DNA from: Sipunculus nudus | Taxonomy: Eukaryota; Annelida; Sipuncula; Golfingiida; Sipunculidae | Reading direction: 5' to 3' | Length of the DNA stretch: 64,000 nt | Assembly (NCBI GenBank): GCA_026874595.1 | Contig: CM049310.1 | Location: forward strand, 90,031,556-90,095,555 | Shown: piece by piece, positions 1 to 64,000 of the stretch | How the letters are laid out: every line of letters starts with the position of its first letter | Numbering within the stretch: position 1 is the stretch's first letter | The notes under the pieces: model-generated | The model's input: only the letters and a program-made list of their open reading frames with translations | Database searches by the model: none | What the model was told of the DNA's origin: nothing | Program-made: the position numbers and the translations under genes

Positions 1-3000
1 AAATAGGTCCCGAAAATCCATAATATCTGATTAAAAAAAGCAGAATTATACATTTCTGATTTTGATTGAACGAATTTGCTCTTTGTTTTTATATTCATGT
101 GCACGAATAGGCACTGTTATGTAGCCCGGGTACTAGTCTTCGTCCCTATGGGTCAAAATCGTGTTTAAATTCGGGAGAATACATCATTTATGTGGTGTTT
201 TTACAATAAGCAAAGCATAAGCAAAACGTAAACAAAGTGTAAGCAAAGGAATAAGAACTTCATAAATGAGATTTTCGACCGTTTATTGAAGTTATAATCT
301 ATTATTCAACTTGTCAGGAGTCTTATTTTAACAGAAATCGTGCAAAACAGTAGAGATATTGAGATCAAATCAGAAAATAGGTCCCGAAAATCCATAATAT
401 CCAATTGAGAAAAATGCAGAATTATACATTTCTGATTTTCATTGAACGAATTTGCCCTTTATTTTTATATTCATGAGCACGAACAGGCACTGTTATGTAG
501 CCGGGGAAATAATCTTCGTCCCTATGGGTCAAAATCGTGTTTAAATTTGAGAGAATACATCATTTATGTGGTGTTTTTACAATAAGCAAAGCATAAGCAA
601 AACGTAAACAAAGTGTAAGCAAAGGAATTAGGACTTCATAAATGCGATTTTCGACCGTTTTCTGAAGTTATAATGTATTATTCGACGTGTCAGGAGTCTT
701 ATTTATGACAGAAATCGTGCAAAACACTAGAGATATTGTGATCAAGTGAGAAAATAGGTCCCGAAAATCCATAATATCTCCATAAAAAAAGCAGAATTAT
801 ACATTTCTGATTTTGATTGAACGAATTTGCTCTTTATTTTTATATTCATGTGCACGAACAGGCACTGTTATGTAGCCGGGGAACTAGTCTTCGTCCCTAT
901 GGGTCATAATAGTGTTTAAATTTGAGAGAATACATCATTTATGTGGTGTTTTTACAATGAGCAAAGCATAAGCAAAACGTAGACAAACTGTAAGCAAAGG
1001 AATTAGGACTTCATAAATGCGATTTTCGACCGTTTTCTGAAGTTATAATGTATTATTCGACGTGTCAGGAGTCTTATTTATGACAGAAATCGTGCAAAAC
1101 ACTAGAGATATTGTGATCAAGTGAGAAAATAGGTCCCGAAAATCCATAATATCTCCATAAAAAAAGCAAAATTATACATTTCTGATGTTGATTGAACGAA
1201 TTTGCTCTTTATTTTTATATTCATGTGCACGAACAGGCACTGTTATGTAGCCGGGGAACTAGTCTTCGTCCCTATGGGTCATAATCGTGTTTAAATTTGG
1301 GAGAATACATCATTTATGTGGTGTTTTTACAATAAGCAAAGCATAAGCAAAACGTAAACAAAGTGTAAGCAAAGGAATTAGGACTTCATAAAAGCGATTT
1401 TCGACCGTTTTCTGAAGTTATAATGTATTATTCGACGTGTCAGGAGTCTTATTTATGACAGAAATCGTGCAAAACACTAGAGATATTGTGATCAAGTGAG
1501 AAAATAGGTCCCGAAAATCCATAATATCTCCTTAAGAAAAAGCAGAATTATACATTTCTGATTTTGATTGAACGAATTTGCTCTTTATTTTTATATTCAT
1601 GTGCACGAACAGGCACTGTTATGTAGCCCCGGAACCAGTCTTCGTTCCTATGGGTCAAAATCGTGTTTAAATTTAGGAGAATACATCATTTATGTGGTGT
1701 TTTTACAATAACGAGGGCATAAGCAAAACGTAGTCAAAGTGTAAGCAAAGGAATTAGGACTTCATAAATGAGATTTTCGACCGTTTATTGAAGTTATAAT
1801 GTATTATTCAACTTGTCAGGAGTCTTATTTATGACAGAAATCGTGCAAAACAGTAGAGATATTGTGATCAAATGAGAAAATAGGTCCCGAAAATCCATAA
1901 TATCCAATTGAGAAAAAAGCACAATTATACATTTCTGATTTTGATTGAACGAATTTGCTCTTTATTTTTATATTCATGTGCACAAACAGGCACTGTTATT
2001 TAGCCGGGGAACTAGTCTTCGTCCCTATGGGTCATAATCGTGTTTAAATTTGAGAGAATACATCATTTATGTGGTGTTTTTACAATGAGCAAAGCATAAG
2101 CAAAACGTAAACAAAGTGTAAGCAAAGGAATTAGGACTTCATAAATGCGATTTTCGACCGTTTTCTGAAGTTATAATGTATTATTCGACGTGTCAGGAGT
2201 CTTATTTATGACAGAAATCGTGCAAAACACTAGAGATATTGTGATCAAGTGAGAAAATAGGTCCCGAAAATCCATAATATCTCCTTAAGAAAAAGCAGAA
2301 TTATACATTTCTGATTTTGATTGAACGAATTTGCTCTTTATTTTTATATTCATGTGCACGAACAGGCACTGTTATGTAGCCCCGGAACTAGTCTTCGTCC
2401 CTATGGGTCAAAATCGTGTTTAAATTTAGGAGAATACATCATTTATGTGGTGTTTTTACAATAAGCAAGGCATAAGCAAAACGTAGTCAAAGTGTAAGCA
2501 AAGGAATTAGGACTTCATAAATGAGATTTTCGACCGTTTATTGAAGTTATAATGTATTATTCAACTTGTCAGGAGTCTTATTTATGACAGAAATCGTGCA
2601 AAACAGTAGAGATATTGTGATCAAATCAGAAAATAGGTCCCGAAAATCCATAATATCCAATTGAGAAAAATGCAGAATTATACATTTCTGATTTAGATTG
2701 AACGAATTTGCTCTTTATTTTTATATTCATGTGCACGAACAGGCACTGTTATGTAGCCGGAGAACTAATCTTTGTCCCTATTTGTCAAAATAGTGTTTAA
2801 ATTTGAGAGAATACATCATGTATGTGGTGTTTTTACAATAAGCAAAGCATGAGCAAAACGTAAACAAAGTGTAAGCAAAGGAATTAGGACTTCATAAATG
2901 CGATTTTCGACCGTTTTTTGAAGTTATAATGTATTATTCGACGTGTCAGGAGTCTTATTTATGACAGAAATCGTGCAAAACACTAGAGATATTGTGATCA

Positions 3001-6000
3001 AGTGAGAAAATAGGTCCCGAAAATCCATAATATCTCCTTAAGAAAAAGCAGAATTATACATTTCTGATTTTGATTGAACGAATTTGCTCTTTATTTTTAT
3101 ATTCATGTGCACGAACAGGCACTGTTATGTAGCCCCGGAACTAGTCTTCGTCCCTATGGGTCAAAATCGTGTTTAAATTTAGGAGAATACATCATTTATG
3201 TGGTGTTTTTACAATAAGCAAGGCATAAGCAAAACGTAGTCAAAGTGTAAGCAAAGGAATTAGGACTTCATAAATGAGATTTTCGACCGTTTATTGAAGT
3301 TATAATGTATTATTCAACTTGTCAGGAGTCTTATTTATGACAGAAATCGTGCAAAACAGTAGAGATATTGTGATCAAATCAGAAAATAGGTCCCGAAAAT
3401 CCATAATATCCAATTGAGAAAAATGCAGAATTATACATTTCTGATTTAGATTGAACGAATTTGCTCTTTATTTTTATATTCATGTGCACGAACAGGCACT
3501 GTTATGTAGCCGGAGAACTAATCTTTGTCCCTATTTGTCAAAATAGTGTTTAAATTTGAGAGAATACATCATGTATGTGGTGTTTTTACAATAAGCAAAG
3601 CATGAGCAAAACGTAAACAAAGTGTAAGCAAAGGAATTAGGACTTCATAAATGCGATTTTCGACCGTTTTTTGAAGTTATAATGTATTATTCATCTTGTC
3701 AGGAGGCTTATCTATGACAGAAATCGTGCAAAACACTAGAGATATTGTGATCAAATGAGAAAATAGGTCCCGAAAATCCATAATATCCAATTGAGAAAAA
3801 AGCAGAATTATACATTGCTGATTTTGATTGAACAAATTTGCTCTTTATTTTTATATTCATGTGCACGAACAGGCACTGTTATGTAGCCCGGGAACTAGTC
3901 TTCGTCCCTATGGGTCAAAATTGTGTTTAAATTTAGGAGAATACATCATTTATGTGGTGTTTTTACAATAAGCAAAGCATAAGCAAAACGTAAACAAATT
4001 GTAAGCAAAGGAATTAGGACTTCATAAATGAGATATTCGACCGTTTTCTGAAGTTATAATGTATTATTCGACGTTTCAGGAGTCTTATTTATGACATAAA
4101 TCGTGCAAAACAGTAGAGATATTGTGATCAAATCAGAAAATAGGTCCCGAAAATCCATAATATCCAGTTGAGAAAAATGCAGAATTATACATTTCTGATT
4201 TTGATTAAACGAATTTGCCCTTTATTTTTATATTCATGTGCACGAACAGGCACTGTTATGTAGCCGGAGATCTAATCTTCGTCCCTATTTGTCAAAATCG
4301 TGTTTAAATTTGAGAGAACACATCATGTATGTGGTGTTTTTACAATAAGCAAAGCATGAGCAAAACGTAAACAAAGTGTAAGCAAAGGAATTAGGACTTC
4401 ATAAATGCGATTTTCGACCGTTTTCTGAAGTTATAATGTATTATTCGACGTGTCAGGAGTCTTATTTATGACAGAAATCGTGCAAAACAGTAGAGATATT
4501 GTGATCAAATGAGAAAATAGGTCCCGAAAATCCATAATATCCAATTGAGAAAAAAGCACAATTATACATTTCTGATTTTGATTGAACGAATTTGCTCTTT
4601 ATTTTTATATTCATGTGCACAAACAGGCACTGTTATGTAGCCGGGGAACTAGTCTTCGTCTCTATGGGTCATAATCGTGTTTAAATTTGAGAGAATACAT
4701 CATTTATGTGGTGTTTTTACAATGAGCAAAGCATAAGCAAAACGTAAACAAAGTGTAAGCAAAGGAATTAGGACTTCATAAATGCGATTTTCGACCGTTT
4801 TCTGAAGTTATAATGTATTATTCGACGTGTCAGGAGTCTTATTTATGACAGAAATCGTGCAAAACACTAGAGATATTGTGATCAAGTGAGAAAATAGGTC
4901 CCGAAAATCCATAATATCTCCTTAAGAAAAAGCAGAATTATACATTTCTGATTTTGATTGAACGAATTTGCTCTTTATTTTTATATTCATGTGCACGAAC
5001 AGGCACTGTTATGTAGCCCCGGAACTAGTCTTCGTCCCTATGGGTCAAAATCGTGTTTAAATTTAGGAGAATACATCATTTATGTGGTGTTTTTACAATA
5101 AGCAAGGCATAAGCAAAACGTAGTCAAAGTGTAAGCAAAGGAATTAGGACTTCATAAATGAGATTTTCGACCGTTTATTGAAGTTATAATGTATTATTCA
5201 ACTTGTCAGGAGTCTTATTTATGACAGAAATCGTGCAAAACAGTAGAGATATTGTGATCAAATCAGAAAATAGGTCCCGAAAATCCATAATATCCAATTG
5301 AGAAAAATGCAGAATTATACATTTCTGATTTAGATTGAACGAATTTGCTCTTTATTTTTATATTCATGTGCACGAACAGGCACTGTTATGTAGCCGGAGA
5401 ACTAATCTTTGTCCCTATTTGTCAAAATCGTGTTTAAATTTGAGAGAATACATCATGTATGTGGTGTTTTTACAATAAGCAAAGCATGAGCAAAACGTAA
5501 ACAAAGTGTAAGCAAAGGAATTAGGACTTCATAAATGCGATTTTCGACCGTTTTCTGAAGTTATAATGTATTATTCGACGTGTCAGGAGTCTTATTTATG
5601 ACAGAAATCGTGCAAAACACTAGAGATATTGTGGTCAAATGAGAAAATAAGTCCCAAAAATCCATAATATCCCATTAAGAAAAAAATCAGAATTATACAT
5701 TTCTGAATTTGATTGAAAGAATTTGCTATTTATTTTTATATTCATGTGCACGAACAGGCACTGTTATGTAGCCGGGGAACTAGTCTCCGTCCCTATTGGT
5801 CATAATCGTGTTTAAATTTGGGAGAATACATCATTTATGTGGTATTTTTACAATAAAGCATAAGCAAAACGTAAACAAAGTGTAAGCAAAGGAATTAGGA
5901 CTTCACAAATGAGATTTTCGACCGTTTTTTGAAGTTATAATGTATTATTCATCTTGTCAGGAGGCTTATCTATGACAGAAATCGTGCAAAACACTAGAGA

Positions 6001-8131
6001 TATTATGATCAAATGAGAAAATAGGTCCCGAAAATCCATAATATCCAATTGAGAAAAAAGCAGAATTATACATTTCTGATTTTGATTGAACAAATTTTGC
6101 TCTTTATTTTTACATTCATGTGCACGAACAGGCACTGTTATGTAGCCCGGGAACTAGTCTTCGTCCCTATGGGTCAAAATCGTGTTTAAATTTAGGAGAA
6201 TACATCATTTATGTGGTGTTTTTACAATAAGCAAAGCATGAGCAAAACGTAAACAAAGTGTAAGCAAAGGAATTAGGACTTCATAAATGAGATTTTCGAC
6301 CGTTTTTTGGAGTTATAATGTATTATTCGACGTTTCAGGAGTCTTATTTATGACAGAAATCGTGCAAAACAGTAGAGATATTGTGATCAAATCAGAAAAT
6401 AGGTCCCGAAAATCCATAATATCCAATTGAGAAAAATGCAGAATTATACATTTCTGATTTAGATTGAACGAATTTGCTCTTTATTTTTATATTCATGTGC
6501 ACGAACGGGCACTGTTAAGTAGCCGGAGAACTAATCTTCGTCCCTATTTGTCAAAATCGTGTTTAAATTTGAGAGAATACATCATGTATGTGGTGTTTTT
6601 ACAATAAGCAAAGCATGAGCAAAACGTAAACAAAGTGTAAGCAAAGGAATTAGGACTTCATAAATGCGATATTCGACAGTTTTCTGAAGTTATAATGTAT
6701 TATTCGACGTGTCAGGAGTCTTATTTATGACAGAAATCGTGCAAAACACTAGAGATATTGTGATCAAGTGAGAAAATAGGTCCCGAAAATCCATAATATC
6801 TCCTTAAGAAAAAGCAGAATTATACATTTCTTATTTTGATTGAACGAATTTGCTCTTTATTTTTATATTCATGTGCACGAACAGGCACTGTTATGTAGCC
6901 CGGGAACTAGTCTTCGTCCCTATGGGTCAAAATCGTGTTTAAATTTAGGAGAATACATCATTTATGTGGTGTTTTTACAATAAGCAAGGCATAAGCAAAA
7001 CTTAGTCAAAGTGTAAGCAAAGGAATTAGGACTTCATAAATGAGATTTTCGACCGTTTATTGAAGTTATAATGTATTATTCAACTTGTCAGGAGTCTTAT
7101 TTATGACAGAAATCGTGCAAAACAGTAGAGGTATTGTGATCAAATCAGAAAATAGGTCCCGAAAATCCATAATATCCAATTGAGAAAAATGCAGAATTAT
7201 ACATTTCTGATTTAGATTGAACGAATTTGCTCTTTATTTTTATATTCATGTGCACGAACAGGCACTGTTATGTAGCCGGAGAACTAATCTTCGTCCCTAT
7301 TTGTCAAAATCGTGTTTAAATTTGAGAGAATACATCATGTATGTGGTGTTTTTACAATAAGCAAAGCATGAGCAAAACGTAAACAAAGTGTAAGCAAAGG
7401 AATAAGGACTTCATAAATGCGATTTTCGACCGTTTTCTGAAGTTATAATGTATTATTCGACGTGTCAGGAGTCTTATCTATGACAGAAATCGTGCAAAAC
7501 ACTAGAGATATTGTGATCAAGTGAGAAAATAGGTCCCGAAAATCCATAATATCTCCTTAAGAAAAAGCAGAATTATACATTTCTGATTTTGATTGAACGA
7601 ATTTGCTCTTTATTTTTATATTCATGTGCACGAACAGGCACTGTTATGTAGCCCGGGAACTAGTCTTCGTCCCTATGGGTCAAAATCGTGTTTAAATTTA
7701 GGAGAATACATCATTTATGTGGTGTTTTTACAATAAGCAAGGCATAAGCAAAACGTAGACAAAGTGTAAGCAAAGGAATTAGGACTTCATAAATGAGATT
7801 TTCTACCGTTTATTGAAGTTATAATGTATTATTCAACTTGTCAGGAGTCTTATTTATGACAGAAATCGTGCAAAACAGTAGAGATATTGTGATCAAATCA
7901 GAAAATAGGTCCCGAAAATCCATAATATCCAATTGAGAAAAATGCAGAATTATACATTTCTGATTTTGATTAAACGAATTTGCCCTTTATTTTTATATTC
8001 ATGTGCACGAACAGGCACTGTTATGTAGCTGTTTAAATTTGGGAGAATACACCATTTATGTAGTGTTTTCACAATAAGCAAAGCATAAGCAAAACGTAAA
8101 CAAAGTGTAAGCAAAGGAATTAGGACTTCAT
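1..8131. repeat. Satellite DNA array, ~376-bp monomer, ~22 copies
   Basis: The block starting AAATAGGTCCCGAAAATCC recurs at about 1, 375, 752, 1127, 1502, 1878, 2255, 2631, 3008, 3384, 3761, 4138, 4515, 4892, 5268, 5645, 6018, 6397, 6774, 7149, 7527 and 7903, giving a period of 373-379 bp. Two main subtypes differ just after this block: type A reads CCAATTGAGAAAAA and type B reads TCTCCTTAAGAAAAA. They often alternate, giving a 753-bp dimer. Monomers at 1878-3007 and 4515-5644 share private variants (AGCACAATTATAC, TGCACAAACAGG), so a longer higher-order unit of about 2.64 kb is also present. The last copy has an internal deletion near 8029 and stops at about 8131. The array runs off the left edge. 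No coding frame is conserved. Satellite identity is directly visible; any centromeric or heterochromatic role is inference. Confidence 0.96.
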
Positions 8132-10065
8132 AGAATCCTAAACTTTAACCTTTACGGTTGTTTTTAAGGTCAAACCGAAGAAAATTTAACCTGAGCGAGT
8201 ATTGTGTTTTTTTCCATCGATATAACCAAAGTATATTCGACATCCTCAGGCTGTAGAGTTGTTTTTGTCAGGTGCAACGTACACAAGCCACGTAATAATG
8301 ATATGTTCAGTTGCACATCCCAGGCCCAGATGAATGTTGCACTATACTGTCAAACAAGAGGTCACATATTCCGGCTCAATATCATAGTTACATCTTTTGA
8401 TTGCACAAAATAAATAAACACAAATTTCATGTAGGAGACAGCGAGTGTATACCGTATATGACAATATAACTTCTGTTGATGAACAGTTGAGACGGCAGAT
8501 AATTAATTTAGTACTAATCCTAGCCTGAAGTATACGCTTCATCATAATATGCCAAGCTATCGCCATGTACAATTGGGACAATGCGGACACAGGTGCCCAT
8601 GCCCATCTCCTATCTGCCTGTGTAGCTGATATATTACATACCTTTTTATTTCATATGGCACATCAATATTGCTTTTACAATGATTTAATTAATCAAACCA
8701 ATTGACGGATCCAAGTTTTTCATGTAAGTGATTATAATGAACCTTGCCTGGCCTACGTGTCATTATATATAAACATGTAAATTATCGAGGAAAAACCCCC
8801 TTTTATCTGGCATGGCTTTTCACTATAACCTAAAAGTAATTATACAGGTTTTGAACAGCTAAAATGAAGTATCAAAATGACAATTTACAATGTACAATTT
8901 AAAAAAAAATCCGAGTCATGAATCTTTTAACACCTCTAGATCTCTCACAGAAGCTATAAGTGAGATCACCAAGGCTTTTATATCAAGATTTTAACAGCTT
9001 CTATGAGGGGTGTTTAACTGAAGCACAAATCTAATACTTATAAAAGGTACTCGGTCCACCTTTGTTCGCAATGATCTCTGAAATCGCATTCCGTATGGAA
9101 CTGTACCATACCTCATTTAAAGGTTATTGTTCCGCAGTGACATCCCCGATAGGAGAATAAATAATTTTCATGTTTACAACATTTTGATTGATTTTAACGT
9201 GTTTTTGACTGAGTGGAATTAACCACCGAAAGCAGCCAAACTGCCCTTGGCAAAGACCGAATCTTCTTTGTAATCGCCTCAAGGATTAAGGACATATTGT
9301 GCATAAATAACCCCTGCTTTCATGTGACAGATTTAAGCATGTTTGGCCTAAATTTGACCCAGGCTCTAACAAACGTGCATTGTCAGTCAAAAAAACACAT
9401 GACTCTCGGTTAAGAGGTTGGGTTCAACCAGAAGGATTAATGACAAAACACAAGGTTCCCATTTCCGGGAAAGGGGTTGGGTTGGGCGGGGGTTTGAGGC
9501 CTCAAAATGGGCCTGACACGATACAAAAAGTTTGCGGAGGCTGAAAGGGGCGTACGGACCCCTGAACTCCCCTTGGATACGCTTCTTCTAATAATGAGGT
9601 ATGCATATTTCCGTTTCTTTCTTCAGGAACAGTTTCCATGCCTTAAAACAAACATTTAATTCATCGTTCATGTCTTCCTTACATCAACCTATTATCTATA
9701 CATCCGACAATAGTACCAGTCAAAGATCATCAAAAACCTGAATGCCCCCGCGTCCAATCCCGGTTGGCAAATGTTAACATTATCACTGACCAGGTCTTTT
9801 ATGTCAACATACCGATGAATGAATTTCTTGCAACGAGCACAGCGGCACAAAATAAATGTAAATAACATATCTTATTGAGATAGTAACATCTATATTTTCT
9901 TCTTACCTTCAGAATAAAAAATGTCAAAATTCCGCATCTCCGTTAATCATCTCCTCAACATCGGTAAAACCCCAGTAAACCGGGTTTATCAGCTAGTTCT
10001 TACATAAACAGAAAACCGATTATTTATCAAGGTAAAAAAGTGCATGGTATACAGTCCAGCCACTT
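8132..10065. other. Intergenic, no gene seen; degraded hAT-like fragment
   Basis: No ORF here resembles a known protein or has convincing splice flanks. At about 9455-9592 a G-rich stretch ends in CCCCTTGGATACGCTTC, resembling the degraded right end of the hAT-like GGATCC-ended repeats seen at 48.2 and 56.5 kb. This assignment is weak. Confidence 0.4.
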
Positions 10066-10512
10066 TGTGTCATATCGGTTAATAGAAAATCCCGTTTATT
10101 GTCATGCTTGGAACCCTTGGCAGTGATACCAGTTCGCAGTTAATATCACATCAAACGCCGACACGGCGAAACACGAAGCCACGAGCCTGTAATCGGTAAG
10201 GCGTATCAAACGATCAGATCTCCCACCTGTGTGCGGCAGGCAAGTGTAGTGATGCATGTGCGTCACTCCCCATCTCTTAGCTAATTAACATCTTTAGATA
10301 CCACGGTAAACTAGACCATTGTGTTTCTTCTTACGTTAACATGGGCGATGTTTGCAATCACATGTCAAACACAATGAACTCCTCGGTGACATTTCCCCGA
10401 GATGACATGAAGCACGAGCTGTGAACCTTGCTTACGACTGGAAATCCCCTTTAAGGGTCCACAAAATGATGGAGGTTTTGTGAGCTCTGGAGGAGATACT
10501 CGGTCCAAAACC
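10066..10512 (+). repeat. Dispersed duplication, copy 1
   Basis: This stretch is repeated at 27306-27865 in the same orientation. Shared segments include GTCATATCGGTTAATAGAAA, AACCCTTGGCAGTGATACCA, TCTCCCACCTGTGTG and GGTTTTGTGA near the end. It carries no open frame and no terminal inverted repeats that I could see. It may be a transposon fragment or a small segmental duplication; copy 2 lies 0.8 kb from a decayed decarboxylase exon. Confidence 0.85.
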
Positions 10513-12765
10513 TACATCGCAGCGAAACATAAGAATGTTGGCAATGGCTTGACGATGCCCGCTCCCTGAACTGTCCTATCATAAAGACGATCATGGAAGT
10601 TTGAGTCACTAATAAGACGGAAAATAAGGCGCAATAGTCGGGTAAGAATTATCAAGTAAAATAGTTTACCTACGCATAACATTATTACTCTGCAGCATAT
10701 TTCAAGACATTTGACCTCATGACCCAGACGATACGTCTCTTTCTGTTGGCAAGTCGGACTATGGTCAGTTAATGCGGCTTGCGGCACAAAACTTACAGGA
10801 AATAAGGTGAAGGTGCGCATAAACGTAATTTGATATGCTGCTGTGCAATAAATATTCATAAACGTTTCTGGTTCCTTTTCAATGATGATTTTTTTTTTAT
10901 ATCATTTGATACCAAACGCTTCTTCTATGATTCAAAAGGACATCGATGTTGAAGCCCTCATAATATCACATCACATTATCATAATTACGCATGCACCACC
11001 GATATGAGAATAATCGGGCCTGACTGTCTCACCAAACCTGTAAGATGATAACCACGTATTTGAATAAACTGCTATACAACTAAAGAGATAGCTCTTGAGG
11101 CCGTTAACAGCCAAATTACCAAACAATAATTAATGTTATTTGTCAATATTACTGTCATCATGTATGCATATGACTGAAATGGTTTCAACAACCTGGGACC
11201 TTTATTCCTGCATGCAATCGACTTATCAATCATAGATATGCATTAACAAATCTTATTATTGATACAAATTATATAATGTAAATATTATTCTATTCTTAAC
11301 TCTATAGTCACCAGAATGGTTTGTACATGCTAGTGTTTTTAAGATGCTCTATCTGGCTCTGAGCATGAAAATAAGTCTAGTTGTAAAATGAAAGTATTTT
11401 AATGATTATACGCTAGTTAGCACTATCATAAATTAAATATTGGCCAAATCCGTCCATATGAGACTTGATCTGCTTCGTGGCAATAGGACAGGAATAAAAG
11501 GTTTATATCACTGCAATTGAAGGAGTTGAAAACTTAATATTGTTTAAGAAGCTGCTGTCAAATTGTCAATATATGTTAACACACAGAACAAACTGACATA
11601 TACAGCAAACCAAAACGAAGCCGTGTCATAGTCACTAGCGCCATCTGGGCTCGGCAGGCCAGAGTCATAGGCAAACATTAGGGTTCTAATGTGGCCCATG
11701 CATATTAAAATGACTAAAAGTTTTAATTTAATTCTGTTCATTCAGACATCTCAGAGAAGAGTGAGAGACAAACACGCACACTAACCCGAAGACAGGACAA
11801 TCAGACTATGTGCAAACCTTCAGTGCAAACACAAGGTTACAATTCGGTGAAATCACAGTCTTGTGAAGCATATTATCTACATTTGTATGCAGTTCTTGTT
11901 TATTAGTTTGCAATACTATATTTTCAATGAACTAAAACAATTTGATATTATGGACATCCTCAATGAGAACGTGGCCTATATTACATCAAACAAGGCAAAA
12001 CCTGAAATTTTATACCTTGTGACCTTTAGGACCTTCAAGATGATCTTCAAATTCTAATTTTGCGGATAGCACCCCCACATACTTTTCACCTTCTCACACT
12101 GGTCAGATCCAACATGGATGCCTGCTATTAACACGGGATGCCGTAAATAATAATTCTAGAGGACTTTTCAGAATTTGCCTGGCCCACAATCTGGCAGCAA
12201 GTCAAATAAATCAGAGCTTTGCAAATAGCGTTATGCAACAAGCAATCTTTATACCTCCACATATTTGCAACCTACCACCGTAGGTTACATGTTTTTTTTC
12301 GTTTGTTAAAATTGCTGTATTAATATTTTATTGATAAACAAGTTCATACATCCTTCACGAAGTCCTTATAGGAACTTTTTCACAACCAAAATTACCCTAA
12401 TATCATTAAAATATGACAGAAAGGAAAACAAAAAAAATTCATATGTAGTGTTCAGTAACGGACTTATGTCACGTCTTATGAGCAGGTACCAGTTTGCGTC
12501 TTTATGTTGACCTGACCCAAGAAAGATAATTTGTCACTTCTGTTTTGGAAATAAAGTGTAAAAACATAAATTAATTTTCAAAAGGTAGGTTCATGAATAG
12601 GCACCTTTTACAGCACATGTGTGTCACAGCAAAATGTCACGACACTGCCCATAAATCCTGGATGCGTATTTAGCTTTCATGAGAGAAATCCGTTAAGGTA
12701 TGAAGACACTCGACATGGATGAACTGCTCGGAGGACATAGCCATAAATAACTTTTTCTATTCAAG
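10513..12765. other. Intergenic, AT-rich, no supported gene
   Basis: Open frames here (for example minus strand 10512-10859 and plus strand 11863-12057) show no recognisable domain and no good splice flanks. I see no repeat structure of note. Confidence 0.4.
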
Positions 12766-12949
12766 TTTATATCAAGAGTCTGACGCAATACCCGGCGCAG
12801 ACCCCTGTAAAACACAAATATGCTGGAGCAGGACAATTAACTTGGGAGGAATGTTCAAGGTCTGTTTTCTAGAAGAAGGAGCGTGTATAGTTTTGGCTGG
12901 GACATCATACTGTGATCTTGGGAATAGTGGGTGCATTGGTACAAGAAAG
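12766..12949 (+). CDS. Candidate orphan exon, cysteine-rich
   Basis: A 184-nt stretch lies between an acceptor-like site (CTTTTTCTATTCAAG) and a donor-like site (AAAG|GTAGCT). The open frame has eight cysteines in about 60 residues, including DPCKTQICW, VCFLEEGAC and YCDLGNSGC. The spacing would suit a small secreted disulfide-rich domain, but I do not recognise the family and no neighbouring exon was found on either side. It is either one exon of a gene whose other exons were missed, or a chance ORF. The frame ends in a (TA)n tract shortly after the donor. Confidence 0.3.
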
Positions 12950-12998
12950 GTAGCTATTATATATTTTATTTATTTCAATAATATACATGATACATATA

Positions 12999-13005
12999 TT
13001 ATTTG

Positions 13006-13073
<68 letters not shown>

Positions 13074-13080
13074 CAAATTC
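12999..13080. repeat. (TA)n microsatellite inside a palindrome
   Basis: About 32 TA units are flanked by ATTTGATAAT on the left and ATTATCAAAT on the right. The flanks are perfect inverted complements, so the whole block is one long palindrome. Confidence 0.95.
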
Positions 13081-14100
13081 ATTTGGATGTTATTCAATGC
13101 TTTTCAGACCATGTAAAGACCACGGTGATACATAAAAACCACCGCTGCTTGAATCGTTCGAATTTCTTGGTTTTTTTTACGTTATAAAACGACATATAAA
13201 GCCGTTTCTTTTATACCCAGGACTTTATATGCAAAATAAAGACATTTATAGAATAACTTGCTCCTGGGGCCTGTCAGAAGTATGATGACCGGAAAAAGCA
13301 ATACATGATTCATAATGCCCCACCTGTAAGCTCGAGTAATTAACCCGAGAGTGTATAAAACGTTAGAGAACATGCACAGTGTGTTTTCTCTCATTATACA
13401 TTGAATCATCCGTTGTTATGTGCCCTGAAGCTTTTAGTTAGGTCATTGCAGGTGGAATGTTAACATGCTGTATTGTGATCCCGCAGAGAATGGAGGGAGC
13501 TTCTGATTCAGATTATAAGTTGGAACGGGTAGAGAGGTGTTTATGTATGGCGGAGTGACAAAGTATAGTCTCTATGATGCAAGAAACAGTGTATTTACAT
13601 TCTGATTGGAAATTAAGTAATATTTCAACCATAATGCCCTGTGTGGGCGTGGTACACAGTAGTATGCATCGTTTCACTCAGGAACTTCCATAAAAACGCA
13701 TGAATGCTGACGTTAATAACATTATGACGTTACGTCACGGGTCGCTCGTTACAATTGCAGCCCTCCGTGGTAGAGCCCACCATTTCCAATCGCAGTATCT
13801 ATCCAAATCGCCTGTCCAATGTCAAAAATGGTCCGATCAATCATTTGGGGATATGAGGCAAACCAGACGTCCCTCTGTGAAGAAGGGGGGAACGATTTCC
13901 CAAATGGTCTGTCCAGCCCGGGAGTTGTCACCTCCGCCCCACCATCTGACCTATCAGATGCTCCATCCTATACGTCACCGGTATGCTACGGAAATAATAA
14001 CCATAAACTTAGGTTTGATAACATTTGATAGAGTATAATATAACAAGGGATCATTATACAAAAATGTAGTAATAATTATAAACGTAATAAATAAATAAAC
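13081..14100. other. Intergenic, no supported gene
   Basis: Overlapping open frames on both strands at 13700-14040 do not look like known proteins and have no clear splice sites. Nothing else is identified. Confidence 0.4.
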
Positions 14101-14140
<40 letters not shown>

Positions 14141-14141
14141 T
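14101..14141. repeat. (AAT)n microsatellite
   Basis: About 13 AAT units in a generally A-rich region. The run produces a meaningless poly-isoleucine ORF on the minus strand. Confidence 0.97.
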
Positions 14142-14639
14142 AAAAAGACAATAAAGTGTTAAAATACAATAAATGTAAAGGAATAAGAGTAAGATCAAGT
14201 AAACTAATTTCGGGAGTTGAGACATAAAACAAGAATTGTCCCACTAAAATATAATATGACAAGTTATATATATTAAACGGTAAAAATAATAGAAAATATA
14301 ATGCAAATAGAAGAACACATAAGAAATATCTGAAATAGTAATAATAATACTAATTGAGTAAAACATAAACAGATATTATAATGAAGAAACTGTAACATCA
14401 TCCAATAGGTGCAGGTAAAAGAGTAAAATAAGAAAAGAAAGTGATTAAGTAAATAGGAATAAAGTTCCAGTAAAAAAAATTAGTATGAATAAAGTTGGAA
14501 GAAAAAGATTAGGCGATCATCAGTGGCTAGTATAGATTATTACAATAAAGAGGTTATTGCTAATAGTTTGCCAGATCACCTTCGTCTTGATTGAGGCAAT
14601 TTTGTAAACAGTTAAATTTATTTATGAGTTTCAATTCCA

Positions 14640-15850
14640 AATTTATCTAAACCTTGTGTCCATAAGACCTCCTTTTAGTATACGTATAATCATATGCTTT
14701 GTATTGTGTCCAGATTGTGAGAAGTCTGTCCCCACTGGAGTGTGTTTTTGATTCGAGTTAATAAAGTGCCTATGTTCATTATTTATTCTTATGCCTAATC
14801 TTTGACTAGTTCCGTCAATGTACGTGGTTCCTTTGCTGGCCATTTAAAGTGCATGTTTTTTCCCGCTAATTCGGGTTATTTCTGAAGTGGCAATGCAAGG
14901 CAGCAAGGTCATTTGCATAGAAACGTACCATATTGAATGTCTTTTTGAATGATTTTGTATTTTACTATTTGTGGTCAATATGGGCGGCTCTGGGAAGACG
15001 GTAGAAAGGAGAGAGTCGAAATTAGAACAGGCTGTAACCCCTGTGCAACTCTCTTTAAATGCTTAAGATGTGAGTGATAAGTTACAACCAGTGGTATTCG
15101 ATTCAGTTCTCTTTTCAAAGTTAAAATTTATGCATTTTTACGTAGGATTTTGGTGACTTTGGCTATTAGTTCATATCAAGTCGTGTGTATCTCATGTTGA
15201 GGAATGGTTTCATTAGTTGGTGCACTTGTTGGTCTCTGTCAGTTTGTTCCGAGCAAATCATGTTATATCGTAGTGCTTGACACAAATATTAGATTTGCGG
15301 ACATGGGGTGGATGAGAGCTTGCTGGATGTATATAGTTGTGGTGATCAGTAGGCCTACGGTAAAGTCAAATCTGGATATTTCAGTGGGCTAATTTAACTG
15401 TTGTGTCCAGAAAGTGAATAGTATTGGTAGAATACTAAAGTTTTAGATTTATATTTGGGCGATGACTAGTGAAGTTATTGCAACAGTTAGGAAAATGTCG
15501 TCAGTATTAGATAAATAGTAGTTTAAGAGACTGATTTGCCAAGAAATCTTCCTCCAAGCTTATCATAAAGCAGTTGCTATATTGTGGTGCCATAGGTGTA
15601 CCCATAGCTGTGCCCAATGGTTGGAGATAAATATTTCTTCTAAATCGAAATAATTGTAAGGATAAATTCAGCCAAATATGAGGTCATTTCTGATGTTATA
15701 TGTTTATGTTTACTATTATGAGTAAGGAGTTTCATGCATGCCTTGAGGCAACCCATGTGGGGTGTATTAGTGTATAAACATAAGACATCCATTGTTACCA
15801 GAGGACTTTGAATGTTTTGTATATATGTTTAGATATAGAAAGTATGATCA
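14640..15850 (-). mobile_element. Degenerate Penelope-like retroelement (RT + GIY-YIG)
   Basis: Reading right to left on the minus strand, fragments of a Penelope-like polyprotein appear in the expected order but in shifted frames. At about 15.73-15.80 kb is TMDVLCLYTN, like the TLDVxSLYTN motif of these reverse transcriptases. At about 15.56-15.62 kb is GTAMGTPMAPQYSNCFM, their GTxMGTxMAP motif. At about 15.30-15.42 kb are FLDTTV and LYRRPTDHHNYIHPASSHPP, matching the conserved DLYxKPTDxHxYLH segment. At 14.64-14.85 kb is a C-terminal GIY-YIG-like endonuclease remnant with TYIDGTSQRLGIRI, TPVGTDFSQSGH and ILKGGLMDTRFR. Stops and frameshifts show it is dead. The N-terminus and the element ends were not located. 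Family assignment is from motif order and wording, without a search. Confidence 0.8.
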
Positions 15851-17760
15851 GATAATTGTTTTGCGGATTTTATTTTTATTTTTATGTAATATCATGTATA
15901 GCCATTAATGTGGGAAGCGCAGTAAGGAGTAGCACCTTGTTTAATTGATATCGACATCCGAGAGATTAGGCGATCAGTATAGAACATATGCACCCTATAA
16001 TTTTTTCTTTCCTTTTGTGCTGTAAATCGGAAGAAGCCGATCTCGTTTAATGGTCTCCTTAGCAACGGTGTTTAGTCGGTGCCAACATGTCTGTCTGTCT
16101 GTCTGTATATTTCACCTAGAGTCGATTTTGCAACGTATTATACCTGGGATGTGTCGACTGTAATTTGAGGTTTGTGATAGCGAAACAGATGGATAGTGGG
16201 GCTGATTGGCTGAGGAGTCTGGCGGGGTTTGTGACGTCAGGAACCGGGACAAAACTGGAGAGCAGGCGATTGACGAGGGAAGACCCGGTAGCCGCTTTGA
16301 GAGTGGTGTTGTACCTTGGTGTAGCCGAGAGCAGTCCTGCCGGATGGTCCGCTTTTCTTCGGTGAGCCTTGTGGGGCTGTAGCGTCACAGTAAATGGAGT
16401 CAGTCTGCGGGAGCCGTCTTCTGATGCTGTGTACAGTACTGCAGAGACTGTAGTGATGTTTGCGATGGACAGACAATTTTAGTTGTTACAGCGACTAAAA
16501 GATCACTCACGCACTGTCTCGACGAGATTATGAATGTATACGGACGAACGGTATGATGCTTAGGATTAATTTGCTGCCGTCTCTGGCGGGGAGAGTCTAT
16601 ACTGTGCAAGTCTGCAAAGATCAGTCAGATCCCTCATACACATATATGCCTTGTGTAGCGCGAAAACACCAATCAACCCCCACGTATTATCATTGATACA
16701 GATGCTTAGACTCCGTTGGGACCCAAACTTTTGCTGAATGATTAGTATGTAATAAAGTATGGGCACTTACTGTGAATGAAGTCAGATATTGCTTCGTCTA
16801 CGTCGGGCCGCTAGAGGCTTCCGGTTGGAACAGCCAATAGGAATGTAGCATCTTTGACAACACCACGATGTATGATGGGAAGGATGCTTATAAAAATATG
16901 GTATATCCTAGTGCACGGCACTGGCAATCCTTGGAAAAGCCTCCCTGAATTCCTTTTTTTTGCATAGATTGTCCGCCTAATTTGCATAGGATTCCTTTTC
17001 CAGCCGTTTCCTGTTGTCCATGCACTCCCGCATGGAAGGATGGCAACAGCTGTACCCCGAGAGTTAAAGGATAAAAATCATCTACAGGCGCACATCAAGG
17101 TGATATATCGATATAATTTGATACAAATAAGTTCATTTAGGCTCGAGTATAGAATTCGGTCTTCATTTCCAAGATGGGTCAAAACTGACTGGACCGTCTC
17201 ATATTAGTAGTAATCAACTAAGCCATGACATGCCTGATGATGTGACATCGACATGCCTCTTACTTCTTCATAACATCACGTCCGTCCGTATACACCCATT
17301 ACCTCGTACATCTAGACCGGATTCTATACTCGCTCCATTATGACCATATATGAATACAGGATTGTTTTTCTATCGCACAACAAGTAGTGGTATCTCATGT
17401 ACAGGTCCGTCAATATACCGCAGAATGAACTCTCACCACCAGACCGTCGGACTCCATTTCACAGATAATTTGAGTCCGTACTTGTCGGGCTAAGGATTCA
17501 TGTAATGGAGAAGTAAAAGGCAGATAAAAAAAAGTATCAAAATTAAGACACAACACTAGGTGTGGTCGGTAAATGGTCCTCAGAGGGCCCCACGTTTCTG
17601 TTTGTGCTGAACTGGTCTACATATGGGTGAACAATTCAGTTAAATATGAAAAAATATGACAAACAGGAATAGGTTTTTATCCAAATGCATGAGGGAAAAT
17701 ATTCTACAGGATCAAATGATATTAAAGAGGCTGTGTCTGAAATAATGTGTGCAATAGTCT
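15851..17760. other. Intergenic; possible 5' remainder of the Penelope-like element
   Basis: No intact gene. 15.85-16.1 kb may contain more of the retroelement 5' part but no motif was recognised. A CCAAT box (16832) followed by CTTATAAAAA (16888) resembles a core promoter, but no exon follows it. Confidence 0.35.
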
Positions 17761-17816
17761 ATTAGTCTGTTTTATATTTGATTTGAGGCAAGTCTGTACT
17801 TCAATAGGTCTGGAAC

Positions 17817-18741
17817 GAAAGAAAATCAGCGAATGGGCTTCTGTGGCCACTTTGGAATTTCGACAGGTCTGTAATTCTAAAGGTCTGGAGCCCTCATAGG
17901 TACCAATCATCCCTGTGAATTTGGGAAAGCTGCAGTACGTTGTTGTTGAGTTATCGCGCGCGAAAGAAAATCAGCGACTAGGCTGTGGCGACTATATTGG
18001 AATTCTGAGAGGTCTGTATTCAATAGGTCTAGAGCCCTTATAGGTACTATGCATCCCTGTGAATTTTGGAAAGCTGCAGTAGGTTGTTGTTGAGTTATTG
18101 CGCGCGAAAGAAAATCAGCAATCAGGCTGTGGCGGCCATAACGGAATTCCGACAGGTCTGTTATTCAATAGGTCTGGAGCCCTTATAGGTACCATACATC
18201 CCTGTGAATTTGGGAAAGCTGCAGTATGTTGTTGTTGAATTATAGCGCGAAAGAAATTGTCACTGACGGAAGGACGGAAGAACGAAAGTACGGATGGACG
18301 AAAGGAAGGGCGGACTGACACGGTGATCACTTTAGGGCACCGCTTGTCAAGCGGGGCCAAAATAAAACGTATTTTGTTCATCAAAGATGCGTGAGTTATT
18401 CTACAGTAATGCCCTAGTGGTTTAGAGATAGCAATCAGGCTGTGGCGGCCATAACGGAATTCCGACAGGTCTGTTATTCAATAGGTCTGGAGCCCTTATA
18501 GGTACCATACATCCCTGTGAATTTGGGAAAGCTGCAGTATGTTGTTGTTGAATTATAGCGCGAAAGAAATTGTCACTGACGGAAGGACGGAAGAACGAAA
18601 GTACGGATGGACGAAAGGAAGGGCGGACTGACACGGTGATCACTTTAGGGCACCGCTTGTCAAGCGGGGCCAAAATAAAACGTATTTTGTTCATTAAAGG
18701 TGCGTGAGTTATTCTACAGTCATGCCCTAGTGGTTTAGAGA
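17817..18741. repeat. Nested tandem repeats, 144-bp and 313-bp units
   Basis: A unit starting GAAAGAAAATCAGC recurs at 17817, 17962 and 18106 (period about 144 bp), each with AGGTCTG, GAGCCCT and GGGAAAGCTGCAGT in the same order. The last unit plus about 170 bp of flank is then duplicated: 18117-18429 and 18430-18741 are nearly identical with an offset of 313 bp. Each 313-bp copy contains a GGACGGA-rich stretch that gives matching serine/arginine/proline-rich ORFs on the minus strand. These are repeat artefacts, not genes. Confidence 0.93.
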
Positions 18742-18791
18742 CCTCCCAGTAACAGGCGAGAGACTTCGTCTTGACTCTGAGTTGTAATGGT

Positions 18792-19086
18792 GCTGAGATT
18801 CCCTTGTGAGTTTACTCGGTATCCGACAGCCGGAGCACAGGGGCTTGTCACAGAAGACTGAAAAAATAGTTTCCCGGAATTTTGAGCCGCTGAGATTCCC
18901 TTGTGAGTTTACTCGGTATCCGACAGCCGGAGCAGAGGGGCTTGTCACAGAAGACTTAATGTTATTAAGTAGTCAAGGAGCTGTATATGTCACAATTGAC
19001 TGTATCGCTTATTCTTGAATATTTGCGGCTAAAAATTCCGGGAAATTATTTTTTTCAGTCTTCTGTGACAAGCCCCTGTAAGCCGG
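18792..19086. repeat. Foldback repeat with direct and inverted copies
   Basis: A roughly 70-bp segment starting GCTGAGATTCCCTTGTGAG occurs at 18792 and again at 18889. The segment 18830-18884 (CCGGAGCACAGGGGCTTGTC onward) is present as a near-perfect inverted copy at 19032-19086, with GTCTTCTGTGACAAGCCCCT visible on the plus strand. The arms are about 54 bp and the loop about 150 bp. A foldback or MITE-like origin is inferred. Confidence 0.85.
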
Positions 19087-19576
19087 AGAGTAGTATTCGA
19101 ATGCCGCTCAGATGGAACCGTAGACATAGGGCCCTAACACAGGACATTTGTGGGTGTTCCACTGGAGGTGAACTACAGTACGAGTCAGTGATTAGGAGTT
19201 TACTTATTACACAGGGATTACGCTTGATCTGTGGACCTGTCTGTTAGTCACGTGATGTGAATCAGCTGTTCGCAGGACTTGGTTTATGTGCAGTGTTGAA
19301 TTGGAATGTTATTTTATTCTTGATGTTGACGCCCCCCCCCCTCCCCTCCAGTGATCTGTAAGTACAAATTTATTTGTTATTATTTTTCTGTACGTTTTGT
19401 TAAAGTACAACTGTCTTTTCCTATATTTGGAGTGTATATTTGCCTTTGTGTAATCTCAGGATCTTTGACTGACTAAAAATAACCTGGAAGTTCACATCCC
19501 CTGTGGTGTACATCCATAGTTACAAAATAGTGTTTTCTGGAATATTGTTGGTCATGTTAAGTGTGAGAAGAAAGTC
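19087..19576. other. Intergenic, no gene seen
   Basis: Contains a C-rich run near 19331. No ORF of note before the retrotransposon LTR. Confidence 0.4.
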
Positions 19577-19994
19577 TGTAGTATCGCGAACATAGCTATG
19601 AGAACCATGTTTAAGCTTGGGAGTAAAACCGAGTCAATGTTAAAAGTTACGTTAAAGCATATATTTAGAGATGATTAAGAGACGAGAGTTATAAAGGTAG
19701 TTAAACGAAGAAACCTTTAACAATAAGAAAATGATAACACCTACAACGCAACAAAGAGGAAATAGTTGAAATGGCGTGCTGCCACAACCAACATTAAGAG
19801 CGGTATGCCGGCTCCACGGCAAGATTTCCCGCTATTGCCTGCTCTTTTGTTATGTAAAACAAGACCAAATCTGAACTTTGTCCTGGAATGAGCGAAAAAA
19901 AACAGGGAAATCCCTGACGGAGAACTCAGAAAACGAACCAGACGACTTTAAGGTCGACGAACCATACGCGTTTAAGATAGACCCGTTATTTACA
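19577..19994 (-). repeat. 3' LTR of the Gypsy element
   Basis: It aligns with 26895-27243 over CATGTTTAAGCTTG, GTAAAAC-GAGTCAAT, TTATAAAGG, AATAGTTGAAAT and TTGTTATGTAAAAC. On the minus strand it starts TGTAAATAACGGG, directly after the polypurine tract. The far end (TGTAGTATCG on the plus strand) is chosen from the weak TGTA match to the other LTR. Confidence 0.8.
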
Positions 19995-20004
19995 CCCCTC
20001 TCTT
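19995..20004 (-). other. Polypurine tract of the Gypsy element
   Basis: On the minus strand this reads AAGAGAGGGG immediately before the LTR TG. That is the expected position and composition for a plus-strand primer site of an LTR retrotransposon. Confidence 0.75.
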
Positions 20005-20170
20005 AAGAAAATGGCGACCCGACATTTAAAACGAAACAAGATGGGGATGATACAAAAGAATAAAGCAACCAGCCTTCGGCTGGAAGAAATATATCAACAA
20101 ATGTATACACAGAGAGGTCTATGGCGCAGTATGTACTAAACATAGATGCGTCTGTCTATTTCAATTATCA

Positions 20171-20756
20171 TCAGGATATCATTAAAAACGACCTAGTCCT
20201 TATAGGACAACAATACTTGATATTAACTTTATCTATGACATAATCACCAGAACGAAAATAGGGAGGTAACTGTTTCTGACATGTTGATCTTCTTAATGGT
20301 CTAAGAGGTGATTCTATATTTACTGAAAGGGAAGGAGCGTTATCAGGTGGAGGTATATATACATGAGACTGGACCCAGGGGCCCTCGTTATCACACACCA
20401 TGGAGGTAATAGACTCGTCATCCGATGAGATAACAGTTTCAGCTGCAGATAGTACAGGAACATCATCTTGATGTAAAAGATGGTTCTGAAATAGAAAGAT
20501 TATCATTATTTGTATCATCATTGGACATAGAATGCTCAGAATCAATCATCATGATAATGGCTTCTGAATCACTATCACTATCAGACGACAAACCACTGGA
20601 ATTCTGAGAGTCCGGCACATTTACCTGTTCATTAGTGGTTGGAGGATCAGGAATATAATCAATTGGCAGGATAAGATTACGATCTAGCATACGACTGAAC
20701 GAGGGATTGTCAATAGGAGCGACAACATAAATGGGTATCCCTGCTTTTCGTTGCAT
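20171..20756 (-). pseudogene. Gypsy integrase C-terminal region and tail
   Basis: Two overlapping minus-strand frames. The first (20463-20756) has GIPIYVVAPID followed by LDRNLILPID, the usual end of Gypsy integrases. It then becomes Ser/Asp-rich. The second (20171-20545) contains LRPLRRSTCQKQLPPYF and SGDYVID, a basic tail common at the end of invertebrate Gypsy Pol. The frame change between them is at about 20.5 kb. Confidence 0.7.
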
Positions 20757-20986
20757 TTATACAACATAAACCTGTTCTCACCTATTTATTTGCCAATTTG
20801 TGTTTTCCTGTAAAAACTACATTACTGACTAACACGCGATCACCGATGTCAAGTACGGAGCCATGCGACCGACGGTCGTATAATTTCTTATGACGGTGTT
20901 TGAAGCGGCGGAAGTGCGTTGGGCAATATCGTAAGCCGTCGATAACTGATTTTACAAATCAAAACACGTAAGTTCGGTATGCTTGT

Positions 20987-21867
20987 TCAGTCAGTTCCCA
21001 AAATTAAATCGATCGGGAGTTGAGGATTACGCCCAAAAATTAAGAAATACGGTGAAAACCCGGTAGACTCGTTTTTGCTACAATTGTATGCATGAGTAAG
21101 TGGTCCAGCGTGATCTTTCCAGTTTCTCTTTTGTTCATCCTCCAGGGTATCCAACATATTTAATAGTGTACAATTAAAGCGTTCAACAGGGTTACCCTGG
21201 GCATGGTAAGGAGTCGTAAGAGGTTTCTTTATTCCACAGATGCGACAAAGTTCACGTATCAATAGAGACTCGAACTATCTGCCTTGGTCATTCTGGATTC
21301 TACTAGGAAATCCATAGTGGTTCACAAAGGTATCTAGTAGCATCTTAGCAGTTTGTTTAGCCTTAGTTCTTCGACAGGGAATCGCAAACGCGTATCGAGT
21401 AAAATGGTCCGTCATTACAAAGACAATTTATACCCACCCCTAGAGGGCTCTTTACTAAGAAAATGTATACAAAGTAGCTCAATTAGTCCATTTGAGGATA
21501 GGAAAATTAAAGGAGAAGTATCGGGCAGTGTTTTTCACCGTACACATCGAGGACATTCCCTGACATATTTCTATATATCATGTGTCATCTTTGGACGGAA
21601 AAAAAAACTATCTTGAGCAAGTTGCAATGTACGATTGGGACCAAGATGGCCGACATCATCATAAATACCTGACATGGCAGTTTGTCGACATTGTGAAGGA
21701 ACTGCTATCTGGAATTGTTCTTTCCCATCACAAAGGCGACGACGGTAGAGAATCCCATCCTTTAGAACAAGTGAATCTGAATATTTGAAAAGATAATTCT
21801 CATCTGGTTTGAGGGTGGGATTACTTATCCGGGTACCATCCTTCAGATAAAGAATGAGGTTTTTCAA
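20987..21867 (-). pseudogene. Gypsy integrase (HHCC and core) remnant
   Basis: The right part (21571-21867) carries the zinc-binding segment with LVLKDGILYRR and GHLGPNRTLQLAQDSFFFRP; the CxxC half lies past an in-frame stop. The catalytic core follows in a shifted frame with TDHFTRYAFAIP and NHYGFPSRIQNDQG, then a stop codon right after the second conserved Asp region (at about 21.28 kb). The frame reopens at 21262 with LCRICGIKK and TTPYHAQGNPVERFN, the third catalytic Glu region. The domain order is normal, but at least two stops break it. Confidence 0.85.
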
Positions 21868-22003
21868 CAGGTCATCTTACCATTTTGCAAAGCGTATACC
21901 CTGCGGGTCCTGTAACAAAGATGTAGAAGGGATGTTCATACATAAGACAGTATCAGGTATACATGTTTTGGTGGATATCAAAGCTGGTGTCCCTACATCG
22001 GGG

Positions 22004-22225
22004 TTACATATAGCCTTTACATGGTATATTTTGTCTTTTGCCTCTACCTTTATTTCGAATAGCTCTATGAATTCGCCAGAGCGCGTTGGCATCGAAGTTA
22101 TGCTTTCCTGGGCGATATTGTATGCTGAAGTCATAATTTGCAAGTTCGGCAACCAATGGTTGTCCTTTGGCATCATGCTTTGCTGTGGAGAGAGCATAAG
22201 AAAGGGGGTTATTATATGTAAGCAC
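22004..22225 (-). pseudogene. Gypsy RNase H remnant
   Basis: The frame contains LTYNNPLSYALSTAKHDA, LAN(Y)DFSIQYRPGKHN and DANALWR. These match the C-terminal end of Gypsy RNase H (usual ending RPGKxNxDADALSR). It is continued by degenerate sequence on both sides. No intact RNase H fold is encoded. Confidence 0.8.
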
Positions 22226-22650
22226 AGTGAACTAGGAGCCGTACAGATAGTCTTTGAATTTATCTGTAACGCTCCATTTTAAACCTAGAAACTCTAACTT
22301 GTGCACTGGATATCTAGATTCTGCTGGTGTTAAGCTGCGGCTTACAAAAGCAATAGGTTTCTTCTCCCCATTCTGTTCCTGGTACAAGATACCTGAAGGT
22401 CCACTGAAACATCAATATGCAATATGAAGGACGTAAAAAATCAGCAAAAGCAAGCACAGGAGCTGTGGATAAAGCATCAATCAATGTGTCAACTGCATTT
22501 TGGTGATCAGATGTCCAAATACACGGTTGGGTTGATGAATTCGTTACTCTTGCCTTTGGTCTGCGCTGGTCTCCGTTCAGTAGATAATGGAGAGGTCTAG
22601 CTCAACAGCAACACCTTTTTATAAACTTGCGATAAAAAAACTGTAAATCC

Positions 22651-23460
22651 TTAAAATATACGTACATCCTGGACACAGTGACGTACTGGCCATTCTTTCA
22701 GAACCTGTATTTTGCTAGGATCACTTTTAATGCCTTCTTTTGATACTACGTGAACCAAATACTTGATTTCTTGCTGAAAGAAGTGACATTTAGATGGTTT
22801 TAACTTTAGTCCTGCATCAGAAAGACGCTGAAGGACACAATTTAAGCGGTCCAGGTGTTCATCAAAAGTACAAGACGCTACAATGATATTATAAAGATGT
22901 AACAAAGCGTTCCTTCAGATGAAGATCCTCCATAATCTTCTGCATCAATCGCTGGAATAAGGCAGGCACGTTCATTAATCCGAAAGTCACAGTTTCAAAT
23001 TGATGTAATCCTAATGGACCTACAGTAAAAGTTGTTTTCTCTTTGTCTCCATCTGCAACTTTCACCTGCCTATATCCAGACTTAAAGTCTAAGGATGAAA
23101 ATAACTTTCTACCTCTTAAGGAGTCCAATTCATCATCCATCCTCGGCAGAGTGTGATTATCTTAAATGGTACGGCTGTTCAATTTCCTGTAATCAACACA
23201 TAACCTCAAAGAGTTATTTGGTTTACGTACAAGGAACACAGGACTGGCAAAAGGACTATTGCTCATATTGATGACTTGGGCTTTCAGCATATCTCAAAGA
23301 TGTTCTTTTTACTCATAAAAAAAATTGTGGTGGAATGCGCTTTTATCTTTCTCTGAAAGGTTCATCATTGTTTAATTTAATCTCATGTTTTACCACACTG
23401 GTGCGCCCAAAATCAGTATCGCTGAAAGAGAAAATATGTTTCCATTTGATTAAAAAGCTA
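22651..23460 (-). pseudogene. Gypsy reverse transcriptase, catalytically dead
   Basis: The palm region is clear at 22889-23140: MDDELDSLRGRKLFSSLDF, SGYRQVKV, KTTFTVGPLGLHQFE and FGLMNVPALFQRLMQ. A frameshift follows at about 22.90 kb. The catalytic YxDD box, expected before IIV in this family, reads HLYNIIV, so both aspartates are gone (Tyr and Asn in their place). The thumb continues with TFDEHLDRLNCVLQRL and GLKLKPSKCHFF (22651-22905). The N-terminal entry (KWKHIFSFSDTDFGRT) lies in the frame ending at 23343, with a stop between. Confidence 0.9.
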
Positions 23461-24271
23461 TGCAGCCCTTCCATTTCAGATGATGAAATGTCACTGCCAA
23501 ACTTGAATGAATTAAGGAAATCATCTGCAGCGTCTAAAGCAGCTACTGATGGTGGAGCAACAGTAGCTTTCTGTAAATCACAAAGAATTGTTTTACTCGG
23601 AAAAGTAACATAATAACAAGATAAATTCTGCATAGTAACAATAAATCTGTCATTTCCACCTGATGAAAAATCTACTTCCTGGAGCGATGGATGCATCATA
23701 AATCCTGCAGGTAAGGCATGCATGATGTTTTCTTCAACTACAACTAATACTCTACCCGGCGTATGGGCCCTTGTTAAACCACTAAAAGAGAGTGGCACAA
23801 GGCGAGACCGTTACTGCTTTGGTGGATATAACATGCTTTATGTTTTCTGATATTTTTCTTTTCCAGTGCCTGGATACTCTGAAAAGCAAGTTTCCATGGG
23901 GTTAAAATACGTAACTTCTAAACACACGTGTTTCCCGCCTTGTTCTAAAGCATCTGTAAACAAAAAGCTGAGGAGATTTGCTTCAATTAAGAAAGGAACC
24001 TCATGGTTAAATTCAGTAATCTTCATCACCAGCACTTGAATAGGAAAATTTTTATTGAAGTTTTAAAAATTATGTCAAATGTAACGATCCCAAGATATTC
24101 TATTGATTCACCAACAACATGTAAATTGAGGAGATCTTCTACTCCATTCATATCAGAACTGGAAAAATGTTTCTTACAGAACCATTCTGCAACCGTACTA
24201 ACTTGTGACCCTTTGTCAAGTAAGCCATTGCATGATATGTTATCAGCAATCATTTCCTGTATTGCCAACAA
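23343..24271 (-). pseudogene. Gypsy protease and protease-RT linker
   Basis: The protease fragment (24026-24271) has GLLDKGSQVSTV where a retropepsin should have D-T/S-G. The Asp is kept but the next residue is Lys, which is not seen in active enzymes of this type. The following frames (23838-24035 and 23343-23798) carry the linker seen in invertebrate Gypsy Pol (for example TRAHTPGRVLVVVEEN) leading into the start of the reverse transcriptase. The frame is broken at about 24.03 and 23.82 kb. Confidence 0.75.
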
Positions 24272-24649
24272 CAGGAACAGGGATCAATGGTTAAAACGTG
24301 GGTTTACTATCAGTACCTGTTCACCCTCACGGCTGAGAACAGGTAATGTTCAGTTTAAAAGTTTACCAAATCTATTCCTTTAAGCATGACAAGTGTCTGC
24401 TGTATGGTATTTCTTTTACTAAGGTTGCAATACAAGTCTTTTGATGTTTCAGTTTCTACTGATTTCTTACAATAGTCTCTGCCTCTACTCATTTGTGCTT
24501 TTTCCAACTTAGAAACTCTGTTTTCCATCCGATCTAGTTTTGCGGAATTTAGTCTATGGCAACAAGACTCTTAAACAATGGGTCAAAATTTGGTGTATGT
24601 TTGGCACCGCTAGATGAAGAGAACTGATGGGTACAAAATATGCGTTCTC

Positions 24650-25635
24650 AACTGACGTTTCTGATTGCCTCTTTTGCATCTCTAGAGTACGGCAAGCATT
24701 GAACATTTCATCAAAGCTTTAGTCACATTCAAATCTATATCTTGTAGCTTCTTTGGTCTCCTTTGAGACCAAGCCATCCCAAAATTTTGACCTAAGCATT
24801 TGGTCATATCCAGTGCGAGACCATGCACTTTTCTCTTTGATTAAATCAAGCATCCGATGAAGTCTACGGCTCCAGGATACGATATCCTCTTTTGGGCCCT
24901 GTTCACTAGAGCGAAACCCTTATTTTTAGACAATTACAGGGAAGACATTTCTAAAGTTTTTGTCAAACTTATCATGTATATCGTATGGGCTTGACCCCTC
25001 GGGCATAGATAAAAGTACACTACCTGCTGTACCTTTAACCGACTGATGTATGGCGGCAAGTATCTGCGCCTGAGAGGTAGAATCCTCTGACAATAATGCC
25101 TTAACATGAGATCTCCATTGTTCATAACCGCCATCTTGATCTTTACCACCTGGAAAGGAAGGTATTCTTGGTCGAAAACAGAATAAATGTACTTTCCAGA
25201 AGGAAAGATTTTACCACCAACCTTCCTTATCTCGTCCGATAGAGGTCTGATATCCGGTCATCTGAAAGGAATGAGAGCTTGTAAGTCAATTGATACTCTT
25301 TTCTGCAATAGACTGTATGATATCAACATTATTCAACCAATGCCATTCAATCATAGCATTAATCTCCCTAATGTCAGTCTCCTGACCAGGAGCCAGTGAG
25401 AATTTCTTGAATTCTGCATGTGTTGCAGAAGGTGCTGACCCTTCATTATGGAATATGATATATCCTCTCCCTGTAAACAGTGTGAGTGTGCTTCCTTAAC
25501 CAGCAACAAGTTACTAACTTCCCCAATCTTACCAAACTGGGTCAGCAAATCATTATAATCAACATCCGGTGGGACCCCATGTATGGATACCACACATTTC
25601 ATGTGAACCATGTTAGCAGTGTAATGAAAAAACAA
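24650..25635 (-). pseudogene. Gypsy Gag remnant, PNMA-like with RRM-like N-terminus
   Basis: The N-terminal frame (25351-25635) has CVVSIHGVPPDVDYNDLL and FGKIGEVSNLLLV, resembling the RRM-like start of PNMA-type Gag proteins. The capsid part follows in another frame at about 24.93-25.17 kb with YEQWRSHVKALLSE, ILAAIHQSVKGTAGSVLLSM and IHDKFDKNFRNVFP, then stops. It resumes at about 24.71-24.90 kb with EDIVSWSRRLHRMLDLIKEK and MLRSKFWDGL before another TAA. The PNMA comparison rests on wording and layout seen by eye. The gene is non-functional. Confidence 0.75.
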
Positions 25636-26894
25636 TCCTACGTTCTATAATACAAAGTTGTTCATAACAAATGTTACCTTTAATATTGTTTACATGTTAA
25701 AGTACAATGACATAATCCAGTGCAAAAGTGTAACACGGGATACAAGGCAAGAAGTGTTGACGGAAATGAGAGAACAAGTCAAATTCTAAATGTTACAACA
25801 AAGGGAAATGAGCGAACAATTCAACGTCAAAATTTTAGGAAAACCGGAAAATCTGGAAATGTATCAAGCTCAACAAAGACAACTTTTACAAAAATATCCA
25901 GGTTAAAATAAAATCTGGACAAGTTGTCCCAGAATGGAATACTATTGGCCTGAGCGATAATGAAGCGGTAGTGATTGACAGAAGAGAATAATGACAAATA
26001 AAGGTGAATCCTGACGCCTGCTACCAGTCGCTACCACAATGTATGGTTACCTCAGACATTAGGATATACATTAAAAATGACCCCTACACGTACATGTTTA
26101 AACAATGATATCAACAAAAAGTCCTGCAAAAATGTTCTGCTGAGAACTGTTCTAGTCACAGTTCAAAATGAACATTAAAACGTCAAAGACACGTGTTCCA
26201 CTGAAATAATTAACTGAAATAATTAACAGTGGTACATGCAAACGTTCAGCGGCGAATAAGTACCTTGTGTAGTGAATTCCTTTGACACTCCGAAAACCAG
26301 CCGGCTTTGATTTCCTTCGTGAACACAGAAATCGCCTACAGGCGCACAAAATAACATTTTCAAGCAGCTTTCAATTTTGCACATACTGAACAGAGCACAG
26401 TGATCCTCGACGTAGTCATGCATGACATGGTATAAAGTGGAACGCGCAGTTCGAGGCGAAATACCCGGGTCCTCAACGGGTTTAACTTTAAGCGACGTCT
26501 TGCGGTCCAAGAAATTAAATAATGGCCAGTTTTGATAGATAGTCCGTGTAGCGGCAATGGAGATTCCTACTCATAGCATACACGTGTTAATGCGCATAAC
26601 AACACACTCGACGTTATATTCATATATATCATCTCCTCCTTGGTGGCTACATTTGTATCTATGTTCAGGGAGATGTGCTTTTAAAGACGGTAACGCCTAG
26701 CGGTCGTGTAAACTTTTACTACAACACAACAGAGACAAAATAGTTGAAATGGCGTGCTGCCACAACCAACCTTAAGGGCGGAATGCCTTTAAACACGGTT
26801 AACATACATAACAATATTTCGCAACACTCGCATGGGTGTATTTTATGCATGAGAGCAAAAATGAAGTCGAGTTTCAGTGAGAGTAAAATTTACG
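25636..26894 (-). other. Retrotransposon leader, with partial extra LTR piece
   Basis: Between gag and the 5' LTR there is no recognisable coding. A 70-bp piece of LTR sequence (26718-26787, containing AATAGTTGAAATGGCGTGCT) is repeated 335 bp before its counterpart in the 5' LTR (27053-27123). The 5' end therefore carries a partial second LTR copy. No tRNA primer site was identified. Confidence 0.6.
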
Positions 26895-27240
26895 TGTAAG
26901 CTCGAGTGCAAAACGGAGACCATGTTTAAGCTTGAGAGTAAAACTGAGTCAATATTAAAATTACGTTAAAGCATTTATTTAGAGACTATTTAGAGACGAC
27001 AGTTATAAAGGTTGTTTAAAATAAGAAACCGTTAACAATAAGACAAATGCTAACTCACGTACAACACAACAGAAAAAAATAGTTGAAATAGCATGCTGCA
27101 ATCATCATTTAGAGGGGAATGCCGTGGAAAATATCCCGTTATTACCTGCCTTATTGTTATGTAAAACACGACCAAATCTAAAGGGGGAACCAGACAAGTT
27201 TAAGGGTTGACGAACTAGACGAGTTTAAGATACCCCCGTT

Positions 27241-27243
<3 letters not shown>
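26895..27243 (-). repeat. 5' LTR of the Gypsy element
   Basis: Homologous to 19577-19994, about 70 bp shorter because of deletions (for example the segment between CCAAATCTAAA and GAACCAGAC). It ends CCCGTTACA at the right, then runs straight into an (AC)n tract. The inner boundary (TGTAAGCTCG) is tentative. Confidence 0.75.

Positions 27244-27301
<58 letters not shown>
27244..27301. repeat. (AC)n(AT)n microsatellite
   Basis: A short CA run followed by about 24 AT units, directly at the outer edge of the 5' LTR. Confidence 0.95.
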
Positions 27302-27305
<4 letters not shown>

Positions 27306-27865
27306 TGTGTCATATCGGTTAATAGAAAATCCCGTTTATTGTCACATTAATTTGAAATCCAAAACCATTTCCTATATTAACAATGGTAAATCTGACCGTT
27401 TAATATAATGAAATATTGTCATAATCCCGTTTATTGTTATGCTTTGAACCCTTGGCAGTGATACCAGTTCGCAGTTAATATCACATCAAACGCCGACACA
27501 GCGATCAACGAGGCGGTCAGGCGTATCAAACGATCACATCTCCCACCTGTGTGTGGCAGGCAAGTGAAGTGATGCATGCGGGTCATTCCCCGTCACTTAG
27601 CTAATTAACGTCTTAAGATACCACGGTAATCAATGTCATGGCGTTTCTTCGTATGTTGACATGGGCGATGTTTGCGCTCACATGTCATACATAATGAACT
27701 CTTGGCGTTTTCAAGGCTGTGTTTTACACCTCGGTGTCGTTTCTCCGAGATGATATGAATCACGAGCTGTAAACGCTGCTTACTACTGGAAATCCCCTAT
27801 AAGGGTCCTTGATATGCTTGAGGTTTTGTGAACACTGGAACAGATACCCGGTCCGAAACCTCAAA
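27306..27865 (+). repeat. Dispersed duplication, copy 2, with insertion
   Basis: Second copy of 10066-10512 in the same orientation. It carries an extra stretch at about 27345-27424 flanked on both sides by AATCCCGTTTATTGT, which is single in copy 1. This looks like an insertion with a 15-bp target duplication, or a local tandem duplication. A further 30-bp segment near 27700 is absent from copy 1. Confidence 0.85.
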
Positions 27866-28009
27866 AACCTCATAGAAACCTGTTTTTGTGTCTCATATTT
27901 AAAAGTTATAAACTTAACTTTTTACCCAAATGTAAACTAGTCCAGCACTACTCGGAATGCGGAGCTCTCTGAGGACCATTGTCCGACCACATGTAGTTCT
28001 ATATGCTGT

Positions 28010-28660
28010 ACTATACTATATTATATTATATACTTAGTCCAAGTGAGAGTGCCTAAGGTTCGAGTCCAAGTCCAGTTAAATTATAATAGAGTATAATATG
28101 ATATGAAATAATATGATATAATATTATTCGATGTACTATACTATACTATACTATACTATGTTTCAATACTTATTATAGTGATGAAGTCGAGTCCACAACA
28201 TCCGAGTCCGAGTGCAAGTCCGAGTCCATGCCAATCGAGTCCAAGTCCAAGTGAAAGTGCTTTAGGTTCGAGTCCAAGTCACTCGGAAGTCGAGTACAAG
28301 TCTCACACCGAATCCAATACACATCTCCTTTTTAAAGAGATTTTAAACCGATATTTGGATTATCATGTGCATTTTAAGTATGTTTATACATATTTTTTCC
28401 TGAATATTGGTTACCCTTAGCTCCCAATACCGAACTAAAGTTTGGTAAACAAAGTCTAATATTCTGTTGGTAGTTCGCGCATGTATTTAAGTCTTTATAA
28501 TATGTGATAGCGCTTTTTTTCTACTGGACTCGAGACGAATTCGGCTAATTTCTCTAGTCCTTACCTCAAAGCCCTAGTACAAATCGGAGCCCAGAAAATT
28601 CGAGTCCAAGTCCGAGTCTCTAGGAAAGTCGACTCGATTCCAAGTCCAGACCAGATTCCT
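28010..28660. repeat. Low-complexity GAGTCCAAGTCC and TATAC repeats
   Basis: CGAGTCCAAGTCC-type hexamer runs occur at about 28055-28075, 28186-28312 and 28596-28655, with ATACT pentamer runs at 28010-28020 and 28133-28158. The tRNA-like GGTTCGAGTCC strings here belong to this repeat. The Ser/Pro-rich ORF at 28178-28420 is an artefact of it. Confidence 0.85.
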
Positions 28661-28696
28661 ACATCACTGGCCTATTACAAGTATTTGCATAGTGTA

Positions 28697-28875
28697 TCGA
28701 ATGAAATGAATAAACGGCTGCTGAAGGGAATATCCGCATGGTGCCATCTGTCGGTAAAGCAGTGTACTGCCTGCGCTTTGCCCTTTGTGCTTCAAAGACA
28801 GAGGCGAAAGTCCCTCACTCTGCCTTGGGCGTCATCACGAAAATATCGTCTACATTATTAGAGAAATTAATATAA
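28697..28875 (+). pseudogene. Decayed copy of terminal decarboxylase exon
   Basis: This region is homologous to the last exon of the decarboxylase gene at 54403-54609. Nucleotides from TCGAATG to CTGCTGAAG align with exon 12. A deletion of 16 bp then shifts the frame. After it the protein reads MVPSVGKAVYCLRFALC, then ASKTEAKV and ALGVITKISSTLLEKLI, followed by a stop close to the true gene's stop. The intact gene has [16 protein letters not shown] and [19 protein letters not shown]. The shared PSVGK wording, different from fly and human enzymes as I know them, points to a local duplication. No other exon of an upstream paralogue was found, so it appears to be an isolated, frameshifted relic. 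Confidence 0.88.
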
Positions 28876-29788
28876 CATTTAGCCATCTGCAATATAATGG
28901 TAAAACACAGTTGATGTTTTATGTACACATCAGAACCTGTTTAAGGCTTGGCCGCGTAGCAGTAAAGGCCCATTTTGTCTTTCAGCTGTTTTTTTATATA
29001 CTTTTCATTAAATGTCGACTTTATTTTGATAACGGGAGAGGCATTGGTATTTTTGTCCAGAATCTTAATATGAATAAGTCTGATTTTGTTTTCCATTTAA
29101 TAGGAACCCTAGGTCAAGATTAGTTTGGTTGAACAACGCAGCAAATTTATGTGTGTGTGTGTATATATATATATAGTGTTTGATGACAATTTTCAGACTT
29201 TTATCGAAAATCAGTCAAACAATACATGTATTTGATCTTTACATTTCTGTCACCTTGACAAAAAAGCAACGTTTACTGAATCAAACAATATAATCATCTG
29301 TAGTAAACAGATACAGATTTTCTGCAGATATAGTTGTACTTTTTCATGTATTAAATATTCATTGTCACATAGTCTTTGTTGAATAAATCTTAGGAAAATG
29401 ATGTCTCGTTGCGCTTTGTGCTCCTTATTTGTGCTGGACCTGTAACGAGTATAAATAAAATAATTAACCATGATATTTAACACAGGCCCAGCTGATTAGG
29501 AGGATCCAAGGTTAAGTCACAAAAACTGGATAAAATATAAAATTGCATAATGTTCTAGTCTGGCATCCTAATTCCTGCCGCATTTCACTATCTGAAGGCC
29601 ACAGACGGCCGGAAAACACGGCATTATGCAGAGTGGTACTCCACCTGGTTACCCCCTGGAGAAACCGACCTTGCTAATTACATGTGTTTTGTTACTTTTG
29701 TTATACTGGTCCAATAGGATGCCCACGGACTGGTATATCACTTGTGTATCACGGTAACATCCCTGTCTGACATCTGACGATTAGTCTA
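28876..29788. other. Intergenic, no supported gene
   Basis: Plain sequence with a short (GT)n(AT)n run near 29151-29175. No recognisable ORF. Confidence 0.4.
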
Positions 29789-30172
29789 GGGCTGCACTAA
29801 TCAAAGTGGAGGTCTGCATACATTTATGAAACGGAGGCTGCACAAATGAAAGTCGAGGGTTGCACTCATTATTGAAGGTGAAGGTGGATGGTTGCACAAA
29901 TTAATTAAAGTAAAGGCTGCACTTATTAATGACAGTGGAGGGCTGCACACAAAATAAAATGAAAGTGGATGGCTGCACTTATTATTGAAGACGGATGGCT
30001 GCACTAATTAATGAAAATGGACGGCTGCAGAAATTAATGAAAGTGGAGGGCTGCACTAAATATTGAAAGTGGAGCACGGGTTGCATTACTTAATGAAAAT
30101 GGATTGCTGTACTAATAAATCAAAGTGGATGACTACACTAACGAAAGTGAAGGGCTAAATTAAGTGGAGTTC
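29789..30172. repeat. Degenerate minisatellite, ~27-30-bp unit
   Basis: The motif GGCTGCACTAATTAATGAAA with GTGGA between units recurs about 13 times with much variation (GGCTGCAC, GGTTGCAC, ATGAAAGTGGA). It forms no meaningful coding frame. Confidence 0.85.
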
Positions 30173-31330
30173 TAGTCCACTAACTTATCGCTCAGGACCA
30201 TTAACACACGTCTTTATTTCTGAGTCTATTTGACCATGACCGATGATTCTAAGGCGCATTGCGACTATCATAGAATGTTTCTGAGGGGCAAAGCTGTCCA
30301 CACAGGTAATCCGCGTCGACAAATGGTGAGCAAACTGTAACCTATAAGCAAATATAGGCTAATAGATCTTAAAATGTTGAAGCAAAGATAAAAAAAATTC
30401 AGGTAAAAATATGTTATATGTGACTGCTATTCTTTCATTTGCAAAATTAGTGCTATTGGTTATCTATCACAAGCAGATCGAGGGAAAAAAAGAAAGTAAG
30501 AAAATAAAAATTAAATTAAAAAGATGTTCGGTTTCACCCTCCAGGGCAACTAAAAGATTAAACTTAAAGGTCGCGTTATTTTCGAATGAGATGTTATCGC
30601 CATTATGATACTTTCGTGAATAAATCGCCTTATCAACACAGGTTATAGTTATTCATATAATGTAGGGTAATACTTTAGCCTTATTAAGCACAATAACATA
30701 TCTTCTTTGTTACAGCATAGTAATGAACTCCTCAACCTGTGAAAGCCGTGGGAGACTTAACAAGCAGAGTCTTAAATCGTGCTTCAGATTTCTTAATTGT
30801 CCTGATGTTACAATAAAGGGCTTTCATTAGAGGCCCAAAAGTAGTGATTAGATCCGGGACATGGGACAATATCCGGACATGGAGTAGTATTTCGTGTTTA
30901 ACGGGTATAGTCCTGCTGGGGAGAAAGCTGTTATTTAAAGCTCAAGGCCTGGTACTGGAATGACAGATTGCCGAAACCTTTTTAACGATGTGCCGTAGTG
31001 AGAAAAGATACATACATGATTTATATAACTGGGCAAAATATGGAAAAAGTCCTGCAATTAAGTAGCAAATTATTAATTGCAACTCGAGAAACCATAATTT
31101 GCTTAAGATAAAATTTGCATAAAAACCTGTCGATGTTTCATATTTCTGAATTAAATAATATTCATTTGAATTGTTCAAACCTTAAAAAGAGAAGATCATT
31201 TGGTGAGCAAATGAACTTAACTGACCCCCCCCCCAACACACACACACATATACATATAAAACAAGGCATAAGCGATATAATGATGAACGCCTGGTGTGTG
31301 ACATACATACAGTGTTGCTTTTCTTCATTA
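30173..31330. other. Intergenic, no supported gene
   Basis: Nothing recognised; a C run and CA repeat occur at about 31226-31250. Confidence 0.4.
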
Positions 31331-31341
31331 TAATATATATA

Positions 31342-31401
<60 letters not shown>

Positions 31402-31585
31402 GAAGGTAGAAGGTAGTGTTACCCTCCGATGTAAAGTACTCTATGGCCTGCAGACTAGACCAGAGCGGTATAACTCTGAAGAAAAACCACGCCGTTAGCT
31501 TCATTCTAACCACATTCACCTGATGATCGGGTCGCATCCCGTGAAACAGACTGTTGTGACTTTACAGTGTTGTTTTTCTCCAGAG

Positions 31586-31651
<66 letters not shown>
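31331..31651. repeat. Two (TA)n tracts around a short inverted pair
   Basis: (TA)n at 31331-31395 and 31588-31651. Between them ATAACTCTGAAGAAAAAC (31470) is matched in inverse by GTTTTTCTCCAGAGTTAT (31574). The middle segment CCTGATGATCGGGTCGCATC followed by CCGTGAAAC resembles the 3' ends of some Penelope-like elements. That link is speculative. Confidence 0.7.
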
Positions 31652-31654
<3 letters not shown>

Positions 31655-32705
31655 CCTGGACACGGGGTAAGGCAGGTCCGTCCCCACGTTATAGGAAGAA
31701 CCCAAAACTATAAGGGATGGACGGATGCTTTATTTCTTGGAGAAGAAATAGAAGCCCGTCGTCAGCTTATTGCCAACATCAGGAGGAGGATGGCTAGACT
31801 CACGCAGTAGTCCACATTTAAATGAATTCTATAAACAGCGTATATTATTGTACATAAAAGACATTATAGAAATAAGGTAACAATATGATATTTTGCTCTT
31901 TACATTAAATACAATTAATCCGTAGGTCTGTTGTAACTTATCTGCATATATTTTAGGTTAAGCTTTGTGTAGTGTAAGCTCCATATATCTGACAATATAA
32001 ACCTTCTTTCACATCGATAACTTATACTTTCATTATACATAGATTATACATTATACATAGATTATACATTATACATAGATACACTTATTTTACGTAGATA
32101 CTTATATTTGTATATATTCATATGTCATGTTAACTTTACCCCATAACATTTCTGTTAATAAAGCAACAATCTCAGTATGACATGAAGTCACATGCATGAA
32201 TTCACATTTTAATCCATCTACATTGCATTAAGATAGACCACACATAAAATAATCTTAACACTGTCCTATCTAAATGATCTGTTTCCCTTATCAGGTATCC
32301 GATGGATATTTATTACATAATAAACATTCTGATTTTAAGGAGATGGTGTGTTGGTGCCTTCATGATATTTATAGCGAATATGAATGGTTGCGTGGAGGCT
32401 ATGAGACACCTGTCGTTGGCGCGTACTTCGTGCAGTGTGTGTGTGTGGGGGGGGGGGGGGAGGGGGCTGAACGCGGAGGAATCGTGCTAGAAGTTAAGCT
32501 GTCCCAAAAGTAAACACATCAGGATCTGAGCATTACGAGTGCAATACAAGACCGTCGCCAGCCATACTCCTCCTTATGCTTGCAACAAGCTGACGACCGT
32601 CTTGTATTTCTTCTTCCAGAAATAAACCATCCATCCATCTACTATAGTCTTGGATTTACTAGTTACTAGTGGGGGCGGACCTTTCCTGACCCCGTGTCCG
32701 CGACA
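31652..32705. mobile_element. 1.05-kb element with ~150-bp terminal inverted repeats
   Basis: The left end TGTCCTGGACACGGGGTAAG is matched at the right by the inverse complement TGTCGCGGACACGGGGTCAG. The match continues inward through GATGGA-GGAT, TTTATTTCTTGGAGAAGAAAT, CGTCGTCAGCTT and AGGAGGA-TATGGCT, so the arms are roughly 31652-31805 and 32545-32705. The 740-bp centre has no transposase; it holds a G run (32448-32461). (TA)n borders both ends, consistent with a TA target. It is a non-autonomous DNA element or foldback; the superfamily is not determined. Confidence 0.85.
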
Positions 32706-33274
32706 TATATATAAACACGTGGTTATATTTGACAATGGCAAACATGCTCATCCTTAGTATTTTATTCTTATTTCGCTTCTTTGCATTATTTTAACCCGAC
32801 AATCACCGCCCTGCTTCGAACCACACCATTTCATATCACAAAATGGTGGACTTCTGGGTAGAACGGTACCCCACCCATAACTGCGCTGTTGGGGCTTCCC
32901 GGACAGAAAAACGATGACGGTAGTGGTGACTAACGGTCACATTACCTGGTCAGTATTAAAAGCAAATGTGTACCATGATGTGTAACTCCATATGAACACC
33001 ATGTTTTGTTAAGATGATCCGAAAACATCTTCAAATTATATACTTAATAACCACATTATGCCTGTCGGTTTGGGTACAAAATATTTGAAACAAAAAGAGA
33101 CATTGCCATCTAAAATTATAGCTCACCTGCGCTGCTTACACAACATTTGTCCGGTATTGATTCAATATGTGTTTATTATATATTTATATATATATATATA
33201 TATATATTATAGTTCTAAGTAAGTTTCAGTGTTGTAGTATAGTGCTCGATACAGCTGATACACCTGAAAATCCC

Positions 33275-33334
<60 letters not shown>

Positions 33335-33855
33335 CAAGCTCTGTAAAACAACGAACATTAACCAATATGGCAAAGAAAATTCATTATTTTAGAAAAGAAG
33401 ATTCGATTAATAAGTGGAACGTTCACCTTTCATAGTAACAAAATAACAGATACAAGTTGAGGCAAGTACAAATTAACACTCCACGTGAAACCGCGGAATC
33501 ACGTGCACGGTGGTGGTACAATCCTTTCACCAGTCTGAGTGACTTCCGGTGGCGTGGAGCCGAAGCCCAATGAAATCGATCCGTGATGACAGAACTGGAC
33601 GTCACGTCGGGCGGAGAGTAACCGGCGGGGCAGAGCGAATATTGATCTCATCTCAAAACGTAATCAGCGCTAGGCTACAAGTTGCTGGCTTTAAAATCAG
33701 ATCCATATTACTGTAGCCAGCGTATTCATGAGAGGGGATTGTTGATGCTATGAATATAGATGGGTCTATTACCTTTGCCACTTTCCCCCAAAGCGGTCCT
33801 CCTGGTTGCTGTATGAATAGTCCACTGAACGATTATTTCTACGTTTTCGTTACAG
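32706..33855. other. Intergenic with two (TA)n tracts
   Basis: (TA)n at 33178-33210 and 33277-33332. No convincing coding sequence. The GC-richer stretch at 33480-33640 could hold promoter sequence for the downstream gene, but no core element was recognised. Confidence 0.4.
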
Positions 33856-33912
33856 ACCGTGTGGACCTTCTCGCAAGTCAAGGATTTATTGTGTTTTGAC
33901 ACATTTTAAAGG
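33856..33912 (+). other. Possible 5' untranslated exon of the decarboxylase gene
   Basis: A 57-nt stretch is bounded by an acceptor-like site (TACGTTTTCGTTACAG) and a strong donor (AAAGG|GTAAGTGG). The first coding exon of the decarboxylase begins with an acceptor 31 nt before its ATG, so at least one upstream non-coding exon must exist. This is the best-looking candidate, 4.6 kb upstream, but it is not proven. Confidence 0.3.
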
Positions 33913-33945
33913 GTAAGTGGATTATTTCTTTTATTCAAAGAATGC

Positions 33946-33947
<2 letters not shown>

Positions 33948-34014
<67 letters not shown>
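33948..34014. repeat. (TA)n microsatellite
   Basis: About 33 uninterrupted TA units, 35 bp after the possible 5' exon. Confidence 0.97.
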
Positions 34015-34016
<2 letters not shown>

Positions 34017-34467
34017 TTTCAAAATGACGATACCTACAGTTAACGGTATAGGCGGGATGACTCAAATGAACAGTACGTTTAAAGGCGTGAATGATATATA
34101 AATGGATAAAAGTGTTATGTACGCCTAGTTTTTATATCAGAAGGAAAATTAAGTTTAAAGACTATTTTTGCACAATAAGATAATATAAATTTTCACCGTA
34201 TAATAGGTATAAGAGAACCGCAGCGAGTCCCGCATGGTAAGAGAATTTACAGACCTCTCTTACAGTAATGCTGACTGCGCAAATATAAATATTTTTCTAA
34301 CACGAAAACCAAAATTTTCAACCTAAACACCATCACTGCAATAAACTATGTTACGGAACCTAATATCAACAGATCACGTATGCGTGATGAACATAAATTT
34401 TGTAATGGAGGTAATAAACAATCTAGGCAGCGTGAAATGTCTAGGGGAATTAATAAAGAAGTCAGTG

Positions 34468-35235
34468 TTTTTTTTTTTTTGTTAACAAATAACCATAATT
34501 TATTCTTAAAACAATCCTAACATTACAATACACTAAATCAATACAATTTTACAGTATAACAAGAGTACAACAGCAAATCAATACAAGTATATAAATAAAG
34601 TGTACAGTAGCTGGATACTACCACTGTCACAACGCTAACAAATCGTACAACCCAGATGAACAGTTCACATAAATCTTCTCAGACAATAACAGTCCAGTTC
34701 ATTCACAAAATCAATCCGTTGTAATCCCAAAGTGAAGTTTTTTTTTTTTTAAATCCCGAAAGCAAACCGAAGACTCTACAAGAACCGACACAAATTAAGA
34801 AGAAAATCTATAATTGCCGCACTTATCGGAAAAGGTAAACAACTGACTTACACACTTCTGTGTCCGCTTGAATATTTCTCTCCTCTCTCTCGGCTCTAAA
34901 AAAAACAGCCCCTTTATAAACTTTTCACTTAAAGCCGAGAACTTTCCATTTCTTGAACAATCCAAAGAAGCCAATAGCACACACGTTACAGGAAACATCT
35001 AGAACAACATCGCCGTGTTTCTACATATCAGGGTTCACACGTTGGCCGGTCCGGCTCGGCCAGGCGATGCAGTCTTGGCAACGAGATATGCGTGCTACAC
35101 GAACCAAATGTCAACAACACATGGAACAACCCTGCACACAGACATCAGTAACAACTAGATTGAGTTTAATAAAAACAATAAATAAATTTGAGACGACATT
35201 ACCACAGAAATTTTATCTCGGAAGATTCCAGTAAC
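34468..35235 (-). other. Possible retroposed 3' end on the minus strand
   Basis: A 13-nt T run at 34468-34480 follows, on the minus strand, an AATAAA signal about 20 bp before it. This is the layout of a retroposed or real polyadenylated 3' end. A second T run lies at 34737-34751. The 67-residue minus-strand ORF at 34795-34998 is not recognised. The right boundary is a guess. Confidence 0.3.
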
Positions 35236-36307
35236 GTTGAGCGCTTTAGCAATTGATCTTTCTTCTGCGTCGTCCAGCATGCCACAAATGTTATACCAAA
35301 AACATAATTCATTGACAACCAGCCTGGCCCTGGTGAAACGTCTGTACCCGAATCTTACGAAAGTAGGGACAGCGAAGACCTGGGTCAGGTTCAGTCCTGA
35401 TGCGACATGCCTTGTGATTTTGTACCCGTGATTTTAAATTGAGGTCGTGACAAGGTGAGGGAATGTCACCTTTGGTCACACCACAGTTATGCATGATGAA
35501 TAACTGATAAGACCGCAAGGCCATGTGATAAAAAAGGTATTGTAATGGTAATAAATACGTTATGGTATGGCATTGATAAAGTTCCTTTGAATCATGTATA
35601 ATCAGAGTTTGAACAGTCTCCATTAAAATTTCTTTATCCATGCAATGTGTGACGCATGAATTATATAAATAACTATTTATCTTTAATACGCATTTACAAT
35701 GTGTTTATTTGTGTTTTATCCGTCAATGATATGGGTGGTCACAAGGTGTTGCGCCTGTGGGGTGGCTGTTACCTTTTAGTCTCAGTCTAGCGCCAGATCG
35801 GCCCTCTGACATTATGGCTAAATCACTGGCTTGCCAGTAGGGGGTCCTAGCTGAGTCGTGTTTGTCACGGCTAGTCTCAGTCCACAGATTAGGTAGCTTT
35901 CTCTCGTTATGCCTGTTAGCTCCAGTTTAACGCCAAATGTTGCAAATTTCCTGTTTGAAGTCGTCCGCCTTCATTTCTAAATATAATGTGATAATGATTT
36001 TTTTTTTTCGCGTTCGGTATTGCAATGTAGTGCCTATATGGTTTCCTTGTTTTCTTTTGAGAATGTCTGTGGTTTTTAAGTTAATAGTTTGGATCATTAA
36101 TGAATTGTATCGTTACTCTCAATCAAGTCACAGTGGGTTTTGGTTTTGCACAAATGTTATTTACAACTAGATAGCTTGAGCTGGAATAGTTATATTGCAA
36201 AGTTGCAGTTCAGTGTATCATCATTTGTTACGATTTTTGTCACGATATATCCCTTTATTTGAATAATTAATCTCCATAATAATAGCATTATAATAAATTA
36301 TTGGAAC

Positions 36308-36470
36308 ACTCCGCAAGCTGTGGTTATACACTGCAAATCTCTTTTGTTATATCCGCTGCGATATTCTCCTTGCCTCACCACCAAGGCTTTGTGCATCCAA
36401 CTCCAAGTTTTAAAGCCGCGAAAACCTGCTCTCGTTGGTCTGATTCCTTGTCCTGTACCAGTCCTGGTAT
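36308..36470 (+). mobile_element. Foldback MITE family, copy 1 (degenerate)
   Basis: Related to the copies at 47578, 51882 and 55138. It shares TATACACTGCA, TCTTTTGTTATATCCGCTGC, TTTGTGCATCCAACTCCAA and TCTGATTCCTTG-CCTGT. It produces a spurious 74-residue minus-strand ORF. Confidence 0.6.
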
Positions 36471-38509
36471 CGAGTGAGGGTTGCATAAGAATGAAAGCAC
36501 TGTTACCATCCTGAACTCTCATTACTCAAAATATGTAGATCGACATTCAGCTTTATCATGATCCCATACAAAATGTAAATTAATGCACAAATTTAAGTTT
36601 TCCCGCGGACCTTTTTTATTCAGGTCACTTACAATTACAACTGCCTCGCCTTGAATTCTGTGGAACTCCATTCATGCATTCCAAAACTTCTTGCATATGA
36701 ATAAGATATTATTTTGGATAACAAATCTAGGGATGTGTTTTCATACAAAGAGTACTGTATATTAAGTACATACATGCTTAGCTGGTGCAGTCTTTAAATT
36801 TGCGGTGGAACTGGGATAATTGACCGTCAATTATCTCTAGTCACGGACATTAAACACGGATCATTTGTAATAGGGACATTGTTAATCAAATATTTGGAAT
36901 ATGACGCACGGTTGATGGTACGAGTAGGGCAAGTCTTTTAGAAGAGCGGGCCAGCTTGTTTAAACAAGGATACAAACTGGAGGGGAACCATTTTCATACC
37001 ATTAAACTGACACCTCAGTGAAAGGACAGGACGCCTCCAAGAATACATAGTACACCGTATTCAGATGAATCATAAAGTGCAGGGGAATAATAACTCTATA
37101 CTATATTTGACGGTGTTTCCATTCGACTTTTGTGACACAAATTCTCTGCAGTGATCCTGGGAAACGTCCGTTTATAGTGTTTAACTATCTTGGCCGATGC
37201 AATGTGTGGACCTATGAGGAGTCATTTCTAAAAGTTCACCTAAATTCTTTGATAAGTGTCATCTATTTTTTCTTCGTAGCGTCTCTTGCAGCGCCATCTA
37301 TCAGGTTCTACATGGAATAAGCAAGAACGAATAACCTGATAGTATGAATGATATTACGTAAATTTAACAATTAGGACAGGAAGATACACATTCCTTCCCT
37401 AACACATTTTCTGTCCTAGCAACACCCTAGCAATAATACTATCATAGATATTAATGGTACAATTTGGGCAACCAAGAATTTACACTGTCATCCAGTGTGA
37501 ACAATTTCCACAGTGCAAAAGCTGCATCATTTCATCTTTATTATACACTGAAATGAGACTCAGGTTCTCCCCCCGGCCTGTCCCGAGGTAGACTGTCCTG
37601 CCGGCTTAATATGGAAACTCAACCCATGAGTTGTGTTTCACTAACAAACGAATGCTCCTTTCCGGGGTTCCTTGGTGTTATGACCTGGCAATGGGGATGA
37701 CACTCATAGGACAAGCAGGAGTGATACACCAAGCCTGGTTGAGTATAATCCGGTATAAGCCTCTGTTACGTAGTCCGATGTACATAGTATATAGCCAAGC
37801 AAACATTAAATGGAAGCGGCTACCTCTTCCAAAAAAAAGTTTCTTAATTAATGTTTATGTATTATCATATTAATAAATATGCAGTAGCGACGTATTACAG
37901 TATTAATACCAAAGAGTTTCCCATTTCATGACAACTTAGGCCACCTAAATATTTTTCAGAATAAGTAACATTAGACAATATAAAATAACACGCCTTCACC
38001 TATGGACGAAATACTGTGACCGCATGGCATATGATCAGATGCGGATCGAGGTTGAGAGCTTTTTTTTAATTGAGACGAATCTGTGCGGCCTGGTACCCCC
38101 TTACCCCCCCCCCCCTTCCGGACCTGGGGACCTCTTTAGGTTTTTTTAAAACTCTCCCGTGTTGGACTCCTCCTTTTCCCAAATCCTAGATCCGTGCCTG
38201 ATTATGCAGACCGTGACCGAATTAGAAACCGTGAATTGCATATGGAAATCACTTATGTGTCATTTGGAAATGCTTTGATGACCATATGCCCTAGTTCTGT
38301 CAGTTTGCATTTTGTTTAAATGGCCACAACAGGTATTCCTGCATGATCACATCGCTTTTCAAGAACTCTTGAGAGAGCTGGAAAAAGGGCGCTTCCAATA
38401 GAAGCATTTTCAAATAATTCTATAATTATTGTTATTAATATTATTATTATACACAACAGTCCAACTATTTGGTCGTAGGCCATATCATAACCATTTTATT
38501 TTTTTCTAG
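36471..38509. other. Upstream flank or 5' intron of the decarboxylase gene
   Basis: No coding exon recognised. A hAT-like inverted-repeat pair (CAGATGCGGATCGAGG at 38037; CCTAGATCCGTGCCTG near 38200) with a C run between lies just before the first coding exon. Confidence 0.4.
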
Positions 38510-38741
38510 CCGATTTTCGTCCCTAGAACAGCTGGAGAAAATGGATGCAGAGGAATTCCGCAAACGAGGCAAAGAGATGGTGGATTACGTTGCGGACTAC
38601 CTGGAGAACATCAGGGATCGCCCAGTACTTCCTGCGGTTCAGCCAGGATACTTACACGGAATGATCCCTGACCACGCCCCGGAAGTACCCGAGCGCTGGG
38701 AGGATCTGATGGCGGACGTAGAACGGGTCATAATGCCGGGG
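38510..38741 (+). CDS. DDC: DDC coding exon 1 (residues 1-67)
   Basis: Acceptor TTTTTTTCTAG, 31 nt of 5' UTR, ATG at 38541, donor GGG|GTACGT, end phase 0. It encodes the N-terminal helical segment that swaps between subunits ([20 protein letters not shown], then [10 protein letters not shown] and VERVIMPG). Confidence 0.95.
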
Positions 38742-41211
38742 GTACGTCCAAGTCGACAATGATAATAAACAAACGAGCATCATGAATTCACAAAGTACTT
38801 ATGACCCCCACTTAGTATGAATGCATTCATTTTTTTTTACGGCAGGGTACTTATACCATTGTTCTTTTTTTAATATTTGTACTATGTTATATTCAATTAA
38901 CTCATCGTTTATCTCAAGAGTTCAGTAATTTGGGTCCTACAGATATCAATGGTAACTTTATATATAGTTCAGTTGATAACCTCTATACAGTTATCAGTAT
39001 TGGATCCAACACTGTATTTTTGACTGTTAAATGCATGTAAAGGAAATCATCATTTTTTTATTGCTTCGTTTTGAGGTTCATGGCTTAGTAATTACATGAC
39101 AAAAAAAGTAAAACCTTTTAGTGTGATATATTGAAGACTAGTGATCTTTTGATAGTTTATTGTTTCATCAGCTTTATATTAATATAATTAATAACTTTAT
39201 ATTAATATTAATATAAGTCAGTATCTAAATGCTTATAAATTTTTTCTAAACGCATTCAGTAATAATTCATATTTATATGTATATTGATCGTATGTCCATG
39301 TTCGCACACTTTTTCTTACTCCTTCTTTGAAGATCACTCACTGGCAGCACCCTCACTTTCATGCCTATTTTCCGGCACTGCCGTCTTTTCCCGCCATGTG
39401 TGCAGACCTACTCTCCGACGCTATCGGCTGCATCGGCTTTACTTGGGTATATATTAGTTTTTTCACTCTTCATTTTATTTTTATTTATATAATTTATTTA
39501 TTTATTACCTATTACTGACTATCTTCAGAATACTGTGCCCGATCTTCAATACATTTAAAAGGTAACACTTTTTTTTTAGAAAAGACTTTTTTATCCTTTT
39601 TCATGCTTTTCGAGGGGTTAATTTTAAATTATACTATTTTCTGAAATCATCATCTTTTAGTGGTGATTGTAGGCTGTTAACAAACAGACAAACTCTCTCA
39701 ATATTTCATAAAGGTGGCATAATATAACTAGACACAAAACTGCAAATGTTACGCATGAAGCTTACTTATAACTATCACATAATACGGTACATAAAATGCG
39801 CAGTTTGGCATTGATTTTTATTTTCACAAACTTTATTCAGACAATTTGATACATTTGCTTGTAAGACTTTATACTTTTCCGCCCATAAAATCCAGAGTGG
39901 CAGCATCGTAATATTAATATGCCATACATGATCATATCCCCAGTCCTCGGATAAGCGTTTCCCTACAGATACGGAGACTTGCTGGCAACTAAGTTTTGCC
40001 TGCATCCGTCTCTTTATTAAGTTGGGACCATTGCAACTAGCCAAAAGACTTGCCTGAGAGCCATTGGGTAGGGTCTTTGTCATTGTCCCGCTAATATAAG
40101 CAAGCAAGTCTGATCGACCCCCCTCTGACCTATAGGGCAGTTAATGGGCGTGTTAATGGGTTAGTCCACTTGAATGAAAGGGTAAGGGTAGATCTATGGA
40201 CTATCCATCAATATAATTTTCTTGGAAAATTGACAAATCTGAATCACGTAAGTGACAGCATTTGGACCACATTGACTATATAATGGCAGCATTAACAGAA
40301 CAATGTACCAGTTTGCTTTATGCATACAGACACATAGCAGCTTGGAGCGACACCCAGTGATTCGGACTGTCAATATTTCATAAAGTTTATATAGTAATGA
40401 AAGCCTCGATATGGATTCTCATTGACGAAGGACATTCGCGTTTTAAGACTTAATGTCAACCAGGGGTGGCTAAGACCAGTCGATTAATCCGTGCAGTTCT
40501 CAAAACCAAGCTATTCAACTTTTCTGTGAAATTTATGTGATATATGGCTAACTCTCAAGTAATGAACTGTAGTTTATGAACAAGTGGATATGAACATCAC
40601 GATCAGCCTGTGTGCGTTGGCATTTGCATATTCTGGTGTATTTTTTATATCAATGGTTGAAATGATTATCTTTTGTTTTGGACGTCAGCTATTTGAATTG
40701 GACCTTAAGGAATAATATCAAAATTCCCCATATATATGTTATATAAAAAAAGAAATCTACCTGAAAGGTGAAACTATCAGGTGCTGGTCGGCGGTTTCTC
40801 ATAATTACTTCCGCAACTAACTCTTGTCGTCGGCAACTCTCCGTACTAGCTTTGACTACAATTATTTTCTTTGCTACTAGTCGGTCACGAACTTCCTCCA
40901 AGTTCTGTTTTTTTTATCAAAGTAGCGCTTAATACAGGCCTGCCACATCACTCCTTTTAAAAAGAGTAAATTTATTTAAGATTTACCCATTTTGATGTTA
41001 CTTAATCTTTTTTCTCTCTTATATTTAACTCCAGCAGTTTTTTTTTCCTTCGTTTTTTATTAGTGTAAAAGTTCTCTTATGCTTAAATAGTCCAGTTAGA
41101 ACAAAATGCCCAGCATGTATCACAACATTTTGAAAATACCGTCTTCAGACATGGCATTTGGACCATTCATGTTTCTGACTATGGGAGTTATATGTAAATA
41201 AATAAAATAAA

Positions 41212-41287
<76 letters not shown>

Positions 41288-41670
41288 CAATCGATTCATT
41301 TTTTCCCGGCGTATTATCAATCTCTAATTTGATTTATATCATTTAGTGCACATCAGAGGATACCGACTATATTTGTTGTAGCGATTGTCCATGCAAGCAA
41401 ACAATACATTTAGGGCGTATAATTAATTAAGTAAAAGTGATAAACCAACGCCTCGAAGGCTGGTTTCGACTTTTATTCAAAGGCCGTTTTTAGATTTGTT
41501 AAGCTTTAGTTTAAGTTTCTCTTGATTGTTGTTAGTTTTGATAGCTGTGATTCAAGCACCTATAGACTGTCATAGGTAGTGGTGTAGCCGGGAAGGGGTG
41601 CCGGGGATGGAGATGGCTGCAAGCATACTTGCTGGGAAAACGGTGCGCGCGCGGATATATATATATATAT

Positions 41671-41741
<71 letters not shown>

Positions 41742-44700
41742 GCGTCATTTTCTCCAGGGTTTTCGTTGTCTCATGGCAAATTCAGAAATAAAAGTCCCTG
41801 GGTTAGATCTCTTTTATGTACAAAATCTCTCAGGTAAATGTGTACAGTAATGGAACTTTACGTGAACATACTTATATTTTCATGTTATGAAAATTATGTT
41901 AACACCATAAATTCTTAGCAGAAACTGGGAACGTGTAAAGTTTATCCTTATAATTACAAGCATAGTCGGATTGGCTTGGAAGGGCCCGCGGCACCCACAT
42001 GGCTACGCCATTGAAAGTCTTTCTCTTCATCTTTCCGGATAACCTCAAATCTTCCGGATAACCTCATTGTTTCCTGATACCTCAACTTTTTCCGGAATAC
42101 CTCATCTCTTTCCGATCAGCCTCAATCCTATCCGGATACCCTCAACTCTGCACACATTTATCCGTGTACCCTCAACTGTGCACATGAGACATTTTTGAGA
42201 GGTTGATTCCAGGTGACTCACTGGCACAGCCCGCAGTTTCACGCTTACTTTCCGACAGCTAACTCATATCCAGCCATCTGTGCCGACATACTGTCTGATG
42301 CCATTGGCTGTATCGGATTCTCCTGGGTAAGACAATAAATAAAAAGATCATACGAGTAGTTGCATCTACTATTGGTGATATTTACTTGTTTGGCGTGAGT
42401 TACATAAATTAAAGCAGGATACTGTGAAAAGATTTTGACGAAACACTGAGGAAAACGTCTGCAATTGAAAATACCGGATCCGCCTAGATCCACATCAAAA
42501 TCCAATCGCATAAACACTGTCTCATGTCCCATCTTTTATAAAGTTACATCGACATGCGTTCGTTAATTTTTTTGCGTAATCGCATTAACAGAAAAAAAAA
42601 TCTGCATAGATGCACAAAAAATTCTGTGAGATAATCACGGTCTCATGCCGCATCTTTCATATAGTTACGCAGATAATTCGTGTGTTATTTTTTGGCGTGA
42701 TACTTTTATCAGGAAAACAAATCAGCCAACAGATACGGATGAAACTTAACCTCCTTTGCGAAGACGATTAATCAAAATATGAAAATCCGTGCAATAAGAG
42801 TTTCTTCACCGTTGTTATTTACCGAGGCAAATGTTAGATATGTTAAGCAATAAACGCCTCTTATACCCACTGTCTGTTCTAGCTTGAATTATTTTTATTC
42901 TACAAACTGCTTCAACAAACCACTTGAAAGAAAATTGTTGTGGGTTCTGCTTGTGATCCATGCAGACAGTAGCCGTATAAACGCCTGCTTCTAGTTCTAG
43001 AAGGTATTGTAAAAAAACGGCGGTATAATAGCCAGTATTCAAACTCCTAATTAAGAAAGCAGCCTTATCGAGGAAAATATATAAAAAAGACACATGGATA
43101 TTGTCACGCAAGAGGTCCATGATCTAAGTGACGTCATTCTATCCGCCCAGGAAGACTTTACCCAGCCTGTCTTGCGCTACATTCACGGAGGCATGGCATA
43201 AACCCTTTCATCATCGTCCCACAATATACCGCGCGAAACAACAATAGAGCCACGTGTCAGGAATGTTTACACGTGTTGGACTGCTCGCTTCGAAACACCG
43301 TCATTTACACTGGTCAATTGGTGTTAAGTTTACGAAAAAGCTAATCCCTGTTATGCAGTGCTTAAAAAAATTGTTTTAATGGGTTTCTGAATGGTTTCTT
43401 AACAAATAAGCACATTATTTTAAATGCAGTTTCTACACTAGCAAAAACGTCAGGACGCGGGGTATTGTATGGAACTGTAAAGTGACAAAATAACCCATGT
43501 CTGAGTTTGAGTAATTTACTGCATTGACATGAAAAATCTTTGTGCCAAACGATTATGATATGCTGCGCTTTTGAGTATGTTTAATTTGACACCGAGATGC
43601 GTGTATAAATGCTATATCGACCCGGCACACACCAGGATAAACTTGTTACAACATATTAGGTGTACATGTCTCTGAGGAGTGTCTCTGAAGACAGGTCTAT
43701 GATCAAAATTTATGAATTATGGCATTTGTTTTTCATATGGACGAAAATACAGTGATACTTCATTAAAAATTTTCCAACAGATCAGCTGGATTTGTTCACT
43801 TCACAAGTTCTCAGTGTAGTCAAGGGAGTCAACATGCAGACAGACCATTCAATAATACTCTCATGAAAAAAAAACAGTTATTTAACTCTCTTGATAACTT
43901 CGTAAATTATCTTTGAGAAGTTCTATCATATCCATGCAGGAGGGCTCACATGAGTATATTGTGGGACGATGATTTCAGGGCTTGTGCCATGCTCCGAGAG
44001 CGGAGCGCGAGGCAGCCTAGGAACCTTGAAAATCAGGCTTTCGCTAAATCTCTGCGTCTCACCTGTATCTAAATTATGAAATGTGTTCAATATAATTAAT
44101 TGTGGATTCTATTTAGGTAGCAATTGATATATATCTAGACGTTTCAGAATACAGTTGAAATAATAGAGAAGAGATTGATTTACCAAGCACAGGTAATCGG
44201 AATAATATATTAGCACACTTATGGTCAGTAACGTTTATAGGAGATTTGAAGGTATGACATAACCCAATACAATTATATTGCAGTTTAATTTATCACTTTA
44301 AGTTTTTTAAGTGGTGAAACATAGCATAGAGTTATTAATATTGTTTCTTGAAACAAGAATAATCCAGTACGGCTAGTGTTTCGCCTTTTATACGACCCTT
44401 CGGCATAAGGAAGGCTAAAAAATTATTATATACTAACTGTAAGTATTAATCAATTTCTTAATGTTTCAGTAACATTACATTTTTTTCTTATCTGTTTTTA
44501 TAACAAGTACAACATATTTTTAGGAATTGTACTTTCTAAATGATATATCTATAAACGTAGATATCCAGCCCGGCGTGTACTGAACTCGAGGTTGTGATGA
44601 TGGACTGGCTGGGCAAGATGTTAAATCTACCGCAGGAGTTCTTGTCAGGAGGCAAAGGAGGTGGAGTCATACAGGTCAGTGAGACAAAGGAGGGGGAGTC

Positions 44701-47700
44701 ATACAGGTCAGTGAGACGAAGGAGGTGGAGTCATACAGGTCAGTGAGGCAAAGGAGGTGGAGTCATACAGGTCAGTGAGACAAAGGAGGTGGAGTCATAC
44801 AGGTCAGTGAGACAAAGGAGGTGGAGTCATACAGGTCAGTGAGGCAAAGGAGGTGGAGTCATACAGGTCTGTGAGGCAAAGGAGGTGGAGTCATAAAGGT
44901 CAGCGAGGCAAAGGAGGTGGAGTCATACAGGTCAGCGAGGCAAAGTAGGTGGAGTCATACAGGTCAGCGAGGCAAAGGAGGTGGAGTCATACAGGTCAGT
45001 GAGGCAAAGGAGGTGGATTCATACAGGTCAGTGAGGCAAAGGAGGTGGAGTCATACAGGTCAGTGAGGCAAAGGAGGTGGAGTCATACAGGTCAGTGAGG
45101 CAAAGGAGGTGGAGTCATACAGGTCAGTGTGGCAAAGGAGGTGGAGTCATACAGGTCAGTGAGGCAAAGGAGGTGGAGTCATACAGGTCAGTGAGACAAA
45201 GGAGGTGGGATCATACAGGTCAGTGAGGCAAAGGAGGTGGAGTCATACAGGTCAGTGAGGCAAAGGAGGTGGAGTCATACAGGTCAGTGAGGCAAAGGAG
45301 GTGGGGTCATACAGGTCAGCGAGGCAAAGGAAGTGGGGTCATACAGGTCAGCGAGGCAAAGGAGGTGGAGTCATACAGGTCAGCGAGGCAAAGGAGGTGG
45401 AGTCATACAGGTCAGCGAGGCAAAGGAGGTGGAGTCATACAGGTCAGTGTGGCAAAGGAGGTGGAGTCATACAGGTCAGTGAGGCAAAGGAGGTGGAGTC
45501 ATACAGGTCAGTGAGAAAAAGGAGGTGGGATCATACAGGTCAGTGAGGCAAAGGAGGTGGAGTCATACAGGTCAGTGTGGCAAAGGAGGTGGAGTCATAC
45601 GGGTCAGTGAGGCAAAGGAGGTGGGGTCATACAGGTCAGCGAGGCAAAGGAAGTGGGGTCATACAGGTCAGCGAGGCAAAGGAGGTGGAGTCATACAGGT
45701 CAGTGAGGCAAAGGAGGTGGAGTCATACAGGTCAGTGAGCCAAAGGAGGTGGAGTCATACAGGTCAGTGAGGCAAAGGAGGTGGAGTCATACAGGTCAGT
45801 GAGGCAAAGGAGGTGGAGTCATACAGGTCAGTGAGACAAAGGAGGTGGAGTCATACAGGTCAGTGAGGCAAAGGAGGTGGAGTCATACAGGTCAGTGAGA
45901 CAAAGGAGGTGGAGTCATACAGGTCAATGAGACAAAGGAGGTGGAGTCATACAGGTCAGTGAGGCAAAGGAGGTGGAGTCATACAGGTCAGTGAGGCAAA
46001 GGAGGTGGAGTCATACAGGTCAGTGAGGCAAAGGAGGTGGAGTCATACAGGTCAGTGAGGCAAAGGAGGTGGAGTCATACAGGTCAGTGAGGCAAAGGAG
46101 GTGGAGTCATACAGGTCAGTGAGGCAAAGGAGGTGGAGTCATACAGGTCAGTGAGGCAAAATAGGTGGAGTCATACAGGTCAGTGAGGCAAAGGAGGTGG
46201 AGTCATACAGGTCAGTGAGGCAAAGGAGGTGGAGTCATACAGGTCAGTGAGGCAAAGGAGGTGGAGTCATACAGGTCAGTGAGGCAAAGGAGGTGGAGTC
46301 ATACAGGTCAGTGAGGCAAAGGAGGTGGAGTCATACAGGTCAGTGAGGCAAAGGAGGTGGAGTCATACAGGTCAGTGAGGCAAAGGAGGTGGAGTCATAC
46401 AGGTCAGTGAAGCAAAGGAGGTGGAGTCATACAGGTCAGTGAGGCAAAGGAGGTGGAGTCATACAGGTCAGTGAGGCAAAGGAGGTGGAGTCATACAGGT
46501 CAGTGAGGCAAAGGAGGTGGAGTCATACAGGTCAGTGAGGCAAAGGAGGTGGAGTCATACAGGTTGATTTTCAGGTATCATTGAGAGCAGCTCTCCGAAT
46601 AATTAAATTCACATTGGATGTCACTTTCTTTTCAGGCTGTTTTTTACTTCCTGACCAAACGGTGCTCTGTATATGTACTTAAAGATTAACACAAGAATTT
46701 ATTTTGCATATTTACTAGATGACTATACTAAAAATGTGTTCTGTATATTTACTAAATGGCTAACATAAGAATATGATCTGTATATTTACTAAATGACTAA
46801 CATATAAGAATGTGTTCTTTAATTTTACTAAATGGCTAACATTTTCTTAAACTTTTTTTCTTAGAGCTGCACATCAATGCGATAAATACAAAAAATTGGC
46901 ATCTTAATATTAAATGTGCATACATCGTTTCCTTAACATATCATGCCAATCTTTAAAGGGAACAGCGAGTGAAGCTACTCTTGTAGCTATGCTGGGCGCC
47001 AGAAGCCGGGTGCTGCGCGAGAAACGGGAAGAACTCAAGACAGACGAAGATTCAGATATCATGGGCAAGCTCGTAGCATACTGCTCTGACCAGGTACTTA
47101 ATACTGATTACATAATGCTGTGACCTGGGCATTTTTTATGTTTCTGTTTAAATTAAAAAAGGATGCAAACTGAACATGTATCTATTCCGATCCCAAAGCG
47201 TCAACAGTTAATGTCTTTTGATTTTATTGATCTTAATCAAATATTCCAGATTCACAAAAAAATATTAAATTAACAATAAAATTAAAATGAACATGTCCTG
47301 CATGTTTTACAATGCCGCTATCGTTGCCAGCCTAGGCATCGTTCCTGGGCTCCCCTGTGGTGTAACCAACTCCGGTTTTTCTTCTTATTAATACACAGAG
47401 AATATGTTCATCTTCCTTGAAAAAAGTATGGAACGAAACCACGAAAAGTACAGTCCGTTGCCCGTCTTCTTTGAACAATTAACCGTGCTACTAGTGGTGT
47501 ACAAAACTATTTTCTTTAAGTAATCTTAGAGATGGTGGTCAAATGTTTTGACCGATAATCTGTCAGCTATGCTTCTACCGCAGCGGTTACACACTGTAGT
47601 CGTCTCAGACATTCTTTCGTGTAACCGCTGCTTTGTGTTGCAAGGTTCTCTGGGCATGAACACCAGGGTGCACACACAGCACAGAATTGTTATCACACCA

Positions 47701-50700
47701 CTGAAAGCGTGGTATTTCATTTTGTATCAAGCCTAAATTATAAACATGGGACAGCCGCTCTCGCAGGTCAGATAACACATAACCTGGCATAGGACCGACA
47801 ATAAAATCAATGAGATCATGTGTCCCGGTATAATCAAACTAGCTAAAGTTTCCCAGTGCTTTGATTTTAAGGGATCTGAACCAAGTAGATGTTGGGCTTT
47901 TACATGTTAAAATGTATCTATAACCTTTGCCGATGGTCAAATATTTATTCGCTGAAAATGATACTTCCGCCAATTATAACTGTAACTGTGTATAATTATC
48001 TGCAGGCGCACTCTTCAGTGGAACGAGCTGGTCTGTTGGCGGCGGTGAAAATCCACAAAGTTGAGAGCGATGAATACTGCTGTATGCGAGGGGACGCGCT
48101 GGCCGACGCAATAAACCAAGACAAACAACGAGGGCTCATACCATTCTATGTAGGATTTCCGATGCTTATTTTGTCCCGATTTTATAAAACAATGTATTTC
48201 ATTATGCAATATTTAAATTCAGTGGCGGATCCAGAGGGGAGCGCCCGGGGCTCGCGGCCTCTCCCTGTTGAGCTGAAACAATCCTCATTTAATCTCTTTC
48301 TTTTCCCTTTATTCTTCATCAATTTTCATTTTTTGTTAAGATTTCCATTTTATTCCCTTGCAATAAGATGATTAAGTTATATACTGTTTATTACCGTCCA
48401 TTTCATAAGTTGAGGATATTAATGAACAGCTTTACTCAAATAAAGGTAGCATCCAAGTATTTCTATAACACGGGAAGGTGGCTTTCCTTTATTACCGAGG
48501 AACCCTTAAATTACATTCGCAAAATTAACAGAATAGTAGTTGAGGAACAGAACCTTATATTTTATGTGACAGGTGCCTCAGAAGTCCTCCTAACATTGCA
48601 TATCACAAATTTTCCAGTATATATATGTATATTAACTAAACAAAAGTTTGAGAATTTAGATATAATGATAAACATCAACAACCAACCCAATGTTCTCGAA
48701 ATTCTGGATCCGCCGTGTTTAATTGATATATAAATTTTATTACTATTTTTACCACTATAATTACTGTATCAAATTGTTGTATTGATTTCGCAAACCAAAT
48801 CCAAGTAGTAAATATGAACAAGATTATCACAAAGCAATATGACATAGGCCTAATAAGACTCCTTTTAGAAAAAGAAACATTAACTTGACGGAGAACATTA
48901 CTACGGTATTTTTTTAATTAACCACTATATCCACATACCTTGCATTAAATTAAAATATATATTTACTACGTGTAAAAGCATATTTATCAATTGTTTTATT
49001 AAAGATTTCATCATTAAGAGGTAACCATATTTGTTCAGTTGTGATATTCTATACCTGCATACTATTTACACGTTTCTTCTTCTTTGATAATCAGGATATT
49101 GATGAATTTTGAATAGTCAGGAATATGCCCATGACGTTAAGTAAATTAAAAAAACAGACCAGTTTCTTAGCAGATAATGATTTTTATTTTTATTTCTATT
49201 CTGCAGGCTGTTGCCACATTAGGTACTACGCCTTCCTGTGCCTTTGATAAACTTCAAGAGATAGGACCTGTATGTAAGTAAATATGCCGATACCGGCTGT
49301 ATTAAACACTTTAATGTATACAACTGAAATCAAATGAACTCAATGTATTAATTGTCATCTTCCCATATTAAACGACCTCATGCCTTCGTGAACTCAACTC
49401 AACCTGTGTATTTGTGCAAAAGAACAGCAGTCTAATTAAATTGATAGGACCAGCCTAAGGGCAAAAATAATAAAATTGTTCTGCGGGATGCGACTTTTTA
49501 TAAATCAGATTTTGTGTTATTCAGCACCAAACCTCTGTATTATTGGTGCATATGATAGGTGCTACAATTGTATAAAATCAAACAGTTCATGGTAAAATGA
49601 AATAATTGATATAATATTATTAAGTTATATAATATAATATGAAAACGCACCGCCACCAATTAATTATGACCCAATATAGGTGGAACAACGCTTATGTTTT
49701 GGAGTAATGATGGGTTTTTATTTTTCATTTTAGTGATGCCATTAGTAAGAGGTTTAAAGTCCGAACATCATTGTTGATACCATATATTTTCCCGCTATCA
49801 ATAAAAGTGTAAGCAATGGATCGAGGGTGAATAAGTTAATATTAAGTGTTACCCTGAAAACCGGAAATAACGGCCGTTGTGGGCGTTTGCTATTTCAGTG
49901 AGGTCAATGTTTCCTGCTTTCCTTACAGGTAATAGAGAAAATGTGTGGCTACATGTAGACGCCGCTTATGCCGGGTCCGCCTTCATTTGTCCCGAATTTA
50001 GACCGCTGCTTGATGGTGTTGAGGTATCTATGGTTAATGCGTATACGAATTCAACCTGTCATTACTATGGTTGTGAAGACACAACTCGGTATTAAGTCAA
50101 TACATGTATATCATTTTCGATAGAAAGACACCTTTGACGCTTACATATAGTATTCCACTGACATATAGGGAATGTGAAGTAAAACGTCACAGGTCGTAAA
50201 CGAAAGAATTTCAATTATTTTTAGTATTATTTTTCGGGCCGATGATAGATTCTCCATTTAATGTATGCATATGTGAACAAAAGGAGATAGCTCCTAAAAC
50301 CTAAAACTAAAATCTGGTCGTATGTTCTTATCTGAGTTGAGTTTTACAATTAAGACAAACATATATATATTTAGATTCTAAAGATTAATTTTGGGTTTAA
50401 TAGATGGGTGTCCCTTTTATCCATTATTAATTTGTATTTGCTTAATTTGATATCATTATACCCTTTCTCTTTCATATTATTAAATGATGACTTCTGCTTT
50501 AAAGCTTGCAGACTCCTTTAACTTCAACCCCCACAAGTGGATGCTGGTAAACTTTGATTGCTCCGCCATGTGGTAAGTATATTTTCCGTATTTACATTTT
50601 TTGCCTCTGCCAGGAGAGTATGCGCGTTAATCCCCGTCCATGTTTGTGTGTGTGTTTTGTGTCTTAAGTGTGTGTTTGTTCAAATCACGTTATCTTGAAC

Positions 50701-51412
50701 GGAATCGCATGAGCTTTTTCGGACATTTCGGGAATGGGTCAAAGAATAATCGATTAGACTTTCGTATGGATCCGTTTTATAACCTAGATTCAGGACGCCA
50801 TTAGGGAATATTCATAAATACAGTCACTTGTGCACGGATGAACCTGGGAATATGGGCAAAAAAGTAATGAATGGCCACATGGTAGAGGCTTGAGTGCCAG
50901 TGCAGATTTCTAGTTATAAAGGGTTTCCACCTAAGGTACTATTCAGTGCCTAATTAAAGAATATGTGTAGGAAATTAATTGCAGAACCTCGTTATGTATC
51001 TAGAGGGGTTAACTTAAACCTAAGCTATGCAAATGACCGAGTTGTATCCATTTTTTAAGGATTGGTCAATGTCCTACTGGTAGCACGGTTTACTGAATGT
51101 GTCTCAGAGGTTCTAATAAGATTTTAGTGTGTTTTTGGTACTCCTTAATCATAATCCGACTCCCTCTCAGAGTAATCCCTGATATCTTCAAAGAACATAA
51201 ATAAATTAATTAAAATATCAATTACATGTATATCATATTAAATTAATTAATATACTCACACAGGGTTAAAGACTCCTCTCAGATTGTGGACGCCTTCAAT
51301 GTTGACCCGCTGTATTTAAAACATGATCACCAGGGCCACGCCCCGGACTACAGGGTAAGCATGAAACGATAATACGCACACACAAACACGCACATCAGGA
51401 CCAGAAAAAAAT

Positions 51413-51476
<64 letters not shown>

Positions 51477-51528
51477 TTAACTGAAACTGTATATATTTTG
51501 AAAATGATAAGATACCATTATATAAATG

Positions 51529-51566
<38 letters not shown>

Positions 51567-54500
51567 TATACGCAAATGTGTATATTGTATATTATATACA
51601 CATTTATAATATATACACGCGTGCAAGTATATAGATGACAGAATATTTATTCCGGTTTTATAAAGTTTTCATATTAAATACTATTTTGAAAATATTAAAA
51701 GACAAAATACCACTGTACAATTCATTTGTATGTAATATGCATTCATCAGACAGTACTAGTACGTTTTCTACGATTAAAATGTAAGTTGCATAGATTAGCC
51801 AGGTTTGTTAAATGATGGTTCTTGCTTTCTTTTGGTTCCATATAATAATCCTGGAAGTTCGGGCTGTTTAACGATCCTCACGCAGCGACTATACACTGCA
51901 GGCGTCCCAGATCTTCTTTTGTTTTAACCGCTGCTTTGGATAGCAAGATTCTCTAGGTTCGACCGCCAGGGTGGGCACTAAGCAAAGACGTGTAATCAGA
52001 CCACTGAAAGCATGGTATTGAATTGTGCAACCTTTAATATGCGACACCTGCTGTCGTTGGTCTGACTGCACAGGTTATGGCTCAGGGCCATGCATATTCT
52101 TTGCTCCGTGCCCACCCTGGTGGTGTAACCGGGAAAATCTTGCCATTAAAAGCAGCAGTTTAACCTACACCATATATTAAAATGTCGGGCTTTTCTTTTG
52201 CAGCACTGGCAGATCCCGCTTGGAAGACGTTTCCGTTCACTAAAACTCTGGTTTGTTCTCCGTCTGTACGGAGTGCAAGGAATACAGGCACACCTCAGAA
52301 AGGTGATGAAGCAGCCTCACACGCTGCGATCCTTTCTACGATTTTATACGCCTGTCTTTTGCCGTATCCGCAGTAGCTAATAATCCAGATCGTGAGTCGG
52401 TATAATCTTTCCGCACTAAGTCACTACTCCGCATCAGTTCAGTTAACCATAGTCTGCTTGAAGGGCGGAGTACAGGAGTCCGGTTCACTTTAGTCCGGTA
52501 TAAATTAAACCGGTTTCTAGTGCGTACAAAAAAATCCACGCCTAGTCCGAATGAGTCCAGTTTCAGTGAACGGCCCTTGCCCCCACCCTTGATGCTGCAC
52601 TTGATTGCGTTGCCTGAATCGGATTACGAACCAAGTGCGGACTGCAAACTTACAAAGTTTTGAATAAATGGATTTAGGCTAAGGCTTTTGTTAATTGAAC
52701 TACAGTGCGGACACAAACCGGTTTATTATAATCCGGTTTACATGCGAACTAAGTGCGGATACGGCCTATGACGGGACGTATTTTGGTAAACCCACGGTCC
52801 GTCTCTCCGCCCTTGACATTTAGTTTTACCGAAATAACTTAGATGGATTATCTCGCGCGAGTTCGATAATGAGCAAAATCAACTTATATTTAATAAGGCC
52901 AGAGGTCACTGCTACTTTATGGTGTCGCCGCCGTGATGATTTACCAAAAATCTTATGGATTCTCATGAAACTCGTTAAGATAATAAACCAAAACAATTTC
53001 ACATCTGTATCGTATTCTCAGTAAAATACACGCACATTCAATTAGGTTGGAGGTCACAAGATGTGTGACGCTCGGATTTTGCACCATTTGCGATGTTCGG
53101 TGCTCTTTTTATTAATTCCTATAGTTGAATTTGGTACTATTTGGTGTTATATTCTGTAAACTTAGTGAGCAACTGTAGTAAGAATCCTCATGTCCAAACA
53201 ATCACTTTAAGTATAATAATTGTCAAACTGCCTTGGTTCAATTGAGCTCTAAAATACATAGTAAATCATGTACCTAATGTAATCCCCTGAATATCTTTTA
53301 TAGATCAGCTGAATAATAAAAAAATACAGGTTTTCTTGTTGGCTGAAGATTTTGAACATTTTCATTTTTCTTAGAAAAAAACGCATTATATCTTGCCTCT
53401 GGCAATACGCATGCATTCAACAAGAACATTATCCAAAAACATTATCATACAAACATATCCAAGCTTTGTTTTCATTAAATATATATCTTCGATCTGTATT
53501 CTTAAATTTGAATCAGAAATCAATTGACAAATTGACCAAAAAAGTGTAATAAATATGGCTGGATACTGCTTCATAAAACAGGATAAAAAACATGAAAATT
53601 ACGCATTTTCGAGTATATGTTTTAGGTAGGTGTGTGCAAAGGTGGAAAGCTACATTTGTAATAATTTGTTAAAAATATCTTGTTAAAGATTACATGGGTA
53701 GATGGTGGAAAGCTACCCACCTTCTACGAATCAATATTAAAAAAGAAATTAGTTATGATCGAATTATGCGTTAGGCTTATTCTTATTCGGCTACTTATAG
53801 CTAGGACAATGCTTTGTTGGAATCTCAGCTGAATGCATTTTCCTTTCACGCCGTGTGTTGTATTTGTTTTTAGCAAATTGCGCTGGCGAAAGAATTTGAA
53901 GCCCTAGTAAAGGCGGATGACAGGTTTGAGGTTACAAATGACGTCATCATGGGGTTAGTCTGCTTCAGATTAAAGGTGGGTTGTCATATTTAAAGAACTC
54001 ACCAATTTCGACCGAATGTGTAAAGTAATACGCATCACGTTTGCTCAATTCTTGTTCCTTATATTAATATTTTTTTTTATATTTGTATTGACACTTGAAT
54101 TTTTGTGGGGTTAAATACTCACAAAAAAATTGTTAAAGATATCTACAAGATTCAGGATTTGATTAATCTATTTTATTCACACAAATGAATTTTTTTAGTG
54201 GTTTAATTAAATTTGAATAAGGAGTTTAAAACTGGAATCTAAATTCACTCAGTATGGCAACCACTATATTGGGACTCAGTCTGTGCATTAACGTGTCTTT
54301 TGATTAGAGAATGTGCATGCATTAAACTAAATTTAACTTCCGACTGCATAACGTTTCCAGTTTTAACCTCCTTAATCTTAGCATACGTGACACTGATTTC
54401 AGAATAATTCAAATGGAGTCAATGAGCGGTTACTGAAGAAAATAAATGAAGACGCCAGGATACATCTAGTGCCATCTGTCGGAAAAGGCGTGTACTACCT

Positions 54501-54609
54501 GAGATTTGTAGTTTGTTCTGCAAAGACAGAATCCAAGGATATTGAATTTTCATGGGGTGTAATCAAAGAGTTATCGGGCACAGTGCTCGGAGAATCTAGT
54601 GCAGCTTAA
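38541..54609 (+). CDS. DDC: Aromatic-L-amino-acid (DOPA) decarboxylase, 12 coding exons
   Basis: A PLP enzyme that decarboxylates DOPA/5-HTP-type amino acids to monoamines in the cytosol. Coding exons: 38541-38741, 39333-39446 or 42213-42326 (alternatives), 44561-44674, 46959-47093, 48006-48149, 49207-49273, 49929-50023, 50505-50572, 51264-51354, 52204-52302, 53874-53975, 54403-54609. All junctions are GT-AG and in phase, giving 478 residues with either alternative exon (human enzyme 480). H190 (PLP stacking), D269 (pyridine N), K301 in NPHKW (Schiff base) and Y330 in the mobile loop are all present. G350 in PLGRRFR matches DOPA decarboxylases; histidine decarboxylase has Ser there. The start [10 protein letters not shown] fits the family. 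Sequence wording is closest to insect and vertebrate DDC, as far as I can judge by eye. Odd points are the duplicated exon 2 and the splice-site minisatellite after exon 3. Confidence 0.96.
39333..39446 (+). CDS. DDC: DDC alternative exon 2a (residues 68-105)
   Basis: 114 nt, phase 0-0. The acceptor is strong (CTTTTTCTTACTCCTTCTTTGAAG); the donor is weaker (TTGG|GTATAT). It encodes [20 protein letters not shown] then [18 protein letters not shown]. Compared with exon 2b it differs at 11 of 38 residues. These include Ala82 in place of Thr82 and Gln72-His73 in place of His-Ser. The [14 protein letters not shown] wording is nearer to histidine and tyrosine decarboxylases than to DOPA decarboxylases. 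The frame is fully open with mostly conservative changes, so it looks functional, not decayed. Confidence 0.9.
39447..42030. other. Intron between alternative exons, with (TA)n tracts
   Basis: Holds (TA)n(TAA)n at 41214-41288 and (TA)n at 41654-41738. No further exon copy was seen. Confidence 0.7.
42031..42183. repeat. Short tandem repeat just upstream of exon 2b
   Basis: About six degenerate units of TTTCCGGATAACCTCAA type (TCCGGATAACCTCA, TTCCTGATACCTCAA, TCCGGAATACCTCA, TCCGGATACCCTCAA, TCCGTGTACCCTCAA). It ends 30 bp before the exon 2b acceptor and overlaps where its branch point and pyrimidine tract would be expected. Confidence 0.8.
42213..42326 (+). CDS. DDC: DDC alternative exon 2b (residues 68-105)
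   Basis: 114 nt, phase 0-0. The acceptor is weak (GAGAGGTTGATTCCAG, few pyrimidines); the donor is strong (TCCTGG|GTAAGA). It encodes [20 protein letters not shown] then [18 protein letters not shown], the classical DOPA decarboxylase wording with Thr82. It is presumably the exon of the standard enzyme. Length and phase are identical to exon 2a, so either exon alone restores the full fold, while using both would duplicate 38 residues in frame. Confidence 0.93.
44561..44674 (+). CDS. DDC: DDC exon 3 (residues 106-143)
   Basis: Acceptor ATAAACGTAG, donor ATACAG|GTCAGTGAG, phase 0-0, 114 nt. It encodes [20 protein letters not shown] then [18 protein letters not shown]. The last 24 coding bases are the first unit of the minisatellite that follows. 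The start is fixed by the need for W|ISSPACTE; an AG 6 nt later would break the frame. Confidence 0.93.
44651..46564 (+). repeat. 32-bp minisatellite built from the exon 3 splice donor
   Basis: About 60 tandem units, each with GGCAAAGGAGGTGGAGTC, then ATACAG|GTCAGTGA. The first unit is the genuine end of exon 3 (codons GKGGGVIQ) with its 5' splice site. All later units lie in the intron but repeat the same exon end and donor. Variants are minor (GTCAGCGAGG, GTCAGTGTGG, GTGGGGTC). Because 32 is not a multiple of 3, read-through cycles through all frames and meets TGA within three consensus units. Confidence 0.97.
46959..47093 (+). CDS. DDC: DDC exon 4 (residues 144-188)
   Basis: Acceptor ATCTTTAAAG, donor ACCAG|GTACTT, phase 0-0. 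It encodes [20 protein letters not shown] and [12 protein letters not shown], the PLP phosphate-binding loop region (SEA). Confidence 0.95.
47578..47795 (+). mobile_element. Foldback MITE family, copy 2 (DDC intron 4)
   Basis: Shares GTAACCGCTGCTTTG, GGTTCTCTGGGC, CACCAGGGTG, CACTGAAAGCGTGGTATT and a trailing AACCTGG with the copy at 51882. Only the left arm is obvious. Confidence 0.65.
48006..48149 (+). CDS. DDC: DDC exon 5 (residues 189-236)
   Basis: Acceptor TATCTGCAG, donor TTCTAT|GTAGGA (weak), phase 0-0. It starts [21 protein letters not shown]190 stacks on the cofactor ring in this family. It ends RGLIPFY. Confidence 0.94.
48221..48717. mobile_element. hAT-like MITE in DDC intron 5
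   Basis: Starts CAGTGGCGGATCCAG and ends CTGGATCCGCCGTG, an inverted pair typical of hAT-type ends. Flanks TTTAAATT and TTTAATTG are a plausible imperfect 8-bp target duplication. About 0.5 kb, no transposase; the 121-residue ORF inside is not recognised. Confidence 0.7.
49207..49273 (+). CDS. DDC: DDC exon 6 (residues 237-259)
   Basis: Acceptor TATTCTGCAG, donor GTAT|GTAAGT, ends in phase 1. It encodes [20 protein letters not shown] with T244 in the position of human T246; the split codon completes as Cys. Confidence 0.94.
49929..50023 (+). CDS. DDC: DDC exon 7 (residues 259-290)
   Basis: Acceptor TTTCCTTACAG, donor GTTGAG|GTATCT. It encodes [20 protein letters not shown] and [12 protein letters not shown]269 in HVDAAYAG binds the pyridine nitrogen. 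Confidence 0.95.
50505..50572 (+). CDS. DDC: DDC exon 8 (residues 291-313)
   Basis: Acceptor CTGCTTTAAAG, donor ATGTG|GTAAGT, ends in phase 2. It encodes [21 protein letters not shown]301 is the Schiff-base lysine. Confidence 0.95.
51264..51354 (+). CDS. DDC: DDC exon 9 (residues 313-343)
   Basis: Acceptor CTCACACAG, donor TACAGG|GTAAGC. It encodes [20 protein letters not shown] and [11 protein letters not shown]330 on the flexible loop is the catalytic Tyr; Phe at this site would mark an aldehyde synthase, so this is a true decarboxylase. Followed by (TA)n at 51414-51471 and 51531-51565. Confidence 0.95.
51882..52167. mobile_element. Foldback MITE family, copy 3 (DDC intron 9)
   Basis: The most complete copy. 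Left arm GCTGCTTTGGATAGCAAGAT to CCAGGGTGGGCAC is matched in inverse by GTGCCCACCCTGGTGG to ATCTTGCCATTAAAAGCAGC, arms about 50 bp. It ends 36 bp before the exon 10 acceptor, so it could affect splicing. Confidence 0.8.
52204..52302 (+). CDS. DDC: DDC exon 10 (residues 344-376)
   Basis: Acceptor TTTCTTTTGCAG, donor AGAAAG|GTGATG, phase 0-0. It encodes [20 protein letters not shown] and [14 protein letters not shown]350 matches DOPA decarboxylases. Confidence 0.95.
52361..52771. mobile_element. MITE-like element in DDC intron 10
   Basis: Ends GCCGTATCCGCA and TGCGGATACGGC are inverted copies, 410 bp apart. Inside, AATCCGGTTTACATGCG-type segments occur in opposite orientations (TCCGGTATAAATTAAACCGG left; AACCGGTTTATTATAATCCGG-like right). 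No coding. Confidence 0.65.
53874..53975 (+). CDS. DDC: DDC exon 11 (residues 377-410)
   Basis: Acceptor TTGTTTTTAG, donor TTAAAG|GTGGGT, phase 0-0. It encodes [20 protein letters not shown] and [14 protein letters not shown]. Confidence 0.94.
54403..54609 (+). CDS. DDC: DDC exon 12 (residues 411-478, stop)
   Basis: Acceptor CACTGATTTCAG. It encodes [36 protein letters not shown], and ends [19 protein letters not shown] then TAA. A decayed copy lies at 28697-28875. Confidence 0.95.
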   Translation, partial: NNSNGVNERLLKKINEDARIHLVPSVGKGVYYLRFVVCSAKTESKDIEFSWGVIKELSGTVLGESSAA

Positions 54610-54641
54610 ACTATATGTGGTTTAGATGTATGTGTGTTATA

Positions 54642-54872
54642 AATAAACTACGACTATTAGCTATATTTGAACATTGCTGAATGGAAATATCCAGACACCT
54701 GTTCTAGCTTTCTTAGGCCGCTTACTTTTAACTTGGTGACCTATTATTTTAGCCCTTTTTTATTATTGTTTCAGAGACTTGTATACTATTGATTGTTAAC
54801 AGTATCAACAGGCGAGTGTTGTAGGCAATAGCATATACATGTATTAGTGTCAAGGAGTATATAAGCAATAAA
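54642..54872 (+). promoter_or_regulatory. Candidate polyadenylation signals of DDC
   Basis: AATAAA at 54642-54647 (33 nt after the stop) and again at 54867-54872. Either could end the transcript; a 3' UTR to about 54890 is the more usual size. Confidence 0.55.
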
Positions 54873-55137
54873 TCGAACACGTATAGACATAAAGCATTTG
54901 AATTTGTGTAGGAGTGTTATCATTTGTCTTATGTCCGTGTGGTGTGTCAACACACAAGTACAGTTGTCCTTTTAAATAAACCCATACCCAAGATATAATA
55001 TTTTTCAGGAAATAATGAACCAAGAATGTTCAGTTAAAGATATCCATGTTACGTTCTGACTTGGATAAAGCAAAATTTGGCAAGGTTCATCTTAATCCAG
55101 CCAGTAAACACTCATGATATTCTGATTAACCCGTTTC

Positions 55138-55330
55138 TGACACAAGGCAAGGAATCAGACAAATGAGAGCACATTTGGAGCTTGATGCACAAAACGATAC
55201 CACGTTCTCATTGGTCCAAATACACATCTATTCTCTGTGCCATCCCTGCTGGTGAACGCCATAAATCTTGTCATTCAATCGGTTAATACAAAGGAGATAT
55301 TGGACAACTGCAGTGTATAATCGTTTGGGA
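55138..55330 (-). mobile_element. Foldback MITE family, copy 4 (inverse orientation)
   Basis: Inverse complement of the other copies: TATACACTGCAGTTGTCC, AACGTGGTATCGTTTTG and TCTGATTCCTTGCC read on the minus strand. Confidence 0.65.
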
Positions 55331-57189
55331 TTATTTTTATGTGCATACATTAACTGATTCATCCGCTCTTGGTCCTCAGATTACACCTGAGAACAGATTA
55401 CCAGGATCAATTTGCCCTCAGTCTCCGCCTGACACAAATACGTTAATCTCCCTACAAATTTAAACTTTTCTACACAAGAGTCAGTCGACCGATATACACA
55501 TCAACGACGTGGTTGACCTTGGATACGCGGCCCGGTACTCTCCCTATATCAGTGGACCTAAAACTAAAATTCTGTGAGTTTCTGGTTGACCGAATAATCC
55601 TAATTAAATATTAATTATGATGTCCCTATAATCACTGCATTGAACTTTGAATTACTTTTCAGTGGTTAATATATGCACCTGATAACATTTGGTATACCCT
55701 AAATTATCATCCATCATTGGCAGTATTATCTTAACGATGGCCATGCATTTATCTGGCTTTCGCTATTTTGCTGTTCGTAATTGGTTACAAACCAGTTTTA
55801 CTTCTGAGGACCGGTTTTCGTTTTCATGAACAGTCGTAAAGAACAGGTGCAATTGAGCGGAAAGTTGTGGTCAAAGCCCTGCCAGGGCGTTAATATTTTT
55901 GTTTGCTACTAAAATGCGTAAATAAAACATGATTCCATGCATCTATACACGTTGCTTACGCGCTGTAAGCTGGAGGGGGGGGGGGGGGGATGCCTGCTAT
56001 TTACATATCAGAGCGTCACAAGACTCTTTGACGACCTAGCGATTCCCTCTCATTTGCATATTACTACGTCACGCTTTTTGTGCAGGAGGACAAGCGATCA
56101 ACAGATCCAATCACGCGCTTGCGCTTGGTCACGTTCGCAACGAAATCATGTATTCAGGGAAGCTAGAAAAGTCGCAGAGCTTGTGATTAATTTATCAGTA
56201 TCAATCAGAGTATCTGTTTTTACCTACATGATTAAAGTCTGTGCCCTCAAAGTTGTTAAAGTATTAAGAAAAACACTTGAGGTGGATCCTTATTTAAAAG
56301 CCGTGTATGGTTCCGAATAGGGGGACTCTTCGAAATCGTATAAATGACTTATTTGGCTGTGTAAACATAAGATAATTGCCTTGTTGTTGCCATTGTATCT
56401 TTTATAAAACTTCTGAAAGGTTCTAGCACCAATATAATTCTGAGTTGCCTACACATCCATAATTAAACCAAGAGATACCGGGGCGGATCCAGGATTTAGG
56501 AAAAGGGGGGGGGGGACCCCCTGGACAACCCCCCTGGATCCGCTTCTGAAAATGTTTACATCGAGAAGAAGTCGCATTGATTATGTGGACTGTCCCATTG
56601 ACTATTTCTACAGGATTTAGACTAGGACCCTGCTCTGATATTATCGCTGTTTGAACTGTAAAAGTGGGCGTTAATAGGGGACCGATCAGGGTAGCAGTTG
56701 ATCAACGTCTGCTCACAAGAAGTAAATAAAGTCTGTAATGTTTTAATCAAGGCGGACTTACAAGGATCTTAGAGGAAAATGTTTCATAAATGAGGTTTTT
56801 GGGCCAGAAAGACCAATTTACTACCTATACGCTTCCATCATATTTTAGTAGGTCTATGTATGGGTCTCGGTACGATATTTAAAAAAATATATCAATGACA
56901 AGTCGAAGTTGACAGAGATTTCATGTTTTATTTTTGCTACTCCAAGAGTAAAGCAGCTATGTTTTTTTTTTCTGCTAACTAGTCAAAGAAAATGGTTATT
57001 TTCCTCACAAAGTATACATTGTAAAATGCGTTGGATATGTTGTTGAACATCAAGTATGACGCAGTCCCCACTATAGAATTAACATGCAATTATTTGTCAT
57101 AGATGAGTCATATATTGCCAGCTAGGGGGCCCTTTTGGAATAAACGTTATATTAATACAGACAATGTGTGCTTTTTTAAATCTTTTGAA
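55331..57189. other. Intergenic between convergent genes
   Basis: A G run at 55973-55989. The plus-strand ORF 55937-56320 (127 residues) starts in it, is not recognised and has no splice support. At 56478-56548 is a short hAT-like palindrome (GGCGGATCCAGGATTTAGG and CCCTGGATCCGCTTC around a G run). Confidence 0.45.
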
Positions 57190-57699
57190 TTACTCTTGAA
57201 TTACCGCTTGCAGAGTTGAATCCGTAAAGAATGGCACTACCTGCACACAAATACATTGCTTTGTTGTTATACAGTGCTCAACAGGTTTGCAGTTGAAAGT
57301 GCCTTGACATGGCTTTCCATGGTGGCTCCCTGTACAAGCCAGTCCATTCAGCCGAGGGGTTAAGAGTGTACAAGTGTTAGCAGGTTGGAATAATCCCTGA
57401 ATATATAAAATTAGCTTTACGACTTGTGTAATTTTTGTATTTCAAGATATTAACAAGTGGAAAATGGGGTAACTATAAAAAATTGTTCTTACAGCTTCAA
57501 TATATATAATTATTGTAAGCTTTTGGTCTATAAATGCACCGGAGTTGACCTTTGTGTTACCTGAGTCATCCGTGTTTACCTGAATGGTGGCTCCTATTGA
57601 TAAGATAACTCTTGAGCGAGGACAATATACGTACAAGTAGGTCATATAAAAGATCATTACAAGTAAAATTCCAAGGGACTTTCCAGATATCATGCTCAT
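57190..57699 (-). CDS. Predicted small cysteine-rich secreted or anchored protein, two exons
   Basis: Exon 1 is 57699-57493 (69 codons) with a hydrophobic N-terminus (MSMISGKSLGILLVMIFYMT) acting as signal peptide or anchor. Donor GAAGCT|GTAAGA. A 96-bp intron with acceptor TTTATATATTCAG leads to exon 2, 57396-57190, which stays in phase 0 and ends in TAA, for 137 residues in all. Exon 2 has seven cysteines: NTCTLLTPRLNGLAC, GKPCQGTFNCKPVEHC and TKQCICVQ. The GKPC-NC-C-CxC layout recalls EB/EGF-like modules but I do not assign a family. A cryptic donor (CAG|GTAGTG) inside exon 2 could instead lead to further exons. Convergent with DDC; function unknown. Confidence 0.5.
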
Positions 57700-59772
57700 A
57701 ACAATTTATTTCTTTTAATCAATGGTTTCCATAGTAACTATTCAATACTGTGTAGATTTATTTATACAATATTGCTCAGACTAAATTTTACAACTGACTA
57801 CAGGCTTCCAACAAATAATAAATATGGACGTACAATGGGTGTCAGTAATGCATGAATGGTAGATTGGCGGTTATCCATTTGTTTATCAAAAAGCTGCTTT
57901 TACTCTGATCTGTGGAATTTTTACCAGCCCATATTTTAGCTTTAAAGTATTTAAATTTCGTTGATATAACCGCACTCTACTCAACAGAATCATATGTACA
58001 TCAAATGCTGAAATCTTCTGAAGTGATGGAGGAACTGTGGACTAATTACACTGACATGCTCGCCTCCTACACTATTAACGTAGTCCCCTACAGTACTCTC
58101 TAAAACATTTTAAAAAAAGCATCTTAAGATCTACACCATATAGAAAAAAATGTATTTTCCACACACAGTTCTGAAAGACTAACAGCAAAAACCAAATTTA
58201 TATGTATATCTTGATTCTTTCACGTAAATGATTTTAACATATTCCGATACATACCATTTATATATTATAATATTGATAACATTTAATAAATAATCTGCAG
58301 GTCCCTCAGATTGAACCCTACCTGGAATTATGATAAAAATGATGCTGTTGGTGATGTAGATGACGTATTTTTCAATGACTGTCTATGATAGATTGTTTAT
58401 GAACACAATGGTAACGATATATATTTGGGTGTGTGGTTGATGAAATTCAAAATCAACCGCCAGTGTGATTGTATGTTAGAAGACGCCCATTGCCGTTCTG
58501 TCGTCTCTGAAACAAACGTAAACTAAATCATGTTATAACTCGGTGTCACCTTCACTTCATCTCAATTAGAATCCATTCGAACAGATTAGCGTTAACTTTT
58601 GTATTCCTATAAAATAGGTAAATTGAATAGTTGGAAATGAACAACCATCATTGCACTCTTTTTACTATCAGCAAAATACTAAAAAGACTCAAAACATGAC
58701 CTCTAGTGTTAAAACTATCCTTTTGAAATCGCCTTTTTTTCCGATTTTACGCAGCGTTGGACGTTCGATGGTTAGGAAATATATTGATCATAACAAAGGC
58801 ACTCATGTTATCACTGAATATAGGTGAAGTCTCTTCACGTTTGTAGATGCAGTTAAATACTTTTTAGACAACGTCTCATTAAGTGACCTAACTTAACCCT
58901 CCAAATAAACTTTCACTGTAATGCTAAATTAAAATAATTAACATAGTTTATAAACGTTAGAATCTGGAAAGCTTGATACAATTTTTACCTTATCAGTTTG
59001 TAAGTTATCTGGCCGTAGCACTTGCTCTTCCTCTTTCCTCGCACAGTGTGGCTGGCTGCAAGAAAGGGGTGTTTTTTTTCATAGTGTTAGACCTTGAAAT
59101 TCTCTACATTGAGATTTTTGCACTCTTATGAGAAGTGTGGGCATATAATTGCTGCCCACTCTTTACACAGCGCTTTACCTAAAGGCCTACTGCCTATATA
59201 GCAAGCGCTGTTTGTTTTGACCTCGTATCCTGAGTCGCTACAACAGAGGGGAGCACTGTATTTTGGTCCAATCAGATGAGACCCTGTGCTGGAAGATAAA
59301 ACGGTTTACCAGCAAAACGAGGAATACACGGAGCCAATGTTGTTCATTTTGTTTTGAGTGACAGCTCATCGCCCGGTAACCGTTTGAACAGGCGACAGGC
59401 TCAGGGAGAATGGCCCCACACGTGCTTTCTGGGCGGAGCCTGATGCCTGTCGAGTGTTTGTGGACTGGCATTTGGTTGGCTGCTAGACACATCAGCAGTT
59501 TCACACACACAGAGTTTATTTATCCACAGACAGAAGTAAACACTCTAAGGAAGACGACATTTTAAGCTTATATTCGAGGTTTTATGTATTAATTTGCATG
59601 CAGTCATGTGTCATGAATCAAACAATATGATAATAAGAAAAAAAAAATAAAGTATAGACTTTGCATTACACAGACCATATATCTTCTGGTAAATATATTT
59701 GAAATGTCTGATTTATTATTTTGAGACACAAACAAGCATTCCATAAAACCTACAAGATAAATTAAAATGTAC
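57700..59772. other. No supported exon; may hold tail exons of the Ig gene
   Basis: The cytoplasmic exons of the membrane protein gene at 59773-61259 should lie to the left on the minus strand, but none was recognised. The plus-strand ORF 57912-58103 is unassigned. Confidence 0.35.
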
Positions 59773-61259
59773 CTTTTTTGCAGTCTCTTGTATAGTACGA
59801 ACACACCGATTCCACATACCATTATTAGAAACGTTGTTATTACTATAGCCAGTCCAATGGTCAGCCTCCGGGAACCTTGTAGACATAAGGAAAATGCCTT
59901 TTATCACACTTTTATTAAAAAGCATGGGAAATATGTACTCTCTGTACTGATAACATATGAAGGATAGTGCATAGATATAAATAAAAAAGTCCAGAAAACC
60001 TGCATGTTGAAGCAATAACGTGTAACATATTGAAAAAGTTCATTTTACATATAGATTTCCTTTATTTCGACTTCATGAAGCCCTACCTCCACTTTACCTT
60101 TTTTTACATCAATGATTAAAGTAATGAGGGGAGAATGTTTTGTTGGAATTATTTGGAATCTATTGATTTTATCTTATAAAAGTATTATTTCTGTTGCTTA
60201 GGTTCAATCAAACTCTTCTTACCGCTCTGTTCCCGACTGGATAAAATGCTGGGCTTAGTTACGTTTACTGTCGCTGTAGTTTCCGGGTCTGTTAGTCTTG
60301 GTGTCTGAGTCGGTTTAAAATCTGTAAGCAATTTTATCTTAAAATTACTGTCAACGTTTTTTAATGTACATAAGCTGAGTGAGAGTACATAATCTATATA
60401 TGATCAGAATAATGCCATAGTTAGGAACGTCTCAGAGCAAATATTCAAATGGGAAATTCATTTCATCTAAGATATTATATTAATTCCCTACTTCTGAAAC
60501 ATAAATAAATATATGTGTTTATATATGTGCATATATGTACAAATGTAAGTATGTTTGTATGTATGTATGTACCTCTCAGATTCAGTTTCAAAGACGCAAC
60601 TCTGTTTTGAGGATTCCCAGGGGCCTCCAGTTCACAGGTGTAATTTCCTCTATCAGTGATAAGGGCTGGCGAGATGTTTAAAGCGAACACCTTTGACTGT
60701 TCCTTTGCATTAAATGTATGGTTTGTTCTGCTACCTAGTTCTCCTATCCGACTTGTTTTCACTCGATTCTGGTCGAAGGTGTAAAAATGTTTATTCCCGT
60801 TTTTGGTTCCGTCATGATAACATCTTAACCAGAACAAAGTAGCAACTGATGGTTGTATAAACCAGCGTAATGTTATATTTGGACTATCGATGGTGAAACT
60901 TGAATCTTCAGAGAAAAATCTGATGACTGGAACTATTAAAGAATGATAAATGTTCATAAATTTCATACACTTGCATTCGAAAAAAAAAACAATGCATTCT
61001 GAAATTGACGCGCGTTTCAATACAATGAAACTTAACAATAAAACCGAATGGTAAGAATGAGGAATACATTTAAATATTGATATTAGCAGAGTATATTGGC
61101 ACAACAACATTAAATAATTTGGTGCAAGGATCAAGAATTATTTCTAGATAAACTCTTTGAAAATGACCTGCCTTCTGTTAAAAATTGAGGTGAGGCAAGG
61201 CGGAAATTGCCAAGAACACAAAATGCCACAAAAGTCCTTCCGAACAACAGGCGAGGCAT
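59773..61259 (-). CDS. Type I membrane protein with one Ig-like domain (partial)
   Basis: Four minus-strand exons. Signal exon 61259-61172: ATG with MPRLLFGRTFVAFCVLGN; its end in phase 1 needs a GC donor (GAAG|GCAGGT), the weakest junction. Ig exon 60932-60573, phase 1-1, 360 nt. Stalk exon 60321-60223, phase 1-1, Thr/Pro-rich (FKPTQTPRLTDPETTATVNV), donor AGCG|GTAAGA. Transmembrane exon 59875-59773: GSRRLTIGLAIVITTFLIMV then YKRLQK as stop-transfer. The 1-1 phase is typical of extracellular modules. N-glycosylation sequons NIT, NHT, NIS and NYT are present. The cytoplasmic tail and stop were not found, so the gene is incomplete. It could be an adhesion or immune-type receptor; ligand and role are unknown. 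Confidence 0.7.
60573..60932 (-). CDS. Ig-like domain exon
   Basis: The F strand is standard (ALITDRGNYTCELEAPG, the DxGxYxC motif). The C strand has a Trp (FWLRCYHDG). In the B strand, where the partner Cys is expected, the sequence is NITLRWFIQ with no Cys; a Cys sits in the C strand instead. Acceptor TCTTTAATAG, donor AGAG|GTACAT, followed in the intron by a GTAT tetranucleotide run. Confidence 0.8.
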
Positions 61260-61339
61260 CTTTATTAACCCGATGGTTTTGTATCCTGAAATAAATGTTT
61301 TCGATAAATAATATATAACATCGTTCAGTCTCTGCAATT

Positions 61340-62280
61340 AATGAATTGCAGCAAATTAAGGCCTTTTCAACAGTTTCAATCCAAAATAGTGAACGTAGAT
61401 ACCTGTAAGATGTGTTGCGAAATTTTACTTAATAAGAAGGGAGGACAAATTGCGAACAGTCTCGGGGCTTCTATGATATACACACCTATTCTACATATTT
61501 TACGCTCTGCAATATTGTAACCACATGTATTATTATTTATATATTTCTTCTCTTTAAAAAGAAAACGGTGCTTGCCTATGTTTTTGTGGTTCTGCTAGAT
61601 ATCTTACCTTATCTGTCCTCGTTTATACAACAGTGGGCCAGAGTGCGTGGGGCTCAGATATTCAGTCAATAATAGCGCGCTTTTTCATGCAAAGTGAGAT
61701 AGTGTAATCGTACGTTAGGGTGAACCTAAAGCGTATACTTTTCGATCGATAGACTTTGAGCTACTCAATATATTTCTTCTTTGGTCGCGTGTACGATAGC
61801 TCCGGTGCGTTAAATCTTTTGATTGGGGACCCGAATGTAATTCATAAGGTTCAATTTGAATGGATCCAATGTAACCTTTGTTAGATTATACAAGTCTCAG
61901 TCTCTGGCAGTGCAACAGGAGATTGATTACGTAATCCGAGAACCTTCTGGATATGTGGTTACACTTTTACTATGTGGTTTATTGACCAATCACGTGAGTG
62001 TGTTATCTTGTGCATTTCCTAGGGGAATACCGAGGGGCTTTCCGTGTGTCAGCATTCTTTTTTTATGGTAGTCAAACTTTGGCTTTGGTCCTATTTTCTC
62101 ACAACAAACCTCTTACGATTAGGGAAAGTGTTCTCGGGACAACTTGAGTCAACCGTCAAATATTTAAATCGAGACAAGTCAAAGTCAAATAAAATCCTTC
62201 TGTTGACAATGCACTCGTAAATGGTGGCATGCTAAAAATTATTTACATATAATTTCTTGCCGGAAATCCCCTTTTTTGGC
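61340..62280. other. Upstream flank of the Ig gene, no other gene seen
   Basis: The plus-strand ORF 61856-62071 is not recognised. No repeat structure noted. Confidence 0.4.
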
Positions 62281-62755
62281 AAGCTGGTTGGTCAGTCGTT
62301 GATGTCTGTTTGTCTGTCTGTCTGTTTGTCTGTCTGTTAGCCTGTTCCCTCTCTACAGGTCGCAATTTTGTAGCAATCACTTTCAAACTTGCACATTTGG
62401 TGGAAAATTTAAAATGACAGGAGCCTATTGTTTTTGGTCAATATAGATCATAGGTCAAGGTCACGGTCATCAAAAGTATACAAAACGGGTTTTTCTTCAT
62501 ATTTGTAGCCCATTTCAATTGTCATTCCAAGTCTTTTGTTGTGTAGCTGACTCAATTTGAGGTAACCATGGTAACGCATTTTCGGGGAGAAGTGTTGATA
62601 TTTTTCTAACTTTGTCAGTTTTAAAGCTACAGAGGTCTATTCTTTTGGATTAGGTATCATTCAATTAGTACTAAACGGTTGCATTACAAGTCTCGCAATA
62701 TCTCGTATAATATCTCGTTAAACGAGATATTTCGAGATTTCATTCATCTTGCCCT
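62281..62755. repeat. Dispersed repeat with TCTG run and short palindromes
   Basis: A (TGTC)n-like run at 62306-62340 leads a sequence with CATAGGTCAAGGTCACGGTC, wording common in molluscan repeats. ATATCTCGTTAAACGAGATAT (62709-62731 region) forms a 9-bp stem hairpin. Confidence 0.5.
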
Positions 62756-63600
62756 GGAGGCCACAGTGTTGCAGTAATCTTTTTGAAGCTGATATATCAT
62801 AAGTATCAAGTACTCATGATATATCAGCAAGTATCTCGAAATGTCTTTTTTATTTAATACAGCCGCTAGGGGGCGCTGGATGTACACCTCCTTAACATAT
62901 CATGTTTTTGGCCATATCATTCTTTGGCCATATCTCCATAACTGTAAAACCTCAATTACAGAAACTATGGCATATTTTCTTCCTCTTAGTCTTTTTCATA
63001 ACCTGTGTAAGTTATCTGGTCTCATTCTTGTGTCACCTTGTCAGTATGTTTGTCTGTTTGTCAGTTTTCCTTAAAATCGCCTGCTTGCTGGTTCTTACCT
63101 CTCACATATAGCATTCTACAGGCCACAGTTTTGAAAGAATCCTTTTTCGAACAAGTACATATTATGTTTTACACTTATATCTCGAAACGTATTTTTCATT
63201 TTCCAGATATGGCCGGTAGGGGGCGCTGCACTCGACCCTCAACTACATATAATTTTTAGGCCATATCTCCATAACTATAAACCTCAATTACAGAAACTCT
63301 AGCTTATTTTCTTCCCCTGGTTCTTTTCAATAACCTGAGTAAGTCAACTTGTCTCATACATGTGTCACTTTGTCAGTATGTCTGTCTGTTTGTCAGTTTT
63401 TCTCAAATTTACCTGCTTCCTGGTTCCTGCATCTCTCATTTGGCATTCAAGAGGCCATAGATTTAGAAGAATCCTTTAAAGATTGAAAATCGTATGTCAT
63501 ACACTAATATCACGAAATGCATTTGTCGTCTTCAGGATATGTCCGCTAGACGGCGCAGCAGTCGAACATACCCAATAAAATATTATTTTGCCATATCAGC
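62756..63600. repeat. Tandem repeat, ~340-bp unit, ~2.5 copies
   Basis: CCGCTAGGGGGCGCTG-type segments occur at about 62863, 63213 and 63543, each preceded by AAGAATCCTTT and TATCTCGAAA and followed by GGCCATATCTCCATAACT, CCTCAATTACAGAAACT and a GTCTGTCTGTTTGTCAG run. The first copy also holds the perfect inverted pair GCTGATATATCA / TGATATATCAGC (62789-62829). Confidence 0.88.
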
Positions 63601-64000
63601 TTTGTCTGCCTGCTCGTTCTTTTGTCTGGTATGTCTACGGGACATACCTTCTCAGCAATGGCCCTGAGAATCATTCCATCGGTAGAAAACCGAAAGGATC
63701 TTCTATCTGTCCATCTGTCTATCATTTCAATTTCGGGCACGCGTTCGACCTATTTTCGTCTAGTTTAATCATTAATTCCTTATAAAAGAACACATACACA
63801 TGCAGACACTGTGCACACATTGTGCACAAAATTTTATATCCACTCGCCTCCGTGTATGTATACCTAGGCCATTAGGGTATTCAGAAACCCCTGAGCATTA
63901 AGAGGAAAGGGTTTCATTACCAATAATCTTTATAATCAGCAGAGTGGTAATCTTGTGAGTATGGTTCGTCCCAGTGTATTGTAGTATATATATATATATA
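63601..64000. other. Right edge, repeats, no gene seen
   Basis: Unassigned sequence ending in the start of a (TA)n tract at 63987. Confidence 0.5.

Follow-up and report, generated by a model that had tools for sequence, protein, structure and literature searches.

The window, a stretch of 64,000 nt from the genome of Sipunculus nudus, contains a DOPA decarboxylase (DDC) gene on its + strand, for which a 12-exon model yields an intact 478-aa protein with either of two alternative second exons, here designated 2a and 2b. Coding exon 1 (38541..38741), placed by the gene model and PDB alignment, runs from Met1 to Gly67 and ends in phase 0; it is followed by the alternative exons 2a (39333..39446) and 2b (42213..42326), both covering residues 68-105 and assigned by paralog and residue comparisons, with 2b being the canonical DDC version, with Thr82, and 2a carrying Gln72, His73 and Ala82. 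The gene model continues on the same strand with coding exon 3 (44561..44674, 38 aa), exon 4 (46959..47093), exon 5 (48006..48149), exon 6 (49207..49273), exon 7 with the DDC His192 motif (49929..50023), exon 8 with NPHKW, which we take to be the PLP lysine motif (50505..50572), exon 9, reaching ...PDYR of the catalytic loop with its Tyr kept (51264..51354), exon 10, with Gly where HDC has Ser (52204..52302), exon 11 (53874..53975), and exon 12 with the stop codon (54403..54609). Equivalents of the PLP lysine, His192 and the catalytic-loop Tyr are all present in the 478-aa model, which includes PDYRHWQI, presumably the catalytic loop with Tyr. A 32-bp minisatellite of about 60 copies occupies 44644..46564 (+), and in each copy the last part of exon 3 recurs together with the CAG|GTCAGT donor site.

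In the PDB alignment, the 143 aa encoded by exons 1-2b-3 match over their full length both 3k40, which we assume to be Drosophila DDC (E 6e-73), and pig DDC 1js3 (E 4e-66). In a tree of 29 chosen rows, the protein with 2b (isoform B) falls inside the 25-row DDC group, apart from the four TDC rows, and joins Capitella and Helobdella in a clade of six rows (SH-aLRT 99). The closest protein among the 120 matches listed for the window DDC is 73% identical, so that these 120 include none from the species itself. On these sequence grounds, the gene is an animal DDC/AADC, a group II PLP decarboxylase.

Exons 2a and 2b are adjacent homologues of equal length and phase (114 nt, 0-0), each open and each with AG/GT splice sites, and their products are identical at 27/38 residues, differing at the other 11; the coordinates of both exons, as well as the end of exon 1 at 38741 and the start of exon 3 at 44561, coincide with those of the original prediction. 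The open frame of 2a exceeds chance expectation, given that 373 of the 5,477 114-nt frames in these introns are stop-free (7%), that 2a matches 2b at 27/38 residues, and that it is under purifying selection, as described below. Splice sites were scored with a small position matrix built from 33 donors and 29 acceptors of the window gene and four paralogs, two of which are near-copies of the other two. Exon 2a combines an acceptor score of 10.4, against a training median of 10.3, with a donor score of 1.3, against a training minimum of 5.7; for exon 2b the acceptor reaches -1.4, where the training minimum is 4.4, and the donor 8.2, where the training median is 8.6. The complementary strengths proposed for the two exons are therefore borne out by the scores. 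In the four scored paralogs, all with a dead 2a, low acceptor scores are likewise found for 2b (4.0, 4.0, -0.2 and -0.2). Consequently, the weak 2b acceptor was rejected as proof of regulation; its weakness is inherited and gives no evidence of present regulation. Just upstream of this acceptor, a 19-20 bp unit similar to TTTCCGGATAACCTCAA is repeated about six times (42030..42149, +), and related repeats precede 2b in several paralogs; the array is a possible regulatory element.

The paralog comparison, made within the 1.43-Gb assembly, identified 13 genes, the window gene included, with 2b open and flanked by AG/GT in all 13. A 2a exon or its trace was recognized in 11, of which the window copy alone is intact and 10 are disabled by stops, frameshifts, lost acceptors or truncation (in P148/P227 the acceptor AG is intact, and the alignment shows a 1-nt deletion among the lesions). 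On the branch leading to the window gene, 2a accumulated 8 synonymous and 0 nonsynonymous substitutions, an outcome with a simulated neutral probability of 6e-6 to 6e-5, whereas the lineage-specific changes of three relics (P148 14N:5S, P192 6N:1S, C1a 9N:1S) add up to 29 replacement and 7 silent. A Fisher test of the window 2a against the changes that the relics have undergone since their inferred ancestor (10S:38N) gave p = 3e-5, and when one relic clade is dropped, the window branch gains no more than a single replacement; since the root may lie on this branch, the selection signal may partly predate the split from the relics. With paralogs standing in for the related species in which the original prediction had proposed to look for a dN/dS near 1, no such ratio was found, and the prediction survives this comparison. 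The contrast between 8S:0N in the window and the decayed relics (29N:7S) therefore indicates that 2a is a selected coding exon under purifying selection.

The pocket residues were counted among the 120 matches listed for a Capitella TDC and the 120 listed for the window protein, with no motif filter. Among these listed matches, Gln72 together with His73 occurs in 117/120 TDC-search but 1/120 DDC-search rows, and Ala or Ser at position 82 in 115/120 versus 8/120, so that exon 2a shares the exon-2 marks Gln72-His73 and Ala82 with TDC (e.g., Drosophila Tdc1/Tdc2). Unlike TDC, 2a sits in a DDC gene, has a DDC-type second half, and carries Leu83-Pro84 instead of the Gly83-Asn84 found in 111/120 of the listed TDC-search rows; this TDC mark is thus absent. 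Leu83-Pro84 appears in 0/240 of the TDC- and DDC-search rows listed, and neither Leu83 nor Pro84 in the best 120 of 144 proteins matching the 2a segment; hence, no 2a-type exon was found in other species among these best matches. Ile68 (30/120) and Phe86 (41/120) are minority residues in the TDC-search rows among the matches listed, and Ala82-Leu83, Phe86 and Thr104 of 2a agree with the HDC-like exon of the same genome, where separate TDC-like (on C15) and HDC-like (on C4) genes were recognized by exon 2 alone. The Gly of exon 10 occupies what we take to be the Gly354 position, which is Ser in HDC; this HDC mark is accordingly absent in the protein with 2a (isoform A). Of the proposed closeness of 2a to tyrosine or histidine decarboxylases, that to TDC is upheld for Gln72, His73 and Ala82, but does not extend to Leu83-Pro84 or to the DDC-type body.

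Two other accounts of 2a itself have to be weighed against these data. That it is a non-functional duplicate, open by luck, would agree with the lesions in 10/11 of its copies, with a donor scoring under every training donor, and with the 74-81% chance that a neutral 2a would still be stop-free after 8 changes; we nevertheless regard it as highly improbable, given the absence of replacements against 8 silent changes and the combination of AG acceptor, GT donor and full open frame in the window copy alone of the 11. Derivation of 2a from the TDC gene, through exon capture or gene conversion rather than by duplication of 2b, would be in line with the identity of 2a to the TDC-like exon of its own genome (79/114 nt, 27/38 residues), which almost equals that between 2a and 2b (81/114, 27/38). 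The second half of 2a, however, retains a DDC-lineage CAD(L/I) stretch, with 43/57 identities to 2b versus 39/57 to TDC, and Leu83-Pro84 occurs in 0/120 of the TDC-search rows among the matches listed; capture was therefore not favoured and seems unlikely.

We consider it likely that one intact DDC gene gives rise to two decarboxylase isoforms by the choice of 2a or 2b, with the pocket remodelled in isoform A. Isoform B would be an ordinary DOPA/5-HTP decarboxylase, and isoform A would keep the catalytic machinery unchanged (the counterparts of the PLP lysine, of His192 and of the Tyr in the catalytic loop) within a pocket altered by Thr82 to Ala, Gln72-His73, Leu83-Pro84 and Phe86; because of this remodelling, isoform A should be a weaker binder of DOPA and especially of 5-HTP, and should favour another substrate or amine balance. 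The roles of His192 and Thr82 in DDC are treated in the available text of PMC6411801, according to which T82A raises the Km of Drosophila DDC from 0.4 to 3.5 mM for 5-HTP and from 2.2 to 5.6 mM for DOPA, and neither T82A nor T82S gains tyrosine activity. To judge from the residue identities and these kinetics, substrate preference probably differs between the isoforms. Of the proposal of one gene with two substrate preferences, the selected alternative exon with three TDC marks is retained; a switch to tyrosine or histidine is not supported, given the T82A result, the DDC-type body and Leu83-Pro84. A tyrosine-specific reading from Ala82 alone was rejected on the same kinetics (PMC6411801, available text), and tyrosine as the new substrate of isoform A would be speculative.

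It is quite conceivable, though not our preferred reading, that isoform A is spliced in as a low-affinity or regulatory subunit with no new substrate, for instance dopamine-biased and poor at using 5-HTP, or acting as a damping partner in heterodimers. The greater effect of T82A on the Km for 5-HTP than for DOPA and the lack of tyrosine activity (PMC6411801, available text) point this way, as do the separate TDC-like and HDC-like genes, with which a second TDC is not obviously needed; against it, 2a shifts Gln72, His73 and Ala82 jointly toward TDC, beyond Thr82 alone, and a literature search found no kinetics for a swap of the whole exon-2 segment. As to how the exons are used, the simplest reading is that 2a and 2b are mutually exclusive, judging from the symmetry and anatomy of the pair and the need to keep the fold. 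Reading frame or NMD was rejected as the enforcing mechanism, both exons being multiples of three; steric exclusion was discarded with 2a and 2b 2,766 nt apart, too distant; and intron pairing of the docking/selector type was likewise dismissed, as the 25 listed of 148 inverted repeats are AT microsatellites and none of these 25 offers convincing pairing between 38742 and 44560. Occasional inclusion of both exons, or use of 2a from its own promoter within the first intron (591 nt), appears very unlikely to us: the two exons together (228 nt) would remain in frame and the 2a donor is weak, but a duplicated 38-residue pocket segment would hardly fold, and 2a has a normal acceptor, after which its first codon, in phase 0, is one for Ile.

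By size and exon structure, exon 3 of human DDC is presumably the equivalent of the window exon 2 segment. This human exon is also a 38-residue unit handled alternatively, being absent from isoform 2, which is 442 aa long as against 480 (PMC7697000, available text); human DDC drops these residues by skipping, whereas the window gene replaces them with a homologous exon. The mutually exclusive exons 6a/6e of coq-2, which switch substrate in helminths, annelids and molluscs, resemble the window pair in being two homologous exons of equal length, with the enzyme core remodelled in coq-2; that enzyme is a different one, however, and its splicing was established by RNA-seq and its function by exon removal (PMC7434440, available text), whereas the present case is known from genome sequence. 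The C. elegans AADC gene bas-1 shares an alternative coding exon with the window gene, but its 27-bp microexon is a surface insertion, in contrast to a pocket swap (PMC514703, available text). We found no published exon swap in the DDC enzyme family in the open-access literature.

The 2a/2b pair would be older than most of the DDC family expansion in this genome, with the duplicates losing 2a and the window gene keeping both exons; the duplicates read further would also have changed pocket and catalytic-loop residues. Tentatively, an ancestral annelid DDC may have used splicing to select between DOPA/5-HTP decarboxylation (2b) and TDC-like phenolamine decarboxylation (2a), after which the copies dropped 2a and repeatedly mutated residues 82-84 of 2b, with the catalytic loop altered in at least five, and only the window gene kept the switch. 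DDC is usually regarded as a broad, unregulated final step of dopamine and serotonin synthesis; if true, a pocket splice switch would let a single gene alter which amine a cell makes. Furthermore, 2a, 2b and the paralog variants at residues 82-84 provide naturally occurring swaps of the 38-residue pocket segment that bear on what distinguishes DOPA, 5-HTP and tyrosine decarboxylases, a question that single mutants such as T82A leave unanswered.

The + strand of the window, which spans C5:90031556-90095555 in a 1.43-Gb assembly of 153 contigs, holds a single complete DOPA decarboxylase (DDC) gene (exons 1 to 12), whose exon 2 occurs in two versions. As originally predicted, exon 2a (39333-39446, + strand) and exon 2b (42213-42326, + strand) are open 114-nt exons of phase 0-0 with AG/GT flanks, all of which translation confirmed; spliced to the remaining 11 exons in a joined translation, either one yields a 478-aa protein without internal stops. 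The closest protein match is 73% identical (among the 120 matches listed), so the list contains no protein of the animal itself. Isoform B, which carries exon 2b, falls in a 6-member clade with the Capitella and Helobdella DDC (support 99 in a quick tree of 29 chosen rows), which makes an annelid the probable source. Exons 1-2b-3 match end to end both pig DDC (1js3) and the solved structure 3k40, which we take to be Drosophila DDC; the alignment is gap-free up to residue 105, and residue numbers 68-105 thus equal the pig numbering. The protein body carries the motifs of an active decarboxylase, where the lysine, loop Tyr and Gly354 positions presumably have their usual roles. Those of His192 and Thr82 in DDC are described in PMC6411801. 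Upstream of the gene, a lone exon 12 match (28723-28860, 50% identity) is apparently a remnant of a further DDC copy.

A search of the same genome with exon 2a gave 26 matches, which we sorted into 13 exons of 2b type (one in the window gene, 8 others on C5, 2 on C1 and 2 on C16), 10 exons or traces of 2a type, an exon from a gene resembling tyrosine decarboxylase (TDC; C15), another from a gene resembling histidine decarboxylase (HDC; C4) and an unassigned match on C11. The faintest 2a traces, in the paralogs C16a (E 0.24) and P304 (E 0.64), find support in nucleotide matches with E 5e-27 and 6e-26, and an additional trace on C16 (E 0.004) falls within a 952-nt alignment to the window gene. 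Counting the window gene, 2a or its trace is present in 11 of the 13 paralogs, among which only the window gene has it intact, and 2b is open with AG/GT flanks in all 13. The lesions comprise a 1-nt deletion and a TGA replacing the Trp71 codon in P148 and P227; a TGA, loss of the acceptor AG and a GC donor in P192 and P275; a TGA, loss of the acceptor and truncation in P304; a TAA and a 1-nt deletion in C1a and C1b; and truncation at about the same point in C16a and C16b. The P336 copy is stop-free, but its acceptor is gone, its donor is GC and Trp71 is replaced by Leu; in P371 and P892, a 2a trace was looked for and none was seen. In a tree of exons 1, 2b and 3 (C1 without exon 3), with P892 assumed as root, the window gene lies outside the remaining 11 paralogs (support 88) and C16 next to P148 (support 85), which makes the 2a/2b pair older than that radiation and, if the tree is right, implies multiple losses of 2a; the Trp71 stop could instead be a single shared event. 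Two near-identical paralog pairs (C5:90141581-90148691 with 90220854-90227973, and 90189041-90192245 with 90272226-90275423), spaced by ~79 and ~83 kb, indicate a recent block duplication.

Compared with four clades of disabled 2a relics, the window-gene branch of 2a carries 8 changes (nt 30, 36, 48, 72, 78, 99, 108 and 111), all synonymous, the window base being found also in P275 at nt 36 and in C1b at nt 108; the P304 and C16 relics are legible over their first 36-47 nt only. Omitting one relic clade in turn gave silent:replacement ratios of 8:1, 8:0, 9:1 and 8:1. With a random expectation of 0.22-0.29 for the synonymous fraction, the probability of 8/8 is 6e-6 to 6e-5, and simulation reached it 0 to 1 times in 20,000. 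Lineage-specific changes in the relics ran, as replacement:silent, 14:5 in P148, 6:1 in P192 and 9:1 in C1a, as well as 4:1 in P336 and 9:0 in C1b, partly common to P192 and C1a, respectively. The window ratio of 8:0 differs from the 10 silent and 38 replacement changes that separate P148, P192 and C1a from their inferred ancestor (Fisher p = 3e-5, the relic counts being not fully independent). Part of the silent changes may belong to the ancestor of the relics before the loss, as the root may be on the window branch. The window's own 2b has the relic base at 5 of the 8 sites (30, 36, 99, 108 and 111), which suggests that those changes occurred in the window lineage. The window 2b shares the window 2a base at nt 78, the 2b of P892 does so at nt 30, and nt 48 and 72 are uninformative. 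The expectation that dN/dS of 2a would not approach 1 thus withstood this comparison on paralogs (8 silent, 0 replacement).

Using a small splice-site matrix (33 donors and 29 acceptors from the window gene and four paralogs), 2a scored 10.4 for its acceptor and 1.3 for its donor, and 2b -1.4 and 8.2, bearing out the complementary strengths claimed in the original prediction. A weak 2b acceptor is likewise present in the four scored paralogs, all with a dead 2a, and is perhaps a leftover of ancestral exon choice. Mutual exclusivity of 2a and 2b is what we infer; neither reading frame nor inter-exon distance enforces it, and among the intron pairings shown only AT repeats appeared. Repeats of ~20 bp directly before the 2b acceptor, in the window gene and several paralogs, are a candidate regulatory element.

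The residues of 2a were compared in two sets of 120 listed matches, one out of 7,998 for the window protein (mostly DDC) and the other out of 8,000 for a Capitella TDC (mostly TDC); the sets have two proteins in common. Gln72 with His73 was found in 1 DDC-search row vs 117 TDC-search rows, Ala or Ser82 in 8 vs 115 (Ala alone, 7 vs 71) and Gly83-Asn84 in 10 vs 111; the Leu83-Pro84 of 2a occurred in none of either 120, and Ile68 (12 vs 30) and Phe86 (18 vs 41) lean only mildly to TDC. Ala82-Leu83, Phe86 and Thr104 are common to 2a and the HDC-like exon of the same genome, and the second half of 2a is DDC-like (43/57 nt equal to 2b vs 39/57 to the species' own TDC). According to PMC6411801, the catechol 4-hydroxyl is contacted by Thr82 in pig DDC, a position occupied by Ser in Drosophila Tdc1 and by Ala in Tdc2, and T82A raises the Km from 2.2 to 5.6 mM for DOPA and from 0.4 to 3.5 mM for 5-HTP, so that an affinity change by 2a is well grounded. 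The proposed shift of the substrate pocket holds in part: Gln72, His73 and Ala82 match TDC, but the same source reports that T82A does not use tyrosine, and a tyrosine switch by the full 38-residue swap is a hypothesis. Altogether, the exon choice is very likely real and selected, and isoform A, which carries 2a, likely has an altered substrate preference; its tyrosine or histidine activity is unproven.

Among the 12 other paralogs, residue 82 of 2b was read in all and the body to exon 10 or beyond in five; compared with these five, only the window gene shows the complete DDC set. Where it reads PDYR, four C5 paralogs nearby (C5:90148578-90156765, 90192132-90199705, 90227860-90236071 and 90275310-90282863) read VDIR and P892 (C5:89232591-89239971) reads RDFR, replacing the catalytic-loop Tyr with Ile and Phe, respectively; the five have probably ceased to be plain decarboxylases and are possibly oxidative or aldehyde-forming relatives. 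At residue 82 the four carry Ala or Val and P892 carries Thr, whereas each of the remaining seven has one of Ile, Asn, Ala and Glu; residues 82-84 are varied among the paralogs. P148 has a stop within its last exon.

Human DDC isoform 2 skips exon 3 (442 vs 480 residues; PMC7697000), and the 38 residues lost equal the size of the present exon, probably the family's natural alternative unit, which is skipped there whereas the window gene has it in two versions. Mutually exclusive exons of coq-2 change the enzyme substrate in annelids, molluscs and helminths (PMC7434440), whereas for the window gene exclusivity is what we infer; the alternative 27-bp microexon of C. elegans bas-1 (PMC514703) lies elsewhere in the gene than the exon 2 pair. 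Titles and abstract openings of the papers listed in searches of open-access literature described no pocket-exon swap in DDC, TDC or HDC.

Intronless COX1-type genes were observed on contigs C60, C61, C62, C66, C72, C74, C75, C89 and C131, the last also bearing a decarboxylase gene; these contigs are presumably bacterial, from symbionts or contamination in the assembly. On the - strand of the window, ORFs at 20171-23810 resemble, by eye, pieces of a retrotransposon polyprotein, and two overlapping ORFs at 18115-18811 have a near-identical segment containing SVRPSFRPSVLSFFRPSV, a tandem duplication. A 32-bp minisatellite (44644-46564) arose at the junction of exon 3 and intron 3 and repeats the CAG|GTCAGT donor, with ~60 copies, 54 CAGGTCAG being within the array; further minisatellite coordinates are 2591-2800 in locus L044, with L050, and 4155-4627 in L014. 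Elsewhere, P892 has ~52 loosely matching units, P148, P192, P227 and P275 have 6-8, and a crude count found 3 in P371 and, over the 106-464 bases covered, in which the first unit carries an indel, 0 in P304 and P336.
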